From NCBI RefSeq assembly GCF_009848505.1, contig NZ_WWDL01000003.1, positions 1 through 64,000 of the forward strand: a stretch of DNA of 64,000 nucleotides, written 5' to 3'. The notes beneath the pieces are model-generated. The model was not told the DNA's origin. It made no database searches and saw only the letters and a program-made list of their open reading frames with translations. Within the stretch, counting starts at the first letter, position 1; each line of letters begins with the position of its first letter. The DNA is from Muricoccus harenae (GTDB lineage: Bacteria; Pseudomonadota; Alphaproteobacteria; Acetobacterales; Acetobacteraceae). Below, in pieces: positions 1 to 64,000 of the stretch. A program made the position numbers and the translations under genes.

Positions 1-96
1 CCTCCCCCCGCCCCCCTGCTATACGCCCCTCATCGCCGCCGTGGGCCGGGCCGCAACGCCCGATTCCGGCGGCCGCACGAATTTCGGGAACTCCCC

Positions 97-861
97 ATGG
101 CCCGCAGGCGACAGCTTTACGAAGGCAAGGCGAAGGTCCTCTTCGAAGGCCCCGAGCCCGGCACCCTCGTCCAGTACTTCAAGGATGACGCCACCGCCGG
201 CAACGGCACCAAGAAGGGCATCATCACGGGCAAGGGCGTGCTCAACAACCGCATCAGCGAATACCTGATGACGCGCCTCGCCGAGATCGGCGTGCCCACC
301 CATTTCATCCGCCGCCTGAACATGCGCGAGCAGCTCATCCGCGAGGTCGAGATCATCCCCCTCGAGGTGGTGATCCGCAACATCGCGGCCGGCAGCCTTG
401 CCAAGCGCCTCGGCATCCAGGAAGGCACCCGCCTCCCCCGCTCGATCGTCGAATACTACTACAAGAACGACGCCCTGCAGGACCCGATGGTCTCCGAGGA
501 GCACATCACCTGCTTCGGCTGGGCCGCGACCCAGGACCTGGACGACATCGTCGCCCTCGCGCTCCGCGTGAACGACTTCCTCACCGGCCTCTTCCTCGGC
601 GTCGGCATCTCGCTCGTCGATTTCAAGCTCGAATTCGGCCGCCTCTACGAGAATGACGAGATGCGCATCGTCCTCGCGGATGAGATCTCGCCCGACAACT
701 GCCGCCTCTGGGACGCGAAGACGGGCGAGAAGATGGACAAGGACCGCTTCCGCCGTGACCTCGGCAAGGTCGAGGAGGGCTACCAGGAAGTGGCCCGCCG
801 CCTCGGCATCCTCCCAGAGGCCGGCATCCGCGACATGAAGGGCCCGGAGTTGATGCAGTGA
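97..861 (+). CDS. purC: Phosphoribosylaminoimidazole-succinocarboxamide synthase (SAICAR synthetase)
   Basis: This 254-aa enzyme joins aspartate to CAIR using ATP in cytosolic purine synthesis. The N-terminus carries the family's [11 protein letters not shown] segment. The central region has [17 protein letters not shown], and [11 protein letters not shown] and [14 protein letters not shown] follow, all standard SAICAR synthetase landmarks. The length is normal. The ATG is chosen because the conserved N-terminus begins there at once. The stop codon overlaps the purS start by one base, so purC and purS are translationally coupled in a purC-purS-purQ operon. Confidence 0.97.
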
Positions 862-1103
862 TGACCAAGGCACGCGTTTTCGTCATGCCGAAGAACGGCG
901 TCCTCGACCCCCAGGGCAAGGCCATCGGCCACGCCCTCGGCACCCTCGGCTTCGAGGGCATCGGCGAGGTCCGCACCGGCAAGGTCATCGAGCTGGAACT
1001 CGCGGAAACCGATCCCGCGGCGGCCAAGGCCACGGCGGAAGCCATGGCCCGCAAGCTCCTTGCCAACACGGTGATCGAATCCTTCCGCGTCGAAATCGCC
1101 TGA
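861..1103 (+). CDS. purS: Phosphoribosylformylglycinamidine synthase subunit PurS
   Basis: This 80-aa protein matches the PurS family, which bridges PurQ and PurL in the three-part FGAM synthase. Recognisable parts are the start KARVFVMPKNGVLDPQGKAI, the GEVRTGKVIEL strand and the NTVIESFRVEIA end. ATG 861 shares its A with the purC stop. A GTG three bases earlier is in frame, but the family normally starts at the later ATG. Its partner PurQ follows, whereas purL lies about 13 kb away. Confidence 0.95.
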   Translation: MTKARVFVMPKNGVLDPQGKAIGHALGTLGFEGIGEVRTGKVIELELAETDPAAAKATAEAMARKLLANTVIESFRVEIA

Positions 1104-1137
1104 CCCGCGCGGCGGCCGCAGCCCCGGGAACCGCGCC

Positions 1138-1383
1138 ATGATCAAGGCCAGCCTCCTCATCATGGCCGTCCTCACGGTCCTGATCTCGTTGCTCCTTTCA
1201 TGGCGCGAACGCCGCATGGCCGTCCCGCCCCCGCCGCCCACGCGCCGCCCCAGGCGCCCCCCCGGCCTCGTCGCCCGCGGCAAGGCCAGCATCGACCGCT
1301 GGGTTACCGCCGCCGCCATCGCGGCCATCCTCACCACCGCCGTGCTCGGCGGCCTCCACTGGCTCAGGGTGTTCCAACAATGA
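1138..1383 (+). CDS. Small membrane protein between purS and purQ
   Basis: This 81-aa protein of unknown function has an N-terminal hydrophobic helix (about residues 4-21), a basic proline-rich middle ([13 protein letters not shown]) and a second hydrophobic helix (about 57-75). Its stop overlaps the purQ start by four bases (ATGA), so it is read as an operon member. No known purine enzyme fits. It may be only a lineage-specific membrane protein carried in the operon. Confidence 0.75.
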
Positions 1384-2054
1384 ACGCGACCATCCTCCTC
1401 TTCCCCGGCACCAACCGCGAACGCGACATGGCCATCGCCCTGCAGCGCGTGACCGGCCGCAAGCCCTCCATCACCTTCCACCGAGAAACCGAGCTTCCGG
1501 CGAACACGGACCTCGTTGTCCTCCCCGGCGGCTTCTCCCATGGCGACTACCTGCGCTGCGGCGCCATGGCCGCCCAGTCGCCCATCATGGGCGCGGTGCG
1601 CGATTTCGCGGCCAAGGGCGGTCACGTCCTGGGCGTCTGCAACGGCTTCCAGATCCTCTGCGAGGCGGGCCTCCTTCCCGGCGCCCTGCTGCAGAATATC
1701 GGCCTCCGCTTCCTCTCCATGGAGACGCTGCTCCGCGTCGAGCGTGCCGGCACCCCCTTCACCTCCCGCTGGCAGCACGGCGCCACCTTCCGCGCGCCCA
1801 TGGCGCATGGCGACGGCAACTACTTCGCCGATGACGAGACGCTGGACCGGCTGGAAGGCGAAGGCCTCGTCGCCTTCCGCTACGCAGACGGCAACCGCAA
1901 CGGTGCCGCCCGCGACATCGCCGGCATCCTCTCGCCCAATCTCCGCATCTGCGGCCTGATGCCGCATCCGGAAGACCTGGTGGACCCGCTAATGGGCGGC
2001 GAGGACGGCCTCCCCCTCTTCACCTCCCTCGCCGAAACCCTCGTCGCCGCCTGA
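1380..2054 (+). CDS. purQ: Phosphoribosylformylglycinamidine synthase, glutaminase subunit PurQ
   Basis: This 224-aa class I glutamine amidotransferase supplies ammonia to PurL. The segment [20 protein letters not shown] forms the oxyanion-strand region. [22 protein letters not shown] holds the nucleophile Cys, and GLMPHPED holds the catalytic His. Longer in-frame upstream codons are ignored because ATG 1380 gives the standard start [17 protein letters not shown] and overlaps the preceding stop. The gene ends just before a strong terminator. Confidence 0.96.
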
Positions 2055-2076
2055 CGAGACCCAGGCTCCGGCACCC

Positions 2077-2109
2077 AAGCCCCGGCACCGCAAGGCGCCG
2101 GGGCTTTTT
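2077..2109 (+). terminator. Intrinsic terminator after purQ
   Basis: AGCCCCGGC (2078-2086) pairs perfectly with GCCGGGGCT (2097-2105) around a 10-nt loop, and T residues follow. It closes the purC-purS-purQ operon, so purL is not co-transcribed from here. Confidence 0.85.
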
Positions 2110-2186
2110 CATGCGGGCCATCCCCTCCGCGGGCGCCCCACCCCGCAGCCGGGAATGCACAAGCGCCCTGGTGACGGCAGGTGCCA

Positions 2187-2858
2187 TCATGTGATGGCTG
2201 CAAAAGCCTCCACGAGCTTCGTGGGGCCGGATACGATGAGCAGGTCGCCCTGCTCGATCCTTGTCTCCGGCAGCGCATAGGTGAAGTCGGTCCTCGGCCG
2301 CTTCACGCCGACGACGGTGATGCCGTATTTGCTGCGCAGGGAGCACTCGGCGAGCGACTTGCCCAATGCCTCTCGCGGCGCACGCGTCTTGACGATCGCG
2401 AAGCCGTCATCGAACTCGATGAAATCGATCATCTTCCCCGTCACGAGATGCGCCACGCGCTCCCCCATGGCGGCCTCGGGATAGATCACGTGATGGGCGC
2501 CCGTACGCTCCAGGATACGGCCGTGCTTGGACGTCAGCGCCTTGGCCCAGATATCCGCGACACCGAGTTCACTCAGCGCAAGCACGGTCAGCACGCTCGC
2601 CTCAAGATCGGTACCGATGCCGACGACCGCCCTTGCAAATTCATGCACGCCCAGCCGGCGCAGCGTGTCGCTGTTGGTCGAATCCGCCTGGACCACATGC
2701 GTCAGGCGGTCGGCCCAGGATTGCACGAGCTCGGCATTCTGATCGATGCCGAGAACATCATGCCCGACGCGGGCAAGGGACTCCGCGACGGCGCCGCCGA
2801 ACCGGCCGAGGCCGATGACCACGACATTGTCGCTGTCGGGTGAGGGAGTTCTAGCCAA
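2187..2858 (-). CDS. KtrA/TrkA-type K+ channel regulatory subunit
   Basis: This 223-aa protein is a typical RCK protein. The N-terminal Rossmann RCK_N domain begins VVVIGLGRFGGAVAESLA and includes GIDQN and VVQADSTNSDTLRRLGV, which bind the nucleotide that gates the channel. A TrkA_C domain occupies about residues 140-220. It is the cytosolic regulator of the membrane subunit encoded just upstream, whose last 8 bases overlap this gene's start. The strand composition is less C-skewed than the flanking pur genes, which may mean acquisition. Confidence 0.9.
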   Translation of the reverse strand: MARTPSPDSDNVVVIGLGRFGGAVAESLARVGHDVLGIDQNAELVQSWADRLTHVVQADSTNSDTLRRLGVHEFARAVVGIGTDLEASVLTVLALSELGVADIWAKALTSKHGRILERTGAHHVIYPEAAMGERVAHLVTGKMIDFIEFDDGFAIVKTRAPREALGKSLAECSLRSKYGITVVGVKRPRTDFTYALPETRIEQGDLLIVSGPTKLVEAFAAIT

Positions 2859-4185
2859 CGATGGGGCGCTCCTCTGGATAGCGATACGGGCTCCGTCTGC
2901 TCTGAAGCGCGAGCCCGGTTGCCACGGTGATGGTCCCGACCCGCCCGAGGAACATCAGGAACACGAGAAGAACCTGGCCGGTCGGCGGCAGGCTGGCGGT
3001 GATTCCGGTGGACAGCCCGACGGTAGCAATCGCCGAGATGACCTCGAACAGGACATCATGCAGGGGAAAGTCGCTGACGCTCAGAAGGAGCAGGGTCGCC
3101 GCCCCCGTCATGCCAACGGCCAGCAGCGCGACGGTTAGCGCCTGCCGCTGGACCTCCCGCGAGATCCGCCGGCCGAAGGCGGTGACATCGGGTTCGCCGC
3201 GGATCTCGGCCCAGACCACAAGCCCGAGTACCAGGAAGGTCGTGACCTTGATGCCGCCAGCGGTGCTCGCGCTCCCGCCGCCGATCAGCATCAGCCCATA
3301 GCTGACCGCGAGGGTTTCCGGCTCGAATTTCCCGATGTCGAGAGAGTTGAAACCCACAGACCGTGTCGCGACGGAGTGGAATGCGGAGCCGAGCAGCTTG
3401 CCCGAAAGATCGAGCGGACCAAGCGTCGCCGCGTTGCTCCACTCATAGGCGAGGACAGCCACCCACCCACTCAGCAGGAGCGCGCCCGTGCCAAGGAGCG
3501 TGATTTTGGTGTGCACCGACCACTTCTCCGGCCGGCGCGGGTTGCGGCGCATGTCATGCAGCACAGGGAAGCCGATGCCGCCCAGGATCACCGCCGCCAT
3601 GATGGGACCCAGGATCAGCCAATCGAACGCGAAGCGCATCACACTGTCCGAATAGGTGGAGAATCCGGCATTGTTGAAAGCGGAGACCGCCAGGAACACG
3701 CCATTCCAGATGGCCTCACCCCATGGCTCTCCGTAAGCATGGTGCAGGCGGAGGGCCAGGACCGTGGCCGTGACCAGCTCGACGCTGATCGTGACCAACA
3801 GGACCAGCCTCAGCACGCTGGTGACATCACCGAGCCCCAAACTGCGGGTCTCCGCCTGGGCAATCAGGCGGGTGCTGAGCCGCAGCTGCCTGGCGACCAG
3901 AAGTCCCAGAAGAGTCGCCCCGCTCATGATCCCAAAACCGCCGATCTGGATCAGTCCCAGGATCACGGCCTTCCCGAAGCCTGACCAGTAGGTGGTGGTA
4001 TCCACGACGATCAGCCCGTTGACGCATACCGCGGAGGTTGCGGTGAACAGCGCCGGCAAGAAGGCGGCGCCACCCTCGCCGGCCCGGGAGATCGGCAGCA
4101 TCAGGAGCCCGGTGCCCACCGCCATGGCAAGCAGGAAGGTCAGCGGCACCAACCGGGCCGGATGCTGGAGAGCACGGGGCAACAC
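2851..4185 (-). CDS. KtrB/TrkH-family potassium uptake membrane subunit
   Basis: This 444-aa integral membrane protein has four pore-loop repeats: FTATSAVCVNGL, FLAVSAFNNAGFS, FHSVATRSVGFN and FEVISAIATVGLS. Each has the glycine that builds the selectivity filter of TrkH/KtrB channels. The C-terminus FLGRVGTITVATGLALQ is also typical. The length fits KtrB (about 445 aa) rather than the longer TrkH. With the overlapping regulator gene it forms a K+/Na+-dependent potassium uptake operon. Confidence 0.92.
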   Translation of the reverse strand: MLPRALQHPARLVPLTFLLAMAVGTGLLMLPISRAGEGGAAFLPALFTATSAVCVNGLIVVDTTTYWSGFGKAVILGLIQIGGFGIMSGATLLGLLVARQLRLSTRLIAQAETRSLGLGDVTSVLRLVLLVTISVELVTATVLALRLHHAYGEPWGEAIWNGVFLAVSAFNNAGFSTYSDSVMRFAFDWLILGPIMAAVILGGIGFPVLHDMRRNPRRPEKWSVHTKITLLGTGALLLSGWVAVLAYEWSNAATLGPLDLSGKLLGSAFHSVATRSVGFNSLDIGKFEPETLAVSYGLMLIGGGSASTAGGIKVTTFLVLGLVVWAEIRGEPDVTAFGRRISREVQRQALTVALLAVGMTGAATLLLLSVSDFPLHDVLFEVISAIATVGLSTGITASLPPTGQVLLVFLMFLGRVGTITVATGLALQSRRSPYRYPEERPIVG

Positions 4186-4433
4186 AATCTCCTCGGCCGT
4201 CCGGAGGGAAGGCTACCGCGGCTCTACCCCGCCATCCTGGCCGCCTCCAGCCATGGCGGCGGGGCCATGCCACCAATGGCCATTTTGCTCTCCCAGATGT
4301 CAGGAGGCAGCACCGATTCCGTGCGGCCGCCCCGAGGCCATCAAGGGCCTGCGCCTCTGGCGCCCTCCGCACCACCCATGCCACCATTTCCGCAGAACAC
4401 CGCGACAAGCGGTGAAAGCCGGGAGCACAGCCC

Positions 4434-5405
4434 ATGAAACGCCGCACACTCGTCACCGGCCTGGCCGCGACCACGATCCCCCTCGCCCATCCACGCGCCC
4501 AGACCGGCCAGGCCGGCAACTACCCCGACCGCCCGGTCCAGATGATCGTCGCCTACCCGCCCGGCGGCGGCACCGACATCGCGGCCCGCACCCTCGCGCA
4601 GTTCCTGGAACGCGAGCTCCGCCAGCCCGTCGTCGTCCTCAACCGCGCCGGCGCCGGCGGCGAGATCGGCTTCGGCGAACTCTCCCGCGCGAAGCCGGAC
4701 GGCTACACCATCGGCTTCATCAACACCCCCAACATCGTCACCATGCCGATTGAGCGCCGCACCGCCTACAAGCTCGACGACATCGCCCCCATCGCCAATG
4801 TCGTGGATGATCCCGGCGGCTTCTTCGTCCTCAAGGACAGCCCGCACAACACCCTCGCTGACCTCGTCGCCTTCGCGAAGGCCAATCCGGAAAAGGTCAC
4901 CTACGCCACCACCGGCGTCGGCTCGGACGACCACCTCGCCGGCCTCGCCTTCTCCCGCCAGGCCGGCATCAGCCTGACGCACGTGCCCTATAACGGCGCC
5001 GCGCAGACGCGGAATGCTCTGATGACTCGCCAGGTCACCCTCGCCTCGGTGAACATGAGCGAGGGCCTGCCCGACGCCCAGCAAGGCCTTGCCCGCTCCC
5101 TCGGCCAGATGGCAACCACCCGCTGGGAAGGCATGCCCGACGTTCCCACCTTCCGCGAGCAGGGCTACGACGTCGTCCAGAGCTCCATGCGCGGCCTCGG
5201 CGCTCCGGCCGGCGTTCCGCCCGAGATCCTCAACCGCCTTGCCGATGCCGTGCGGCGCATCGTCGAGAATCCCGAGTTCCGCCGCATCGCCGCCCAGCAG
5301 GCCCTGCCCCTCCGCTATCTCGGGCCGGACGAGTTGCGCACCGAACTCACCGGGCTGCGCACCAACTTCGAGAAGCTCTGGGCGGAACATCCCTGGCGGG
5401 ACTGA
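4434..5405 (+). CDS. Tripartite tricarboxylate 'Bug' family periplasmic binding protein
   Basis: This 323-aa protein has a signal peptide (MKRRTLVTGLAATTIPLAHP), then YPDRPVQMIVAYPPGGGTDIAAR, the hallmark of Bug receptors. GDELR-type C-terminal helices are also present. Bug proteins bind small carboxylates in the periplasm and normally feed TctAB permeases, but no such genes lie nearby. The ligand cannot be read from sequence. The gene stands alone, divergent from ktrB with a 248-base gap that holds nothing recognisable except the likely promoters. Confidence 0.9.
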   Translation: MKRRTLVTGLAATTIPLAHPRAQTGQAGNYPDRPVQMIVAYPPGGGTDIAARTLAQFLERELRQPVVVLNRAGAGGEIGFGELSRAKPDGYTIGFINTPNIVTMPIERRTAYKLDDIAPIANVVDDPGGFFVLKDSPHNTLADLVAFAKANPEKVTYATTGVGSDDHLAGLAFSRQAGISLTHVPYNGAAQTRNALMTRQVTLASVNMSEGLPDAQQGLARSLGQMATTRWEGMPDVPTFREQGYDVVQSSMRGLGAPAGVPPEILNRLADAVRRIVENPEFRRIAAQQALPLRYLGPDELRTELTGLRTNFEKLWAEHPWRD

Positions 5406-5471
5406 AGCAGGGCCGGGTGAACCTCCCCCGGCTCCCTTCCCTGCCGGCAAAGCCACACGCCCGGAACCGTC

Positions 5472-5705
5472 CTAGGGCGAGCCGCTCGAATTCCGGAGGC
5501 GCCTCGAGCCTTGCTCCGGCAGGAACACCTCCGCCATGGATTGCGGCACCCGGAGCTCGCGCAGCAGGTCACGGCTTCTCTGGACGAGATCATGCGTTTC
5601 GCGGGCAGCCTCCCGGGCCGCCTCCGTCCTCGCCATCACGGCTGCGAGGAGGCGCAGGGTTTCCTGTCTGACCTGGGCGTCGGATCTGGTCTTGGTATCG
5701 GGCAT
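5472..5705 (-). CDS. Small hypothetical coiled-coil protein
   Basis: This 77-aa protein is rich in Arg, Glu and Ala with a heptad-like stretch (RQETLRLLAAVMARTEAAREAARE) that suggests a helix or coiled coil. It has no signal peptide and no recognised domain. It sits alone between the Bug receptor and the SDR gene. The 270 bases between it and the SDR stop hold nothing supportable. Confidence 0.45.
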   Translation of the reverse strand: MPDTKTRSDAQVRQETLRLLAAVMARTEAAREAARETHDLVQRSRDLLRELRVPQSMAEVFLPEQGSRRLRNSSGSP

Positions 5706-5979
5706 TCAGCGGGTCCAAGGGTGGGCCAGCGCCTATGTTGCGCCGCGAAGCCCGACCGTCGCTCACATGCGCTAATGCCGCCTGGCGCACCCTGCCCTGG
5801 CTCCCGCAGCCTCCCTCACAAGGGGATGCACCACCCACAATTCCCCGCCCTTCCGCCGCGGCCCGCGGGCTTACGAACACCGGTCCCGCCACCAGCGGAA
5901 CCGCCATCACCCCTCGTCGTGAAATCACGCGCAACGCGCCCCTCGATCGATCCTGCATCCTCTCCAGAATGCCGGAATC

Positions 5980-7005
5980 CTACCGCGCCTCGCGCGCCCG
6001 GTCCTCCGCCTCCATCCGCGCCCGTACGCCGCCATCCACCCCTGTGCCCCGCGCCACCGGCTCATGCACCGATCCGGCCGTCACCGGCGCGGGCGCCGCA
6101 TCCTCCATCTGCGAGCGGTGCACCAGATTCCCTGCCAGATGCTCTGCCGCGCGCGGCCAGATCTGGTCACCCAGAACCGCCGCCTGCGCCTTCCACCCCA
6201 CCGCATATTCCCGCACCGGATGGATGGAGACCCAGACGATCGCGTCCACCACCTCCTCCGGCCCGTCCATCATCGCCATCCGTGCCGACCGACCGGTGTA
6301 GTTCGATCCATGCTCCCAGAAGGGCGTGTCCGTCGCCCAGGGCAGCACGGTCGCCACCTGGATGCGGTCATCCATCCCGCCCAGCCGCAACTCCTGCCGC
6401 ACCGCCCCGGAAAAGCCGATCAGCGCCGCCTTCGTCGCCGCATAGCTCGCGTGATAGGCCAGCGGCACATGCCCCTCCACCGAGGAGATGTTCACCAGCA
6501 CGCCGGAGCCCTGCCGCCGGAACTGCCGCAGCGCCGCATGGCTCCCGTACAGCGCACCCTTGAGGTTCACATCCACGATGCGGGCATGGTCCGCGACCGG
6601 AACCTCATCGAACCGCCCATAGGCGCCCACGGCGGCATTGTTCACCCACACGTCGATCCGCCCGAAGCGCTCCACCGTCGCCCGCGCCAGCCGCTCCACC
6701 GCCTCCGGATCGCTGACATCCATCGGCACCACCAGCGCCTGCCCGCCACGGGCCCGCACAGTCGCCGCCACCTCCTCCAGCACCGCCCCCCGCCGCGCCA
6801 CCAGCACGACATTCGCGCCATAGCCGCCGAGCCTCTCGGCCACCCCGCGCCCGATCCCGCTGGAAGCCCCCGTCACCACATAGGTCCGCCCCGCCACCCG
6901 CGCCCGGTCCCCGGAACCAAGCTGAGACGGCGCCGCGCAGCCCGTCAGCCAGGCCCCCAGCAGCAGGACCAGAAGAAAGGAGGAAAGTCTCGAACCGATC
7001 CGCAA
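5980..7005 (-). CDS. Short-chain dehydrogenase/reductase with predicted lipoprotein signal
   Basis: This classical SDR has cofactor motif TGASSGIGRG, VNNAAVG, the catalytic NISS and YAATK motifs, and a C-terminal extension of about 90 residues. The reading frame is open back to 7266. The best start is TTG at 7005-7003, which has GGGAGA eight bases upstream. It gives 341 aa beginning RIGSRLSSFLLVLLLGAWLTGC, a short basic segment, a hydrophobic core and a lipobox-like LTGC. That would anchor the enzyme to the periplasmic face, which is unusual for an SDR. ATG 7080 is the alternative start. The substrate is unknown. Confidence 0.82.
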   Translation of the reverse strand: MRIGSRLSSFLLVLLLGAWLTGCAAPSQLGSGDRARVAGRTYVVTGASSGIGRGVAERLGGYGANVVLVARRGAVLEEVAATVRARGGQALVVPMDVSDPEAVERLARATVERFGRIDVWVNNAAVGAYGRFDEVPVADHARIVDVNLKGALYGSHAALRQFRRQGSGVLVNISSVEGHVPLAYHASYAATKAALIGFSGAVRQELRLGGMDDRIQVATVLPWATDTPFWEHGSNYTGRSARMAMMDGPEEVVDAIVWVSIHPVREYAVGWKAQAAVLGDQIWPRAAEHLAGNLVHRSQMEDAAPAPVTAGSVHEPVARGTGVDGGVRARMEAEDRAREAR

Positions 7006-7406
7006 GGCGCCATCTCCCGCCGGAATCCACCGAGCCGCCCATCGCCCCGAACGGTCCAGGCATAACCGTGCCGTCGCCATTTCGTTCCACGAAAGGTCAC
7101 TGCGACGGCCCAGACCGGAGCCGCGCTCGCACAGAACCCACCCCGGAATGGCATCGCAACGCCTGGACCCTGCCTCTGAGGGGTTTCCCCAAGGACGTTC
7201 AGCCGGAAGCGCGAGGCGGCGAAAGCCTAGGCCGAACCAGGAGCCGCCCTCGTATCCCGGCAACACCTCACCGATCGCCGGGAGGTCCGGCAGGCTCTCC
7301 GCACACTATGGGCCGGTCGTCGCGAGGGGAATGATCCGCCCCGCCTGGACATGCGGTATGCGCCAAGCTGGGATAGGGCAGAAGTGTGAAGCGCAGGCCG
7401 CGCCGC
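7006..7406. other. Gene-free stretch before the LysR relic
   Basis: About 400 bases between the SDR start and the LysR remnant show no convincing gene, RNA or terminator. Open frames here have codon patterns unlike the neighbours and no ribosome binding site. Confidence 0.5.
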
Positions 7407-7586
7407 ATGGAACTGACGGAGATCGACCATCTGCTCCTGGAGGAGGTGCGCCTCATCCTGCCGCGCCTGGCGAGAGCCGAGCGCGCCACCCTGAGTGCCG
7501 CGACAGGCGAGCAGGGCAAGCTCCGCGTCGGCGTCGCGCCGACCGCCCCCTTCTACCCCTTCGTGCCCCGTATCATCCGCGCCTCC
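7407..7586 (+). pseudogene. LysR-family regulator relic, HTH deleted
   Basis: The 60 codons from ATG 7407 look like two pieces of a LysR protein joined together. MELTEI resembles the extreme N-terminus. It runs straight into a linker-helix-like LLLEEVRLILPRLARAERAT and then GKLRVGVAPTAPFYPFVPRI, which matches the first strand and helix of the LysR effector domain. The whole helix-turn-helix between them is missing, and the effector domain stops after about 20 residues. It lies upstream of the kinase 3' end. This is a by-eye family match. Confidence 0.6.
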
Positions 7587-7669
7587 GCTCCGCCCCGGCC
7601 ATCCGCACCAACGCGCATCAATGGTGTTCCGGGACAGCTCGCCAGCCAGTGCCGGCGGCGGCAGGCGTC

Positions 7670-9619
7670 TCAGCCCCCGCTCGTGATCGCCCTTATCCGG
7701 TTCGCCAGCATCTCCATCGCGAAGGGCTTGGTGAGTATATGCATCCCCGGCTCCAGCTGCTCACTCCCCACCACCGCATTCTCCGCATAGCCGGTGATGA
7801 ACAGCACCGGCAGCTCCGGCCGGATCTCCCGCGCCGCATCCGCCATCTGCCGCCCGTTCATCCCCCCGGGCAGCCCCACATCGGTGACCAGCAGATCGAT
7901 CCGCACATCCGACTGCAGCACCCTCAGCCCCGAAGGCCCATCTGCCGCCTCGATCGCCGAATAGCCCAGCTCCTGCAGCACCTCGGTCACCAGCATCCGC
8001 ACCGTCGCTTCGTCATCGACGACCAGCACCGACTCCCCATGCTCCGCCTGCGGTGCCACGCCGAGCTCCGGCTGCGCCTCCTCCGCTGCCGCCGGCCCTT
8101 CGTGCCGCGGCAGGTAGATGCGCATCTCGGTGCCCACCCCCACCTCCGAGGAGATCCGCACCTGCCCGCCCGACTGCCGGGCGAATCCATAGACCATGGA
8201 AAGCCCCAGCCCCGTCCCATGCCCCAGCGGCTTGGTCGTGAAGAATGGATCGAAGGCCCGGTCGATCACCTCCTGCGGCATGCCCACCCCGGTATCGGCG
8301 ATGCACACCACCACATAGTCCCCCGGCTTCACCTCCTGCCCGCGCACATCGCGCTCATCCAGCGTGACGTTGGACGTCTCGATCCGCAGCTGCCCGCCGG
8401 ACGGCATCGCATCCCGCGCATTGATGCACAGGTTAAGGACCGCGTTCTCCAGCTGGTTCGGATCGCACAGGGTCGGCCACAACCGGCTCGACAGGAAGGT
8501 CACCACCCCGATCTGCGGCCCCATCGTCCGCCGGATCAGCTCCTCCATCCCCAGGATCAGCCTGTTCGAATCCGTCGGCCGCGGGTTCAGCGTCTGCCGC
8601 CGCGCGAAGGCCAGCAGCCGGTGCGTCAGCGCCGCCGCCCGGCTCGCCGCCCCCTGCGCCGCCGAGACATACCGGTCCAGATCCCCGATCCTCCCCTGCG
8701 ACACCCGCGTCTTCAGCAGCTCCAGGCTTCCGATGATCCCGGTCAGCAGGTTGTTGAAGTCATGCGCCAGCCCGCCCGTCAGATGCCCCAGCGCCTCCAT
8801 CTTCTGCGCCTGGAACAGCTGCTCTCGGGACTGCTCCAGCTCCAGCTGCGCCTGCCGCCGCTCCGTCAGGTCCCGCGTCACCTTTGCGAAGCCGATCAGC
8901 TCGCCGCTCTCGTCCCGGATCGCGTCGATCACCACGCTGGCCCAGAACCGGGTGCCATCCTTGCGCTGCCGCCAGCCCTCCGCCTCGTACCGCCCCTCCC
9001 GCCGCGCGGTCTCAAGCGCCATCCAGGGCACCCGCGCTTCCCGATCCTCCGCTGTGTAGAACCGTGAGAAATGCTCCCCCACGATCTCCTCGGCGCCATA
9101 GCCCTTGATCCGCTCGGCCCCGGCATTCCAGTTCGTCACATATCCCTCGGGGCTGAGCATGTAGATCGCGTAATCCACCACGCCCTGGACCAGCAGCCGG
9201 AACCGCCGCTCGCTCTCCAACGCCTTCAGCTGGGCCTCGCGCGCCTCGGTCATGTCCCGCGTGATCTTCGCGAAGCCGATCAACTGGCCGTTCCGCCGGA
9301 TCGGATCGATCACCACCATTGCCCAGAACCGGGTGCCGTCCTTGCGCACCCGCCAGGCCTCGGCCGTGAACCGCCCCTCCTCCTCGGCGATTCGCAGTGC
9401 CTCCCGCGGCACCCCGGCCACCCGGTCCTCCTCGGTGTAGAAGCGCGAGAAATGCTCGCCGATGATCTCATCGGCCGCGTACCCCTTGATCTGCTCCGCC
9501 CCGGGATTCCAGCTCAACACCCGCCCGGTCGGGTCCAGCATGTAGATCGCGTAGTCCATCACACCCTGGATGAGCAGCTCATGGGCATCGGCGATGGCAA
9601 ACGGCTTGGTACGGTTCAT
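7670..9619 (-). CDS. Hybrid sensor histidine kinase: PAS-PAS-HisKA-HATPase-REC
   Basis: This 649-aa soluble sensor has two near-duplicate PAS domains (about residues 14-130 and 140-260). Both contain DYAIYML, IKGY, GEHFSRFYT, RKDGTRFWA and LIGFAK. A HisKA box follows with GGLAHDFNNLL (His286). Then come an HATPase domain (NLCINARDAM, DTGVGMP, GTGLGLSMVYG) and a receiver domain with VVDDE, Asp580 in LLVTDVGLPGGMNG, and Lys631. ATG 9619 is preferred over a codon 17 residues earlier because the conserved protein starts there. There are no membrane segments, so the PAS pair probably senses a cytosolic or redox cue. No partner regulator is adjacent. Confidence 0.93.
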   Translation of the reverse strand: MNRTKPFAIADAHELLIQGVMDYAIYMLDPTGRVLSWNPGAEQIKGYAADEIIGEHFSRFYTEEDRVAGVPREALRIAEEEGRFTAEAWRVRKDGTRFWAMVVIDPIRRNGQLIGFAKITRDMTEAREAQLKALESERRFRLLVQGVVDYAIYMLSPEGYVTNWNAGAERIKGYGAEEIVGEHFSRFYTAEDREARVPWMALETARREGRYEAEGWRQRKDGTRFWASVVIDAIRDESGELIGFAKVTRDLTERRQAQLELEQSREQLFQAQKMEALGHLTGGLAHDFNNLLTGIIGSLELLKTRVSQGRIGDLDRYVSAAQGAASRAAALTHRLLAFARRQTLNPRPTDSNRLILGMEELIRRTMGPQIGVVTFLSSRLWPTLCDPNQLENAVLNLCINARDAMPSGGQLRIETSNVTLDERDVRGQEVKPGDYVVVCIADTGVGMPQEVIDRAFDPFFTTKPLGHGTGLGLSMVYGFARQSGGQVRISSEVGVGTEMRIYLPRHEGPAAAEEAQPELGVAPQAEHGESVLVVDDEATVRMLVTEVLQELGYSAIEAADGPSGLRVLQSDVRIDLLVTDVGLPGGMNGRQMADAAREIRPELPVLFITGYAENAVVGSEQLEPGMHILTKPFAMEMLANRIRAITSGG

Positions 9620-9802
9620 CGGGCCACCAAAGGGGAAGGCGGGGCAGCGATCAACCCGGGCGCCCCGCAACCCGCCTCAGCACCCTTCCGCCCGAGCCTC
9701 AAGCACCACCCCGTTCACAAGCTTCGCAGCGGGCCCGCCGCGCGGCAAGTTCCTTACGGCCATGCCGCAGCGCGAAACGGGCCGGAGACCTGGCGGACAA
9801 CA

Positions 9803-9834
9803 ACAAGGAAAGGACGAGGGAAGTAATTCCCCCG
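9803..9834 (-). terminator. Probable terminator of the amino-acid receptor gene
   Basis: Read on the minus strand, CGGGGGAA and TTCCCTCG pair (one G-T wobble) around loop TTAC, and the T-rich run TCCTTTCCTTGTTGTTG follows. It lies 45 bases past the stop of the receptor gene. Confidence 0.55.
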
Positions 9835-9878
9835 GCCCCACTTCTTCTTTGTCACTTCCGAAAATCAGTCACGCAGGT

Positions 9879-10920
9879 TTACCGCATCGGCGGCGCGTAC
9901 TGAATGCCGCCATTTTTCCACAAATTGTTCATCCCGCGCTGCACGCCCATTGGCGTGATGTTGCGGTCCCACATCTCCGCGAAATTCCCAACCTGCTGCA
10001 CGATTCTCACCGCCCAATCCGGCTGCAACCCCAGCGACGCGCCCAGATCCCCTGTTGCCCCCATGAATCGCGGCACCTCCGAATTGGAACTGTCCCGGAA
10101 GTTGTCGATGTTCTTGCTCGTGATCCCCAGCTCCTCCGCGGTCAGCTGCGCGAAATGCGCCCAACGCACCACGTCGAAGAACTTGAAGTCCCCGTTTCGC
10201 ACCACGCTCCCCAGCGGCTCCTTCGAAATGATCTCCGGCAGCACCGTGTACAGCCCGGCATTCGACCCCTGCGCATAGCGGAACGAAGCCAGCGAGGACG
10301 CATCCGTCGTGAACGCATCGCACCGCCCGTTGATAAATGCTGCCCGCAGCTCCTCCAGATTCTCGATCACCAGAGGCGAGAACCGCATGTTGTGGACACG
10401 GAAGTAATCCGTCAGGTTCAGCTCCGTCGTCGAGCCGGGCTGCACGCAGACCGTCGCCCCGTCCAACCCCCGCACCGAGGTCACGCCCGACGCCGTCTTC
10501 ACCATGAAGCCGGTGCCGTCATAGAAATTGATGCTCGCGAATTCGAGCCCCAGCGACGCCTCCCGCCCCAGCGTCCAGGTCGTGTTCCGCACCAGCATGT
10601 CCACCTCGCCCGATTGCAGCGCGGTGAAGCGGTTCGTCGCCGTCGTGTTGATGAACCGAACCTTGTTCGCATCGCCCAGGATGGCCGCCGCCACGATGCG
10701 GCACCCATCCGCATCTAGCCCCCGCATCACCCCCCTGGCTGTCCGGCAGGCTGAACCCCGCCGTTACGCCGGCCACCCCGCAGAGCAACGCTCCCCGCGC
10801 CCGGATCGCCCCCACCATGTCCGAGGACGGCGCCTGCGCCGCCCCCTCCCCCACCAGCCCGCACAGCACCACGGCCCCCAGGGCCACGCGCCCGAAGGCG
10901 CCCCGCATCGCATCCAGCAT
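9879..10920 (-). pseudogene. General L-amino-acid ABC transporter binding protein (AapJ-like), frameshifted
   Basis: Two minus-strand frames together encode one AapJ/BztA-type receptor. Codons from ATG 10920 give a signal peptide (MLDAMRGAFGRVALGAVVLC... ending AAQA) and then GVTAGFSLPDSQG. The remainder, from MRGLDADGCRIVAAAILGDA onward, lies in the next frame. The break is at a run of six C (10730-10735). Removing one base restores LPDSQG-VMRGLDADGC and a 346-aa protein of normal family length. Past the break the protein is intact (FTALQSGEVDML, RNTTWTLGREAS, ITPMGVQRGMNNLW). No permease genes are adjacent. Either the gene is inactivated or the base is a homopolymer sequencing error. Confidence 0.85.
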
Positions 10921-11229
10921 CCAGTCGGCATCCCCGCTCGAGGTTCGAGATGCGCGTGACCGGCGGCCTCCTCCGGGCCATGTCCCTGGCCCACCGCCAG
11001 GCTAGCGACGCAGCCGCTCCGACGCCAACCTAACCGCGAAGCCGCGCAGCCCTAATCCACCCGCACCGCTGGCGAAACCGCCATCAGCCGCAAGAGCAGC
11101 GCGCAACCACGAACGGAACAGGACATGCCCGGCCTCCAAGCCGGCTGAAGCGCCAACATTATTCCCGCCCCGGACCGGACTTCCTCGCCATCTAGTCCAA
11201 CTTGGAAAGGCCTTGCCGCAACCCCCGCC
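10921..11229. other. Gene-free stretch upstream of the amino-acid receptor
   Basis: These 309 bases separate the receptor start from the small-protein copy A stop. I see only a weak inverted repeat (CCGGC/GCCGG near 11130) and no open frame with plausible codon use. The receptor promoter presumably lies here. Confidence 0.5.
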
Positions 11230-11499
11230 TCACCGCTTCACGAATTTGAAGAACCGGCTCGGCTGCCCATCCGCCGTATTGTCCTGATGCAGGAAAGCCA
11301 GCTTCCGGTCCTCGAATGTCTCAAAGAACGCCTTCCAGCTGATCTCCTCCAGCCGCTCCTCCTTCGGCCCGAAATCCACCCGCAGGATGCCCTCGCCATC
11401 CTCGCCCTCCGTGCCCGCCACCACGCTGGGCCGCCCGCCCCGCGCCTCGATCCACTGCCGGATCACCGCATGATCGGTCGTCGTGTTGCCCTGGCTCAT
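11230..11499 (-). CDS. Small conserved soluble protein, copy A (intact)
   Basis: This 89-aa protein begins MSQGNTTTDHAVIRQW and continues with GRPSVVAGTEG, EGILRVDFGPKE, ISWKAFFETFEDRKLAFLHQD and a basic C-terminus FFKFVKR. It belongs to a family of short acidic proteins of unknown function, some of which I recall being mislabelled as glucan branching enzymes. The ATG is favoured by GGAGG upstream. A frameshifted copy B (12980-13257) and a C-terminal relic C (14132-14206) lie nearby, all on the minus strand. Confidence 0.8.
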   Translation of the reverse strand: MSQGNTTTDHAVIRQWIEARGGRPSVVAGTEGEDGEGILRVDFGPKEERLEEISWKAFFETFEDRKLAFLHQDNTADGQPSRFFKFVKR

Positions 11500-11688
11500 C
11501 CGTTCCACCCTCCCGGCCGCCTCCTCGAAGCGGCGCCGACGCCCCGGGGAACACCCCGCCCACCCCGCCGTTGCCTCACAACCATGCGCGTCTGCCAGGC
11601 CCGCAGCCGCGCCCCACACCCCTATCAATTTGGACTCAAATTTCCTCCCCCAGCCCACCGCCTAGGCGAAACTCCAACGTTTGTAGCT

Positions 11689-11710
11689 GGCCACCAGTCT
11701 GGTGGTGGCC
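11689..11710. promoter_or_regulatory. Dyad symmetry 18 bases upstream of the RTX gene
   Basis: CCACCAG-T-CTGGTGG (11691-11705) is a perfect 7-1-7 dyad. In RNA, GGCCACCA (11689-11696) can pair with TGGTGGCC (11703-11710). It ends 18 bases before the RTX start codon, so it could be an operator or a translation-controlling hairpin. Both readings are inference. Confidence 0.5.
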
Positions 11711-11728
11711 CAAAATCGAGGAACCGCA

Positions 11729-12931
11729 ATGCCCACTCCGACCAACGGCAAGGACAGGCTCACCTACGGCGACGGCCATGACCGCGGCGGCGACGGCAAC
11801 CTCCACACCTTCATCGATCTCCTGGGCGGCAACGACGTCGTCTATGCCGGTGGCGGCAGTGACTTCTTCTCCGGAGGTGACGGCAAGGACCGCCTCTATG
11901 GCGAGGCCGGCGACGACGCCCTCTTCGGCGGCGCCGGCAGCGACAAGCTCTATGGCGGCGACGGGAAGGACTTCCTGAACGGCGGCAGCGAGGGCGAAGG
12001 CACCGACGAGGGCAAGGACGACCTCTACGGCGGCGCCGGCGACGACGTTGTCTTCGGCGGCGGCGGCAAGGATCGCCTCTGGGGCGATGAAGGCAACGAC
12101 CAGCTCGGCGGCGGCCTTGGCGACGACCGGCTCTGGGGCGGCATCGGCCATGACCAGGTAATGGGCGGCGAAGGCAAGGACATCCTCTACGGCGAGGATG
12201 GCGACGACACCCTCGACGGCGGCGCCGGCAACGACAAGCTCTATGGCGGCGACGGCATCGACATCATCTGGGGCGACAGCCGGATCGGCGGCGGCCCCGG
12301 CGGCAATGACACCATCGATGGCGGCGACGGCATCGACTATGCCGTCTTCCGTGGCAGCTTCTCCGACTTCAGCATCACCACGAACAGCGATGGCGTCACC
12401 ACCGTCCGGGACCTGCGCGCCACCTCGGAATTCGGAATGACCGATGGCAAGGACAGCCTGACGAATATCGAGCGCCTGGTCTTCGAGGACAGGACCATCT
12501 CCCTCTCTAACCCGGACCTGGACGCCACCTTCGCCGGCGCCAATACCGCCGACGTCGCCGATGGCAGCTTCACCGCCAATGCCTCGCTCGACCTGCCGGA
12601 CGACGTGGACATCTGGCGCGTCTCCCTTACTGCGGGCCAGACCGTCACGGCCTTCACCACCGCCGAAATGGTCAACCAGCCCCGCACCAACATCTCGGTC
12701 TATGACGCCAACGGCCAGTTCCTCGCCCTCAACTGGGACGACAACCAAGACGACCCGGACGAAGGCTTCCCCGACCTGAACCTGACCTTCACGGCACAGG
12801 AAACCGGCGACTACTACTTCGCCGTCGCGGGCTACGCCCACATCCCGACCGGCAGCGACGACCCGGCCGCCCCGAACTACTCCGGCTTCTCCGGCCAGAG
12901 CGGGGACTACATCTTCAACCTGACCGCCTGA
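11729..12931 (+). CDS. RTX calcium-binding repeat protein with C-terminal PPC domain
   Basis: This 400-aa acidic protein has no signal peptide. Residues from about 25 to 215 hold roughly fifteen RTX nonapeptides of GGxGxD type (GGDGKDRLYGEAGDD, GGAGNDKLYGGDG), which fold on Ca2+ into a parallel beta-roll after export. A linker with FRGSFSDFSITTNSDG follows, as in many RTX proteins. The C-terminal 130 residues resemble a bacterial pre-peptidase (PPC) domain (DVDIWRVSLTAGQTVTAF, GDYYFAVAGY). No protease or lipase domain is present, nor type I exporter genes. ATG 11729 is preceded by GAGGAA. It is probably secreted and may act as an adhesin or matrix protein. Confidence 0.88.
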   Translation: MPTPTNGKDRLTYGDGHDRGGDGNLHTFIDLLGGNDVVYAGGGSDFFSGGDGKDRLYGEAGDDALFGGAGSDKLYGGDGKDFLNGGSEGEGTDEGKDDLYGGAGDDVVFGGGGKDRLWGDEGNDQLGGGLGDDRLWGGIGHDQVMGGEGKDILYGEDGDDTLDGGAGNDKLYGGDGIDIIWGDSRIGGGPGGNDTIDGGDGIDYAVFRGSFSDFSITTNSDGVTTVRDLRATSEFGMTDGKDSLTNIERLVFEDRTISLSNPDLDATFAGANTADVADGSFTANASLDLPDDVDIWRVSLTAGQTVTAFTTAEMVNQPRTNISVYDANGQFLALNWDDNQDDPDEGFPDLNLTFTAQETGDYYFAVAGYAHIPTGSDDPAAPNYSGFSGQSGDYIFNLTA

Positions 12932-12934
12932 CGC

Positions 12935-12965
12935 AAAAATGGGCCGCCGGTTCCCCGGCGGCCCA
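12935..12965 (-). terminator. Strong terminator between RTX gene and copy B
   Basis: TGGGCCGCCGG (12940-12950) and CCGGCGGCCCA (12955-12965) form a perfect 11-bp stem with loop TTCC. On the minus strand it is followed by TTTTT, so it terminates copy B. It may also stop RTX transcripts from the other side. Confidence 0.85.
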
Positions 12966-12979
12966 CCAATCCGGCGCCC

Positions 12980-13257
12980 TCAGCGCCTCAGGGATGCGAA
13001 AAACCGGCTCACTTTTCGGTCCGCCGTCTTGTCCTGGTGCAGGAAGGCCAGCTTCCGGTCCTCGAAAGTCTGGAAGAACTTCTCCCAGGAAACCGCCTCC
13101 AGCCTGCCCTCCTTCGGCCCGAAATCCACGCGCAGGATGCCTTCGCCATCCCCGCCCTCGGTGCCCTTCACGACGCTTGGCCGCCGACCCCGCGCCTCGG
13201 TTCCTCGGTCCATTGCTTGATGATGTTGTGGTCCGTAGTCGTGTCGCCCTGGCTCAT
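12980..13257 (-). pseudogene. Small conserved protein, copy B, frameshifted by an 8-bp duplication
   Basis: From ATG 13257 the frame reads MSQGDTTTDHNIIKQWTE, matching copy A, and then shifts. The rest of the family sequence (RGRRPSVVKGTEG, ILRVDFGPKEGRLE, FEDRKLAFLHQDKTAD) continues in another frame to 12980. The break coincides with an 8-base tandem repeat (CCTCGGT at 13195-13201 and 13203-13209). Deleting one unit rejoins QWTEARGRRPSVV exactly. An ATG at 13213 could still start a 77-aa truncated product, but it lacks a clear ribosome site. Confidence 0.8.
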
Positions 13258-13401
13258 GACGCGACCTCTTGGGCGGCAGTGGGTCACATCGCGAAATTCC
13301 AGTGAATCAGGGTATCACCGCCTGTTAGTCTTCGATCCTCTGCCGGGGGCTGCAACACGCCCGCAGCCACCCGGCCCGCCTTCTGGACAGGAGGACGCGC
13401 C

Positions 13402-14151
13402 GTGGAGACCAGGATCGCAGAAGTCGCCGACGGTATCTTCAGGCTCTCGACCTTCGTGCCGGAGATCGCCCCACCCGCCGGATTCACCTTCAACCAGTTC
13501 CTCGTGCTCGGGGATGAACCCCTGCTCTTCCACACCGGGTTGCGGCGCATGTTCCCGCTGGTGCGGGACGCCGTGGCCCGGATCATCCCGCCGGAACGCC
13601 TGCGCTGGATTGCCTTCGGCCATTACGAGGCCGATGAATGCGGCGCCATGAACGAATGGCTCGCAGTGGCGCCGCATGCACATGTGGCGCACGGGCAAAC
13701 CGCCTGCCTCGTCTCGCTCAACGACATGGCCGATCGCGCTCCGCGGATTCTCTCGGATGGCGAAGTGATCCATATCGGGGACGGCCGGCGCCTTCGCTAT
13801 ATCGACACCCCCCACATCCCGCATGGCTGGGACGCCGGTGTCATGCTGGAGGAGGGCAGCGGCACCCTGCTCTGCGGCGACCTGTTCACTCAACTCGGGG
13901 ACGGCCCTGCCTTGACCGAGGGCGACGTGGTCGGGCCCGCCATCGCCGCCGAGGACCTCTTCCACTACTCCAGTCTGAACCCGGGCATGGGCGCGACGAT
14001 CCGCCGCCTCGCCGGGCTCTCGCCCCGGACACTTGCCCTGATGCACGGCCCTTCCTTCACCGGCGACGGAGCGGCGGCACTGCGCGCTCTGGCCGATGAC
14101 TACGACCGCCGCGTCCAGGCGGCTCTGGCCCTCAGCGCCTTACCGAGCTGA
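13402..14151 (+). CDS. MBL-fold protein of the flavodiiron/ODP oxygen-binding type
   Basis: This 249-aa protein has the di-iron ligand set of the beta-lactamase domain of flavodiiron proteins: GHYEADECG (HxExD), TPHIPHGWDAG, LLCGDLFTQLGD and LALMHGPSF. There is no flavodoxin domain, so it resembles stand-alone ODP oxygen or redox sensors. GTG 13402 is chosen for the AGGAGG seven bases upstream. The last 20 bases overlap an antisense relic of the small-protein family, so its C-terminus may be a junction product. Base composition is less C-skewed than neighbours, suggesting acquisition. Confidence 0.85.
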   Translation: METRIAEVADGIFRLSTFVPEIAPPAGFTFNQFLVLGDEPLLFHTGLRRMFPLVRDAVARIIPPERLRWIAFGHYEADECGAMNEWLAVAPHAHVAHGQTACLVSLNDMADRAPRILSDGEVIHIGDGRRLRYIDTPHIPHGWDAGVMLEEGSGTLLCGDLFTQLGDGPALTEGDVVGPAIAAEDLFHYSSLNPGMGATIRRLAGLSPRTLALMHGPSFTGDGAAALRALADDYDRRVQAALALSALPS

Positions 14152-14206
14152 TGAACCGACTCTCCTTCCCGTCCGACGTCTTGTCCTGATGCAGGAAGGC
14201 CAGCTG
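14132..14206 (-). pseudogene. Small conserved protein, copy C, C-terminal relic
   Basis: Read on the minus strand from 14206, the codons give QLAFLHQDKTSDGKESRF and then ISSVRR and a stop at 14132. This aligns with the last 24 residues of copies A and B (KLAFLHQDKTAD... FFASLRR). The N-terminal two thirds is absent. It overlaps the end of the MBL-fold gene by 20 bases. Confidence 0.7.
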
Positions 14207-14256
14207 CCAAGCCCGCCTATTGACTTTATTCCTATTTGTGGTTATCCTTACAAGCG

Positions 14257-14861
14257 ATGCCCCTCCCCCACGCCCCCCGCCTGACCCCACCCCGCCCCTT
14301 CTCCCCCCTCACCGACGACCAATGGGCCGCCCTCCTCCCCTACATCCTCCCCCGCGCCCCGCAGGGCCGCAAAATCGCCGATCTCCGCGCCCGCATGGAC
14401 GCCATCTTCAAACCACCGCCACCCACGCCCCCTGGCGCGAAGCCCCTCCCGCAGGCGCCAAACCCGAAACCATCGCCCGCTACTACCGTCGCCTCACCCA
14501 TGCCGGGCTTTGGGAACGCCTTCTCATCGCCCTGGCCGACGCCGCCCCCAAACACCCCCTCCGCAGCATCGAACACCTGATCGTCCGCGCCTGCCGCCGC
14601 GCCCACCGCCTGCGCGGCATGCCCTTCCTCGTCCTCATCCGCCGAATCGGCCTGCGCTCCGCCCTCCCCGGCCCGCCCTGGCTCCTCCCCGATCCCCTTT
14701 TGTCCGAAACCCTCTCCCGCGCCCCTCTCCCTCTCGGAATCCCGAAAACCCCGGAGGGAAAGCGCCGCCGCACCGATTACCTCAGGGCCCTGAAGCACCT
14801 CTTCCGCGCCGCCGAGGGCCGCGCCCGCATCCCCCGCTCCGTCCGCCTGGCCTGGCCCTGA
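14257..14861 (+). pseudogene. IS5-like transposase relic (frameshifted)
   Basis: From ATG 14257 one frame gives [20 protein letters not shown] and ARMDAIF, the opening of the DUF4096 / IS5 transposase N-domain. About base 14412 the match moves to another frame: [11 protein letters not shown], then [20 protein letters not shown] (the family's APWRDLP and [13 protein letters not shown]). The DDE catalytic region is missing. No terminal inverted repeats were found. The composition is extremely C-rich like its surroundings, so the insertion is old. It may have been a cause of the gap between purQ and purL. Confidence 0.65.
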
Positions 14862-14941
14862 GCCCCGCCATGCAACAGGCGCCCGCCTCCATGTCCCACG
14901 ATCCCCTGGACAAGCCGCGCGCCCCTGTTGACAAGGCGTCC

Positions 14942-17191
<2,250 letters not shown>

Positions 17192-17198
17192 CCCGGGC

Positions 17199-17229
17199 CG
17201 GGATCCCCTTCGCTTCATACGGGATCCCG
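17199..17229. repeat. Inverted repeat built from GGGATCCC palindromes
   Basis: CGGGATCCC (17199-17207) pairs with GGGATCCCG (17221-17229) around a 13-nt loop just after purL. A third copy, CGGGATCCCG, lies inside the next gene (17342-17351). There is no T tract, so it is a weak terminator candidate at best. Confidence 0.5.
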
Positions 17230-17293
17230 ACCACCCATTCACAACCGCCTCCGGAACGGGCAGAAACCTGCCTCGTTCTGAAGGTGCAAGATT

Positions 17294-17872
17294 ATGGCTC
17301 TTTCGCGTGGAACCGCGGCCGCCATCGTCCAGGTCGTCACGCGGGATCCCGAATCCCGCAAGGTCATCGACAGCCCGCTGGAGTACATCGGCGGCACCGG
17401 CTGGGCGGGCGGTTTCCGCAACACCGGCATGATCCTGGGCAATGCCATGTCGATCTTCGGCGGCCATATCGCGGCGGGCCAGCTCGCCCGGGTGGGCGAT
17501 TTCCAGGGCGCGGCGGCGGTCACCGAGGACACGCGCCGCACCTACGGCACGCTCGGCTCCATCGACCTGACGCCCGAGCAGGCCGCCCGGGTCTGCACCG
17601 GCATCGCGGCCGTCACTGCCAAGGCCATCACGGCCGCCGCCAAGGCTGCCCCCGGCACCAGCCTCTTCCTGGTCGCCGGCAGCGACAGCCAGGACCGCAT
17701 GGGCACCACCATCGCCCATACCGCCACCCTGGTGCGCATGAAGGACGGCAGCCGCTACGTCTTCGACTGGCACGCCACCCTCACCGCCTCCAACCCGATG
17801 CTCCACGCCTCCACCAAGGCCTTCGACGAGAACGAGGGCGTTCTCTTCACTGTCTTCCAGGAATTCGCCTGA
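17294..17872 (+). CDS. Conserved hypothetical protein between purL and bolA
   Basis: This 192-aa soluble protein matches no family I recognise. It has a glycine-rich N-terminal half (EYIGGTGWAGGFRNTGMILG) and an alanine-rich helix (about residues 92-120) that includes a Cys. The C-terminal part reads TIAHTATLVRMKDGSRYVFD followed by WHATL. The His, DGSxYVxDW pattern faintly recalls transglutaminase or papain-like folds, but this is speculation. It lies 100 bases after purL on the same strand. Confidence 0.7.
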   Translation: MALSRGTAAAIVQVVTRDPESRKVIDSPLEYIGGTGWAGGFRNTGMILGNAMSIFGGHIAAGQLARVGDFQGAAAVTEDTRRTYGTLGSIDLTPEQAARVCTGIAAVTAKAITAAAKAAPGTSLFLVAGSDSQDRMGTTIAHTATLVRMKDGSRYVFDWHATLTASNPMLHASTKAFDENEGVLFTVFQEFA

Positions 17873-18006
17873 GCCGCGCCCCGCACGGCCTGCCTATGCG
17901 CCGGGGGACCCTTGGCGGCCATGAGGGAGTTCGCCATATCCTGAACCAACAGGCGGCGCGCGCGGGGCATCCTTCCCCCTGCACGCCACCAGAGAGGAAC
18001 CCCCGC

Positions 18007-18240
18007 ATGGCGATGCCCGCCGCCGAGATCGAGGCCCTGATCCGGGCCGCCCTCCCCGACGCCCACGTCACGATTGAGGACCTCGCCGGGGACGGCGACC
18101 ATTATGCCGCGACCGTCGTCTCCGCCGCCTTCCGGGGCCTGCCGCGCGTGAAGCAGCACCAGATCGTCTATGCGGCCCTCCAGGGCCGCATGGGCGGCGA
18201 GCTCCACGCCCTCGCCCTGCAAACCTCCGCCCCCGAGTGA
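18007..18240 (+). CDS. bolA: BolA family protein
   Basis: This 77-aa protein has the BolA fold features: an N-terminal helix ([20 protein letters not shown]), [12 protein letters not shown], and the [12 protein letters not shown] segment with the conserved His that can ligate a shared [2Fe-2S] cluster. BolA pairs with CGFS glutaredoxins in Fe-S and iron handling. The partner gene grxD follows after 14 bases, so the two are probably co-expressed. Confidence 0.92.
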
Positions 18241-18254
18241 CAGGAGCCCGCCCC

Positions 18255-18596
18255 ATGACCGACAACCCCGTTTTCCAGCAGATCCAGTCCGAGATCGACG
18301 CCAGCCCCGTGACCCTCTTCATGAAGGGCACGCCGGTCTTCCCCCAGTGCGGCTTCTCCGCCCGCGTGGTGCAGATCCTCTCCCATATGGGCGTCCCCTT
18401 CCGGGGCGTGAACGTGCTGGAGAACATGGAGATCCGCGAAGGGATCAAGGCCTTCTCCAACTGGCCGACCATCCCCCAGCTCTATGTGAAGGGCGAGTTC
18501 GTCGGCGGCTGCGACATCGTCACCGAGATGTTCCAGTCCGGCGAGCTGGCCACCCTCCTCACCGAGAACGGCGTCCACCACACCCAGGCGGCCTGA
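18255..18596 (+). CDS. grxD: Monothiol glutaredoxin, Grx4 family
   Basis: This 113-aa protein has [20 protein letters not shown] with the single-cysteine CGFS site, followed by [20 protein letters not shown], the glutathione-binding region. Such proteins carry [2Fe-2S] clusters with BolA. ATG 18255 is preferred over a codon six residues earlier because CAGGAG precedes it and the family start [10 protein letters not shown] follows. Confidence 0.95.
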
Positions 18597-18615
18597 CGCC
18601 GGGACAGCGGGCCGC

Positions 18616-19881
18616 GTGAGCCCCAAGGACTTCCCGGACGATCCCCCGCCCGGGGAGTCCCTGCCGAGCCTGGCCAGCGCCTCCTGGAAGGTCGCGCTGG
18701 CCGTCACCCTGCTGATGCAGACGGTGGCGGCCTTCCTTAATCAGTGCGTCCCGGTCCTGGCGCCCCTCCTGACCGGCAGCGCCGGCCTGCCGCCCGAGGC
18801 CGCCGGCCATCTCTCCGCCCTGTCCACCCTCGGCACCCTCGCCTTCCTCACCATCGGCAATCCCCTCCTGGCCCGTTTCGGCCCGGTGCGGACCCTGCAA
18901 TGCGGCGCCCTGGCCGCCGCCGCCGGTCTCGCCATGGCGGCGTCGGGCGGGATGGCCGCACTGGCGCTGGCAGCCTTCCTGGTCGGCATCGGCTACGGCC
19001 CCACCCCGCCCGCCGGCAGCCGCATCTTGGCGGCCACGGCGCCGCCGCGGCACCGCTCACTCATCTTTTCCGTCAAGCAGGCCGGCGCTCCCCTCGGGGG
19101 CGTGCTGGCGGGGCTGCTGATCGCGCCCGTGGCGGTCGCGCTGGGTTGGCCGGCGGCGATTGCCCTCGCGGTCGGAATCGCGGCGGCGGCGGCCGCGGCA
19201 ATCCAGCCCAGCCGCGCCATGCTGGACGTGGAGCGGGAGCCGGCGCGGGCGATCCATCCGCGGGCGCTGCTGGGGCGGGGTAATCTGGTCGGCCCCTTCG
19301 CGGCACTGCGGCTGCATCCGCTGCTGCCGCCGCTGACCTGGCTCGCCTGCTCCCTCGCCACGGTGCAGGGCTGCTTCTTCGCCTTCGCGGTGACCTGGCT
19401 GACCGAGACCCGGGGGCTCAGCCTCGTGCAGGCGGGTGCGGTCTTCGCGGCGATGCAGGCGGGCGGGGTGTTGGCGCGGATCGTGCTCGGCTGGATGGCG
19501 GACCGCACCGGCAACGGGGCGATGAACCTGATCGGCCAGGGGTTGGGCGGCGCGGCGGCGGTAACGCTCTTCGTGCTGCTGCCGCCGCTGGGCTTCGGAT
19601 GGACGCTGTTGCTCGGGCTGTTGGCGGGATCGCTGGTGGCGAGCTGGAACGGGATCTACCAGGCAGAGGTGGCGCGGCTCTCGCCGCCCGGGCGGATCGC
19701 CGAGGCGACCTCGGGCTCCACCACCCTGTGCTTCCTCGGCTACCTCATTCCGCCGGCGATTTTCGCGGGGCTGGTGACGGCCACGGGCAGCTGGCTGCTG
19801 CCGCAGCTTCTTGCGGCCGGGCAGCTGGTGGTGGTGGCCTTGGCGGTGCTGCCGAAGCTGCGGCGCGGCGGGAGTTCCTAG
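18616..19881 (+). CDS. Major facilitator superfamily permease
   Basis: This 421-aa protein has about twelve hydrophobic helices. The MFS motif-A-like loop [14 protein letters not shown] follows helix 2, and a related [10 protein letters not shown] lies in the second half. Start GTG 18616 lies 19 bases after the grxD stop. It resembles the cyanate/NimT-like or OFA carriers, but the substrate cannot be assigned. Base composition changes within this gene: the first third is C-rich and the rest G-rich on the plus strand. Confidence 0.85.
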
Positions 19882-19958
19882 CCCGCCTGGGCCCGGGCGG
19901 AATGGAAGATGGCCCGCACCTCCGCGTCGTCGAAGACGATCCTGGCTCCGGTGGTCAT
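19878..19958 (-). CDS. Short ORF coupled to the TspO-like gene
   Basis: An ATG at 19958 overlaps the stop of the TspO-like gene by four bases (ATGA) and opens a 26-codon frame ending at 19878: MTTGARIVFDDAEVRAIF, then HSARAQAG. The overlap suggests coupling. The peptide is too short to assign and could be the remains of a longer gene cut by the neighbouring MFS gene. Confidence 0.35.
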   Translation of the reverse strand: MTTGARIVFDDAEVRAIFHSARAQAG

Positions 19959-20731
19959 GCAGCGCTGGGGGCGGCGCGGCGACGTTGCCAGGCGACGGCG
20001 ATGACCAGGGCCAGCATGACGGCGGCGGTCAGGGCGGCGGGGATGTTCACCTGGTTCACGCCAAGATTGGCCGCGACGACGCCGATAAGGGCCCAGGCCA
20101 GGGCGGCGGCGAACCAGGCGGCGTCGCGGTTCAGTAGCCAGATGATGGCGGCCGCCGCGCCGCCAGCGGCCAAGAGAATCACCACGGCGAAGAGCGTGGC
20201 GGCGAGGCCGTGCTCGGGCAGGATGTTCGCGTAGCGGGCGGCGCTGGAGAGGTTCACGAAGCTCGCGGCGGTGAGCCAGCCGGCCAGGAGCCCGGTGAGC
20301 GGGGTGACGATCCAGCGGGGACCGACGCCGGCCTCGGGCGTGTTGCGGGCCATGAAGAGGGCCGCCAGGGCGCAGGCGAGGCTGACGAGAATGATGGCGA
20401 AGAGGCCGAAGCCAACAGAGCCGGTGATCTGGGAGGTGACCTGCCAGATGGTGTTGGCGGCGAAGGCGCCGGCCAGCGGCCAGCCGGTGCGGCGGGCCAG
20501 GGCGCTCTCCCGATTGGCGGGGAGGAACTGCCAGATGCCATAGGCGGCGGCCAGGACGAAGATCAGGCTCCAGATGGAGAAAGCATAGCCGGCGGGCACC
20601 ACCGGGGTGCGGGAGGCGGCGGAGACGGCGCTCATGGAGGTGCCGATGCCGAGCGCCGGCAGGAAGGCGGTGGCGATCTGCACCCAGGGCAGGATAAGGC
20701 AGAGAAGGCGGCGGAACTGGTCCTGCGGCAT
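19955..20731 (-). CDS. TspO/MBR-like tryptophan-rich membrane protein
   Basis: This 258-aa protein has about seven to eight hydrophobic helices. The segment VPAGYAFSIWSLIFVLAAAY with GIWQFLPANRES resembles long TspO/MBR-related proteins (AFxIWxLIY...YxxYQ). Classical TspO has five helices and about 160 aa, so this is the extended form of unknown function. It is divergently separated from nothing: rpsD lies upstream on the same strand with a terminator between. Confidence 0.6.
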   Translation of the reverse strand: MPQDQFRRLLCLILPWVQIATAFLPALGIGTSMSAVSAASRTPVVPAGYAFSIWSLIFVLAAAYGIWQFLPANRESALARRTGWPLAGAFAANTIWQVTSQITGSVGFGLFAIILVSLACALAALFMARNTPEAGVGPRWIVTPLTGLLAGWLTAASFVNLSSAARYANILPEHGLAATLFAVVILLAAGGAAAAIIWLLNRDAAWFAAALAWALIGVVAANLGVNQVNIPAALTAAVMLALVIAVAWQRRRAAPSAA

Positions 20732-20759
20732 GTCGGCACAAATCCCCGGAAACAGGAAC

Positions 20760-20783
20760 GGCCGGAGGGTATTCCCTCCGGCC
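20760..20783 (-). terminator. rpsD terminator hairpin
   Basis: GGCCGGAGGG (20760-20769) and CCCTCCGGCC (20774-20783) form a perfect 10-bp stem with a 4-nt loop, 30 bases past the rpsD stop. The following minus-strand sequence (GTTCCTGTTTCC) is only moderately T-rich. Confidence 0.75.
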
Positions 20784-20813
20784 GTCCGGGCAACGCCGCA
20801 GATGGGCGCCAGG

Positions 20814-21431
20814 TTACCGCGAGTAGAACTCGACCACGAGGTTCGGTTCCATCTGCACCGGGTAGGGCACGTCCGACAGCTTCGGGGCGCGCACGAAGCT
20901 GCCCTTCATCTGGCGGTGGTCCACCTGGATGTATTCCGGCACGTCACGCTCGCCGGACTGGGCGGCGTCGAGCACGGCGGTCAGGCCCTTCGACTTCTCC
21001 TTCACCTCGATCACGTCGTTATCGCGCACGAGGTAGGAGGGGATGTTCACGCGCTTGCCGTTCACGGTGACATGGCCGTGGTTGACGAACTGGCGGGCGG
21101 CGAAGGGGGTGACCGCGAACTTCATGCGGTAGATGACCGCATCCAGGCGACGCTCGAGCAGTTCGATCAGGTTCTCGGAGGTGTCGCCCTTACGGCGCAC
21201 GGCCTCGTCATAGTACTTGCGGAACTGCTTCTCGCCGATGTTGCCGTAGTAGCCCTTGAGCTTCTGCTTGGCCATCAGCTGGATGCCGAAGTCGGTGGGC
21301 TTGTTCTTGCGGCGCTGGCCGTGCTGGCCGGGGCCATATTCGCGCTTGGCGATCGGGGACTTGGCGCGGCCCCAGAGGTTCACGCCGAGGCGGCGATTGA
21401 TCTTGTACTTGCTTTCCGCGCGCTTGGTCAT
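20814..21431 (-). CDS. rpsD: 30S ribosomal protein S4
   Basis: This 205-aa protein starts [20 protein letters not shown] and contains [34 protein letters not shown] and the S4 RNA-binding domain ([35 protein letters not shown]). The length is standard. S4 nucleates assembly of the 16S 5' domain. The start follows AAGGA at good spacing. It is a single gene rather than part of the alpha operon, as is usual in alphaproteobacteria. Confidence 0.98.
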
Positions 21432-21684
21432 GCGACGGGGTCCTTCATCATGCAGCCCGGGTTTGCGCCCCCACATTCGTGGTGTGGCTGGAACCCGTGT
21501 GTTGTCCCGGTAGGCCCCCGGCCGGATGGCTGGAGGCGGGCGCGCGCCTGGAGAGAGCCTGGGGCCCCTCAGCACGTCCACGTTCCCGGGAAGAGCCGGG
21601 CCGATAGGCGATGGAGCCAAGAATGTCAAATCCTGGCGGGAAGCTCGCTTGTCAAAGGCTCCGGGGGCCCGTAACCGGCGCGGC

Positions 21685-21903
21685 ATGGGACTTCGGCAAG
21701 ACATTCTCATCCTTGGGCTGACCGCCGGGGTAGTGGGGAGCCTGGTGGGCGGGCTGATGCTCGGCATCGGGATGGGCATGGTGACGCAAAACGTCCATGC
21801 GGGATGGATCCTGGTGCTGCCGGCGGCGCCGGTGGCCGGGCTGATCGGGAAATGGCTGGCAAAGCGGCTGCTGAAGCGACTGGACGCCGAGGGGCGCCTT
21901 TAG
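21685..21903 (+). CDS. Small two-helix membrane protein
   Basis: This 72-aa protein has two hydrophobic spans (about residues 7-32 and 40-58) and a basic tail [17 protein letters not shown]. It resembles DUF2798-type proteins in size and layout (inference). It stands alone 250 bases from rpsD, and the gap between them shows no other feature. Confidence 0.6.
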
Positions 21904-21912
21904 CGGCGGCCT

Positions 21913-22791
21913 TCAGCCGAGCCAGCGGTGGCGGCGGGCGGCCTGGATGAAGGCCGCCACGGCCGGGGAATGCGGCCGGCCCGGCATGGTGGCCAGGGCG
22001 ATCGTCCGCTCCACCGCCGGGTCGGACAGGGCGCGCTGGATCGTGCCGGGATGGGTGATCGAATGCTCGGGCATGAAGGCGAAGCCGAGATCGGCGGCGA
22101 CCATCGCCTGCACCCAATCCTCACGCTCCGAGCGGTAGCGGGCATAGAGCTCCACCCCGAGGTCGCCGCAGGCCGCGACCACGCGCTCGCGCATCTCGCA
22201 GGCCAGGCGGTCCACATAGGGCTGGCGTGACAGGTCGCGCAGCGTGAGGGCGGCGCGTTCCCTCAGCGGGTGGCCGGGGGGCAGCAGCACGACATAGCGT
22301 TCCGTGTAGAGCGGCTCGATCCGGCAGGCTTCGGCGGGGACATCCAGCGGGTTGAGGATGGCGGCATCGCTCTCGTCGGCCTCAAGCGCCGCGGTGAGCT
22401 CAACGGGGCGGCCCTCGCGGATCGCCACCTCGATGCCGGGATGGGCGCGCTCGAAATCCGAGAGGAAGCGCGCAAGCCGCACCGGGCCGAGAGTGGGCAT
22501 GACGCCGACGCGCACGGGGGACTGGCGGAGGAGGCGGAGGCTTTCGGCCGCGCTGCGCGCCGCATCGGCGCGCTCCAGCATTTCCGTGAGCAGCGGCTCC
22601 ATGCGCCGTCCGAGTTCGGTCAGGCGGAGCCTGTTGTGTTCGCGGTGAAAGAGCGGCCCGCCGAGATCCGCCTCCAGCTTCTTGAGCGCCGCCGTCAGGG
22701 CCGGCTGGGAGACGTGGCACTGTTCCGCAGCCCGCGTGAAGCTCAGGCTTCGCGCCGCGGCGATGAAATAGCGGACTTGGTGCATTTCCAT
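21913..22791 (-). CDS. LysR-family transcriptional regulator
   Basis: This 292-aa regulator has N-terminal HTH MHQVRYFIAAARSLSFTRAA, EQCHVSQPALTAALKKLE and ADLGGPLFHRE. A periplasmic-binding-like effector domain follows from about residue 90 (VRVGVMPTLGPVRLARFL). It resembles the group containing HcaR and CynR-type redox or aromatic regulators, but the effector is unknown. ATG 22791 is used; 22785 is an alternative. It is divergent from the DUF4242 gene, its likely target. Confidence 0.93.
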   Translation of the reverse strand: MEMHQVRYFIAAARSLSFTRAAEQCHVSQPALTAALKKLEADLGGPLFHREHNRLRLTELGRRMEPLLTEMLERADAARSAAESLRLLRQSPVRVGVMPTLGPVRLARFLSDFERAHPGIEVAIREGRPVELTAALEADESDAAILNPLDVPAEACRIEPLYTERYVVLLPPGHPLRERAALTLRDLSRQPYVDRLACEMRERVVAACGDLGVELYARYRSEREDWVQAMVAADLGFAFMPEHSITHPGTIQRALSDPAVERTIALATMPGRPHSPAVAAFIQAARRHRWLG

Positions 22792-22871
22792 GGCGCCCAA
22801 GCTTGGGGATCGTGCCAAGGCTGCGTCAACAGAATGGTTCCGGAACGGCACCGGACGGCCACAGGCGCCGT

Positions 22872-22885
22872 CTATGGGCGCATAG
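22872..22885. promoter_or_regulatory. Possible LysR operator
   Basis: CTATG-GGCG-CATAG is a perfect dyad in the 165-base gap between the divergent LysR and DUF4242 genes. It resembles LysR binding sites, though its T-N10-A spacing is one base short of the T-N11-A consensus. Confidence 0.4.
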
Positions 22886-22956
22886 GCAGAAGCTGTTTTC
22901 CGGCGGGCGGCGACGGGGCCAGCATGATGCGGTCCGGAGAGAAGGAGGTTGCCCCG

Positions 22957-23241
22957 ATGACGGTCTATGCGGTGGATCGGATGCTGCCCGGCATCACGAT
23001 GGAAGCCCTTGCGGGTGCGCAGGCGGCGGCAATTGGCGAGGCGGAGCGGAGCAGCGCGGAGGGGACGCCCGTGCGCTACCTGCGTTCGGTCTTCATGCCC
23101 GGGGATGCGCGCTGCCTCTGCCTGTTCGAGGCGGAGAGCGCGGATGCGGTGCGGCGGGTGAACGACCGCGCCGCCTTGCCCTACTCCGCAATTTCTGAGG
23201 CGATGGACCTGCCGAACCCATCCGCGGCGCGGGCTGGCTGA
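22957..23241 (+). CDS. DUF4242 (SCO4226-like) small protein
   Basis: This 94-aa protein reads YAVDRMLPGITMEALAGAQA, then VRYLRSVFMPGDARCLCLFE and AESADAVRRVNDRAALPYSA. That is the ferredoxin-like fold of DUF4242, where a Streptomyces member binds nickel. The function is unknown. ATG 22957 follows AAGGAGG at eight bases; an earlier in-frame ATG lacks that. It is probably controlled by the divergent LysR regulator. Confidence 0.8.
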   Translation: MTVYAVDRMLPGITMEALAGAQAAAIGEAERSSAEGTPVRYLRSVFMPGDARCLCLFEAESADAVRRVNDRAALPYSAISEAMDLPNPSAARAG

Positions 23242-23393
23242 CGCGTTCCCTGCGGCGCGTCGGCACGGTGCGGGCTGTTCCAATCGTTATCCGCCGTGCC
23301 GCCGGCGCAGGCCGGCGGGCCGTTGTCTTACCGCGAGCTCATGGCCTAGCCTCCCACGGAAACGGCGCACAAGCGCCGCTGAGGAGGAAGTCA

Positions 23394-24608
23394 ATGGCGT
23401 CCGCAATCCTGTCGCGCTCGACCCTAGCGGGCGCGCTCAGCCTCGCTTTCTGCCTGCCCGCCTTGGCGCAGCAGCCTGCCTCCCCGCCCTCCTGGGCGCA
23501 GGGCCGTTCGGCGGACCAGGCGACCAGTCCCCTCGCCCCGCATGCGCCGCGGCTGACGGCGACACCCGTCGATCGCATTCCTGTCGATGCCATCCGGGTG
23601 CCGCAGGGCTTCAAGGCGGAGCTCTGGGCCTCCGGCATGCCGGGCGCGCGCATGATGGCGCGCGGCGACGATGGGACGGTCTATGTCGGCACGCGCACGA
23701 TCGGGCGCGTCTATGCGGTGAAGGAGGAGGGCGGCACGCGCACCCCGCGGGTGCTGGCGCAGCGGCTGGACCAGCCGAACGGCGTGGCGGTGCGCGACGG
23801 CTCGCTCTACGTCATCGCGATCAGCAAGGTGCTGCGCTACGACAATATCGCGCAGAACCCGAATGCCGAGCCGGTGGAGCTGACCGCGGCCTTCAACCTG
23901 CCGACCGAGGCGCATCACGGCTGGAAGTTCGCGGCCTTCGGTCCGGACGGCAAGCTGTACATGAATATCGGCGTGCCCTGTAACGTCTGCACCTTCGACG
24001 AGAACCGGCATGCGCTGATCGTGCGCTACAACCCGGACGGCTCGGGCCGCGAGGTGGTCGGGCATGGGGTGCGCAACTCGGTGGGCTTCGACTGGCGGCC
24101 GGGGACGAACGTGCTCTATGCCAGCAACAATGCGCGCGACTGGGCGGGCAACGACACGCCGGAGGACACGCTGCACCGGCTGACGCGGGCTGGCGAGCAC
24201 CATGGCTTCCCCTATTGCTCCGGCGCGGCGTGGCAGGATCCGGGGCATACGGGGCGGAAGTGCTCGGAGTTCCCGGCGCCGGTCGCGCTGCTCGGGCCCC
24301 ACACGGCCCCGCTGGGGATGCGCTTCTACACCGGCACGATGTTCCCCGAGGCCTATCGCGGCCGAGCCTTTGTTGCGCGCCACGGGTCCTGGAACCGCGA
24401 TGCGAAGAGCGGCTTCGACGTGGTGACGGTGGCGCTGAACGAGGATGGCTCGCAGGGTACGGTGGAACCCTTCCTGACCGGGCTGCTCGACAGCGGCGAC
24501 AACAGCTTCAAGGGGCGGCCGACCGATGTGCTGATGCTGCCGGATGGTTCGATGCTGGTCTCCGACGAGCATAACGGCGCGATCTACCGCATCTCCTACC
24601 AGCGGTGA
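23394..24608 (+). CDS. PQQ-type sorbosone/glucose dehydrogenase (beta-propeller)
   Basis: This 404-aa periplasmic protein has a signal peptide (LAGALSLAFCLPALAQ) and a six-blade propeller of the L-sorbosone dehydrogenase / soluble GDH type. Landmarks are IRVPQGFKAELWASG, LDQPNGVAVRDGSLYV, EAHHGWKFAAFGPDGKLYMN, GVPCNVCTFDENR, GVRNSVGFDW and FVARHGSWNRD. It should oxidise a sugar or aldehyde using PQQ, which the convergent pqq operon makes. GAGGAGGAAG precedes ATG 23394. The cytochrome gene downstream overlaps its stop, so the pair is probably a dehydrogenase and its electron acceptor. Confidence 0.9.
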   Translation: MASAILSRSTLAGALSLAFCLPALAQQPASPPSWAQGRSADQATSPLAPHAPRLTATPVDRIPVDAIRVPQGFKAELWASGMPGARMMARGDDGTVYVGTRTIGRVYAVKEEGGTRTPRVLAQRLDQPNGVAVRDGSLYVIAISKVLRYDNIAQNPNAEPVELTAAFNLPTEAHHGWKFAAFGPDGKLYMNIGVPCNVCTFDENRHALIVRYNPDGSGREVVGHGVRNSVGFDWRPGTNVLYASNNARDWAGNDTPEDTLHRLTRAGEHHGFPYCSGAAWQDPGHTGRKCSEFPAPVALLGPHTAPLGMRFYTGTMFPEAYRGRAFVARHGSWNRDAKSGFDVVTVALNEDGSQGTVEPFLTGLLDSGDNSFKGRPTDVLMLPDGSMLVSDEHNGAIYRISYQR

Positions 24609-25249
24609 GGGGTCTGCATTCTTCGATGCTGAAGTCTGTAATGTTGAAGTCTGTAATGTTGAAGTCTGTTCTGGGGGGGCTGGCGCTGGTTGCGCTGGCC
24701 TCTTCCTTTTCCACGGCGCGCGCGCAGGACGCGGCGCGGGGCGCGGCGCTGGCGGCGGAGCGCAATTGCGGGGCCTGCCACGGTGAGCGCGGCGTTTCGG
24801 CGATGCAGGACATCCCATCGCTTGCGGGACAGCAGCGGGAGTTCATCGCATTGCAATTGGTGCTGTTCCGCGAAGGGCTGCGCGACGTGCCGCCGATGCT
24901 GGCGGCGGCGGAGGGGCTGACCGACGAGCAGGTGGAGGATCTGGGGGCGTATTTCGCCTCCCTGCCCCATTCGCCGCCGGAGGACCGGGCGCGGCGGAAT
25001 GTGGGCGCCTATAACAACGGCGCGGCGCTGGCGAACCGGCTGCGTTGCGGCGTGTGCCACCTGCCGACGCTGGTTGGACAGAACCAGGTGCCGCATATCG
25101 CGGGGCAGCGGGAGGACTTCCTAGCTTCGACGCTGCGGGCCTATCGCGACGACCAGCGGCGCGGGTCTGACACGCAGATGAATGGCGTGGTGCAGGGGCT
25201 GAGCAACGCGCAGATCGCGGCGATCGCGCATTACGTGTCGCAGCGCTAG
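24605..25249 (+). CDS. Dihaem cytochrome c, partner of the PQQ dehydrogenase
   Basis: This protein of up to 214 aa has a signal peptide ending ARAQ and two CxxCH haem sites (CGACH, CGVCH), each in a class I cytochrome c domain with a distal Met region. GTG 24605 overlaps the preceding stop. The coding start is ambiguous because three ATGs at 24626, 24641 and 24656 lie in tandem 15-base repeats, each encoding MLKSV. It would pass electrons from the dehydrogenase to the respiratory chain in the periplasm. It converges on pqqE with a six-base gap. Confidence 0.92.
   Translation: MRGLHSSMLKSVMLKSVMLKSVLGGLALVALASSFSTARAQDAARGAALAAERNCGACHGERGVSAMQDIPSLAGQQREFIALQLVLFREGLRDVPPMLAAAEGLTDEQVEDLGAYFASLPHSPPEDRARRNVGAYNNGAALANRLRCGVCHLPTLVGQNQVPHIAGQREDFLASTLRAYRDDQRRGSDTQMNGVVQGLSNAQIAAIAHYVSQR
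24626..24670 (+). repeat. Three tandem 15-base repeats, each with an ATG
   Basis: ATGCTGAAGTCTGTA, ATGTTGAAGTCTGTA and ATGTTGAAGTCTGTT lie end to end in frame and give MLKSV three times at the start of the cytochrome signal peptide. Copies 2 and 3 differ only in the last base. Confidence 0.9.
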
Positions 25250-25255
25250 GGAAGC

Positions 25256-26362
25256 TCAGGCCTCCGCGATGGAGGGGCGCTTCATTTCCCGGTAGATGAA
25301 ATCCGTGCCGGCGACCGCCGCTTCCTGGACCGCCAGGTCCAGGAGGTGGTGATGCGGGGAGAGGGCGCAGGCGGGGTCGGTGCTGGCGGCGTCTCCGGTG
25401 AGGGCGAAGGCCTGGCAGCGGCAGCCGCCCCAATCCTGTTCGCGGCGGTCGCAGCCGCGGCAGGGTTCGGGCATCCACCCCGTGCCGCGGAAGCGCTGGA
25501 AGGCTTCCGAATGGTTCCAGATCTCGGCGAGGGATGCGTTGCGGACATCCGGGAAGTCGAAGCCGGGGAGGCTTCCGGCGGCGTGGCAGGGCAGCGCGCG
25601 GCCGGCCGGGGAGACGGCGATGAAGGAGCGGCCCCAGCCGCCCATGCAGGCCTTGGGGCGCTTCGCATGGTAGTCGGGGACGACATAGTCGATGACAAGG
25701 CGGCCCTGGTGTGCGGCGCGGGCGGCGGTGACGGTTTGGGTGGCGGCGTCGAGCTGCACGCGGCTGGGAAGCAGGGCGTCGCGGTTACGCAGGGCCCAGC
25801 CGTAATATTGCACATGCGCGATTTCGAGGCGCGCGGCGCCGAGGGTGAGCGCGAGCTCGATGAGATCCGGCAGGCGGTCGAGATTTTGGCGATGGACGAC
25901 GGCGTTCAGCGTCAGCGGCAGGCCGGCGGCATGGACGTGCTCGGCGAAGCGGAGCTTGCGGGCGTGGCCGCCTCGCATGCCGCCGATGCGGTCGGCGGAG
26001 GTTTCTTCGGCGTCCTGGACGGAGAGCTGGACGTGGTCGAGACCGGCTTTCGTTAGGGTTGAGAGGCGTTCGGCATCGAGCAGCACGCCGGAGGTGATGA
26101 GATTGCTGTAGAGGCCGGCTGCGGCGGCGTGGGCGACGATTTCGGGCAGGTCGCGGCGGGCGGCGGGTTCGCCGCCCGAGAGATGGAGTTGCAGGACGCC
26201 CAGCGCCGCTGCTTCGCGGAAGACGCGGCCCCAGGTGGCGGCATCCAGTTCCGCGGAGGCGCGGGAGAGCTCGGTGGGGTTCGAGCAATAGGGGCAGCGC
26301 AGGGGGCAGCGATGCGTCAGCTCCGCCAACAGGCCGAGGGGTGGCGGAGGCGCTGCGGTCAT
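25256..26362 (-). CDS. pqqE: PQQ biosynthesis radical SAM enzyme PqqE
   Basis: This 368-aa enzyme makes the carbon-carbon bond between Glu and Tyr of PqqA. The radical SAM motif is TELTHRCPLRCPYCSNPTE-like here (LTHRCPLRCPYCSNP, CxxxCxxC). A SPASM domain with auxiliary-cluster cysteines lies at the end (KACMGGWG, LPCHAA, MPEPCRGCDRREQDWGGCRC). ATG 26362 overlaps the pqqD stop by four bases. Longer in-frame codons upstream are inside pqqD and pqqC. It is the last gene of pqqABCDE. Confidence 0.97.
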   Translation of the reverse strand: MTAAPPPPLGLLAELTHRCPLRCPYCSNPTELSRASAELDAATWGRVFREAAALGVLQLHLSGGEPAARRDLPEIVAHAAAAGLYSNLITSGVLLDAERLSTLTKAGLDHVQLSVQDAEETSADRIGGMRGGHARKLRFAEHVHAAGLPLTLNAVVHRQNLDRLPDLIELALTLGAARLEIAHVQYYGWALRNRDALLPSRVQLDAATQTVTAARAAHQGRLVIDYVVPDYHAKRPKACMGGWGRSFIAVSPAGRALPCHAAGSLPGFDFPDVRNASLAEIWNHSEAFQRFRGTGWMPEPCRGCDRREQDWGGCRCQAFALTGDAASTDPACALSPHHHLLDLAVQEAAVAGTDFIYREMKRPSIAEA

Positions 26363-26637
26363 GACGTGACGACGCCCTTGGTGGCGAGGTCGCGCAGCAG
26401 GGCGAGGACATCGGTGGCGATCGCGTCGCGCGGGGCATCGAAGCGGCCGGCGAGGTCGTCCACGATGACATCGACGCTGCGGGTGCCGTCGAGAAGACGG
26501 AGGATTTCGAGCGCGATCTCGTCCGGAACGAAGAGGCGCTCGGGGCCGACCACGACCCAGCGCGCGCGCGCCTGGTCCTCGCGCAGCCGCATGCCGCGGG
26601 CGAAGCGCGGGATGGTGGTGGGCTCGATCGCGGTCAT
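26359..26637 (-). CDS. pqqD: PqqA chaperone PqqD
   Basis: This 92-aa peptide chaperone presents PqqA to PqqE. It has PRFARGMRLREDQARARWVV, GPERLFVPDEIALEILRLLD and VIVDDLAGRFDAPRDAIATD, the winged-helix RRE fold. ATG 26637 overlaps the pqqC stop by four bases and gives the normal length. The frame upstream is read inside pqqC and is discarded. Confidence 0.95.
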   Translation of the reverse strand: MTAIEPTTIPRFARGMRLREDQARARWVVVGPERLFVPDEIALEILRLLDGTRSVDVIVDDLAGRFDAPRDAIATDVLALLRDLATKGVVTS

Positions 26638-27368
26638 GGGATGCCCGGGACGAAGGCGCCGGGGGGCGGCAGGCCGGGGGAGACATAGGCGTGGTGCAGC
26701 GCGTCGAGCTGCGCCCAGAGCAGGTCGCATTTGAAGCGGAGGGCGTTGAGGACGAGTTCCTGCTCATCCCGCGTGCGGGCTTCGCGCGTGACGTAGTCGA
26801 GGGCGAAGGCGACGTCCTGCGGAGCCTGGGTCAGGCGCGGGGTGAAATAGGCGAGCGTGCCCTCATCCACGAAGTCATAGGCGCGGAGCATGCCGCTGAC
26901 ACGTTCGGAGATGATGGCGGGGGAGAACATCTCGGTCAGGGAGGAGGCGACGGCTTCCAGCACCGTACGCTCGCGGACGAAATGGACATAGGCGTCCACG
27001 GCGAAGCGTGTTGCGGGCAGGAGGCCTTGGAGGGAGGTGACGTAGTCGTCTTCCAGGCCGAGGCCGCTGGTGAGGCGGAGCCAGCGCTCGACGCCGCCGG
27101 GCTTGCTGCCGTCCCCGTCATGGTCCTCGAGGCGGCGGCGCCATTCGCGGCGGAGCGCGGTGGTGGGAAGGCGGGCGAGGAGCGTCGCGTCCTTCGCGGG
27201 GATGCTGGCCTGGTAGTAGTAGCGGTTGAGCGCCCAGGCCTGGACCTGGCCCTTGTTGAGCTTCCCGCCATGCAGCAGCCGGTGGAAGGGGTGGAGGTTG
27301 TGGTAGCGCTCGGCGCCGATGGCGCGGAGGCGGGCCTCAAGCTCATCGGGCGGCAAGAGGGCAGTCAC
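26634..27368 (-). CDS. pqqC: Pyrroloquinoline-quinone synthase PqqC
   Basis: This 244-aa cofactor-free oxidase carries out the last ring closure and oxidation of PQQ. The HxGxL region is NLHPFHRLLHGGKLNKGQVQ, followed by AWALNRYYYQASIPAKDA and RDEQELVLNALRFKCDLLW, all canonical PqqC. It overlaps pqqB and pqqD by four bases at each end. Confidence 0.97.
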   Translation of the reverse strand: MTALLPPDELEARLRAIGAERYHNLHPFHRLLHGGKLNKGQVQAWALNRYYYQASIPAKDATLLARLPTTALRREWRRRLEDHDGDGSKPGGVERWLRLTSGLGLEDDYVTSLQGLLPATRFAVDAYVHFVRERTVLEAVASSLTEMFSPAIISERVSGMLRAYDFVDEGTLAYFTPRLTQAPQDVAFALDYVTREARTRDEQELVLNALRFKCDLLWAQLDALHHAYVSPGLPPPGAFVPGIP

Positions 27369-28312
27369 GCGCAGGCTTCCTCCAGGGTGAGTTCCATCCC
27401 GTCCTCGGCGACCTCCCAGCCGGCGGCATTGGCGGCGGCGCGCTCGGGGCTGTCGGAGAGCAGCACGGGGTTGGTGTTGTTGATGTGGATGAGGATGCGG
27501 CGGCGGATGCCGAGATCCTTGAAGGCGGCGATGGCGCCCTCCGGGCCGTCGATGCTCATATGGCCCATGCGGGCGCCGGTCTTGGGGCCGGCGCCCATAC
27601 GGAGCATCTCGTCGTCCCGCCAGAGGGTGCCGTCGAAGAGGACCAGCTCGGCGCCGCGCAGGCGAGTACGCAGGGCCGGGGTCATGGCGGCGCAGCCGGG
27701 GATGAAATGGGCGGCGGGGCCGGTGCCGGCGCGGAGGGCGAGGCCGATGGTCTCGCCATCCTCGGCGCGGCCGGGGTCATCGCCGGCTTCCATGTAGAGC
27801 GGGACCTTGCCGGGAACAGGATAGGCCTCGACGGTCAGGCCGAGGTCGCTGCCTTCCGCGTCCTGGACCCGGAATGGGGTGCCCATGGGCATGAGGCGGC
27901 GCGGGACGATCTCGGGGTTGAGGGCGCGGAAGATGGGGTTCGCATCCAGCACCGCAAGCGAGGGTTCCGTACCGTAAAGGGCAAAGGGGTGGCGCTCGCG
28001 GAGGGAGAGGAGGCCGGCCACGGTGTCCACTTCCGCCCCGGTCAGGATCGTGGCGGCGATGGGGGAGTGGCGGATCTGTCGCGGCGCGGGGCGCGGGTGC
28101 AGGGCCGGGGTGGCAGCGATCTGGGCGGTGAGCTCGGGCGCGGCATTGAGCAGCACCCAGCGTTCGCCATCGGCGCTGGCGGCCAGGGAGCATTGGGTTC
28201 TAGGGCGGGCGGCGGGGTCTCCGGCGCGCGCGCGGAGGCAACCGGGGCCGGCGGAGTTCCATTGCGGGAAGCCGCCGCCAGCCGCGGAGCCGAGCACGAT
28301 CAGTCGAAGCAT
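27365..28312 (-). CDS. pqqB: PQQ biosynthesis protein PqqB
   Basis: This 315-aa metallo-beta-lactamase-fold protein is thought to hydroxylate the PqqA-derived tyrosine. It begins MLRLIVLGSAAGGGFPQWN and has HSPIAATILTGAEVDTVAGL, the family's altered metal site region, and IHINNTNPVL near the end. ATG 28312 is the family start; codons up to 28333 are in frame but precede it. pqqA lies 40 bases upstream across a hairpin. Confidence 0.96.
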   Translation of the reverse strand: MLRLIVLGSAAGGGFPQWNSAGPGCLRARAGDPAARPRTQCSLAASADGERWVLLNAAPELTAQIAATPALHPRPAPRQIRHSPIAATILTGAEVDTVAGLLSLRERHPFALYGTEPSLAVLDANPIFRALNPEIVPRRLMPMGTPFRVQDAEGSDLGLTVEAYPVPGKVPLYMEAGDDPGRAEDGETIGLALRAGTGPAAHFIPGCAAMTPALRTRLRGAELVLFDGTLWRDDEMLRMGAGPKTGARMGHMSIDGPEGAIAAFKDLGIRRRILIHINNTNPVLLSDSPERAAANAAGWEVAEDGMELTLEEACA

Positions 28313-28323
28313 CGTGGTCTCGT

Positions 28324-28343
28324 CCCCCGGCACGGGCCGGGGG
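28324..28343 (-). promoter_or_regulatory. Hairpin between pqqA and pqqB
   Basis: CCCCCGGC (28324-28331) and GCCGGGGG (28336-28343) form an 8-bp stem with a 4-nt loop. Such hairpins between pqqA and pqqB are known to favour a short pqqA transcript over the full operon. No T run follows, so partial attenuation or 3' end protection is the likely role. Confidence 0.65.
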
Positions 28344-28352
28344 AGCCGGGAT

Positions 28353-28430
28353 TCAGACCTCGGCGCAGGCGTAGCTGTTGATTTCCATCGCGACGGAGAC
28401 TTCCACGATCTTCGGGGTCTTCCAGGCCAT
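28353..28430 (-). CDS. pqqA: PQQ precursor peptide PqqA
   Basis: This 25-residue peptide begins MAWKTPKIVEVSVAMEINSY. Glu16 and Tyr20 are spaced ExxxY, the two residues that become PQQ. ATG 28430 is chosen because GGAGG lies seven bases upstream. An in-frame ATG at 28436 would add Met-Ser but sits directly against that site. The gene is too short for ordinary ORF calling. Confidence 0.97.
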   Translation of the reverse strand: MAWKTPKIVEVSVAMEINSYACAEV

Positions 28431-28497
28431 GCTCATTCCTCCGGTTGGGGTCGCCCAGCGGCGCCAAGGGACATTCCGGCGCATCGGGGCGGTTGCG

Positions 28498-29253
28498 TCA
28501 ATTGGAAGATGGTTCGGGCGGGCCGGGTTGCATCCCCCTGGGGGCGAGGCGGCGGACGGCTGCCTCGGCGGCGGTGGAGACGGCTTCCCAACCGGTGCGG
28601 TCGTTCCTCGCATCCGGGAAGCGCAGGGCCGGGCCGATGGTGAGGTGGAGGGGGCGCCCGGGGCGCGGTGTGCGGGATTCGGCGGGCCAGGCGGCGCGGG
28701 CCCCTTCAAGCCAGCAGGGCACCACGGGGATCTGCGTGCCTGCGACGAGCATGCCGAGTCCCGGCTGGAAGGGGGCCATGGCGCCGGTGCGGCTGCGGGT
28801 GCCTTCGGGGAAGAGGATGTAGACCAGGCTATCCTCGGCGAGGCGGGTGCGCATGGTGTCGAGATCGCCGCGGCGGCTGCGGCCGCGCCAGACCGGCAGG
28901 GCGTTGATGGCATAAGCGGCCATCGCTGAGCGGGCGGCGCTGCCGAAGAAGAGTTCGCCGGCGGCCATGGCATGGGCGCGGCGGGCGGCCTCGCCGCGCA
29001 GCGCGGCGGAAAGGGCCAGGGCGTCCAGGTGGCTGGCGTGGTTGGCGATGAGGACGAAGGGCGGGCCGGCGGGGAGGTTCTCGCGCCCCTCCACGCGGAA
29101 GCGGTGCGCGGTGGCAAGATAGGCGCGTACGCTGCGGCGCCAGGTGGCGTTCAGGGCAAGGCTGACAAGGCCGGATTCGCGGCCGAGGCTGCGCAGGCGG
29201 TCCAGTGGCCTGAGGCCGAGGTCGCGGGCGGGGCGGAGCTTCCATTCCTCCAT
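28498..29253 (-). CDS. 1-acylglycerol-3-phosphate acyltransferase (PlsC-like)
   Basis: This 251-aa protein has the acyltransferase motifs NHASHLD (HxxxxD), FFGSAARSAMAAYAINALPV and FPEGTRSRTG. It would acylate a lysophosphatidate-like acceptor at the inner membrane. It is the third gene of a same-strand trio with a CDP-diglyceride synthase and a CDP-alcohol transferase, with only 13 bases between it and the former. pqqA starts 67 bases downstream with no clear terminator between. Confidence 0.88.
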   Translation of the reverse strand: MEEWKLRPARDLGLRPLDRLRSLGRESGLVSLALNATWRRSVRAYLATAHRFRVEGRENLPAGPPFVLIANHASHLDALALSAALRGEAARRAHAMAAGELFFGSAARSAMAAYAINALPVWRGRSRRGDLDTMRTRLAEDSLVYILFPEGTRSRTGAMAPFQPGLGMLVAGTQIPVVPCWLEGARAAWPAESRTPRPGRPLHLTIGPALRFPDARNDRTGWEAVSTAAEAAVRRLAPRGMQPGPPEPSSN

Positions 29254-29266
29254 GGTCCCCCTCCCC

Positions 29267-30250
29267 TCAGCCAGTGATCAGGCGGGTTGGCTGGGTGAGG
29301 CCGAAGCCGAGGAAGTACTGGACGAGGTGGAAGATGGCGGGGGCCACCAGCAGGAGGGAGTTGAAGCGGTCCAGCACACCGCCATGGCCGGGCAGGACGG
29401 TGCCCATGTCCTTGATGCCGAGGTCGCGCTTGATGGAGGAGAGCAGCAGGTCTCCCGCCTGCCCCGCCACGCTGACCAGGGCGCCCATGGCGATGAGCCA
29501 GACAGGGTTGGCCAGCGGGGTGCCGCGGAAGATGGCGACGCCGACCAGGGCGACGAGGGTTGTGGTGACCACCACGGCACCGAGGGCGCCGGAGATGGTC
29601 TTGTTCGGGCTGGTGGCGGGCAGCAGCTTCGGGCCGCCGATGAGCTTGCCGCAGGTGAAGGCGGCCACGTCGTTCAGCGCGACGGCGGTGAGCAGCAGGA
29701 GGACGAGCGGGCGGTAGCCGGGGTCGTTCGCCATGTAGCCGAGATGGGCGAGGCCGGCGCCGAAGAGCATGAAGGCGAGGATGGCCAGCGCCGTGCGCTG
29801 GATGTAGCCGGCGGGGCGGTCCAGCGGGATTGTGGCGACGGCCAGCAGGCAGGCCATGAGCGGCCAGAGGGCGACGAAGAAGCCGTACCAGTGGTCCAGC
29901 GCCGCGAAGTTCACGGCGAGGATGCCGAGGACGATCACCAGGCTCAGCAGGCGCTCGCGGAACAACCCGGTGGCGCGGGCATATTCGCGGTAGCAGAGCA
30001 GGGCCAGGATGGTGACAGCGCCAATGGTCCAGGGGCGGCCGAGCAGGACCGGGCCGAGCATCAGCGGCAGCAGCACGCACCAGGAGGCCCAGCGGAGCCA
30101 GAGCTCCCGGCGGAACTCGGGCTTGGCGCGGCCGGATTTCGACAGCCAGAGGATCGCGAGGCCGGAGACGGTCAGAACGGCGATGGTGGCCAGGATGATG
30201 CCGGTGGTGACCGGATGGGCAAAGGCGCCGCCGGGCGGATGCGGGATCAT
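29267..30250 (-). CDS. CDP-diglyceride synthase (phosphatidate cytidylyltransferase), YnbB-like
   Basis: This 327-aa protein has about eight membrane helices and the C-terminal CDS signature SSIKRDLGIKDMGTVLPGHG followed by GVLDRFNSLL. One residue of the usual RxDS is Asn (RFNS). It would convert phosphatidate and CTP to CDP-diacylglycerol. ATG 30250 overlaps the upstream gene by four bases. Sitting beside a CDP-alcohol transferase it looks like YnbB rather than the housekeeping CdsA, which usually lies with uppS, dxr and bamA. Confidence 0.88.
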   Translation of the reverse strand: MIPHPPGGAFAHPVTTGIILATIAVLTVSGLAILWLSKSGRAKPEFRRELWLRWASWCVLLPLMLGPVLLGRPWTIGAVTILALLCYREYARATGLFRERLLSLVIVLGILAVNFAALDHWYGFFVALWPLMACLLAVATIPLDRPAGYIQRTALAILAFMLFGAGLAHLGYMANDPGYRPLVLLLLTAVALNDVAAFTCGKLIGGPKLLPATSPNKTISGALGAVVVTTTLVALVGVAIFRGTPLANPVWLIAMGALVSVAGQAGDLLLSSIKRDLGIKDMGTVLPGHGGVLDRFNSLLLVAPAIFHLVQYFLGFGLTQPTRLITG

Positions 30251-30927
30251 GAGCGGGCCCGGAGCGCACGGGCGGCGCCATGGAGTCGGCGGAGGGCGGT
30301 CAGCGTCGCAAGGACGGTGATGACGATGAGGGCCCACAAGGTAAGATTGCCCTGCCAGCCCAGCGGGGTGAGCGCGCACCAGAGGGCGATGAGCGTGACC
30401 AGGGCCATGCGCTGCTGCTTGGCCATGGGACCGCGGAAGTCGCTGGGAGCGCCGGCGGACTTGCCCAGGGCGCGGATATAGGCGGTGGCCATGGCGGCCA
30501 GGGCGGCGGCGAGCCCCCAGGCAGGGCTGCCGGCGGAGATGCCGAGGCCGAGCAGGGCGGCCGTGTCGGAGACGCGATCGGGAACCTCGTTCCAGAGCTC
30601 GCCGACCGGCGAGGTGACGCCGCGGCCGACGGCGACCATGCCATCCATCATGTTCGCCAGGAGGCGAAGCTGGATCAGGAGGGCGCCGAGAATCCAGAGG
30701 GCGCGGGCGGCGCCCGGGACCCAGGCGGTTGCTGCGATGGCGAGCCCGGCCAGGAGCCCCGCCACCATGCCGGCCGCGGAGATGCCGTTGGCGGAAGCGC
30801 GGTGGCGGATGAGCCAGCCGGCCAGGGTGGCGGAGACGCCGAGGTTCCGGGCGGCGATGGGGCGGCGGTCGCCGCCCTCGCGCATGTCGGGTGCCTGCCC
30901 GGGCCCGGGTGGTCTCGGAATCGCCAT
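30247..30927 (-). CDS. CDP-alcohol phosphatidyltransferase, YnbA-like variant
   Basis: This 226-aa membrane protein has a CDP-alcohol transferase signature in variant form: NMMDGMVAVGRGVTSPVGEL followed by WNEVPDRVSD. The canonical DxxDGxxAR...GxxxDxxxD has Asn in place of the first Asp and an extra residue before Arg, as in a known atypical subgroup. It would attach an unknown polar head group to the CDP-diacylglycerol made by the next gene. The start may be later than ATG 30927. Confidence 0.82.
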   Translation of the reverse strand: MAIPRPPGPGQAPDMREGGDRRPIAARNLGVSATLAGWLIRHRASANGISAAGMVAGLLAGLAIAATAWVPGAARALWILGALLIQLRLLANMMDGMVAVGRGVTSPVGELWNEVPDRVSDTAALLGLGISAGSPAWGLAAALAAMATAYIRALGKSAGAPSDFRGPMAKQQRMALVTLIALWCALTPLGWQGNLTLWALIVITVLATLTALRRLHGAARALRARS

Positions 30928-31005
30928 GGGGCGATGGTGGCATGGGAGCGGAACAACAGGCCAATCGAGAGGATGGCCCAGCGGCTGGGGCGCCGGGCCA
31001 GTCGC

Positions 31006-32010
31006 TCAATGACCGTGATGGGCGTGGCCGTGATGGTCGTGACCGCCCGGGGGCTGGGTGGTGCGCGCCGTGGGCGGCGCCGCGCCATGGCCGGCGTGGC
31101 TGCCCTCGCCGCGCTGCGCGCGGGGCGACTGGCGGGCTGCCCTGCCCGGCTCGGTGGATGAGGCGGTGCCGTGGCCGGCATGGGGGGTTGGCGCTGCGCC
31201 GTGTCCGGCATGGGGGCTCTTCGGAGAGGCGGGCCCGCCATGGGCGCCATGCGACATGCCCTCCATCCCGTGGATCATGGAGGCAGGCACCGGCACTGCA
31301 TCGGCGTCGCCCGGATAGGCGGTGATGGCACGGCGCATGAGCGCGATTTCCTGCGCCTGGTCCGTGATGATGTCGACGTTCAGCAGGCCAAGGAAGGTGT
31401 TCCGGCCGTCAGGGTTCGCCTGGTAAGCGCGGGCCATCTCGAGCGCGCCCTGATGATGGGTCGTCATGGCCTTGGCGAATTGCACGTCGCGCATGGTGAC
31501 GAGGCGGTCGGTTGTCTGCACCGGCGTCAGCGGACCGGGGATGGGCGCCCGGAAGATCCGGTAGCGCTGGGCCAGCCCTTCCGTGCCGGCGGGCTGGATC
31601 GCGAAGCGTGCGAAGCCGAGATTCACCATGCGCGGCGGCTGGTCGAGCTTGCGCGCGACTTCCTCGAGCAGGGCGATCTCGTAACGCTGGTTCTGAATGA
31701 TGGCCTGGGCCAACTCCCGCAGGAGTGGACTGCTCGACTGCGGATCGGCCAGGTATTCCTCGGACATGGACAACGCGCCGGCATGGTGCGGGCGCATGCC
31801 GGACAGGTAGTCGCGGTCAGCCTTCAGGCTCTGCTCGAGAGCATCGGCGGGCAGGAGGCTGTAGCTGTGCGAAAGCACGGGGGAGCGGCCTGGCTCGTAG
31901 CCCTCGCTCACCATTGCGCTCGCCGGGGAGGCACCCAGCAGGACGGCGGCGATGGCGGCCGCCGGGAGGACGCGGCACCTATTGGCTGGATGGGTTCTTC
32001 TGGGGGGCAT
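31006..32010 (-). CDS. Exported DUF305 double-domain protein with histidine-rich tail
   Basis: This 334-aa protein has a signal peptide (AAAIAAVLLGASPASA) and two DUF305 four-helix units, each with the HHxGAL motif (MRPHHAGALSMSEEYL; MTTHHQGALEMARAYQ). The last 80 residues repeat HAGHG and end GGHDHHGHAHHGH. DUF305 proteins are often linked to copper handling, and the Met/His content suggests periplasmic Cu or Ag binding (inference). It is monocistronic. The 150 bases before it hold nothing clear. Confidence 0.85.
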   Translation of the reverse strand: MPPRRTHPANRCRVLPAAAIAAVLLGASPASAMVSEGYEPGRSPVLSHSYSLLPADALEQSLKADRDYLSGMRPHHAGALSMSEEYLADPQSSSPLLRELAQAIIQNQRYEIALLEEVARKLDQPPRMVNLGFARFAIQPAGTEGLAQRYRIFRAPIPGPLTPVQTTDRLVTMRDVQFAKAMTTHHQGALEMARAYQANPDGRNTFLGLLNVDIITDQAQEIALMRRAITAYPGDADAVPVPASMIHGMEGMSHGAHGGPASPKSPHAGHGAAPTPHAGHGTASSTEPGRAARQSPRAQRGEGSHAGHGAAPPTARTTQPPGGHDHHGHAHHGH

Positions 32011-32163
32011 TCGGGTCCGTCCGGTCTGTGTCCGGCGGCCATGCCGCCTGCATCCGTGCGGGGGGCGGGTGGTCGCGCGGGTTCAGTTCCGCCTGCTGGC
32101 GGCGTGCGGTGCGGAAGGTGGTGCTTCCCTCTATGGGAAGGTCAAGGGTGGGGAAGAGGCGTC

Positions 32164-32973
32164 TCAGCCGTCGATCTTCGGGTCCACGGCGGCCGGGCCG
32201 CCGCGGGCAACGCGGCCGCGGGAGAGTTCCGTCACCACGCCGTGGAGGGTGCGGAGTTCCTGCTCAGTAACCTCGCCGCGCTCGAAAAGGTGGCGGAGGT
32301 TGCGGACCATGCCGGGGCGCTTGGGCAGGTTGTCAAGAAAGCCGCAGGCGTCCAGCTCGCGGGTGAGGCGGGTGAGGAAGCCCTCCAGCTCGCCCTTGGT
32401 GGCGACGCGGGTCTCGTTGGTCATGAGAGCACGCGGGGGCGTGGGCTCCTCCGTTGTCCACCATTCATAGGCGAGGATCATCACGGCCTGTGCGAGGTTC
32501 AGGCTCATATGGACGGGGTTGAGCGGGTAGCGGACCAGCGTGTCGGCGCGGGCCATGTCCTCATTGTCGAGGCCCGCGCGCTCGGGGCCGAAGAGGATTG
32601 CGGCGCGGAGGCCGCCGCTGTTGATCTGGCGCAGGTCCTCGGCCGCGGCGCGGGCGGTGCGGACCGGGACGATGACGTGGCGTGGGCGCGGGCAGGTGGC
32701 AAAGACGCGGTGGCAGTCGGCCACGGCGTCATCCACCGTGTCGTGGATGGTGGCGGCGTCCAGGATGCGGTCGGCGCCCGAGGCGGCGCGCCAGGCGATG
32801 GCCTGGGGCCAGCCATCGCGCGGGGCGACGATGCGCAGGTGGAAAAGGCCGCCATTGGCCATGGCACGGGCCACGGTGCCGATGTTCTGCGCCATCTGGG
32901 GCCGGACGAGGACCACGATGGGACTCTCGCCGGGCGGGGGTTCCAGGGCGGCGCCGCCCTCTCTGCCAGTCAT
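32164..32973 (-). CDS. trmJ: tRNA/rRNA methyltransferase, TrmJ type
   Basis: This 269-aa SPOUT enzyme has the three SpoU motifs: VVLVRPQMAQNIGTVARAMA, AILFGPERAGLDNEDM and MSLNLAQAVMILAYEW. TrmJ methylates the 2'-O of residue 32 in tRNA. ATG 32973 begins the conserved protein; 18 in-frame codons before it look non-coding. Confidence 0.9.
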   Translation of the reverse strand: MTGREGGAALEPPPGESPIVVLVRPQMAQNIGTVARAMANGGLFHLRIVAPRDGWPQAIAWRAASGADRILDAATIHDTVDDAVADCHRVFATCPRPRHVIVPVRTARAAAEDLRQINSGGLRAAILFGPERAGLDNEDMARADTLVRYPLNPVHMSLNLAQAVMILAYEWWTTEEPTPPRALMTNETRVATKGELEGFLTRLTRELDACGFLDNLPKRPGMVRNLRHLFERGEVTEQELRTLHGVVTELSRGRVARGGPAAVDPKIDG

Positions 32974-33077
32974 GGGCGGGGGATGCCGCGTGGCGCAGCG
33001 CGGGGCAAGGGGAAAGACCGCCCCCATGTTGTCCTGACGCCGGTCTGCGACAGGCCGCGGCTTTCGCCCGGCCGGGA

Positions 33078-33446
33078 TCAGCGCTGGAGGGAGGCCTGGC
33101 TGGCTTCGGCGGGCGGCTCGGGGTCCTCGTCGAGATCGGCGGACCAGACATGGATCAGCGCGTCGGAGCCGTCCGGGCGCTCATGAAACTTGGCGATGGC
33201 GACCTTCTCGATGCGGTCCCGCAGGCGGACGAACTCCGCCATGATGTCGCGCGGCAGGTTGGAATACCGGCCGCAGGCATCCTGGATGGCCGCCTTGGAC
33301 ACGGAGCAGGCGAGCATTGCGCCGCGTTCCTCGACCTCGAAGAGGATGCGGTCGTGGCGCCATCGGGGCGTTGTCATCTGCGATGCTCCGCCTTGCGCCG
33401 CCGGGCCGTGCGCATCGGAATCCTGTGCCGGATGGTCGTTTTCCAT
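33078..33446 (-). CDS. DUF1488 family protein
   Basis: This 122-aa soluble protein has ILFEVEERGAMLACSVSKAA and IQDACGRYSNLPRDIMAEFV, similar to small DUF1488 proteins (domain of about 80 residues). The function is unknown. ATG 33446 is used; ATG 33377 (MTTPRWRH) is nearer the domain and equally possible. Confidence 0.65.
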   Translation of the reverse strand: MENDHPAQDSDAHGPAAQGGASQMTTPRWRHDRILFEVEERGAMLACSVSKAAIQDACGRYSNLPRDIMAEFVRLRDRIEKVAIAKFHERPDGSDALIHVWSADLDEDPEPPAEASQASLQR

Positions 33447-33506
33447 GCACCACCCTACGCCGCGCGCGCGCTCCGTGGGCGCACGTTTTCGTGCATGAAG
33501 GGAAGT

Positions 33507-34127
33507 TCAGCGCCCCAGCCAGAGGGTGGTCTCCACCGTGCCCCAGACCACGGCCGCGATGGCCACGACAAGCGCGAGGGAGGCGGCAAGCGCGACGGAG
33601 AGCAGGGCACCGTCCTCCTCCAGATAGGCGATGGCGATCAGCATGATGACGAGGCCGGGCGGGATGTTGCTCAGTGGGATGGGGATCAGGAGGCAGACGC
33701 CAAGGACCAGGATGGAGAGGCCCACGACGCGCTTCGTGGTCTGGAATGGCGTCGGCCAGCGCGGTCGGATGAAACGTTCCAGCACGCGGAGCACCGGAAT
33801 GGCGCGGCGGATCAGGGCGGCGAAGCGCGACATGGCGATGCGGCGTTCGGCGATGCGCCGGGGGAAGACGGGTACCGGGCGGCCAAGCACCATCTGGAAG
33901 GCGGGGATGGCCAGGAGGAGGCCGGCGACGACGGAAATGCCCGGGAAGATGGCGGCCGTGCCGAGCAGCAGCATAAGGAAGCCGAAGGAGCGCTCCCGCA
34001 GATGGGAGAGCACCCAGCCCATGGTCACGCCCTCGGGTGGGGCGTCCTTCAACAGGCGCTCCAACACAGCGGAGGTGGTCTCATGCGAGACGACCCCGCT
34101 TTCGGAGGCTGGAAAGCTCCTGACCAT
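33507..34127 (-). CDS. ExoD family inner-membrane protein
   Basis: This 206-aa protein has LRERSFGFLMLLLGTAAIFP, GISVVAGLLLAIPAFQMVLG and SNIPPGLVIMLIAIAYLEED, the membrane segments typical of ExoD-like proteins. ExoD in Sinorhizobium affects exopolysaccharide output and alkaline survival; here the role is unknown. ATG 34127 is chosen over 34160, though both have poor ribosome sites. Confidence 0.85.
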   Translation of the reverse strand: MVRSFPASESGVVSHETTSAVLERLLKDAPPEGVTMGWVLSHLRERSFGFLMLLLGTAAIFPGISVVAGLLLAIPAFQMVLGRPVPVFPRRIAERRIAMSRFAALIRRAIPVLRVLERFIRPRWPTPFQTTKRVVGLSILVLGVCLLIPIPLSNIPPGLVIMLIAIAYLEEDGALLSVALAASLALVVAIAAVVWGTVETTLWLGR

Positions 34128-34185
34128 CAATGGAATGTAGCAGCACGAGTTCGGCGACACGCAAGCGGCGTCGCCCGCCGGAGAG

Positions 34186-34389
34186 TCAGGTGCCGTGTTC
34201 GTCTGCGGGAACCAGGGCGATGTCCAGCGCCTCGATTTCGGGAAAGGCCTTCAGCTCGCCGCTGTCCACCATGGCGTGCAGGCGGCCAAGGAGATCGGCC
34301 GCGGCATTGGCGACGCGATCATATTCGCGGCGCGCTTCATCGCGCTCCTTCGACAGGCGCTCGAACTCGTCCGGCTGATGCGTGATCAC
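34186..34389 (-). CDS. Small helical protein of unknown function
   Basis: This 67-aa protein is mostly charged helix (DEFERLSKERDEARREYDRV), with a short acidic end. It lies between the ExoD-like gene and cysS on the same strand. No family is recognised. Confidence 0.5.
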   Translation of the reverse strand: MITHQPDEFERLSKERDEARREYDRVANAAADLLGRLHAMVDSGELKAFPEIEALDIALVPADEHGT

Positions 34390-34511
34390 CTTGCAATCGT
34401 CCCCATGCCGTGTCGCGCCGGTCGCGCGGCGCCGCTACGATTACCACGCCTGCACAAACCATAGGCGAAGCGGGGCGGCGGCGGCAACGCGCCGTTGCCG
34501 CCGGGTCCCAG

Positions 34512-35951
34512 TCAGGCGCGGCGCCAGGTGGTGGTGCCCTTGCCGTCCTCCAGCACGATGCCCTTGGCGGCGAGATCGGCGCGGATCCGGTCGGCCTCCG
34601 CCCAGTCCCTGGCGGCGCGGGCATCGAGGCGGGCCTGGATGGCGGCCTCGATCTCCGCATCCTCCCCTGCCCCATCCGCGGCGCCGCCCTGGCGCCAGGC
34701 GACGGGATCGGAGGGGAGGAGGCCGATGGCCTCGGCGGCTTGGCGGAGGGCGGCGCCGGCCTGGCCGGGCTTAGGCTTCCAGTCGCGGTTGGCGCGGGAG
34801 AGCACGGCGGTCATGGAGCCGCCGACCTGCATCACATTCTCCAGCGCGCGCAGGTCGCGCAGGCGGGCGATGGTGAGCGGGGTGTTGAGGTCGTCTGCGA
34901 GGGGTTCGAGGGCCCAGGCGACCATGTCGGCGACAGTGGCGTCGTCCTCGTCCGGCCTGGGCAGGTCGCGCACAAGGAGAGCGTAGTGGTCGTCGAGTTC
35001 CGCGCGCGCCTCGTCCAGCCGCTCAGCGGTGTAGTCGAGGGCGGAGCGGTAATGGGTCTTCAGGAGCAGCAGGCGGAAGGCCTCGCCGGCCCAGGGTCCG
35101 CGCGAGAGGATGTCGCGCAGGGTGAGGAAGTTGCCGAGGGACTTCGACATCTTCTCGCCGTCCACGAGCAACATGCCGTTGTGCATCCAGAGATGCGCGA
35201 AGCGGCTGCCGGGGAAGGCGCAGCAGGATTGCGCGACCTCGTTCTCATGGTGCGGGAAGATCAGGTCGTGGCCGCCGCCATGGATGTCGAATTCCTCGCC
35301 CAGATTCTTCCAGGCCATGGCGGAGCACTCGATGTGCCAGCCAGGGCGGCCACGGCCCCAGGGTGAATCCCAGCCGGGGGTGTCGGCGTCGCTGGGCTTC
35401 CAGAGGACGAAGTCGCCCGGGTCGCGCTTGTAGGGCGCGACGTCGACGCGGGCGCCGGCGAGCAGCTCGTCCGGGCTGCGGCCGGAGAGATGGCCGTAAT
35501 CGGAATAAGAGGCGACGCTGAAGAGGACATGGCCTTCGGCAACATAGGCGTTGCCATTAGCGATCAGGCGCTCGATCAGCGTGTGCATCTCGGGGATGCT
35601 GGCGGTGGCGCGGGGCTCCACATCGGGGGGCTCGCAGTTCAGCGCGGCCATGTCGGTGTGGAAGTCGGCGATGGTGCGGGCGGTGATGGCGGAGATGGGC
35701 TCGCCGCTCTCCCGGGCGCGCGCGTTGATCTTGTCGTCCACATCCGTGATGTTGCGGACATAGGTGACCTTGTCGAACTCGCGACGCAGCAGGCGCGCGA
35801 GCACGTCGAAGACGACGACGGGGCGCGCATTGCCGAGATGCGCGAGGTCATAGACCGTCGGACCGCAGACATAGAGGCGGATGTGGTTTGGGTCGATCGG
35901 CTCGAAGGGAACCTTCTGCCGGCGGGCGCTGTCGTGGAAGTGGAGTTGCAT
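34512..35951 (-). CDS. cysS: Cysteinyl-tRNA synthetase
   Basis: This 479-aa class I synthetase has IRLYVCGPTVYDLAHLGNAR (the zinc Cys and the HLGN form of HIGH) and YVRNITDVDDKINARA. GWHIECSAMAWKNLG, FPHHENEVAQSC and GEKMSKSLGNF (KMSKS) follow. ATG 35951 lies 5 bases past the gltX stop, so the two synthetases are co-transcribed. The extended frame upstream of 35951 belongs to gltX territory and is discarded. Confidence 0.98.
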   Translation of the reverse strand: MQLHFHDSARRQKVPFEPIDPNHIRLYVCGPTVYDLAHLGNARPVVVFDVLARLLRREFDKVTYVRNITDVDDKINARARESGEPISAITARTIADFHTDMAALNCEPPDVEPRATASIPEMHTLIERLIANGNAYVAEGHVLFSVASYSDYGHLSGRSPDELLAGARVDVAPYKRDPGDFVLWKPSDADTPGWDSPWGRGRPGWHIECSAMAWKNLGEEFDIHGGGHDLIFPHHENEVAQSCCAFPGSRFAHLWMHNGMLLVDGEKMSKSLGNFLTLRDILSRGPWAGEAFRLLLLKTHYRSALDYTAERLDEARAELDDHYALLVRDLPRPDEDDATVADMVAWALEPLADDLNTPLTIARLRDLRALENVMQVGGSMTAVLSRANRDWKPKPGQAGAALRQAAEAIGLLPSDPVAWRQGGAADGAGEDAEIEAAIQARLDARAARDWAEADRIRADLAAKGIVLEDGKGTTTWRRA

Positions 35952-35956
35952 TTCAA

Positions 35957-37288
35957 TCAGCCGAGCGAGCGTTGCAGCCGCGTGGCCGCGCGGGCGCGGC
36001 CGATCAGCGGCAGGAAGGTCTTGAGGTCGGGGCCGTGCTCCTCGCCGGTGAGGGCGCGGCGGAGCGGGAGGAACAGGGCCTTGCCCTTGCGGCCGGTGGC
36101 CTGGCCGATGGCGGCGGTCCAGCCAGGCCAGGTGGTGGCATCCCAGCCTTCGGGCGGCAGGGATTCGAGGGCGGCCTTCAGCAAATCGGCCTCCTCCGGC
36201 TGCTCGGGGACGGTGATGTCGCCGCGCGCGACCTCGTACCAGTCGCGGGCTTCGGCCAGCAGATCGAGATTGCCGCGGATGGCGAGCCAGAATTCCTCGT
36301 CGGCGCCTTCGGGGAGGCGGTCCTTCACCTGCTCGAAGCCGAGCGCGTGCAGGTGCTTGCGGTTCAGCGCGAGGAGCTGCTTCGTGTCGAAGCGCGCAGG
36401 GGAATGGGAGACCCGGGTGATGTCCCAATCGGCCGCGAGCTCGCGCGGGGAGGCGGCGACCGGATCGCGGGACGTGCCCAGCGCCGCGAGGTAGCCGGTG
36501 AGTGCGGCGGGCTCGATGCCGTCACGCCGGAACTGGCGGAGGGAGACGCTGCCGAGGCGCTTGGAGAGGGCGCCGCCTTCCGCATCGGTCAGCAGCGGCA
36601 TGTGCGCGAAATAGATGCGGTTGGGACGGCCGGAGAGACCTTCCAGGATGTCGATCTGGATGCCGGTGTTGGTGACGTGGTCCTCGCCGCGGATGACGTG
36701 GGTGATGCCTGTCTCAAGGTCATCCACGACGCTGGTGAAGGTATAGAGGAAGCTGCCATCGGCGCGGACCAGCACGGGGTCCGAGAGGCTGGGGAGCTTC
36801 ACGCTGCGTTCGCCCAGCACGCCGTCGCGCCAGGTGACGGTGCGCGTGTTGAGCTTGAAGCGCCAGTGCGGGGACTTGCCGTTCTCGATGGCGCGGGCGA
36901 GCTGCTCGGCCGTCATCTTGAGGGCGCCGCGGTCGTAGATGGGCGCGCGGCCCTGCTTGCGGCGCTGCTCGCGCTTGAAGGCCAGCTCCTCCTCGGTTTC
37001 GAGGCAGGGGTAGAGGAGGCCCTTCTTCTTCAGGATCTCTGCGGCAGCTTCGTAGCGGGAGAGGCGCTCGGTCTGGCGGAAGCTCTCATCCCAGTCGAGG
37101 CGGAGCCAGCGCAGGTCCTCTTCGATGCCCTGGGCGAATTCGGGCTTGGAGCGCGCGACATCGGTGTCGTCCAGGCGGAGGACGAAGGTGCCGCCGCGCT
37201 TGCGCGCCTCAAGCCAGTTGGCGAGCGCGATGCGGGCATTGCCGACATGCAGCCAGCCCGTCGGGCTGGGGGCGAAACGGACCTTCAT
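35957..37288 (-). CDS. gltX: Glutamyl-tRNA synthetase
   Basis: This 443-aa synthetase has MKVRFAPSPTGWLHVGNARI (HVGN form of HIGH), LRLDDTDVARSKPEF, VIRGEDHVTNTGIQI and GGALSKRLGSVSL (KxSKR). It attaches glutamate to tRNA. Alphaproteobacteria often carry two GltX copies, and this is the shorter kind. It overlaps the preceding hypothetical gene by four bases. Confidence 0.96.
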   Translation of the reverse strand: MKVRFAPSPTGWLHVGNARIALANWLEARKRGGTFVLRLDDTDVARSKPEFAQGIEEDLRWLRLDWDESFRQTERLSRYEAAAEILKKKGLLYPCLETEEELAFKREQRRKQGRAPIYDRGALKMTAEQLARAIENGKSPHWRFKLNTRTVTWRDGVLGERSVKLPSLSDPVLVRADGSFLYTFTSVVDDLETGITHVIRGEDHVTNTGIQIDILEGLSGRPNRIYFAHMPLLTDAEGGALSKRLGSVSLRQFRRDGIEPAALTGYLAALGTSRDPVAASPRELAADWDITRVSHSPARFDTKQLLALNRKHLHALGFEQVKDRLPEGADEEFWLAIRGNLDLLAEARDWYEVARGDITVPEQPEEADLLKAALESLPPEGWDATTWPGWTAAIGQATGRKGKALFLPLRRALTGEEHGPDLKTFLPLIGRARAATRLQRSLG

Positions 37289-37683
37289 TCGCCCTGCTCT
37301 CCGCCTGCGTCGTCTTCGCCGTCGTCGTCGGCCATCTTCTTGCGTGGGTCCAGGGAGCGCCAGTCGCGCTCCGCCTTGCCGCGGGCGGGCTTGGAAGCGA
37401 AGGCCCGGATCTCGGCGGCGGAGGTCCAGTGGTCGCCGGACGGGTCGAGCGCCTCGGCATCCTCGCCGAAGGCGAACCAGGCAGCGAGGACGGCATCGGC
37501 ATCCATGCCGGGGGTGCGGCAGCGCTCGATGCTATCGCGGACATAGCGACGGGCAAAGGTGGCGGCGTCGGCGGGGGTGGAGAAGCCGCGGATCTCCTCC
37601 ACGGGCTCGTCGCCATTGCCGCCGGAGAGGTCCTTGATGCGGACGAAAGGGCCGCTGGCGGTGGGGTGCGGGGAGTTGGTCAT
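37285..37683 (-). CDS. Hypothetical acidic protein
   Basis: This 132-aa soluble protein has a middle (RGFSTPADAATFARRYVRDS, ERCRTPGMDADAVLAAWFAF) that recurs in alphaproteobacterial hypotheticals, and a charged tail DDDGEDDAGGEQGE. It is linked by four-base overlaps to both the NadE-like gene before it and gltX after it, so all are one operon. No function is known. Confidence 0.75.
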   Translation of the reverse strand: MTNSPHPTASGPFVRIKDLSGGNGDEPVEEIRGFSTPADAATFARRYVRDSIERCRTPGMDADAVLAAWFAFGEDAEALDPSGDHWTSAAEIRAFASKPARGKAERDWRSLDPRKKMADDDGEDDAGGEQGE

Positions 37684-39137
37684 GGCGCCTGGGGTCCGTC
37701 GGGGTTGGGGGAGCGCCGGCCGTGCCGGGGGGCACGCAAGCCGAGCTTCACGCCGGGCGGGGCCTGGCGCCGCTTGTAATCCGCGTGGGCAAGGCTTTGC
37801 CAGAGGCGGTGCGGGGGGGCGGCGTCATGCAACGTCGCGGCGGGGCTGTCCACGGGGGGCGGGTCCGGCAGGAGATCGGGGAGCGGAACGCCAGGGGTCT
37901 CGGGGCCGAGCAGGCCGGCGGGGCGGTTGGCGTTGCGCCAAGCAGCCAGGGCACGGTGCTGGGCGGGCGGGAGGTGCTTCAGCGGGGCGAAGGCGCCGGG
38001 GGCGGCGCTGGAGCCGATGACGATGGGCAAGGCGCCGGTGGCCTCGGCCAGGGCGTCGATCGCAGCCCGGTAAAGGTGACGGGGGAGGTCCGGGACCGGC
38101 TGCGGCAAGGCAGCGGCCAGGGCCTGGGTCGCGGGGGTGAGGTCGAGGAAGGTGGCGGAGAGGTTCAGGCGGCGGGCCAGGGCGGGTCCTTCCACTTCCC
38201 CTCCGGTCATCAGGGCGCGGATCGGATCGGCGCCGAAGGCGTCCGCGGCCAGGAGGGCGGAAAGAGCGGATTCGGGCGAGCCGTCGAGCGGGAGGAGGAT
38301 GGTCCTGGCTTCCTCGCGCGCGGCGTGGTCGCGCAGGGCCAGGAGCAGAGCGCGCCAAAGACGCTCGGGCGGGTCCATCGGTGGCGTGGATGGTTGGGGG
38401 GTGCAACGCCACTGGCCGGCTTCGCGGCGCCATTCGGTGAGGGTCAGGGCTTCGGCGAAGGGCGGGAGGCGGAGAGCGGGGGTGCGGTCGGCGTTGACGA
38501 TGAGGGCGGCACCGTCATGAGCCTGCTCATCCTCGGCGCCGAGGCGGTTGAGGAGGATCAGGGGAAGGTCGTTCTCCACCACCCGCGCCAGGGCGACCTG
38601 GAGGCGGATTTCGTCGACCTCGGCTTCGGTGGGCAGGGAATCCAGGGCGATCAGGATTTCGGCGCCGGTTTCGGCCAGGGTTTCGGGGGTGGCGGGGTGG
38701 CGCCAGTCGCGGCCGGGCATGAGGCCGAGACGGGTGCCACGGAAGGCGACGGGGCCGGGGGCCGGGCCGGGATCATAGCCGGGGCGCGGATCGTGGGCGG
38801 CGCGGCGGGCGCGGATGGCGCCGGCTTCCAGCAGGGCGAGCGAGTCGTGCAGGCGCGGGCCGTCCTGCCAGGGGGCGCCGAGGATGAGGGCGGGGCCGCC
38901 CAGAGCGGTTTCGGCGGCGAGGGTGGCGAGGGCGGCTTCGCAGGCGGCGGCAAAAGCTGGATTCGCGGCAAGTTCGGCCGGGACGGCGCCGGAAAGGGCG
39001 TGTTCCGGGGTGAGGAGGAGGTCCGCGCCCAGGGCGGCGGCCTGCGCGCGAAGATTGCGGAGCCTGGCCGCATTGAGGTCGATGGCCGCCATGCGCGGGT
39101 TGATTTGCGCGATGGCGATGCGGAGGGTTTCAGGCAT
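37680..39137 (-). CDS. NadE-like protein with eroded glutaminase and synthetase sites
   Basis: This 485-aa protein has the layout of glutamine-dependent NAD+ synthetase: a nitrilase half (IAIAQINPRMAAIDLNAARL, LLTPEHALSG with Glu45), a PP-loop half, and the C-terminus YKRRQAPPGVKLGLRAPRHG typical of NadE. Key sites look changed. The nitrilase Cys in CEDxW is replaced (LMPGRDW, 140-145), and no Lys fits the catalytic position near 112. The ATP motif SGGxDS reads LDGSPES (284-290). It is about 65 residues shorter than usual. It is probably a pseudoenzyme or a much diverged paralogue, next to a nicotinate phosphoribosyltransferase. Confidence 0.75.
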   Translation of the reverse strand: MPETLRIAIAQINPRMAAIDLNAARLRNLRAQAAALGADLLLTPEHALSGAVPAELAANPAFAAACEAALATLAAETALGGPALILGAPWQDGPRLHDSLALLEAGAIRARRAAHDPRPGYDPGPAPGPVAFRGTRLGLMPGRDWRHPATPETLAETGAEILIALDSLPTEAEVDEIRLQVALARVVENDLPLILLNRLGAEDEQAHDGAALIVNADRTPALRLPPFAEALTLTEWRREAGQWRCTPQPSTPPMDPPERLWRALLLALRDHAAREEARTILLPLDGSPESALSALLAADAFGADPIRALMTGGEVEGPALARRLNLSATFLDLTPATQALAAALPQPVPDLPRHLYRAAIDALAEATGALPIVIGSSAAPGAFAPLKHLPPAQHRALAAWRNANRPAGLLGPETPGVPLPDLLPDPPPVDSPAATLHDAAPPHRLWQSLAHADYKRRQAPPGVKLGLRAPRHGRRSPNPDGPQAP

Positions 39138-39247
39138 GGAGCGGAGCCTAGCCGCTCGGCCTGCAGGATCGAACATGTCCCCAGCAGCCAGGGATCATCC
39201 GGGCGGAGATCATGCGGCGCTTCGTCGCGGCGCCGGGCGGCGGTGGC

Positions 39248-40402
39248 TCAGCCGCTCCGGCCATCCGCATTGCGCAGGAGGAATTCGCGGCCGACCTTTA
39301 CGCGCGGCACGCCGTCATAGGCGACAATGTCAGCCGTGGCGTAGGTCTCGCTCCAGCTGTCGGGGATGAAGCTGCCGGTGCCGATGACGTCGATGGGCGC
39401 GCGGGCCTCGGCCATGACGCGGCACTTGTCGACCGAGAAGCCGGAGGAGGCGATGATGCGGACCTTGCGGAAGCCGGCCTCGTCCAGCGCGTCCCGCATC
39501 CGCCAGATGGCAGCGGCGGAGACGCCGGTGCCGACCAGGTGGCGCAGCTCGGCATCGCTGCGGTAGCGGCGGATGGCGCCGGGGGCGTGGCGCTCGATCA
39601 TCGCGTAGGAGGTGGCGGGGTCGAGGCCCTCGAGGAAGCGGCCACCATGGGTGTCGAGGCGGACGGCCATGCGGCCGGCGGCGGCGAATTCCGGGAAGCG
39701 GCGGCAGACGGCGAGACCGTCCGTCACCTCCCGGCCGAAATAATCCACGAGGACGGTGAGGTTCTCGTCCGGATAGGTCTCGTGGAACATCTCGGCGGCG
39801 CGGACGGTGCTGCCGGCATAGCCGATCAGGGCGTGCGGCATGGTGCCGGCGCCGCGCGCCGCGCCGAAGTAATGGGCGGTGGCGTCATTGGCATTGCCGA
39901 CGAAGCCGCGCGCACCCTCGGCCTTGGCCGCGTTGCTGCCGACGGCGGCGGCATAGGCCATGATCTCCTGCATCTCCGCCCCGGCGCAGTGGCGCGCCTC
40001 CATCGCGAGGAAGGCGATGTGGGGGAGTTCCAGGCACATCTGGTAGGCGTTGTGCGCGGTGACGCAGGCGGCGCCGAGCTTCTGCAGGAGCAACGTCTCG
40101 AGGTCGGACAGATGCGCGAAGGAGCCGGTGAGATAGAGGATGGGATCGCCCGCGCCGACCCAGGTGCCTTCCTTGTGCATCAGCTCCACCGACACATCCG
40201 CGCCGCGCTGGAGCGAGACGGCGTGAAGCCAGTCCAGCATCAGCTTGGGCGCGGAGACGACGGGGCGCCGCAGGAAGATGGCATAGGTGACGCGGGCATC
40301 GCCGAAGCGCTGCACGATCGCCTTGGTGCGCCGGAAGTAGACATCGGTTCGCGCGGAGATGTCCGCTTCGAGCGGGCTGACGGGCGGCGGCAGCGTGTCC
40401 AT
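39248..40402 (-). CDS. Nicotinate phosphoribosyltransferase
   Basis: This 384-aa NAPRTase-family protein is recognised by ADISARTDVYFRRTKAIVQR near the start, AAAVGSNAAKAEGARGFVGN, and the C-terminal strand RIIASSGFSVDKCRVMAEAR followed by VIGTGSFIPD. It would join nicotinate to PRPP in the Preiss-Handler route to NAD. It is shorter than PncB and resembles the archaeal/alphaproteobacterial type. ATG 40402 is chosen; the frame extends upstream into the next gene. The NadE-like gene is 110 bases downstream. Confidence 0.85.
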   Translation of the reverse strand: MDTLPPPVSPLEADISARTDVYFRRTKAIVQRFGDARVTYAIFLRRPVVSAPKLMLDWLHAVSLQRGADVSVELMHKEGTWVGAGDPILYLTGSFAHLSDLETLLLQKLGAACVTAHNAYQMCLELPHIAFLAMEARHCAGAEMQEIMAYAAAVGSNAAKAEGARGFVGNANDATAHYFGAARGAGTMPHALIGYAGSTVRAAEMFHETYPDENLTVLVDYFGREVTDGLAVCRRFPEFAAAGRMAVRLDTHGGRFLEGLDPATSYAMIERHAPGAIRRYRSDAELRHLVGTGVSAAAIWRMRDALDEAGFRKVRIIASSGFSVDKCRVMAEARAPIDVIGTGSFIPDSWSETYATADIVAYDGVPRVKVGREFLLRNADGRSG

Positions 40403-40416
40403 GGTCTTGCGCAGCC

Positions 40417-41799
40417 CTATTGCGCGGCCTGGAGGTGGATGGTCGCCGCACGGCGGGCCTTCAGCTCCTCGGCGACGAGAAAGGCGAGTTCCAGGGACTG
40501 CTCGGCGTTCAGCCGCGGGTCGCAGAAGGTGGCGTAGTTCTCCGACAGGTCCGCTTCCGTCAGCCGGTGCGCGCCACCGATGCATTCGGTGACGTTGCGG
40601 CCGGTCATTTCCACATGCACGCCGGCGGGCCAGGTGCCCTCGGCATGGTGGATGTCGAAGAAGCCGCGCACCTCCTGCAGGATCGCATCGAAGGAGCGGG
40701 TCTTGTAGGCACCGGCTGCATGGGTGTTGCCGTGCATCGGGTCGGACAGCCAGGTGACCTTGCGGCCTTCCTTCTGGATGGCGCGGATCAGCGGCGGGAG
40801 CTTCTGCTCCAGCTTGGCCGCGCCCATGCGGGCGATGAGAGTCAGTCGGCCCGGGGTGTTGTTCGGGTTCAGGCGCTCCGTCAGGCGGAGGAGGTCCTCG
40901 ATTTCCGTCGTCGGGCCGACCTTCAGGCCGATGGGATTCGCGACGCCGCTGAGGAATTCCACATGCGCGCCGTCCGGCTGGCGCGTGCGGTCGCCGATCC
41001 AGAGGAAATGGGCGGAGCAGGCGTAGTGGCGGCGCGGATGGGTCATCGGCTCGCGGGTCAGCGCCTCCTCGAAGGGGAGGAGGAGGGCTTCGTGCGAGGT
41101 GTAGAACTCCGTCTCGCGGATCTGCGGGGCGGTGAGGCTGTTCATGCCGCAGGCGGCCATGAAGCGCAGCGTCTCGTCGATGCGCTGGGCGATGTCGGCG
41201 TAGCGGTCGGCCAGCGGGGAGCGAGCGACGAAGCCGAGATTCCAGCCATGGACCTGGTGCAGGTCCGCGAAGCCGCCGGTGGCGAAGGCGCGGAGCAGGT
41301 TCAGGGTCGCCGCCGATTGCAGATAGGCGAATTCCATCCGGCTCGGATCGGGGATCCGAGCTTCGGGGGTGAATTCCGAGCCGTTGATGATGTCGCCGCG
41401 GTAGGAGGGAAGGGTTTCCGCCCCCTGGGTTTCCGTGTCGCTGCTGCGGGGCTTGGCGAACTGGCCGGCCATGCGGCCGAGCTTCACCACGGGCAGGCCG
41501 CCGCCGAAGGTGAGGACGACGGCCATCTGCAGGAGCACGCGGAAGGTGTCGCGGATGTTGTTGGCGTGGAAGTCCGCGAAGCTCTCGGCGCAGTCGCCGC
41601 CCTGAAGGACGAAGGCGCGCCCCTCCCCGGCCTCGGCCAGGAGGTTGGTCAGGCGGTCGCACTCACCGGCAAAAACGAGCGGGGGAAATCGGCCGAGCTT
41701 CTCCTCCATGGCCCGTAGGCGGGCCTGGTCCGGATATTCGGGGACCTGACGGATCGGCATGTCGCGCCAGGATGCAGGGTGCCAGGAGGAGGTGGTCAT
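40417..41799 (-). CDS. 3-deoxy-7-phosphoheptulonate synthase, class II
   Basis: This 460-aa first enzyme of the shikimate pathway condenses PEP and erythrose 4-phosphate. Class II landmarks are [70 protein letters not shown] and [19 protein letters not shown]. The length is normal. No other aromatic genes adjoin. The 265 bases upstream, facing the DUF6152 gene, hold presumed divergent promoters but no recognised motif. Confidence 0.95.
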
Positions 41800-42064
41800 T
41801 TTTGATGCGTCCGGTGTGTGGCGGCGCCCGGGAGTTTGGAGCGGAGGGGCACCATAGCGAGGGGGGGACGGGGGGCAAGGGCGTAACGGGATGGGCAGGG
41901 TCGCCCCTGGAACGAAGCCCGGCCGCTCACGCTATCGCGACCTGTTCAGATCAGGAAGATTCGAGCCCGGGCGGGTCCTCCAGGCGCATGATGGTGGGAG
42001 GCAGCGTTCCGGGCACTGCCGTAGGGCATTTCCCGGCACATGTCTTCCAGGATGGAGGTCGGTG

Positions 42065-42439
42065 ATGAACAGGCGGGTGATGTTGGGCGGGACGGTGATG
42101 GCGCTGGTGGCCGGGACGGCGGCGGCGCATCACGGCTGGAGCTGGGCGGAGGCCGAGCAGATCGAACTGGCCGGGACGATCCGGGAGGTCACCATCGCGC
42201 CCCCGCATCCGGTGCTTCGGGTGGAAACGGCGAGTGACGGGATCTGGACGGTGGAGCTGGGCAACCCCTCCCAGACCAGCCGCGCGGGCTTCGTGGAGGG
42301 GGTGGCGCGGCCGGGCGACCGGATCGTGGCGCTGGGGAACCGCTCGGAAAACCGGCGCGAGCGGCGGATGAAGGCGGTGCGGGTCACTGTGGGCGAGCGG
42401 CGCTTCGACATCTATCCGGAGCGGATCCAGGGCGGCTGA
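42065..42439 (+). CDS. DUF6152 exported protein
   Basis: This 124-aa protein has a signal peptide (RRVMLGGTVMALVAGTAAA), then HHGWSWAEAEQIELAGTIRE, VTIAPPHPVLRV and GDRIVALGNRS, the DUF6152 pattern of a small beta-rich periplasmic protein. The next gene encodes a membrane protein of the kind that often accompanies it. Confidence 0.85.
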   Translation: MNRRVMLGGTVMALVAGTAAAHHGWSWAEAEQIELAGTIREVTIAPPHPVLRVETASDGIWTVELGNPSQTSRAGFVEGVARPGDRIVALGNRSENRRERRMKAVRVTVGERRFDIYPERIQGG

Positions 42440-42444
42440 CGCCG

Positions 42445-42918
42445 GTGGACCTGCTGGCGGCGCTTTCGGGATGGCCGGTGGCGGCGGCTCTGCGGCGCTC
42501 GGCCGTGCTGTATCCGCTGGTGAATGCGGCGCATATCCTCAGCATCGGCCTGGTGATCGGGGCGATCTTCACGCTGGATGCGCGGGTGCTGGGCGCCTTC
42601 GGGCGCGTTCCGCTCGGCCTGCTGGGGCCGCCGCTGGTGCGGATGGCGGCGATCGGTCTAGGGGCGGCGGCGGTGACCGGCTTCCTGCTGTTCAGCGTGC
42701 GGCCGGCGGCCTACGCGGCCAATCCAGCCTTCCTCGCGAAGCTGGGGCTGATCGCGCTGGGGCTGCTGAACGTGCTGGCGCTGCGGATCGGGACGGGTTG
42801 GCGCCGGGCGCTGGCCGGGGGTGCGGTGGTAGTGCCGGTGCGGGTGGCTGCGGCCTTGTCGATGCTGGTCTGGACCGGCGCCGTGCTGGCTGGCCGCTGG
42901 ATCGGGTTCCTGGAGTAG
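42445..42918 (+). CDS. DUF6644-like inner-membrane protein
   Basis: This 157-aa protein has four hydrophobic helices and the conserved YPLVNAAHILSIGLVIGAIF near its N-terminus, with a His in helix 1 as in DUF6644-type proteins. GTG 42445 starts six bases after the DUF6152 stop, so the two form an operon. The function is unknown; a haem or copper membrane module is conceivable. It converges on glutathione reductase. Confidence 0.75.
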   Translation: MDLLAALSGWPVAAALRRSAVLYPLVNAAHILSIGLVIGAIFTLDARVLGAFGRVPLGLLGPPLVRMAAIGLGAAAVTGFLLFSVRPAAYAANPAFLAKLGLIALGLLNVLALRIGTGWRRALAGGAVVVPVRVAAALSMLVWTGAVLAGRWIGFLE

Positions 42919-42931
42919 GGCGGCCCGGGGA

Positions 42932-44323
42932 TCAGGCCGCCTTGGCGGCCCCCTCCCCCACCCGGCGGGTCGCGACCCGCATGGTCACGAATTCCTCGGC
43001 GGCCGTCGGGTGGATGCCGATGGTGGCGTCGAGCTGCGCCTTCGTCAGGCGGTTCACCACGGCGACGGCGATGCCCTGCATGATCTCGGGGCTGTCCTCG
43101 CCGAGCATGTGGGCACCGAGCAGGCAGCCCGTGCCGGATTCCACCACCAGCTTCATCAGTGCCTTGCGGCCCGCACGCTTGGTGATGGTGTGGCGCATGG
43201 GGGTGAAGCGGCTGGTGTAGATTTCGACCGGGCCGCGCAGGGCAGCCTCCTCCTCCGTCAGGCCGACGCTGGCCATGGGCGGGGAGGTGAAGACGGCCTT
43301 GGGAACGTTCTCGTAGGAGGCGCGGCGCGGCTTGGGGCCGAAGAGGGTGTCGGCCAGGGCGTGGCCCATGGCGGTGGCGACAGGGGTGAGGTTCACCCGG
43401 TCCGTCACGTCGCCGATGGCGAAGATATGGGGCTGGTTGGTGGCGTGGTCGTCATCCACGGCGATGGCGGCACCCTCGCGGCAGTTGATGCCGGCGGCGT
43501 CGAGGCCGAGGCCCCTGGTGGCGGGCTTGCGGCCAATGGCGAAGAAGACGGCCTCGGCCTCCACCACCTTGCCCGAGAGCATGCGGGTCGTGCGGGTCTC
43601 GCCCGAGCGGGTGATCTCGGCGGGGGTTTCGCCGGCGAGGATGGTAATGCCGTCGGCAGCCAGGGACTCGGCGGCCGCCTCGCGGAGCTCATGGTCGAAG
43701 CCGCGGAGGGGCAGCGACTGGCGGTAGGCGAGGGTCACCTCGGCGCCGAGGCCGTGGAGCAGGCTGGCGAATTCGAGGCCGATATAGCCGCCGCCGACGA
43801 CCAGGACGCGCCTGGGCATCTCCGTCAGGGTGAAGATGTCGTCGGAGATGTAGCCGTGCTCGGCGCCGGGGATCTCGGGTCGGATGGCGTTGCCGCCGGC
43901 GGCGATGACGATGCGGTCGGCGGTGATGTGCTTCTCGCCGACCTGCAGGGCATGGGGGCCGGTGAAGCGGGCATAGGCCTCATGCACCTGGACGCCGACA
44001 CCTTCGAGCAGGCGGCTGTAGATGCCGGAGAGGCGGGCGACCTCAAGGTCGCGGGCACGGGCCAGGGTGGCCCAGTCGTGCTTCGGCTCGCCCAGCGTCC
44101 AGCCGAAGGCAGCGGCGTCCTTTGCCCAGGCGCCGTATTCCGCGGCCTGAACCATGATCTTCTTCGGGACGCAGCCGACATTGACGCAGGTGCCGCCCCA
44201 GAAGCGGGTTTCGGCGATGCCGACCTTCGCGCCGTGCCCGGCGGCGATGCGGGCCAGTCGGACGCCGGCGCTGCCGCCGCCGATGACGAAGAGGTCGAGG
44301 TCGTAGGGGTGCGGGGCGCTCAT
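42932..44323 (-). CDS. gor: Glutathione-disulfide reductase
   Basis: This 463-aa flavoenzyme has the FAD motif GGGSAGVRLARIAAGHGAKV, the redox disulfide WGGTCVNVGCVPKKIM, and an NADPH fold VLVVGGGYIGLEFASLLHGL. The C-terminal GIHPTAAEEFVTMR holds the catalytic His. It uses NADPH to regenerate glutathione and matches Grx function elsewhere in the cell. The frame extends upstream, but ATG 44323 fits the family. Confidence 0.93.
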   Translation of the reverse strand: MSAPHPYDLDLFVIGGGSAGVRLARIAAGHGAKVGIAETRFWGGTCVNVGCVPKKIMVQAAEYGAWAKDAAAFGWTLGEPKHDWATLARARDLEVARLSGIYSRLLEGVGVQVHEAYARFTGPHALQVGEKHITADRIVIAAGGNAIRPEIPGAEHGYISDDIFTLTEMPRRVLVVGGGYIGLEFASLLHGLGAEVTLAYRQSLPLRGFDHELREAAAESLAADGITILAGETPAEITRSGETRTTRMLSGKVVEAEAVFFAIGRKPATRGLGLDAAGINCREGAAIAVDDDHATNQPHIFAIGDVTDRVNLTPVATAMGHALADTLFGPKPRRASYENVPKAVFTSPPMASVGLTEEEAALRGPVEIYTSRFTPMRHTITKRAGRKALMKLVVESGTGCLLGAHMLGEDSPEIMQGIAVAVVNRLTKAQLDATIGIHPTAAEEFVTMRVATRRVGEGAAKAA

Positions 44324-44439
44324 GCGCCGGAAGGTCGGGGCTTCCGGCGCCAGACGCAAGGGTCGCGTCAGGCGAGGCGGTGCTGCGTGGCCGTCATGGA
44401 AGGGCGGCTTGAAACAGCGCCGAACCAGCGGACCAGGGC

Positions 44440-44743
44440 CTAGGGGGGACCGCGGCGGTCGCGGTCCAGCCAATGGAAGCCGAGATAGCCGCAGGCGCGG
44501 GCGGCAATGGCGCCGATATCAGCCAAGATTGGGCGAGGCTACTGGCGTCCTGCTCCAGAAACCGCTGGCGCGGTGGTTCAGGAATTCGCAGATCAGGGTG
44601 GCTTCGACGAGGGGGTTCAGGACGCGGAGTTCGGCGCTGGTCCAGGGATCGGTCTGGACCAGCTCGAGAGCGAGGCCGAGTTCGTGGGCGATGACGCGGA
44701 CCTTGCGGGCGAAGGGGGAGGTGGGCGCGCAGAAGAGGCGCAT
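44440..44743 (-). pseudogene. Glutathione S-transferase relic
   Basis: From ATG 44743 the frame gives RLFCAPTSPFARKVRVIAHE and ELRVLNP, a GST N-domain, then jumps to LICEFLNHRASG, losing the GSH-binding VPAL loop. After a stop, another frame continues ADIGAIAARACGYLGFHWLD and ends at 44440, matching the GST C-domain helix DIAVxCALGYLDFR. Most of the C-domain is deleted. Confidence 0.75.
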
Positions 44744-44761
44744 CCCCCTCCCCCGGCGGCG

Positions 44762-46234
44762 TCAGACGCCGCCGATGAGGCAGTACTTGATCTCGAGATA
44801 GTCCTCGATGCCGTACTTGCTGCCCTCGCGGCCCAGGCCGCTTTCCTTCACGCCGCCGAAGGGCGCCACCTCGGTAGAGATGATGCCTTCGTTGATGCCG
44901 ATGATGCCGCTCTCCAGCCCCTCGGCCACGCGGAAGATGCGGCCGACGTCGCGGGCGTAGAAATAGGCCGCGAGGCCGAACTCGGTGTCGTTGGCCAGGC
45001 GAACGGCCTCCGCCTCGTCCTTGAAGCGGATGAGGGGGGCCATGGGGCCGAAGGTCTCCTCCTTCAGCACCTTCGCCGAGATCGGAACGTCCGTGAGGAT
45101 GGTCGGCTCGAAGAAGTTGCCGCCCAGGCTGTGGCGCTTACCGCCGGTGAGGACCTTGGCGCCGTGGCTGGTGGCGTCCGCGATGTGTTCCTCCACCTTG
45201 GTGACGGCATCGGCGTTGATCAGCGGGCCCTGGGTGACGCCCTGCTCCATGCCGTTGCCGACCTTCAGCGCCTCGACCGCCTTCTTCAGCTTCTCGGCGA
45301 AGGCATCATAGACGCCGTCCTGCACGAAGATCCGGTTGGCGCAGACGCAGGTCTGTCCCGTGTTGCGGAACTTGGAGGCCATGGCGCCGGTGACGGCCGC
45401 GTCGAGGTCGGCATCATCGAAGACGAGGAAGGCGGCATTGCCGCCAAGCTCCATGCTGGTCTTCTTGATGGTGCCGGCGCATTGCGCGAGCAGGGTGCGG
45501 CCGACCTCGGTGCTGCCGGTGAAGGACAGCTTGCGGATCATCGGGTTGGTGGAAAGCTCCTCGCCCTGTTCGCGGGCCGAGCCGGTGACAACGTTGCAGA
45601 CGCCGGCGGGCATGCCGGCGCGTTCCGCCAGCACGGCGATGGCGAGCGCCGAGAAGGGCGTCTGCGAGGCGGGGCGGATGACGCCGGTGCAGCCGGCGGC
45701 CCAGCCGGGGCCGGCCTTGCGGGTGATCATCGCCGCCGGGAAGTTCCAGGGCGTGATGGCGGCGAAGACGCCGATCGGCTCCTTCATCACCAGGATACGG
45801 CTGCCCTGCTTGAAGCTCGGGATCATGTCCCCGTAGACGCGCTTCCCCTCCTCGGCGAACCACTCGATGAAGGAGGCGGCATAGGCGATCTCGCCCTTGG
45901 CCTCGGCGAGGGGCTTGCCCTGCTCGGCCGTCATGATGGTGGCGAGGTCGTCCACATTCTCCATCATCAGCGTGAAGAGGCGGCGCAGGATGGCGCTGCG
46001 CTCCTTGGCGAGCAGGCCGCGCCAGGCGGGCTGAGCCGCGTTGGCGGCTTCGATGGCCTTGCGGACCTCTTCGCGCGAGAGGGAGGGAACCTGGCCGATG
46101 GCCTCGCCGGTGGCGGGGTTCCTCACGGTGATGGTCTTGCCGGAGGCGGCCTGGACCCATTGGTCGCCCACGCGGTTCGCCTGTCGGAACAGGTCGGGGT
46201 CCTTCAGGACGAGCTTGGCGGCGGTGTCGAGCAT
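44762..46234 (-). CDS. gabD: NAD(P)-dependent succinate-semialdehyde dehydrogenase
   Basis: This 490-aa aldehyde dehydrogenase has ITPWNFPAAMITRKAGPGWA, the catalytic Glu in TSMELGGNAAFLVFDDADLD and the catalytic Cys in FRNTGQTCVCANR. The C-terminal GVKESGLGREGSKYGIEDYL is typical of GabD. It oxidises succinate semialdehyde to succinate at the end of GABA or 4-hydroxybutyrate breakdown. A CsiR-like regulator lies upstream on the same strand. Confidence 0.93.
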   Translation of the reverse strand: MLDTAAKLVLKDPDLFRQANRVGDQWVQAASGKTITVRNPATGEAIGQVPSLSREEVRKAIEAANAAQPAWRGLLAKERSAILRRLFTLMMENVDDLATIMTAEQGKPLAEAKGEIAYAASFIEWFAEEGKRVYGDMIPSFKQGSRILVMKEPIGVFAAITPWNFPAAMITRKAGPGWAAGCTGVIRPASQTPFSALAIAVLAERAGMPAGVCNVVTGSAREQGEELSTNPMIRKLSFTGSTEVGRTLLAQCAGTIKKTSMELGGNAAFLVFDDADLDAAVTGAMASKFRNTGQTCVCANRIFVQDGVYDAFAEKLKKAVEALKVGNGMEQGVTQGPLINADAVTKVEEHIADATSHGAKVLTGGKRHSLGGNFFEPTILTDVPISAKVLKEETFGPMAPLIRFKDEAEAVRLANDTEFGLAAYFYARDVGRIFRVAEGLESGIIGINEGIISTEVAPFGGVKESGLGREGSKYGIEDYLEIKYCLIGGV

Positions 46235-46313
46235 GGCGGGCTCCCTTCGTGCGGCACTGGGTGGCCGCGATTCCGGCTCGGAAGATGGGACGGTCGGGGG
46301 CGCGTGTCACGCT

Positions 46314-46339
46314 TGAAGGGCGCCGGTGAAGGGCGCCGG
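46314..46339. repeat. Perfect 13-base tandem repeat upstream of gabD
   Basis: TGAAGGGCGCCGG occurs twice head to tail in the 122-base gap between gabD and the GntR gene. GGCGCC inside each unit is palindromic. It could be paired regulator sites or slippage. Confidence 0.75.
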
Positions 46340-46356
46340 AGCGTTTTCGGGGCCGG

Positions 46357-47052
46357 TCAGCCGGATTGGGGCGGGGCCTCGCCGAGCAGGGCGAGGACGA
46401 GTTCGGCGGTAACGCCGATATGGGAGGCGAGCAGGGTACGCGCCTCCGGGCTGCGCGCGAGGACGGCTTCAGCCAGGGCTTCGTGCACGGCGAGCATCCG
46501 GGCCCAATCCTGGTGGGCCGTTTCCATCACGCGGCGGTAGCGGGTCTTCTGGAGGTAGAGATCGTCGCAGAAGCGCAGCAGCGAGGGCAGCGGGCAGGCG
46601 GCGATCAGGGCGCGGTGGAAGCGGTGGTGGCGGGTTTCATAGGCATCCACCCATTCCTCGCTGGCCGGGTCGCGCCGGGTGATCTCGTGGCGGAGAAGGG
46701 AGAGGCTGGCGACGATGCCGTCCTCCCAATCGCCGCGGCCGTGTTCCATGGCGAGGCGCAGGGCCTCGGGCTCCACCACCTGGCGGGAGCGGGTGATGTC
46801 CAGCAGATGCGCGCGGGTGATCGGGGGAACGGAAAAGCCCTTCTGGCCTTCGAGCAGGACGAAGCCCTCGGCGGCGAGGCGGGCCAGGGCCTCGCGCAGC
46901 GGGGTGGCGCCGAGGCCGTAGCGGGCCGAGAGATCGCGCAGGCGGAGGCGCGTGGCCGGGGGCAGGCCGCCGCCGACGATGTCCTGCCGGAGGCGCCGGG
47001 CGGCGGCTTCGGAGAGGGTTAGGGCATCAGGGGCGGTGGCAATATCGATCAA
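46357..47052 (-). CDS. GntR/FadR-family regulator, CsiR-like
   Basis: This 231-aa repressor has a winged HTH (LSARYGLGATPLREALARLA, AEGFVLLEGQKGFSV) and an FCD ligand domain with the metal-binding His residues (ETRHHRFHRALIAACPLPSL; ASHIG). It resembles CsiR, which represses gabD-linked genes in E. coli, and gabD is the next gene. It is divergent from fumarylacetoacetase with only 56 bases between, so it may control both directions. Confidence 0.88.
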   Translation of the reverse strand: MIDIATAPDALTLSEAAARRLRQDIVGGGLPPATRLRLRDLSARYGLGATPLREALARLAAEGFVLLEGQKGFSVPPITRAHLLDITRSRQVVEPEALRLAMEHGRGDWEDGIVASLSLLRHEITRRDPASEEWVDAYETRHHRFHRALIAACPLPSLLRFCDDLYLQKTRYRRVMETAHQDWARMLAVHEALAEAVLARSPEARTLLASHIGVTAELVLALLGEAPPQSG

Positions 47053-47055
47053 GGT

Positions 47056-47071
47056 GGAAAAATATATTTCC
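47056..47071. promoter_or_regulatory. AT-rich dyad between gntR and fah
   Basis: GGAAAAATATATTTCC is a near-perfect palindrome (7 of 8 pairs) in the 56-base gap between divergent start codons. A run this AT-rich is exceptional here. It is likely an operator for the GntR regulator overlapping the promoters. Confidence 0.6.
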
Positions 47072-47108
47072 TCTTTTCAGTGGCGGGCAAGGGCGCAATG
47101 CTGGGGGC

Positions 47109-48413
47109 ATGAACGCCCTCGATTCCACCCATGACCCGAAACGTCGGGCCTGGGTCACCTCGGCCCATGCGCCAGATTCCGATTTCCCGATCCAGAACCT
47201 GCCCCTTGGGGTCTTCTCCCGCGAAGGCGGCACGCCGCGCGGCGGGGTGGCGATCGGGGATCATGTGCTGGACCTGCGGGCGGCCCTGGAGGCTGGGCTG
47301 ATCTCCGGCGAGGCGGCCGAGGCAGCGGCGGAGCCGAGCCTGAACCGGCTGATGGCCATGGGGCGGGCGGCTTCGCGCGCGTTGCGGGCCGCGGTTTCGG
47401 AGCTACTGGCCGAGGGGAATGCGGCAGCATCCCAGGCCGATGCGATCCTGGTGCCAATGCAGGCGGCACGGATGCAGCTGCCCTGCGCGATCGCGAATTT
47501 CTCGGACTTCATGGCCTCGCGCGACCATTCCTGGCGGCTTGGCGCGCGGCGGGATCCGGTGGCGCCGCTGCCGCCGGCCTTCGACAGCCTGCCGGTGGCC
47601 TATCATTCGCGGGCGAGTTCGGTGCGCGTGAGCGGCGAGCCGGTGGTGCGGCCCAACGGGCAGTGGAAGCGCAAGGACGGCGTGTATTTCGGGCCGACCG
47701 AAGCGCTGGATTACGAGCTGGAACTGGCAGTCTGGCTGGCGGGGGAGAATGCGCTGGGCGTGCCGGTGCCGATGTCTCAGGCGCCGGAGCGGCTGTTCGG
47801 CTACGGGCTGCTGAACGACTGGTCGGCGCGGGACGTGCAGCGCTGGGAGATGCCGCCGCTCGGGCCGTTCCTGGCGAAGAGCCTCTCGACCAGCGTCTCG
47901 CCCTGGATCGTGACGGCCGAGGCGATGATCCCCTTCGAGGTCCCGGCGGCGCCGCGAGCGGAGGGCGTGGCGCCTCCCCTGCCCTATTTCGATTCCGACT
48001 GGAACCGTACGCGGGGTGGGCTGGCAATTGCGATGGAGGTCTGGCTGCTGACGCGGCGGATGCGCGTGGAGGGTAGCGGGCCGGCGCGGCTGACGGCGAC
48101 CGACTTCGCGACCATGGCCTGGACCCCAGCACAGATGGTGACGCATCACGCGAGCAATGGCTGCAACCTGCTGCCGGGCGACCTGCTGGGCAGCGGCACC
48201 TGTTCCGGCCCCACCGATGAAGCGCGGGCCTGCATGGCCGAGATCATCCTCACAGGGCCGATCGAACTGCCCAATGGCGAGACGCGGCGCTTCCTAGAGG
48301 ATGGCGATGAGGTGATCTTCCGCGGCCGCGCGCATGCGCCAGGCGCGGTGTCGATCGGATTTGGCGAGTGCCGGGCGGAGATCCTGCCGGCGCCGCCCTG
48401 GCCCGCCGGTTGA
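47109..48413 (+). CDS. fahA: Fumarylacetoacetase
   Basis: This 434-aa enzyme splits fumarylacetoacetate into fumarate and acetoacetate, the last step of homogentisate breakdown. It has ANFSDFMASRDHSWRLG near residue 130, YHSRASSVRVSG, FGPTEALDYELELAVWLAGE with metal ligands, and LLNDWSARDVQRWEMPPLGP. SLSTSVSPWIV and LLGSGTCSGP follow. No homogentisate dioxygenase or maleylacetoacetate isomerase is adjacent. The next two genes are on the same strand. Confidence 0.93.
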   Translation: MNALDSTHDPKRRAWVTSAHAPDSDFPIQNLPLGVFSREGGTPRGGVAIGDHVLDLRAALEAGLISGEAAEAAAEPSLNRLMAMGRAASRALRAAVSELLAEGNAAASQADAILVPMQAARMQLPCAIANFSDFMASRDHSWRLGARRDPVAPLPPAFDSLPVAYHSRASSVRVSGEPVVRPNGQWKRKDGVYFGPTEALDYELELAVWLAGENALGVPVPMSQAPERLFGYGLLNDWSARDVQRWEMPPLGPFLAKSLSTSVSPWIVTAEAMIPFEVPAAPRAEGVAPPLPYFDSDWNRTRGGLAIAMEVWLLTRRMRVEGSGPARLTATDFATMAWTPAQMVTHHASNGCNLLPGDLLGSGTCSGPTDEARACMAEIILTGPIELPNGETRRFLEDGDEVIFRGRAHAPGAVSIGFGECRAEILPAPPWPAG

Positions 48414-48438
48414 GGCGCGGGGGAGGAAACAACAGGAC

Positions 48439-49227
48439 ATGCCACGCAAGATCATCGACATCTCGGTCGCGCTGAGGACCGGGATCGCGAGCGACCCGCC
48501 GCATATGCTGCCGAAGATCGACTATCGCGATCACCACAAGACCGCGCCGGCCATGGCGGAGTACATGGGCGTGGCGGTGGATGCGTTGCCGGAGGGCGAA
48601 TATGCCGCGGTGGAGCAGGTGAACATCTCCACGCATAACGGCACGCATCTGGACGCGCCCTACCACTACTTCTCGCGCATGGACGAGGCGCTGGTGCCGG
48701 GCGGGCGGCCTTCGCTGCGAATCGATGAGGTGCCGCTGGACTGGTGCTTCCAGCCGGGCGTGAAGCTCGACTTCCGGCACCTGCCGGACGGGCATGTGGT
48801 GCAGCCCGCCGAGGTGGAGGCGGAGTTGCGCCGGATCGGGCATGAGATCCAGCCCCTTGAGATCGTGGTGGTGAACACGCGCGCGGCGAGCCGCTATGGC
48901 CATGACGACTTCATCGATTCCGGCTGCGGCATGGGCAAGGCGGCGACGCTGTGGCTGCTGGAGCGCGGCGTGCGCGTGGTGGGGACCGATGCCTGGAGCT
49001 GGGACGCGCCATTCAGCCACACGCGGCGGCGCGTGCAGGAGACGGGGGATGCGTCGCTGATCTGGGAAGGGCACCGGGCGGGGCGCGAGATTGGCTACTG
49101 CCACATGGAGAAGCTGTCCAACCTCGAGGCGCTGCCGGCGGACGGGTTCATGGTGGCCTGCTTCCCCGTGAAGATTCACAAGGCTTCCGCGGGGTGGACC
49201 CGCGCCGTGGCCATCCTGGAAGAATGA
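48439..49227 (+). CDS. Cyclase family protein (kynurenine formamidase-like hydrolase)
   Basis: This 262-aa protein has the metal motif HNGTHLDAPYHYF and the companion DDFIDSGCGMGKAATLWLLE and GTDAWSWDAPFS. Members hydrolyse N-formylkynurenine or related amides, or cyclise polyketides. With its position after fahA, an amide or lactone in aromatic catabolism is likely (inference). ATG 48439 follows AGGA. It is followed directly by a Bug receptor, which may import its substrate. Confidence 0.88.
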   Translation: MPRKIIDISVALRTGIASDPPHMLPKIDYRDHHKTAPAMAEYMGVAVDALPEGEYAAVEQVNISTHNGTHLDAPYHYFSRMDEALVPGGRPSLRIDEVPLDWCFQPGVKLDFRHLPDGHVVQPAEVEAELRRIGHEIQPLEIVVVNTRAASRYGHDDFIDSGCGMGKAATLWLLERGVRVVGTDAWSWDAPFSHTRRRVQETGDASLIWEGHRAGREIGYCHMEKLSNLEALPADGFMVACFPVKIHKASAGWTRAVAILEE

Positions 49228-49244
49228 CCATGGGAGGAATGACG

Positions 49245-50198
49245 ATGAAGGCACGCATGCTGGGGGCCGCGCTGGCGGCCGCATCGGCCTTGGGCGCGGC
49301 ACCCGCCCTCGCCTTTCCGGATCGTCCGATCACGATCGTGCTGCCCTATTCGCCGGGCAGTGCAGCGGATGCCTATGCGCGCGCGCTGGGCGAGCACTTC
49401 ACGCGCACCATGGGGCAGAACGTGGTGGTGGTGAACCGTGATGGCGGTTCGGGCGTGGTGGGGATGCGCTATGTCGCGACGCAGCCGCCGGATGGGCACA
49501 CCATCGGGATCACGCCGATGACGGCGATCGTGGTGCAGCCCTGGATGGTCAAGGGCACGGGCACGGCGCCGGAAAATTACGCGCCGGTCTGCGGCACGAA
49601 CGAGAATGTGCTCGGTATCTTCGTGCGGGCAGACAGTCCGATCCGCGACCTTCCTGGCCTGGTGGCGGAAGGAAAGAAGCGGGCGATGTCCTTCGGCAGC
49701 CCGGGGCCGAACTCGCTGCCGCAGCTTGGCGTGTGGCGCGTGCAGAAGGCGACCGGGGTGGACTTCACCCATGTTCCCTTCCGCGGCGATCCGCCGCATC
49801 TGAACGAACTGATGGGCGGGCGGCTGGATTTCTCGGCCGGCGTCGTCGCCTCCGGCTCGGAGCTGGTGAACACGGGGCGGCTGCGGCTGATCGCCGTGTT
49901 CTCGGAGAAGCGGCATCCGGATTATCCCGACGTGCCGACGGCGCGGGAGCAGGGCATCGATGCGCTGCAATACAGCCCCGTCGGCATCTATGCGCCCGCC
50001 GGGACGCCGGAGCCTGTGCTGGACAAGCTGGAGGCGGCCTGCCGCACCGGTGTGCAGGACGAGCAATTCCTGCGCGTGACGAAGCAGATGCGGGTCGTGG
50101 TGAATTACATGAGCCGCGCGGATTTCACCAAGCTGATCCAGAACGAGTACCAGGCCTATGGGCCTATCCTGCGCGAGCTGGGCGTGACGGCGGATTGA
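49245..50198 (+). CDS. Bug family periplasmic binding protein, second copy
   Basis: This 317-aa protein has a signal peptide (MLGAALAAASALGAAPALA) and PDRPITIVLPYSPGSAADAY, the Bug signature. ATG 49245 is chosen because GGAGG lies seven bases upstream; three earlier in-frame ATGs at 49224-49239 are badly spaced. It lies 17 bases after the cyclase stop, so import and hydrolysis are probably linked. The last 43 bases overlap the convergent MpaB gene. Confidence 0.9.
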   Translation: MKARMLGAALAAASALGAAPALAFPDRPITIVLPYSPGSAADAYARALGEHFTRTMGQNVVVVNRDGGSGVVGMRYVATQPPDGHTIGITPMTAIVVQPWMVKGTGTAPENYAPVCGTNENVLGIFVRADSPIRDLPGLVAEGKKRAMSFGSPGPNSLPQLGVWRVQKATGVDFTHVPFRGDPPHLNELMGGRLDFSAGVVASGSELVNTGRLRLIAVFSEKRHPDYPDVPTAREQGIDALQYSPVGIYAPAGTPEPVLDKLEAACRTGVQDEQFLRVTKQMRVVVNYMSRADFTKLIQNEYQAYGPILRELGVTAD

Positions 50199-51100
50199 TC
50201 GCGGGTCCGTCCCTCGGGGCGGGCCGGTTGGTGAAAGGCCCAGCGCAGGGTGTGGGCGATGCCGAGCGTGCCGGCCCGGACCAGCGGCAGGCTGAGCACG
50301 GGCGAATGCAGCCCGTGCATACGCCGCGCCCAGGCAGGAAGCAGGTCCACCCCCGCCTGCAGGGTGATGCTCCGCAGCGGCTCGGCCATGCGGCTGGGCG
50401 CGGGCTGCGTCAGCACGAGGCGCGCAACGTCCCGCGTGCGGTCGTCGCAGAGAAGCTGGGGGCGCATGGCGGTGATGAGAGCGCGTGCCTCGGCGCGGCT
50501 GCGGGGAACGGGATCGGCACCGAGGGCCACGCCGATGCGCGCCATCTCGGCAAAGTAGCGGTCCTGGTCGGCGGATGACATGGACGGCTCGGCATAGCGG
50601 ATCCATGCGTCAAGAAAGCTCGTCGCCTCGGTGACATGGACCCAGGCCAGCAGCGCGGGGTCGTTCGCGGCATAGGGGCGGCCATCGGGCAGGGTGCCGC
50701 GCACCTGGTCGTGGATGCCGCGCACGCGGGCGATCACCGCTTCCGCCTCCTCCCTTCCGCCATAGGTGGTCAGGGCGATGAAACGTGCGGTGCGGCGCAG
50801 GCGGCCATGCATGTCGGCGCGGAAGTTCGAATGGTCCCAGACGCCGGCGAGAACGGCCGGGTGGAGCATCTGCAGCAGCAGGCCCGCGATGCCGCCGACC
50901 ATCATCGAGGTGACGTCGCCATGGACGCGCCAGGCGACGGCATGCGGGCCGAACAGCCCGTCCGGGCGTCGCTGGACGGGCTTCTCGCCGCGCCTGCGGT
51001 CGTTGAACAGGGCGGCGACCTGGCTGGCGATCGCCTGGCGGAGGGGACTCACGACAAGACGGTCCAGCGACGGGGGGGCTGCGGCTGGCGGGCGGGGCAT
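50156..51100 (-). CDS. MpaB/latex-clearing-type oxygenase (DUF2236)
   Basis: This 314-aa protein has WRVHGDVTSMMVGGIAGLLL, QMLHPAVLAGVWDHSNFRAD, a TARFIALTTYGG helix and WVHVTEATSFLDAW. These include the His residues that bind haem b in MpaB/Lcp proteins. The natural substrate is unknown. ATG 51100 fits the domain; ATG 51163 is also in frame. It converges on and overlaps the Bug gene by 43 bases. Confidence 0.85.
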   Translation of the reverse strand: MPRPPAAAPPSLDRLVVSPLRQAIASQVAALFNDRRRGEKPVQRRPDGLFGPHAVAWRVHGDVTSMMVGGIAGLLLQMLHPAVLAGVWDHSNFRADMHGRLRRTARFIALTTYGGREEAEAVIARVRGIHDQVRGTLPDGRPYAANDPALLAWVHVTEATSFLDAWIRYAEPSMSSADQDRYFAEMARIGVALGADPVPRSRAEARALITAMRPQLLCDDRTRDVARLVLTQPAPSRMAEPLRSITLQAGVDLLPAWARRMHGLHSPVLSLPLVRAGTLGIAHTLRWAFHQPARPEGRTRDQSAVTPSSRRIGP

Positions 51101-51200
51101 CAGGCGTGCTCCGCTGCCGGTGCCGGGAAGCGTATCGCGATCGCCTGGAGCATGCGGGATCAACGGCGGAGGGGCGGTACCGTTTCGCCGCCGCGCGGCA

Positions 51201-53024
51201 CTACTCCACCGTCACGGCCTTGGCGAGGTTGCGCGGCTGGTCGACATCCGTGCCCTTCAGCACCGCCACATGATAGGCGAGCATCTGCACGGGGATGGTG
51301 TGCAGGATGGGGGCGACGAAGGGATCGACCTTCGGCAGCACCACGACGCGGGAAGCGAAGCGGCGGAGGGCGGGAGCGCCGTCCTCGTCGGTGAAGGCGA
51401 TGATGCGGCCGCCGCGGGCCGCGGCCTCCTGCAGGTTGGAGGCGGTTTTCTCGAAAAGCGGTCCGCTGGGGCAAAGGGCGATCACGGGCACGCTGGCGTC
51501 GATCAGGGCGATCGGGCCGTGCTTCATCTCGCCCGCCGCATAACCCTCGGCGTGGATGTAGGAGATCTCCTTGAGCTTCAGCGCGCCTTCCATGGCGATG
51601 GGGAAGAGGCTGCCGCGCGCGAGGTAGAGGACATCCCGCGCGCCGACAATGTCGGCGGCGACGGCCTCGATCTCGGCGGTGGAGTCGAGGAGATGGGCCG
51701 CGTGCTCGGGCACTTCGAGCAGGGCGGCGGTGAGGCGGGCCTCCTCGGCGGCGTCGATGGCGCCGCGGGCGCGGGCGAAGTTCAGCGCGAGGCAGGCCAT
51801 GACGGAGAGCTGCGCGGTGAAGGCCTTGGTGGAGGCGACGCTGATCTCCGGGCCGGCGACGGTCATCAGCGCCGCGTCGCTCTCGCGCGACATGGTGCTC
51901 TCGGGGACGTTCACCACGGAGACGAGGGACTGGCCGCCGGTGCGGAGCAGCTTCATCGCGGCCAGGTTGTCCGCCGTCTCGCCGGACTGGGAGACGAACA
52001 TGGCGGCGCCGCCCTTGGTGAGCGGCGGGTCGCGGTAGCGGAGCTCGCTGGCGACATCGGCGTCGCAAGGCAGGCGCGAGAGGGTCTCGAACCAGTAGCG
52101 GGCGGTCTGGCAGACGAGGAAGGCCGAGCCGCAGCCGGAGAGCCAGAGGCGCGGCAGGGTCGCGGGATCGAAGGGCAGCGGCGGGCGGGCGACGGAGCGG
52201 GTGGCGGGGTCGATATACTGGCGCAGCGTGTCGCCGATCACCGCCGGGTGCTCGTGCAGCTCCTTCTCCATGAAGTGGCGGTAGTTGCCCTTGCCGATGG
52301 CGGCGCCGGAGAAGGCGGTGGTCTTGATGGCGCGCTCGACGGGGGCGTCGTTCACGTCGAAGACCTGGGCGTCATGGTCGTTGACGACCGCCCAGTCGCC
52401 TTCGTCGAGATAGGCGATGCGGCGCGTGAGGGGGGCGAGGGCCAGGGCGTCGGAGCCGATGAACATCTCGCCCTCGCCATAGCCGATGGCGAGCGGGGCG
52501 CCCTGGCGGGCGGCGAGGAGCTTGCGGGGATGGCCGGCGAAGACGGCGGCCAGGGCGAAGGCGCCGTGCACGCGCTTGAGGGCGGTGCTGAAGGCGACCT
52601 CCGGGCTGTCGCCGCGGGCGAGGTGGTGGTCGACGAGGCGGGCGAATGTCTCGGTGTCGGTCTCGGTCTCGAATTCGGCGCCGTGGGATTCCAGCTCGGC
52701 GCGAAGCTCCGCGTGGTTCTCGATGATGCCGTTATGGACGACGGAGACGCGGGTGGTGCCGTGGGGATGGGCGTTGCGCGTGGTGGGGGCGCCATGGGTG
52801 GCCCAGCGGGTGTGGCCGATGCCGATGGTGCCGGGAAGCGGGTCCTGCTCCAGCACGGTGGCGAGATTGCCGAGCTTGCCCTCGGCGCGGCGGCGCTCGA
52901 CATGGCCGTTCACCAGGGTGGCGATGCCGGCGCTGTCATAGCCGCGGTATTCGAGGCGGCGCAGGGCTTCGAGCAGACGGGGGGCGGCCTCAACATGGCC
53001 GACGACGCCGACGATTCCGCACAT
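51201..53024 (-). CDS. glmS: Glutamine-fructose-6-phosphate aminotransferase
   Basis: This 607-aa enzyme makes glucosamine 6-phosphate. Cys2 of MCGIVGVVGH is the glutaminase nucleophile. HTRWATHG, two SIS domains (SGCGSAFLVCQTARYWFE; LARGSLFPIAMEGALKLKEI) and the C-terminal VDQPRNLAKAVTVE are standard. It follows glmU after one base, so both act in the same UDP-GlcNAc pathway and operon. I see no glmS ribozyme in the short leader. Confidence 0.97.
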   Translation of the reverse strand: MCGIVGVVGHVEAAPRLLEALRRLEYRGYDSAGIATLVNGHVERRRAEGKLGNLATVLEQDPLPGTIGIGHTRWATHGAPTTRNAHPHGTTRVSVVHNGIIENHAELRAELESHGAEFETETDTETFARLVDHHLARGDSPEVAFSTALKRVHGAFALAAVFAGHPRKLLAARQGAPLAIGYGEGEMFIGSDALALAPLTRRIAYLDEGDWAVVNDHDAQVFDVNDAPVERAIKTTAFSGAAIGKGNYRHFMEKELHEHPAVIGDTLRQYIDPATRSVARPPLPFDPATLPRLWLSGCGSAFLVCQTARYWFETLSRLPCDADVASELRYRDPPLTKGGAAMFVSQSGETADNLAAMKLLRTGGQSLVSVVNVPESTMSRESDAALMTVAGPEISVASTKAFTAQLSVMACLALNFARARGAIDAAEEARLTAALLEVPEHAAHLLDSTAEIEAVAADIVGARDVLYLARGSLFPIAMEGALKLKEISYIHAEGYAAGEMKHGPIALIDASVPVIALCPSGPLFEKTASNLQEAAARGGRIIAFTDEDGAPALRRFASRVVVLPKVDPFVAPILHTIPVQMLAYHVAVLKGTDVDQPRNLAKAVTVE

Positions 53025-53025
53025 C

Positions 53026-54348
53026 TCAGGGCTTCTCCTTCCGGCGGGTTGCGCGGAAGGCGGCGGCGCGGCCTTCCTTCTGTTCCTGGCGCGCACGGCC
53101 GAAGGCCATGGCATCGGGTGCGACCGGGGCGGTGATGGTGGAGCCCGCCGCGACGAAGGCGCCGTCGCCCAGCGTGACGGGGGCGACGAGGGTGGCGTTG
53201 GAGCCGATGAAGACACCCTGCCCCACCGTGGTGCGGTGCTTGGCAAAGCCATCGTAATTGCAGGTGATGGTGCCGGCGCCGATATTGGTGGCCGCGCCGA
53301 TTGTGGCATCGCCGATATAGCTGAGGTGGTTCGCCTTGGCGCCCTCCCCGAGGATCGCGGCCTTCAGTTCAACGAAGTTGCCGACATGGGCGCGCTCGCC
53401 GACCTCGGTGCCCGGGCGGAGGCGTGCGAAGGGGCCGATGACCGCGCCCTTGCGGACGACGCAGGATTCGAGATGGGAGAAGGCCCGGATCTCGACCTCG
53501 TCCTCGACCGTGACGCCGGGGGCGAAGACGACATTGGGGCCGATGGTGACGTCCTGGCCAACCCGCGTGTCGTGGCTGAGGGTGACGCTTCCAGGGTTGG
53601 TCAGGGTGGCGCCGCCGGCCATGGCGGCCTCGCGCAGGCGGGACTGGACGGCGGCCTCGGCGGCCGCGAGTTCCATGCGGGAGTTGATGCCGCGGCATTC
53701 GGCCTCTTCGGCCTCGACGGCGACGGCGCGGAAGCCGTTGGCGCGGCAGGCCGCCACGGCATCGGTCAGGTAGTATTCGCCGGCGGCATTGTCGTTCGTG
53801 ACGGCGCGCAGCCAGGCGAAGAGGCGTGGCGCGGCGGCGCAGATGACGCCGACATTGCAGAGGGTTATGGCGCGCTCTTCCTCGCTGGCGTCCTTCCATT
53901 CGGTGACGCGGGCGATGCCGCCATCCTCATGGGGGATGACGCGGCCGTAGCGAGCGGGGTCAGCGGGGCGCATCGCCAGCAGGGCGAGGCCGGCCGCCTC
54001 GCGCGCTGTGGTCAGGCGGCGGAGGGTGGCGGCGGTGATGAGGGGGTTGTCGGCATAGAGGACGGCGACATCGCCCTCGAAGTCTTCCAGCAGCGGCGCG
54101 GCCTGGAGGGCGGCATGGCCGGTGCCGAGGCGTTCGTGCTGGACGACCGTGGCATGGGGGGCGGCGGCCTTCTCCAGCGCGGGCATGCCCGGGCCGGTGA
54201 CGACCACGATGCGGTCGAAGACCTGCTCGCAGGCTGCGATCAGGTGGTTGAGCATTGGCCGGCCGGCGATCGGATGCAGCGCCTTGGGCAGCGCCGAGCG
54301 CATCCGGGTGCCGAGTCCGGCGGCGAGGAGGATGGCGGCCCTTTGCAT
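53026..54348 (-). CDS. glmU: Bifunctional UDP-GlcNAc pyrophosphorylase / GlcN-1-P acetyltransferase
   Basis: This 440-aa enzyme makes UDP-GlcNAc for peptidoglycan and LPS. The N-half has ILLAAGLGTRMRSALPKALH, YADNPLI and VTEWKD; the C-half is a left-handed beta-helix (RLRPGTEVGERAHVGNFVEL, ATIGAATNIGAGTITCNYDG, HRTTVGQGVFIGSN). ATG 54348 starts the protein; 12 upstream codons are excluded. Confidence 0.97.
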   Translation of the reverse strand: MQRAAILLAAGLGTRMRSALPKALHPIAGRPMLNHLIAACEQVFDRIVVVTGPGMPALEKAAAPHATVVQHERLGTGHAALQAAPLLEDFEGDVAVLYADNPLITAATLRRLTTAREAAGLALLAMRPADPARYGRVIPHEDGGIARVTEWKDASEEERAITLCNVGVICAAAPRLFAWLRAVTNDNAAGEYYLTDAVAACRANGFRAVAVEAEEAECRGINSRMELAAAEAAVQSRLREAAMAGGATLTNPGSVTLSHDTRVGQDVTIGPNVVFAPGVTVEDEVEIRAFSHLESCVVRKGAVIGPFARLRPGTEVGERAHVGNFVELKAAILGEGAKANHLSYIGDATIGAATNIGAGTITCNYDGFAKHRTTVGQGVFIGSNATLVAPVTLGDGAFVAAGSTITAPVAPDAMAFGRARQEQKEGRAAAFRATRRKEKP

Positions 54349-54442
54349 GGGGGGGATAAGCCCCAGGGTGGCCCCGTTCCGCAAGGGCAGGCCGCCTCAA
54401 CTCGCATTGCGGGCTGTAATCCGGGGTGGCATGGGGGGCGCC

Positions 54443-55093
54443 ATGGACCGCATCGCCCTCTTTGACCTCGACGGCACGCTGCTGGACAGCGCGCCCGACC
54501 TCCATTCCGCGCTGGACCGGCTGATGACCGGCCAGGGGCGGCCGGGCTTCAGCCGGGACGAGGTGCGGCGGATGATCGGGGATGGGGTGACGGTGCTGGT
54601 CCAGCGGGCCTGCGCCGCGCGGAACCTGGCCTTCTCGCCGGAGCTGGTGGCGGTGTTCCTCGAGGATTACGAGGCGCATGCGGCGGATGAGACGCGGCCC
54701 TTCGCGGGGATTCCGGAGGCGCTGGCGGCGCTGAAGGCGGCCGGGTGGAGGTTGGCGGTCTGCACCAACAAGCCGGAGAAGGCGGCGCGAATCATCCTGG
54801 ACGACCAGGGGCTTTCGCCGCTGCTTGAGGCGGTGGGGGGCGGCGACAGCTTTCCCGTGCGCAAGCCGCATCCGGGGCATCCGCTCGGCATCCTGGCGCG
54901 AATGGGGGCGGAGGCGTCCCGCGCCGTGCTGATCGGGGACCATCACAACGACACGCGGGCGGCGAAGGCCGCGGGAATCGCGGCGGTCTTCGCCTCCTGG
55001 GGCTATGGCGAGCCGGAGATGGCCGAGGGCGCGCCGGTGGCGGCCGCACCGGGCGACCTGCCGGGGCTGCTGGCGGGGCTGGGGATCGGATAG
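54443..55093 (+). CDS. gph: Phosphoglycolate phosphatase (HAD family)
   Basis: This 216-aa HAD hydrolase has motif I ALFDLDGTLLDS, motif II VCTNKPE, motif III Lys near VRKPHPGHPLGI and motif IV VLIGDHHNDTRAAKAAG. It removes phosphate from 2-phosphoglycolate. ATG 54443 is preferred over ATG 54431. It is divergent from glmU. Confidence 0.92.
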   Translation: MDRIALFDLDGTLLDSAPDLHSALDRLMTGQGRPGFSRDEVRRMIGDGVTVLVQRACAARNLAFSPELVAVFLEDYEAHAADETRPFAGIPEALAALKAAGWRLAVCTNKPEKAARIILDDQGLSPLLEAVGGGDSFPVRKPHPGHPLGILARMGAEASRAVLIGDHHNDTRAAKAAGIAAVFASWGYGEPEMAEGAPVAAAPGDLPGLLAGLGIG

Positions 55094-55145
55094 CTTCCCC
55101 CGTCCGCGGGCGGCGATGCTGGGTGACCGGGCCGGAGACCTCGCC

Positions 55146-55174
55146 CGCGCGTTGAAGACCCGCGCGTTGAAGAC
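55146..55174. repeat. Tandem 15-base repeat upstream of the DksA-like gene
   Basis: CGCGCGTTGAAGACC is followed at once by CGCGCGTTGAAGAC in the 136-base gap between gph and the zinc-finger gene. No function is evident. Confidence 0.7.
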
Positions 55175-55229
55175 AGGACGGCGATCGCCATCTGTAACTC
55201 GGTCGATACCAAGCGGGTCGGGAGCGACG

Positions 55230-55493
55230 ATGGCGAACGGATGGGCTCCGGACGGAGCCGTGCAGGATCAGATCGACGATACCGTCACCGATGGGGTGAT
55301 GAGGGCGCGTGCCCGCCTTCCGACGGGGGAAGCAGGACTGCATTGTCTGGAATGCGGCGATGATATCCCGGAAGCGCGCCGCCTTGCACTGCCCGGCGCG
55401 CGAACCTGCATAACGTGTCAGTCGGTGCTTGATCGCCGTCCGGCGAATTTCGGGTTCAACCGCAGGGGCAGCAAGGACAGCCAGCTCAAGTAA
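55230..55493 (+). CDS. DksA/TraR-type zinc finger protein, YbiI-like
   Basis: This 87-aa protein has CLECGDDIPEARRLALPGAR followed by TCITCQ, the four-cysteine DksA/TraR finger. Like YbiI and TraR it lacks the long N-terminal coiled coil of DksA. It may bind the RNA polymerase secondary channel (inference). A GGGAG lies seven bases ahead of the ATG. Confidence 0.88.
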   Translation: MANGWAPDGAVQDQIDDTVTDGVMRARARLPTGEAGLHCLECGDDIPEARRLALPGARTCITCQSVLDRRPANFGFNRRGSKDSQLK

Positions 55494-55513
55494 CGAGCGG
55501 ACTGGGACCGGGA

Positions 55514-56323
55514 TCAGTTGCTCGCGGCGCGGAGCTGTCCGGGTGGGCCGTAGCTGGCCAGGCGGGCAGTGACGGTGCCGAACCAGCGGTTGGCGGATTC
55601 GATGCGGACCGGCAGGGGCGGCAGGCCGGGCTGGAGTTCGGCGAGCCAGGCGACGCCGGATTGCGGACGGCGGGCCGCTTCCAGATCCTCGCCCTTGCGG
55701 AAGCCGGCGAGGAAGCGGCCCTCGAAGGCGCATTTCAGGGCGACGCCGGACCAGTCGTCCCGGGCCGGTGGGAAGCGGTCGCGGCCCTGGGGGGCGGCGG
55801 CCATCTCGCTCAGGCGGCGGCCATCGAAGACGCGGGCCGTGCCGTTGCAGGTGCCCTCCCGCCGGACCTGGCGGATGAGTTGGGCGATGGCGGAGAGGTT
55901 GTCGATGGTGTCGCGCCGCGCGGTCTCTGGAACCGGTTCGCGCTCCTCGTCATTGGGTGGGACCATGGTGCGGATGACGGGCTGGCCGCCGGGCCATTCG
56001 ACCACGGTGCGCCGGGGTTCTCCGCGCCAGACGCCTTCGGAGACGTAGCGGCGGGGCCGGGCCGTGTTGCCTTCCCAAACGCCTTCGACGCGGGTGGTGC
56101 TCTGGCCGCCGCCGAAGGCGGAGACCACGCCGCGGAGGCGGGAGCGGAACTCGACGGAATAGCCCTGCTCGGTGATGTCGATCGTGGTGTTCAGCTCCAT
56201 GATCGTCAGGCCGGCGGCATGGACCGTGTAGGTGGCGGCGATGGGTTCCGCTTGGGCGCCCATGGTCGGCACCAGCAAGGCGCAGGCCAGGAGGGCGGTT
56301 CGGCCGTGCCGTCGGGGGGTCAT
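55514..56323 (-). CDS. DUF3108 exported protein
   Basis: This 269-aa protein has a signal peptide (RTALLACALLVPTMGAQA) and then EPIAATYTVHAAGLTIMELN, VEFRSRLRGVVSAFGG and a beta-rich body as in DUF3108. The C-terminal part has LPPLPVRIESANRWFGTVTA. It is a periplasmic lipid-binding-like fold of unknown role. ATG 56323 gives the signal peptide; 34 earlier codons do not. Confidence 0.85.
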   Translation of the reverse strand: MTPRRHGRTALLACALLVPTMGAQAEPIAATYTVHAAGLTIMELNTTIDITEQGYSVEFRSRLRGVVSAFGGGQSTTRVEGVWEGNTARPRRYVSEGVWRGEPRRTVVEWPGGQPVIRTMVPPNDEEREPVPETARRDTIDNLSAIAQLIRQVRREGTCNGTARVFDGRRLSEMAAAPQGRDRFPPARDDWSGVALKCAFEGRFLAGFRKGEDLEAARRPQSGVAWLAELQPGLPPLPVRIESANRWFGTVTARLASYGPPGQLRAASN

Positions 56324-56428
56324 GCCATGCCTTGCATCGGGATTCGTGGAAGATCGGATCTGGGCGGAAGTTTCGCCAGAGGTCGCCTTGACAGGGTCCG
56401 CACCGCAGGGATATCCCCCGCCCACTCC

Positions 56429-56503
56429 GGGCGCGTAGCTCAGCGGGAGAGCATTCGCTTCACACGCGAAGGGTCACAGGTTCAATCCCTGTCGCGCCCA
56501 CCA
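56429..56503 (+). tRNA. tRNA-Val (anticodon CAC)
   Basis: The acceptor stem GGGCGCG pairs with CGCGCCC, and the D-loop is TAGCTCAGCGGGAGAGC. The anticodon stem TTCGC/GCGAA encloses loop TTCACAC with anticodon CAC (56461-56463), which reads GUG. The T-loop is GGTTCAATCC. Discriminator A and an encoded CCA complete the gene. Confidence 0.97.
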
Positions 56504-56604
56504 CCGCCCCTCACCGGGCTGGTATCCGCCGGAAAATTCCCCTTCCAAACGACGCCGCCGCCACCCCGCCCCCGGGATGGCGACAACAGTTCTGCGCGCG
56601 CTTT

Positions 56605-56648
56605 CTCGAAGAAAAAGAAAGGGGGTCCGGGGGAATTCCTTCCCCCGG
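56605..56648 (-). terminator. Intrinsic terminator of the EF-hand gene
   Basis: CCGGGGGAA (56627-56635) pairs perfectly with TTCCCCCGG (56640-56648) around loop TTCC. On the minus strand it is followed by CCCCCTTTCTTTTTCTTC, a good T-rich tail, 9 bases past the gene's stop. Confidence 0.85.
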
Positions 56649-56656
56649 CCTTCCTG

Positions 56657-57181
56657 TTACTGCTGCTGCGCCGGCTGCTGCTGGGTCCTGTCCGGGCGAT
56701 GCCCGCGGGCGTGCTGCGGCCGGATCTCGTCCCGGCTCAGCGCATTGTCCGCATTGGCATCGCGGGCGCGGAACATGGCGTCCGCGAAGGGGCGGAGCTC
56801 CGTGAGGGTGACCTTGCCGTCGCGGTCCGCATCGATGGCGCGGAAGAAGCCCTGGCTGCGCTGCTCCATCCGGGCCAGGCGGCCGGCCGGCGGGGCCGGG
56901 CGGTCACCGCGGCGGCTGGCCATCTGGCCTTGGGCGTAGCTGTGGAACTCCTCCCAGCTCACGCCGCCATCCTTGTTGGCATCGGCCGCGGCGAAGCGGG
57001 CGGAGAGGCCGGTCCAGGCCTCGTCGGCGGTGACGCGGCCATCGTTGTTGGTGTCGGCCTGCTGGAAGAGCTGGCCGCCGCCGCGGCGGGCGGGCTCCTG
57101 GGAAAAGGCGGGAGCGGTGGCGCCAAGGGCGCCGACGCCGAGGGTGACGACGAGGGCGGCGAGGGTGATCTTGCGGTTCAC
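56657..57181 (-). CDS. Secreted EF-hand calcium-binding protein
   Basis: This 174-aa protein has a signal peptide (LAALVVTLGVGALGATAPAFS) and four EF-hand loops: DTNNDGRVTADE, DANKDGGVSWEE, DADRDGKVTLTE and DANADNALSRDE. The fourth loop has Asn in place of Gly, so it may bind Ca2+ weakly. GTG 57181 is the start, with GGAGGG eight bases upstream; no ATG lies close. It is probably a periplasmic calcium buffer or sensor. Confidence 0.9.
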   Translation of the reverse strand: MNRKITLAALVVTLGVGALGATAPAFSQEPARRGGGQLFQQADTNNDGRVTADEAWTGLSARFAAADANKDGGVSWEEFHSYAQGQMASRRGDRPAPPAGRLARMEQRSQGFFRAIDADRDGKVTLTELRPFADAMFRARDANADNALSRDEIRPQHARGHRPDRTQQQPAQQQ

Positions 57182-57322
57182 TTGGGTGTCCCTCCTTGAG
57201 ACAGGAGGAAGATGGCGCACGAATGTAACAGGCAGAGGCCGGGCGCGTGAGGAAGGGTGACCCGGCTGTGGCGTCTTTGGGGCAGCCGCTTCCGCGGTGC
57301 TTTCCAGAGGGTGGAGCATGGT

Positions 57323-57346
57323 CCGGCCGGGCGGTTGCCCGGCCGG
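57323..57346 (-). terminator. Hairpin after the M20 peptidase gene
   Basis: CCGGCCGGGC (57323-57332) and GCCCGGCCGG (57337-57346) pair perfectly around a 4-nt loop, 10 bases past the peptidase stop. The T run is only TTT and lies on the plus-strand side, so termination is not certain. Confidence 0.55.
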
Positions 57347-57356
57347 TTTCATGCGG

Positions 57357-58754
57357 TCAGCGCGCGGGCGTGCCGGGCTCGCCCAGGTCCCACCAGATGC
57401 CGGCGAAAGCGGTGAGGCCTTCGCGCATCATAGCGGGGATGACGTGCTCATCCGGACCGTGCTGCTTGCAGCCGTTGTAGGAGTGGGGAACCCAGACAAG
57501 CGGCGTGCCGAGCAGGTCGATGAAGACGTCTCCGGGGAGGCCGCCCGATGCGTTGGGCGTGACCTGGACGCGGGTGTTCAGGGACTTCTCCATGCTCGCC
57601 TTGGTCCAGAGCACCCAGGGATTGTCGGGCGGGGTGCGGCTGGCGGGCATGCGGATGCCGGACTTCTCGATGGCGACCATCTGGAAGCCATGCGCGTCGA
57701 GATGGGCGCGCAGGGCGGGGACGAATTTCTCCGGGTCGGAATCGCCCGTGTAGCGGATCTGGCAGGCGGCGCGGGCATCGGGGGCGACGGCGTTCACCGG
57801 TGCCTCCGGGCGGCCGCTGAGCATGGCGAGGACGATGAAGGAGGCCCAGCCATAGATCTTCTCGGCGGAGGTGAGGCCGGGCTCGCCCCAGCCTTCGTCG
57901 ATGGTGGCGGCGCCCTCCCCGCCCCCGACCGGGCAGCCTTCGAGGGCGGCGCGGATGGCGGGGGGAACGGATTCCCCCGGGAGCCAGTCGCGGACGAGGA
58001 TCTTGCCGTTCTTGTCCGTGATGCTGGCGATGGCGTGGGAGAGGATGATGGCCGGGTCTATCGTCAGCCCGCCCCAATGGCCGGAATGCACGCCGCCCTG
58101 GCGCAGCTTCACCACAAGGTCGAACATGAAGCTGCCGCGGGAGCCGGCTGCGATGGTGGGAAGCGCGGGCTCCACGCGGGGGCCGTCGGAGGCGATGAGG
58201 GCGTCCGCGGCCAGCGCATCCGCCTTGGAGGCGATGAATTCGCGCAAGCCCTTGGAGCCCAGCTCCTCGGACATCTCCAGCACGAGCTTGATGTTGGCGC
58301 CGAGCTTGCCGCCGCGCTCTGCGAGCACCGCCTCAAGGGCGGCGAGGTTGATGATGTGCTGGCCTTTGTTGTCGGCGGTGCCGCGGCCGTACCAGAGGCC
58401 GTCCTTCTCGGTGAGGGTCCAGGGGTCGAGGCCCTCGGACCACTGGTCGGCGAGGCCGCGCACCGTGTCGCCATGGCCGTAGAGGAGGGCCGTGGGGCGG
58501 GAGGGGTCCTCGACGCGGCTGGCGATCAGAATGGGGCCGCAGCCCTCGACCGGGTTCGGGTGGATGCTGGATTCGAAGCCCATGCGGGCCAGCCAGGGCT
58601 GGATGCCCTCCTCCAGGTAACGCATGCAGTCCGGAACATGCCCGGGATCCTGGGAGGTGGAGGGATAGGCGATCAGCTTGGCGAGGCGGGCGCGGAAGGC
58701 CCCGCTGTCGAACTCTGACTGGGCGCGGGCGATGGCGGCTTCGCGGCTGGGCAT
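57357..58754 (-). CDS. M20 family metallopeptidase (dipeptidase-like)
   Basis: This 465-aa zinc hydrolase has LLYGHGDTV (metal His/Asp), GLWYGRGTADNKGQHIINLA, the catalytic EMSEELGSKGL and GSRGSFMFDLVVKLRQGGVH in the dimerisation domain, plus QHGPDEHV near the end. The substrate is probably a dipeptide or N-acyl amino acid; the subgroup resembles ArgE/DapE/CPG2-like M20 proteins. The 268 bases before the divergent DUF374 gene hold only presumed promoters. Confidence 0.92.
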   Translation of the reverse strand: MPSREAAIARAQSEFDSGAFRARLAKLIAYPSTSQDPGHVPDCMRYLEEGIQPWLARMGFESSIHPNPVEGCGPILIASRVEDPSRPTALLYGHGDTVRGLADQWSEGLDPWTLTEKDGLWYGRGTADNKGQHIINLAALEAVLAERGGKLGANIKLVLEMSEELGSKGLREFIASKADALAADALIASDGPRVEPALPTIAAGSRGSFMFDLVVKLRQGGVHSGHWGGLTIDPAIILSHAIASITDKNGKILVRDWLPGESVPPAIRAALEGCPVGGGEGAATIDEGWGEPGLTSAEKIYGWASFIVLAMLSGRPEAPVNAVAPDARAACQIRYTGDSDPEKFVPALRAHLDAHGFQMVAIEKSGIRMPASRTPPDNPWVLWTKASMEKSLNTRVQVTPNASGGLPGDVFIDLLGTPLVWVPHSYNGCKQHGPDEHVIPAMMREGLTAFAGIWWDLGEPGTPAR

Positions 58755-59022
58755 GGGCGGGTCCTTGGTTCTCGTTGCCAGTTCCGGTGCGGGCCGCCCG
58801 GCCCTTCTGCTGGGGCTTGCGGGTGGCGCTCGCCAGAGGGAATAGGGCGGATCGCGGCGCGGCGCAGCCCCAGGGGCAGCGCCGCATTGCATTCCGCGCC
58901 CCGTTCCCGGGGCCGGCGCCGGACAGGCGAAGCATTCGGTATGGGAGTTTTCCCGGCTTGGACGTTCCCGTGATTCCCATTGCCACCGGGCCGGCCCGGC
59001 CATTCTCACAGCGGGGCGCCTG

Positions 59023-59748
59023 ATGGCGAAGCGACGGAAGGGCCCGCTTTCGCGCGGGCTCAAGGCGGTGGGGAAGAGCCGGGCTCTGTGGGGCGTGGTG
59101 GGCTGGTATCTCGGCCTCTGCCATCGCACTGCGCGTTGGGAGCTGCATGGAACGGAGCCGCTGCGGGAGCTGGCCAGGCGGCCGGAGGGCTTCGTCATGG
59201 CCTTCTGGCATGAATGCCTGCCGATCATGCCGCTGGCCTGGGCGCGGTTCTGGGAAGGGCTGGATGCGTCCGTTCCGCGCAAGCCGGGGCTGGTGCTGGT
59301 ATCGCGCAGCCGGGACGGGACGATGATTTCCTCGGCGCTCGGGAAATACGGGCTGACGGTGGTGGCGGGCAGTTCCTCGCGTGGCGGGCGTGAGGCGGGG
59401 CTGAACCTGCTGCGCGGGGTTCGCGCGGGCGGAATCGCAGTGGTGGTGCCGGATGGGCCGCGCGGGCCGCGGCGCGAGGTTTCCGAGGGGCCGGTGCGGC
59501 TGGCTGCCATGGCGGGGGTGCCGATCGTGCCCTGCGGGGCCTATGCGGTGCCGTCCCGGCGGATGGGGTCCTGGGACCGGATGATCCTTCCCCTGCCCTT
59601 CGCGCGCTGCGTGGCGGTGGTGGGGGCGCCGATCCTGCCGGAGGCGCGGGAGCCCGGGGCGCTGGCCGCTGCGCTGGCGGAATCGCTGAATGGGTGCATG
59701 GCGCGGGCCGAGGCGCTGTGCGGGGTGGGCGGCGCTCCCGAGGGGTGA
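59023..59748 (+). CDS. DUF374 lysophospholipid acyltransferase-like protein
   Basis: This 241-aa protein has FVMAFWHECLPIMPLAWARF, LVSRSRDGTMISSALGKYGL, GSSSRGGREAGLNLLRGVRA and VVVPDGPRGPRREVSEGPVR, the DUF374 pattern. These proteins share the LPLAT fold with LpxL-type lipid A acyltransferases, with His in FWHE at the catalytic place. It may acylate a lipid A precursor; this is inference. Confidence 0.9.
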   Translation: MAKRRKGPLSRGLKAVGKSRALWGVVGWYLGLCHRTARWELHGTEPLRELARRPEGFVMAFWHECLPIMPLAWARFWEGLDASVPRKPGLVLVSRSRDGTMISSALGKYGLTVVAGSSSRGGREAGLNLLRGVRAGGIAVVVPDGPRGPRREVSEGPVRLAAMAGVPIVPCGAYAVPSRRMGSWDRMILPLPFARCVAVVGAPILPEAREPGALAAALAESLNGCMARAEALCGVGGAPEG

Positions 59749-59761
59749 CCTGCCGTCGGGA

Positions 59762-60145
59762 TCAGACCTCGCCGCCAAGGCGTGCCTCGCCGTCCCGGCG
59801 GGCGGCGGGGCGGAAGGGGATTTTGCGCAGGCCCTGCCCGCCTTCGCGGTGTGCGGGTGGCTCAGGGCTGGCGGGGAGCAGGCAACGGCCGGGACCGAGC
59901 GCGGCAAGCAGCCGCTCCGGCGCCATGCCGCAGCCGCCATCCGCGGGTGGGTCCTCCGCACAATGCCAGGCGGGCGGCTCGGCGGGGCCGCATGTGTGCG
60001 GCGGCGCTTCGGCGGGCATGGCGGCGAGAAGCGCGAGGCGGATGGCGCCCGTGATGGTCAGCCGCAGCTTCTGGCGCTGATCGAAGGCCTGTTGCTGGGC
60101 TGCGCTCCGCAGGACCGGCAGGTGGTTCCAGAAGGCACGTGACAC
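59762..60145 (-). CDS. Doubtful hypothetical protein
   Basis: This 127-aa frame starts RAFWNHLPVLRSAAQQQAFD and has a hydrophobic patch (TGAIRLALLAAMP) followed by Cys- and Pro-rich sequence. It looks like a small exported or membrane protein but has no recognised domain and competing frames on the other strand. The 550 bases between the DUF374 gene and the hydrolase hold nothing firmer. Confidence 0.3.
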   Translation of the reverse strand: MSRAFWNHLPVLRSAAQQQAFDQRQKLRLTITGAIRLALLAAMPAEAPPHTCGPAEPPAWHCAEDPPADGGCGMAPERLLAALGPGRCLLPASPEPPAHREGGQGLRKIPFRPAARRDGEARLGGEV

Positions 60146-60298
60146 GGCGACGCTCCGTTGAAGCAGACCACTTTCGGGCCGGCGTAACAGCGGTGGGCGC
60201 GGGACGGGTGTGCCGGGCGGAACAGCTCGTTGATGGTACGTGACGAACCGGGGCGGGCCGTGCCCGGCGGCCGGATGGACCGCCGGGAGGCCTTGTGA

Positions 60299-61498
60299 TC
60301 AGCCCTCGAGGAAGCGGCGGGCGCCTTCGGCCAGGACCTTCATGCCGAGGGCCAGGTCGTCGCGATCGGTGTCCTCGGTCCAATGGTGGCTGATTCCGCC
60401 CTTGGATGGGACGAAGAGCATGGCGACCGGCAGCTTGCGGGCGAGGTGCTGGCTATCGTGGATGGCGCCGCTCGGCATCGCCTGGGCGCAGCCGGGAACG
60501 ATGTCCTGCGCGGCGGAGGCCAGGGCCGATTGCATGGCGGGATCGCAGGGGGCGGGTTCGGCGCGGCTCAGCTGCGTAAGGGTGGCGGGGCAGCGGTCGC
60601 GGCGGTTGCTCTCCTGGACGATGGCGCGGAGGCAGGCTTCCAGCCGGTCCATCACCGCAGTGTCGACGTCGCGGAACTGGAAGGTGACCTCGGCACGGGC
60701 GGGAATGACGTGGGGCGCGTTCGGGTCGAGCACGATGCGGCCGGTGGTCCAGGTGGTGCGCTCGCCGCAGACGCGGGGGAATTCGGTGTCGATGGCGTGG
60801 AGGACGCGCATGGCGGCCACGCCGGCATCGCGGCGCTCGGCCATGGTGGTGCCGCCGGTGTGGTCCTGCTTGCCCTCGAAGGACATCAGCCATTGGCGAA
60901 CGCCGACGATGCCGGTGACGACGCCGATGCGCATTCCGGCATTCTCGAGCTGCGTGCCCTGCTCGATATGCATCTCGAAGGCGCCCTTGTAGCGGGTAGC
61001 GTCGAGGCTGAGGCGTGGCAGGCCGGCGAGGCCTGCGGCGGCGAGGGCGTCGCGCAGGGGCGTGCCGTCGAAGCGGTTGCGGCTTTCGTCGATCTCCTGC
61101 TCGGGCAGCGCACCGATCAGGGAGCGGCTGCCGAGGAAGCCGCTGCCGAAATGCGCCTCCTCATCGGCATAGGCGCAGACATCGACGGGGAGGCCGGCGC
61201 GGGCGAGCGCGAGCGCGGAGATGACGCCGAGCGCGCCGTCCAGCCAGCCGGCGTGATTTTGCGTCTCGAGATGGCTGCCGGCGAGGATGTGCGGGCCTTC
61301 GCCCTTGTGGCGGCCGAGGACGTTGCCGATGCCGTCGATGACGGGTTCGAGGCCGACCTCCGCCATCTGCCGCATCAGCCAGCGGCGGCTTTCCATGTCA
61401 CCGGGGGAATAGGTCGGGCGGTGGACGCCGGTCCTGTAGGCGCCGATGCGGCGCAGCGTGTCGAGGTCCTGAAGGAAGCGGTCGGTATCGATGAACAT
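60299..61498 (-). CDS. N-carbamoyl-L-amino acid hydrolase / allantoate amidohydrolase family
   Basis: This 399-aa M20D-type zinc enzyme has AGSHLETQNHAGWLDGALGV, YADEEAHFGSGFLGSRSL, FEMHIEQGTQLENAGMRIGV and GKQDHTGGTTM. The C-terminal SGAIHDSQHLARKLPVAMLF is followed by GGISHHWTED. It hydrolyses an N-carbamoyl or ureido compound. The exact substrate cannot be read. It is monocistronic. Confidence 0.9.
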   Translation of the reverse strand: MFIDTDRFLQDLDTLRRIGAYRTGVHRPTYSPGDMESRRWLMRQMAEVGLEPVIDGIGNVLGRHKGEGPHILAGSHLETQNHAGWLDGALGVISALALARAGLPVDVCAYADEEAHFGSGFLGSRSLIGALPEQEIDESRNRFDGTPLRDALAAAGLAGLPRLSLDATRYKGAFEMHIEQGTQLENAGMRIGVVTGIVGVRQWLMSFEGKQDHTGGTTMAERRDAGVAAMRVLHAIDTEFPRVCGERTTWTTGRIVLDPNAPHVIPARAEVTFQFRDVDTAVMDRLEACLRAIVQESNRRDRCPATLTQLSRAEPAPCDPAMQSALASAAQDIVPGCAQAMPSGAIHDSQHLARKLPVAMLFVPSKGGISHHWTEDTDRDDLALGMKVLAEGARRFLEG

Positions 61499-61579
61499 GC
61501 GGCACTCCAGCCCCCATGGGCGCGGCAGGGTGCAAGCAATGGGTGGGCCAGGGAAGGCCGGCTATCGCCCGGCGCGCTG

Positions 61580-61894
61580 TCAGCGCGTGCGTGCCGGTCC
61601 CGAGGTGCCGCCGCCCTGGGAGCCTGCGATGCTGCCGCCGAGCAGGGCGCCGGCGATGGCCGGCAGGATCAGCCCGGCGATAGGGGCGGCGAGGCCAGTG
61701 CCGGTGGCGGGCAGCGTCACCGGTGCGCCGGATGCGGCGGGCAGAGGAACGCTTGCAGGGCGGGCCGCGAGGCGTGGGGCGCCGCGGGGCGGAACGACAA
61801 TGCTACGGAGCTGTCCCTGGGCGAAGCTGGGCTGGGCCGCAGCGAGAAGGGCGAGAGCCGCAAGGGCCGGAAGGAGTGCGGGCCGGCGCGGCAT
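61580..61894 (-). CDS. Small exported glycine/proline-rich protein
   Basis: This 104-aa protein has a signal peptide (LLPALAALALLAAAQPSFA), a Pro/Ala-rich middle and a hydrophobic glycine-rich C-terminus (LAAPIAGLILPAIAGALLGG). No function is known. It lies between the hydrolase and the acyl-CoA dehydrogenase on the same strand. Confidence 0.6.
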   Translation of the reverse strand: MPRRPALLPALAALALLAAAQPSFAQGQLRSIVVPPRGAPRLAARPASVPLPAASGAPVTLPATGTGLAAPIAGLILPAIAGALLGGSIAGSQGGGTSGPARTR

Positions 61895-61992
61895 GATGTC
61901 TCCTTCACGGCCGCGCCAGCCCCTGGCGGGTGCGGCGCTGGATTTCGTTCCGCGAGAGTGCTGGGGGATCACGAAACTGTCAACGCGGTGCG

Positions 61993-63153
61993 TCAGCGGC
62001 GTCCGAGCAGGTGCCGGGCGGTGATGACGCGCATGATCTCGTTGGTGCCCTCAAGGATGCGGTGGACGCGGAGGTCGCGAACGATCTTCTCCACGCCGTA
62101 GTCGTGCAGGTAGCCGTAGCCGCCAAGGAGCTGGAGGGCTTCGTCCGCGACGCGGTGGCCGGTGTCGGTCGCGAAGCGCTTGGCCATGGCGCAGAAAGGT
62201 CCGGCATCGGGGGATTTCGCATCCAGCTTCGCGCAGGCGCGCCAGAGGAGGGAGCGGGCGGCTTCCAACTCGGTCGCCATGTCGGCGAGACGGAATTGCG
62301 TGGCCTGGAAATCCGCGATGGGCTTGCCGAAGGCGCGGCGCTCGCGCGTGTAGTCGAGGGCGATGTCGAGGGCGCGCTGGGCGCCGCCGAGGGAGCAGGC
62401 GGCGATGTTCAGCCGGCCGCCGTCCAACCCAGCCATGGCCATGCGGAAGCCCTGGCCTTCCTCACCGAGCAGGGCGTCGGCGGTGACGCGGGCGTCCTGG
62501 AAATCCATGGCGCGAGTGGGCTGGGCGTTCCAGCCCATCTTCTTCTCATTCGCGCCGAAGGAGAGACCCGGCGTGTCCTTCGGGATGAGGAGGGCGGAGA
62601 TGCCATCGGGCCCCTCCCCGCCTGTACGGACCATGGTGAGGTAGAGGTCGGAGGTGCCGGCGCCGGAGATGAACTGCTTGGAGCCGTTGAGGACATAGCC
62701 CTCGTTGTCGCGGGCGGCGCGGGTGCGCAGCGCGGCGGCGTCGCTGCCCGATCCCGGCTCGGTCAGGCAGTAGGAGGCGATGCGTTCCATGGTGACGAGG
62801 GAGGGCAGGTGCTCGGCGCGCTGGGCGTCCGTGCCCCAGCGGTCGATCATCCAGGCGACCATGTTGTGGATGGATAGAAAGGCGCTGGTCGTGGGGCAGC
62901 CGGTGGCCAGGGCTTCGAAGACCACCGCCGCATCCAGGCGGGTGAGGCCGGCGCCGCCCGATTCCTCGCGGACATAGAGGGCGGCCATGCCGAGGGCGGC
63001 GGCCTGGCGCATCTCCTCCACCGGGAAGTGGCGGGCGGCGTCCCATTCCAGCGCCTTCGGGGCCAGGACATCCCGGGCGAAGTCCTGGGCGGTTTCGCGC
63101 AGGGCCTTCGTGTCCTCCGGCAGGTCGAAGGCGCTGGGAGTGTCGAGCGGCAT
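61993..63153 (-). CDS. Acyl-CoA dehydrogenase (isobutyryl-CoA dehydrogenase-like)
   Basis: This 386-aa flavoenzyme has ASYCLTEPGSGSDAAALRTR, GSKQFISGAGTSDLYLTMVR, YTRERRAFGKPIADFQATQF and GYGYLHDYGVEKIVRDLRVH followed by RILEGTNEIMR. The catalytic Glu lies in LEGTNE. The sequence type resembles ACAD8 for branched-chain (valine) breakdown. ATG 63153 fits the family. It is divergent from the next exported protein. Confidence 0.92.
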   Translation of the reverse strand: MPLDTPSAFDLPEDTKALRETAQDFARDVLAPKALEWDAARHFPVEEMRQAAALGMAALYVREESGGAGLTRLDAAVVFEALATGCPTTSAFLSIHNMVAWMIDRWGTDAQRAEHLPSLVTMERIASYCLTEPGSGSDAAALRTRAARDNEGYVLNGSKQFISGAGTSDLYLTMVRTGGEGPDGISALLIPKDTPGLSFGANEKKMGWNAQPTRAMDFQDARVTADALLGEEGQGFRMAMAGLDGGRLNIAACSLGGAQRALDIALDYTRERRAFGKPIADFQATQFRLADMATELEAARSLLWRACAKLDAKSPDAGPFCAMAKRFATDTGHRVADEALQLLGGYGYLHDYGVEKIVRDLRVHRILEGTNEIMRVITARHLLGRR

Positions 63154-63235
63154 GGCGGTTCCTCGGTGCACTTCGCGGGACAGGTACTGGCGCCCCCGGC
63201 TTGTCCGGAGCCTAGCGGGCCTCCATTGGAAGGGC

Positions 63236-63832
63236 ATGTCCCTTCTTGACCGGTTCCGGCTTTCCCTGGCCGCCCGCCTGCTTCCCGCTTTGCTGCTGGT
63301 TCTGCCAGCCCTCCCCGCCCGCGCGGCGGGACCGCTGACGGATGAGACGGCAGCGGCGATGGGCAGCTTCCTGCAGATCTGCGCGCGGGTGCTGACGGGT
63401 GGCGACAGCGCGGCGGCGGCGCGGGAGGCGGGGTTCACCGCGGTGCCCGCGGCACGCGCCGCGCCGCTGCTGCATGGTGCGACGGGGCAGGTGATGGTGG
63501 CGCGCGGGGGTTCGGTTCAGGGAATCGTGCTGATCCTCACCTCGCGCCCCCTCGCCTGCTCGATGCGGCTGCAACGGATGGATGTGGAAACGGCGGAGGC
63601 GCTGTTCGTGCGGCTGGCCGAAGGCGTCGCGCGGCCGGGGCTGACGGTGACGCGCGCCTTCGACGGCACGGTGCCGGCGCCGGGCGCGGGGGTGGCGCGG
63701 CAGATCACCTATCGCCTGTCCACCGGGGTGGCGGGGCGGCCGGATTTCGCCATGGCCTTCACGGGGGATGCGGATCCGGCAGCGGGGACGCAGGGGGTGC
63801 TGACCTTCGGGACCACGGCGCCGCGCCGGTAG
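63236..63832 (+). CDS. Hypothetical exported protein
   Basis: This 198-aa protein has a signal peptide (LAARLLPALLLVLPALPARA) and a body with AAGPLTDETAAAMGSFLQIC and VMVARGGSVQGIVLILTSRP, with two cysteines. It resembles alphaproteobacterial exported hypotheticals such as the NMCC_0638 family (inference). GGAAGGG precedes ATG 63236. Confidence 0.7.
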   Translation: MSLLDRFRLSLAARLLPALLLVLPALPARAAGPLTDETAAAMGSFLQICARVLTGGDSAAAAREAGFTAVPAARAAPLLHGATGQVMVARGGSVQGIVLILTSRPLACSMRLQRMDVETAEALFVRLAEGVARPGLTVTRAFDGTVPAPGAGVARQITYRLSTGVAGRPDFAMAFTGDADPAAGTQGVLTFGTTAPRR

Positions 63833-64000
63833 AACATCTTTCCGGGAGAGCCGGGTGATGATGGCCCGGTTCAAAGGCCAGGCGCCGCGGATGCCAAGAT
63901 GATCCTGCCGGTTTTGCCGCCCGGCACCGGGTCCGCCATGCTGGCGGCACGGGGGGAGGTGCGCGAATCCGTCCAGCGCGCCGCCTGACGATATCGAGAA
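63833..64000. other. Window end without an assignable gene
   Basis: The last 168 bases show only a 29-codon frame (63899-63988, MILPVLPPGTGSAMLAARGE...). It has no ribosome site and I do not call it a gene. Confidence 0.4.

Follow-up and report, generated by a model that had tools for sequence, protein, structure and literature searches.

An origin-like GC-skew switch away from the main origin and dif in Muricoccus harenae and its relatives

Introduction

GC skew is the standard means of placing replication origins, termini and inversions from sequence only, and the question therefore arises as to what a sharp, origin-like change of skew inside an MFS permease gene of Muricoccus harenae stands for. 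A preliminary description based on hand counts put forward a replication origin, a reversed-skew terminus or the endpoint of an inversion. Its reading is partly supported: the flip near 19 kb is real, and the position of the main origin and dif, the strand of polar motifs and the gene order in related genomes each bear on what it may be. We found no earlier report of this switch in the open-access literature, as far as its available text goes.

Results

A single switch in the window

The window, by which we mean the whole stretch of 64,000 nucleotides analysed, is the start of a contig of 205,884 bases (G000:C52:1-64000) in a draft genome of 5.30 Mb and 126 contigs, and its main features are collected in Table 1. 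Plus-strand GC skew is below zero in 19/19 bins of 1 kb up to position 19,000 and above zero in 45/45 thereafter, so there is no second flip at this scale; the mean goes from -0.170 to +0.144 across the maximum-likelihood changepoint, with a gain of 455 log units. These bins bear out the earlier impression of a C-rich left and a G-rich right across the window, and they dispel the concern, raised at the same time, that the sign might not change near 19 kb or might flip repeatedly. Four of the five 60-base counts then given are exact; the stretch 19441-19500 holds 14 C rather than 13. Further right on the contig, the skew is +0.105 at 64001-84000, and four 5-kb samples taken as far as 195 kb are weakly positive.

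The change runs from C to G on the plus strand, the polarity of a main origin, as had been described. Genes of both strands, called by a program blind to G versus C, carry the skew of their arm, the near-zero exceptions being a pair of minus genes at 2187-4185 and a single plus gene at 23268-24608. At fourfold sites, skew is -0.543 in plus and -0.322 in minus genes of the left arm, +0.293 and +0.434 respectively in the right arm, and -0.075 and +0.009 in other sampled contigs of this genome. The claim that the skew is not codon preference of one gene direction thus holds, since called genes and fourfold sites follow the arm on either strand. Genes do tend to face the switch (27 of the 33 called in the right arm are on the minus strand, and 10 of the 16 in the left arm, the MFS gene included, on the plus strand), and neither dnaA nor parAB is among the gene calls of the window.

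Table 1. Features of the M. harenae window around the skew switch
Feature	Position	Strand	Basis or remark
Skew-switch changepoint, 5-log-unit interval	18924..19227		best 19,095
Left (purL) arm, C-rich plus strand	1..18615		1-kb bins, gene skew, fourfold sites
Right (rpsD) arm, G-rich plus strand	19882..64000		bins, gene skew, fourfold sites
MFS permease gene containing the switch	18616..19881	+	Pfam MFS_1
grxD, monothiol glutaredoxin (Grx4 family)	18237..18596	+	TIGR00365 above cut-off
purL	15020..17191	+	NCBIfam equivalog PurL; match from about residue 171 of ORF 14510-17191
Gene of 258-aa protein, facing the MFS gene	19955..20731	-	no family match; five relatives aligned
rpsD	20814..21431	-	NCBIfam 30S ribosomal protein S4; match from about residue 117 of ORF 20814-21779

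Around the switch, searches for a resident replication or transfer element gave negative results. No initiator gene was found near it; no relaxase or transfer gene was present among the window proteins searched, which are part of the ORFs; and comparison of 10 window proteins with PHROGs gave two matches, both of unknown function, and no phage- or plasmid-type replication gene. Between the end of purL and the end of the MFS gene, conservation in 11 genomes is confined to coding stretches. The 258-aa protein has no match in NCBIfam, Pfam or PHROGs. In relatives, inspection by eye showed ordinary-looking genes inserted between it and the MFS gene, apart from a resolvase-like and a ParB-like frame in G003.

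Some genes of the left arm deserve a separate mention. The minus genes at 2187-4185 are almost free of skew and may be a recent arrival, the second of the pair scoring 278 bits to a PHROGs family of unknown function. The gene at 11702-12931 has the strongest third-position skew of the arm (-0.63) and encodes a 409-aa protein resembling calcium-binding RTX-repeat families, under all curated cut-offs shown. Between purL and grxD lies a 192-aa gene (17294-17872) without family match, in a stretch absent from ten aligned relatives.

Nature of the bias

On the outward strand the odds of G over C are raised 2.53-fold and those of T over A stand at 0.92. All 24 sequence contexts with enough counts shift, by 1.7-4.1 fold, and longer words are predicted by shorter ones; a shift so general in context points to mutation and not to selection of motifs. 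That codon preference or selection of polar motifs makes the skew finds some footing in a slight sense-strand preference for C outside the island, and is nevertheless highly improbable: as sole cause it is refuted by the shift on genes of both strands and in every sufficiently counted context. By our own reasoning, we hypothesize that AT-to-GC pressure combined with an extra loss of C on one strand can leave an excess of G with no excess of T.

The main origin and dif lie elsewhere

In the four finished relatives, G003, G011, G012 and G013, parB, parS-like sites (one mismatch allowed) and hemE lie at 4.12-4.16, 0.74-0.78, 1.64-1.66 and 4.75-4.90 Mb, respectively. Dif-like sites were located at 1.877 Mb in G003, at 2.910 Mb in G011 and at G000:C46:34,205 in M. 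harenae, flanked in these three by an MBL-fold gene on one side and a mazG-like gene on the other (both names assigned by eye), and a search for this gene pair led to the sites at about 4.555 Mb in G012 and 1.893 Mb in G013. Each arm from parB/hemE to dif measures 2.0-2.9 Mb in all four finished genomes, the origin marks lying roughly opposite dif. The distance between dif and the switch locus amounts to 37 kb in G013, 0.90 Mb in G012 and 1.12-1.14 Mb in both G003 and G011. In M. harenae, parB and hemE sit 87 kb apart on contig C74, dif on C46 and the switch on C52; the best parB match is on another contig than the switch locus in 10/10 further genomes. Neither of two E. coli-type dif patterns nor a dif profile found a site in the window. 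No DnaA-box match occurs from -1.5 to +3 kb of the grxD end in any of nine genomes, the count of DnaA boxes in the window is at chance level, and the lowest 100-bp G+C near the switch is 45-61% in the nine genomes scanned, with no AT-rich unwinding element. The RF00177 16S anchor gave no match in five genomes nor in a Caulobacter control, and the position of rRNA is accordingly uninformative. Second dif-like sites, of the TTCGATAATATTTNTTATGTNAA type, were seen at G003:C2:113454, G011:C2:387076 and G004:C14:73180; in G003 and G011 this type is on the second-largest replicon and the chromosome carries a variant.

The switch is thus neither the main origin nor the terminus. The C-to-G polarity, and the fact that the strongest skew seen in G012 is here, speak for a main origin; this reading is unsupported because parB, parS and hemE have other positions and the KOPS-like motif shows no divergence from the site (see below), and we hold it to be very improbable. 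A terminus in a lineage whose leading strands are C-rich, to which the facing genes and the nearness of dif in G013 lend some colour, is scarcely credible: dif is elsewhere in M. harenae and 0.9 to 1.14 Mb away in G012, G003 and G011, the KOPS-like motif does not converge, and the weak skew at the dif site of G013 has the usual sign, being positive before it in 8/9 samples and negative from it onward in 6/7.

A polar motif keeps its strand where composition flips

Octamer bias was scored over 1.52 Mb sampled outside the islands, strands being assigned by the parS/hemE-to-dif axis. The top two leading-biased octamers there are GGGGAGGG and GGGCAGGG, and leading bias is also found for GGGNAGGG, the E. 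coli KOPS consensus (132:66 in G012, 100:47 in G011, 139:42 in G003 and 153:53 in G013). In the ten switch-bearing genomes, GGGNAGGG lies on the minus strand at 130/142 sites of the left arm and 162/221 of the right arm, with a minus majority in 10/10 genomes and despite the G-rich plus strand of the right arm; these genomes are kin, and p-values from pooled motifs overstate their independence. Taken singly, the right arms of G012 and M. harenae give 63/82 and 32/43 on the minus strand. Among the 56 arrangements of six G, one A and one N, GGGNAGGG has the lowest plus:minus ratio in the right arm. Other G-rich octamers flip between arms, GGGGCGGG going from 7:167 to 107:33; GGGGAGGG keeps its polarity (1:56 and 2:60).

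The strand of the motif in G012 is constant from -165 to +350 kb, barring one single-site stretch, and even (4:5) in the furthest stretch at -205 kb. Gene places and the ori-dif axis imply that forks travel from rpsD towards purL in 4/4 finished genomes. Skew and motif agree at 3.08 and 3.30 Mb in G003, at 3.30 Mb in G011 and in the first 49.5 kb of C74 in M. harenae; of the regions sampled, it is in the right arm that they clearly disagree. Polar motifs do not diverge from the switch as they would from a main origin: the motif is constant where composition flips, so the direction of mutation and the direction of the chromosome part here. The rpsD-side counts in genomes without the MFS gene are small and of mixed direction (plus:minus 2:0 in G003, which is contrary, 1:3 in G011, 2:4 in G004 and 5:9 in G013).

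Conservation of the switch and shape of the island

The locus was examined in M. harenae and in all 14 other genomes of the genus retrieved, 45 other relatives lying outside the sample; ten Roseomonas/Pararoseomonas loci (L208-L217), very likely from the same assemblies, were not recounted. A change of sign is present in ten genomes (G000, G001, G002, G006-G010, G012 and G014). It falls at the MFS gene in 10 of the 11 genomes of the genus that bear this gene, the eleventh, G005, being inverted there; in all ten, the 5-log-unit interval overlaps the MFS gene and the best point is 0.5-1.7 kb past grxD. The switch of G008 is weak (-0.054/+0.051). Fourfold identity in the arms between M. harenae and the ten other MFS-bearing genomes is 0.63-0.80, with saturation at 0.46-0.67; these sites have covered roughly half to two-thirds of the distance to saturation, and the skew has therefore outlasted much substitution.

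G003 and G011, which lack the MFS gene, have a one-sided island of about -0.20 on the purL side and -0.01 to -0.02 on the other, and the edge lies inside the 258-aa gene. This placement is supported by G003 and G011 only: the profile of G004 is alike, but the changepoint that fits it best lies some 11.6 kb further to the left. G013 has no skew island. Among five more distant loci (L218-L222) no strong two-sided switch occurs; the weak cases are L219 (-0.134 on the left, where the stretch is very short, and +0.065) and L222 (-0.072 and +0.009).

The full profile of decay comes from one genome, G012, with near arms in nine further genomes. In G012 the skew jumps at the switch from about -0.15 to +0.185 and fades over about 200 kb, faster on the ori (rpsD) side (-0.11, -0.09, -0.06, -0.03 and -0.04 at 25, 45, 65, 85 and 125 kb) than on the purL side (+0.17, +0.15, +0.135, +0.12, +0.10 and +0.04 at 35, 55, 75, 115, 155 and 195 kb). 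Outside the island, one of 47 sampled stretches of G012 exceeds 0.1 (4 kb, 0.115), the median being 0.038; outside islands, this level is passed by 0/20 samples in G013, 0/18 in G011 and 2/26 in G003, and skew is weak, with medians of 0.013-0.038.

Other blocks are skewed as well. Strong skew is found at 3.08 and 3.30 Mb in G003. In M. harenae, C74:1-49.5 kb has a skew of -0.142 and an abrupt edge near 49,500 (L106), from about -0.2 to about 0, with hemE inside the block at 25.6 kb; sampled parts of contig C2 (143 kb; L101, L243, L244) show +0.125 on the plus strand and an undecided motif count of 4:3.

Gene order and the question of an inversion

The order and orientation of purL, grxD, the 258-aa gene and rpsD are kept in G013, G011 and G003, and beyond rpsD the order of the right arm differs between these genomes and the switch group. 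In window orientation, the plus strand of the 258-aa gene has a skew of +0.17 to +0.23 in most genomes that carry the switch, with R. pecuniae at +0.06; R. mucosa, G003 and G011 stand at -0.18 to -0.19. The inversion endpoint suggested in the preliminary description is held unlikely at the switch itself, since G013, which has no flip, has the same order across the site; the switch, by the same evidence, formed in place. An older joint just past rpsD is possible, because gene order differs there.

Such a joint leaves room for a fossil rearrangement, in which the right arm was once inverted, its slowly fading skew persists and its KOPS-like motifs have already been selected anew. Skew does move with DNA: in G005, which has the MFS gene, the segment right of it is inverted and skew remains negative. 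To read local skew inversions as inversions is also established practice, as set out in the available excerpts of PMC6220195. Against it, the changepoint is in the MFS gene, to the left of the 258-aa gene, at a place where G013, G011 and G003 all keep the same order; the 258-aa gene, though it has stayed in place, has positive skew in the switch group and negative skew in the one-sided group; and near-equal skew on both sides persists in ten diverged genomes. We consider a fossil inversion rather unlikely. As an observation apart, the inverted segment of G005:C45, which ends at the MFS gene, retains its old skew in the new orientation, and its motif count (3:3) is uninformative.

Discussion

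The sequences establish the switch and its conservation, the peak and decay of skew in G012, the independence from gene strand, the unchanged polarity of the motif and a position at neither ori nor dif. Our preferred explanation, to which we give somewhat less than even confidence, is that divergent and strand-asymmetric DNA synthesis comes from the switch, a secondary source of origin-like kind that is conserved and lies within one replichore. Divergent asymmetry that fades with distance, as is to be expected of a secondary origin, is found in G012 and in the near arms of nine more genomes. We infer that synthesis or strand exposure starts at the switch: the source would lie some 0.5-1.7 kb past grxD, with synthesis proceeding outward for some 100-200 kb, and the outward 5'-3' strand, as lagging-strand template, would stay single-stranded longer, lose C and become G-rich. 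Main forks from the hemE/parS origin would enter the locus on its rpsD side and leave it on its purL side, and the faster fade on the rpsD side is what this model predicts, because the competing main forks come from there. Divergent synthesis would in this way cover the polarity, the peak and decay, the faster fade toward ori, the one-sided islands of G003 and G011 and the unchanged motif. Priming by a break, an R-loop or another DnaA-independent route seems likelier than a DnaA origin, because no DnaA-box cluster or AT-rich element is seen and two sets of genes converge at the switch. Divergent synthesis does not in itself account for a bias several times as strong as usual. With ordinary medians of 0.013-0.038, extra forks of the usual type would not yield 0.15-0.2; synthesis would presumably need to be unusually asymmetric or frequent. 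The more specific proposal that Roseomonas in the wide sense has a DnaA-independent second replication source, fixed in one replichore and leaving an imprint of about 400 kb on a chromosome with a single ori-dif axis, we regard as possible and rather doubtful.

Several observations weigh against a secondary source. Near the switch there is no initiator, DnaA-box cluster, AT-rich element or phage or plasmid replication gene; the island is absent from G013 and confined to the purL side in G003 and G011, the best changepoint of G004 is elsewhere and G008 is weak; and a single source does not explain the other skewed blocks (G003 at 3.08 and 3.30 Mb, C74:1-49.5 kb and C2 in M. harenae). Another form of local outward strand exposure that involves no initiation, either strand transfer from a transfer origin or recurrent breakage and repair, is a less probable candidate that we nonetheless take seriously. 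The C-poor strand is the outward 5'-3' one, the polarity expected for a strand led out from a nick, the islands of G003 and G011 are one-sided, and the skew decays steeply with distance; this sits poorly with an island that is two-sided in ten genomes and with the lack of relaxase or transfer genes among the proteins searched, and plain resection to a 3' overhang would, we reason, expose the opposite strand.

At all events, a sharp, conserved, origin-like skew is found where ori, dif and polar motifs indicate no origin. Should the secondary source be true, a natural bacterial chromosome would have a fixed extra site of initiation, and this could be tested by read depth in culturable species. 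Should there be none, what still has to be found is a mutational process that treats the two strands unequally over some 200 kb.

Known systems offer partial parallels, cited here from the available excerpts of the respective papers. Nearest are run-off replication in Bartonella and oriC-independent replication in E. coli mutants. The former (PMC2697382), likewise alphaproteobacterial, is local and probably bidirectional and starts at a chromosomal non-origin site conserved in the genus, with a reach of hundreds of kb. That origin is regarded as derived from a phage, a helicase being located at the peak, and amplification was measured, whereas the switch described here is known from sequence asymmetry alone and no phage gene was found; the term GC skew is absent from that paper. 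In E. coli rnhA/recG mutants, oriC-independent stable replication is primed by R-loops (PMC4287441) and resembles our proposal in initiation away from oriC, without DnaA and primed by transcription; it differs in that it concerns mutants, and those excerpts describe no fixed conserved site or skew island. The polar octamers known as AIMS or KOPS (PMC5993296) are strand-biased and replichore-oriented as GGGNAGGG is, and explain the polarity of the motif only, GGGNAGGG not flipping where composition flips. Finally, the local GC-skew inversions of PMC6220195 are alike in that skew reverses inside a replichore, as in the right arm against the KOPS-like motif; the difference is that relatives share the same gene order at our switch, and that the reversed arm has its peak there and then fades.
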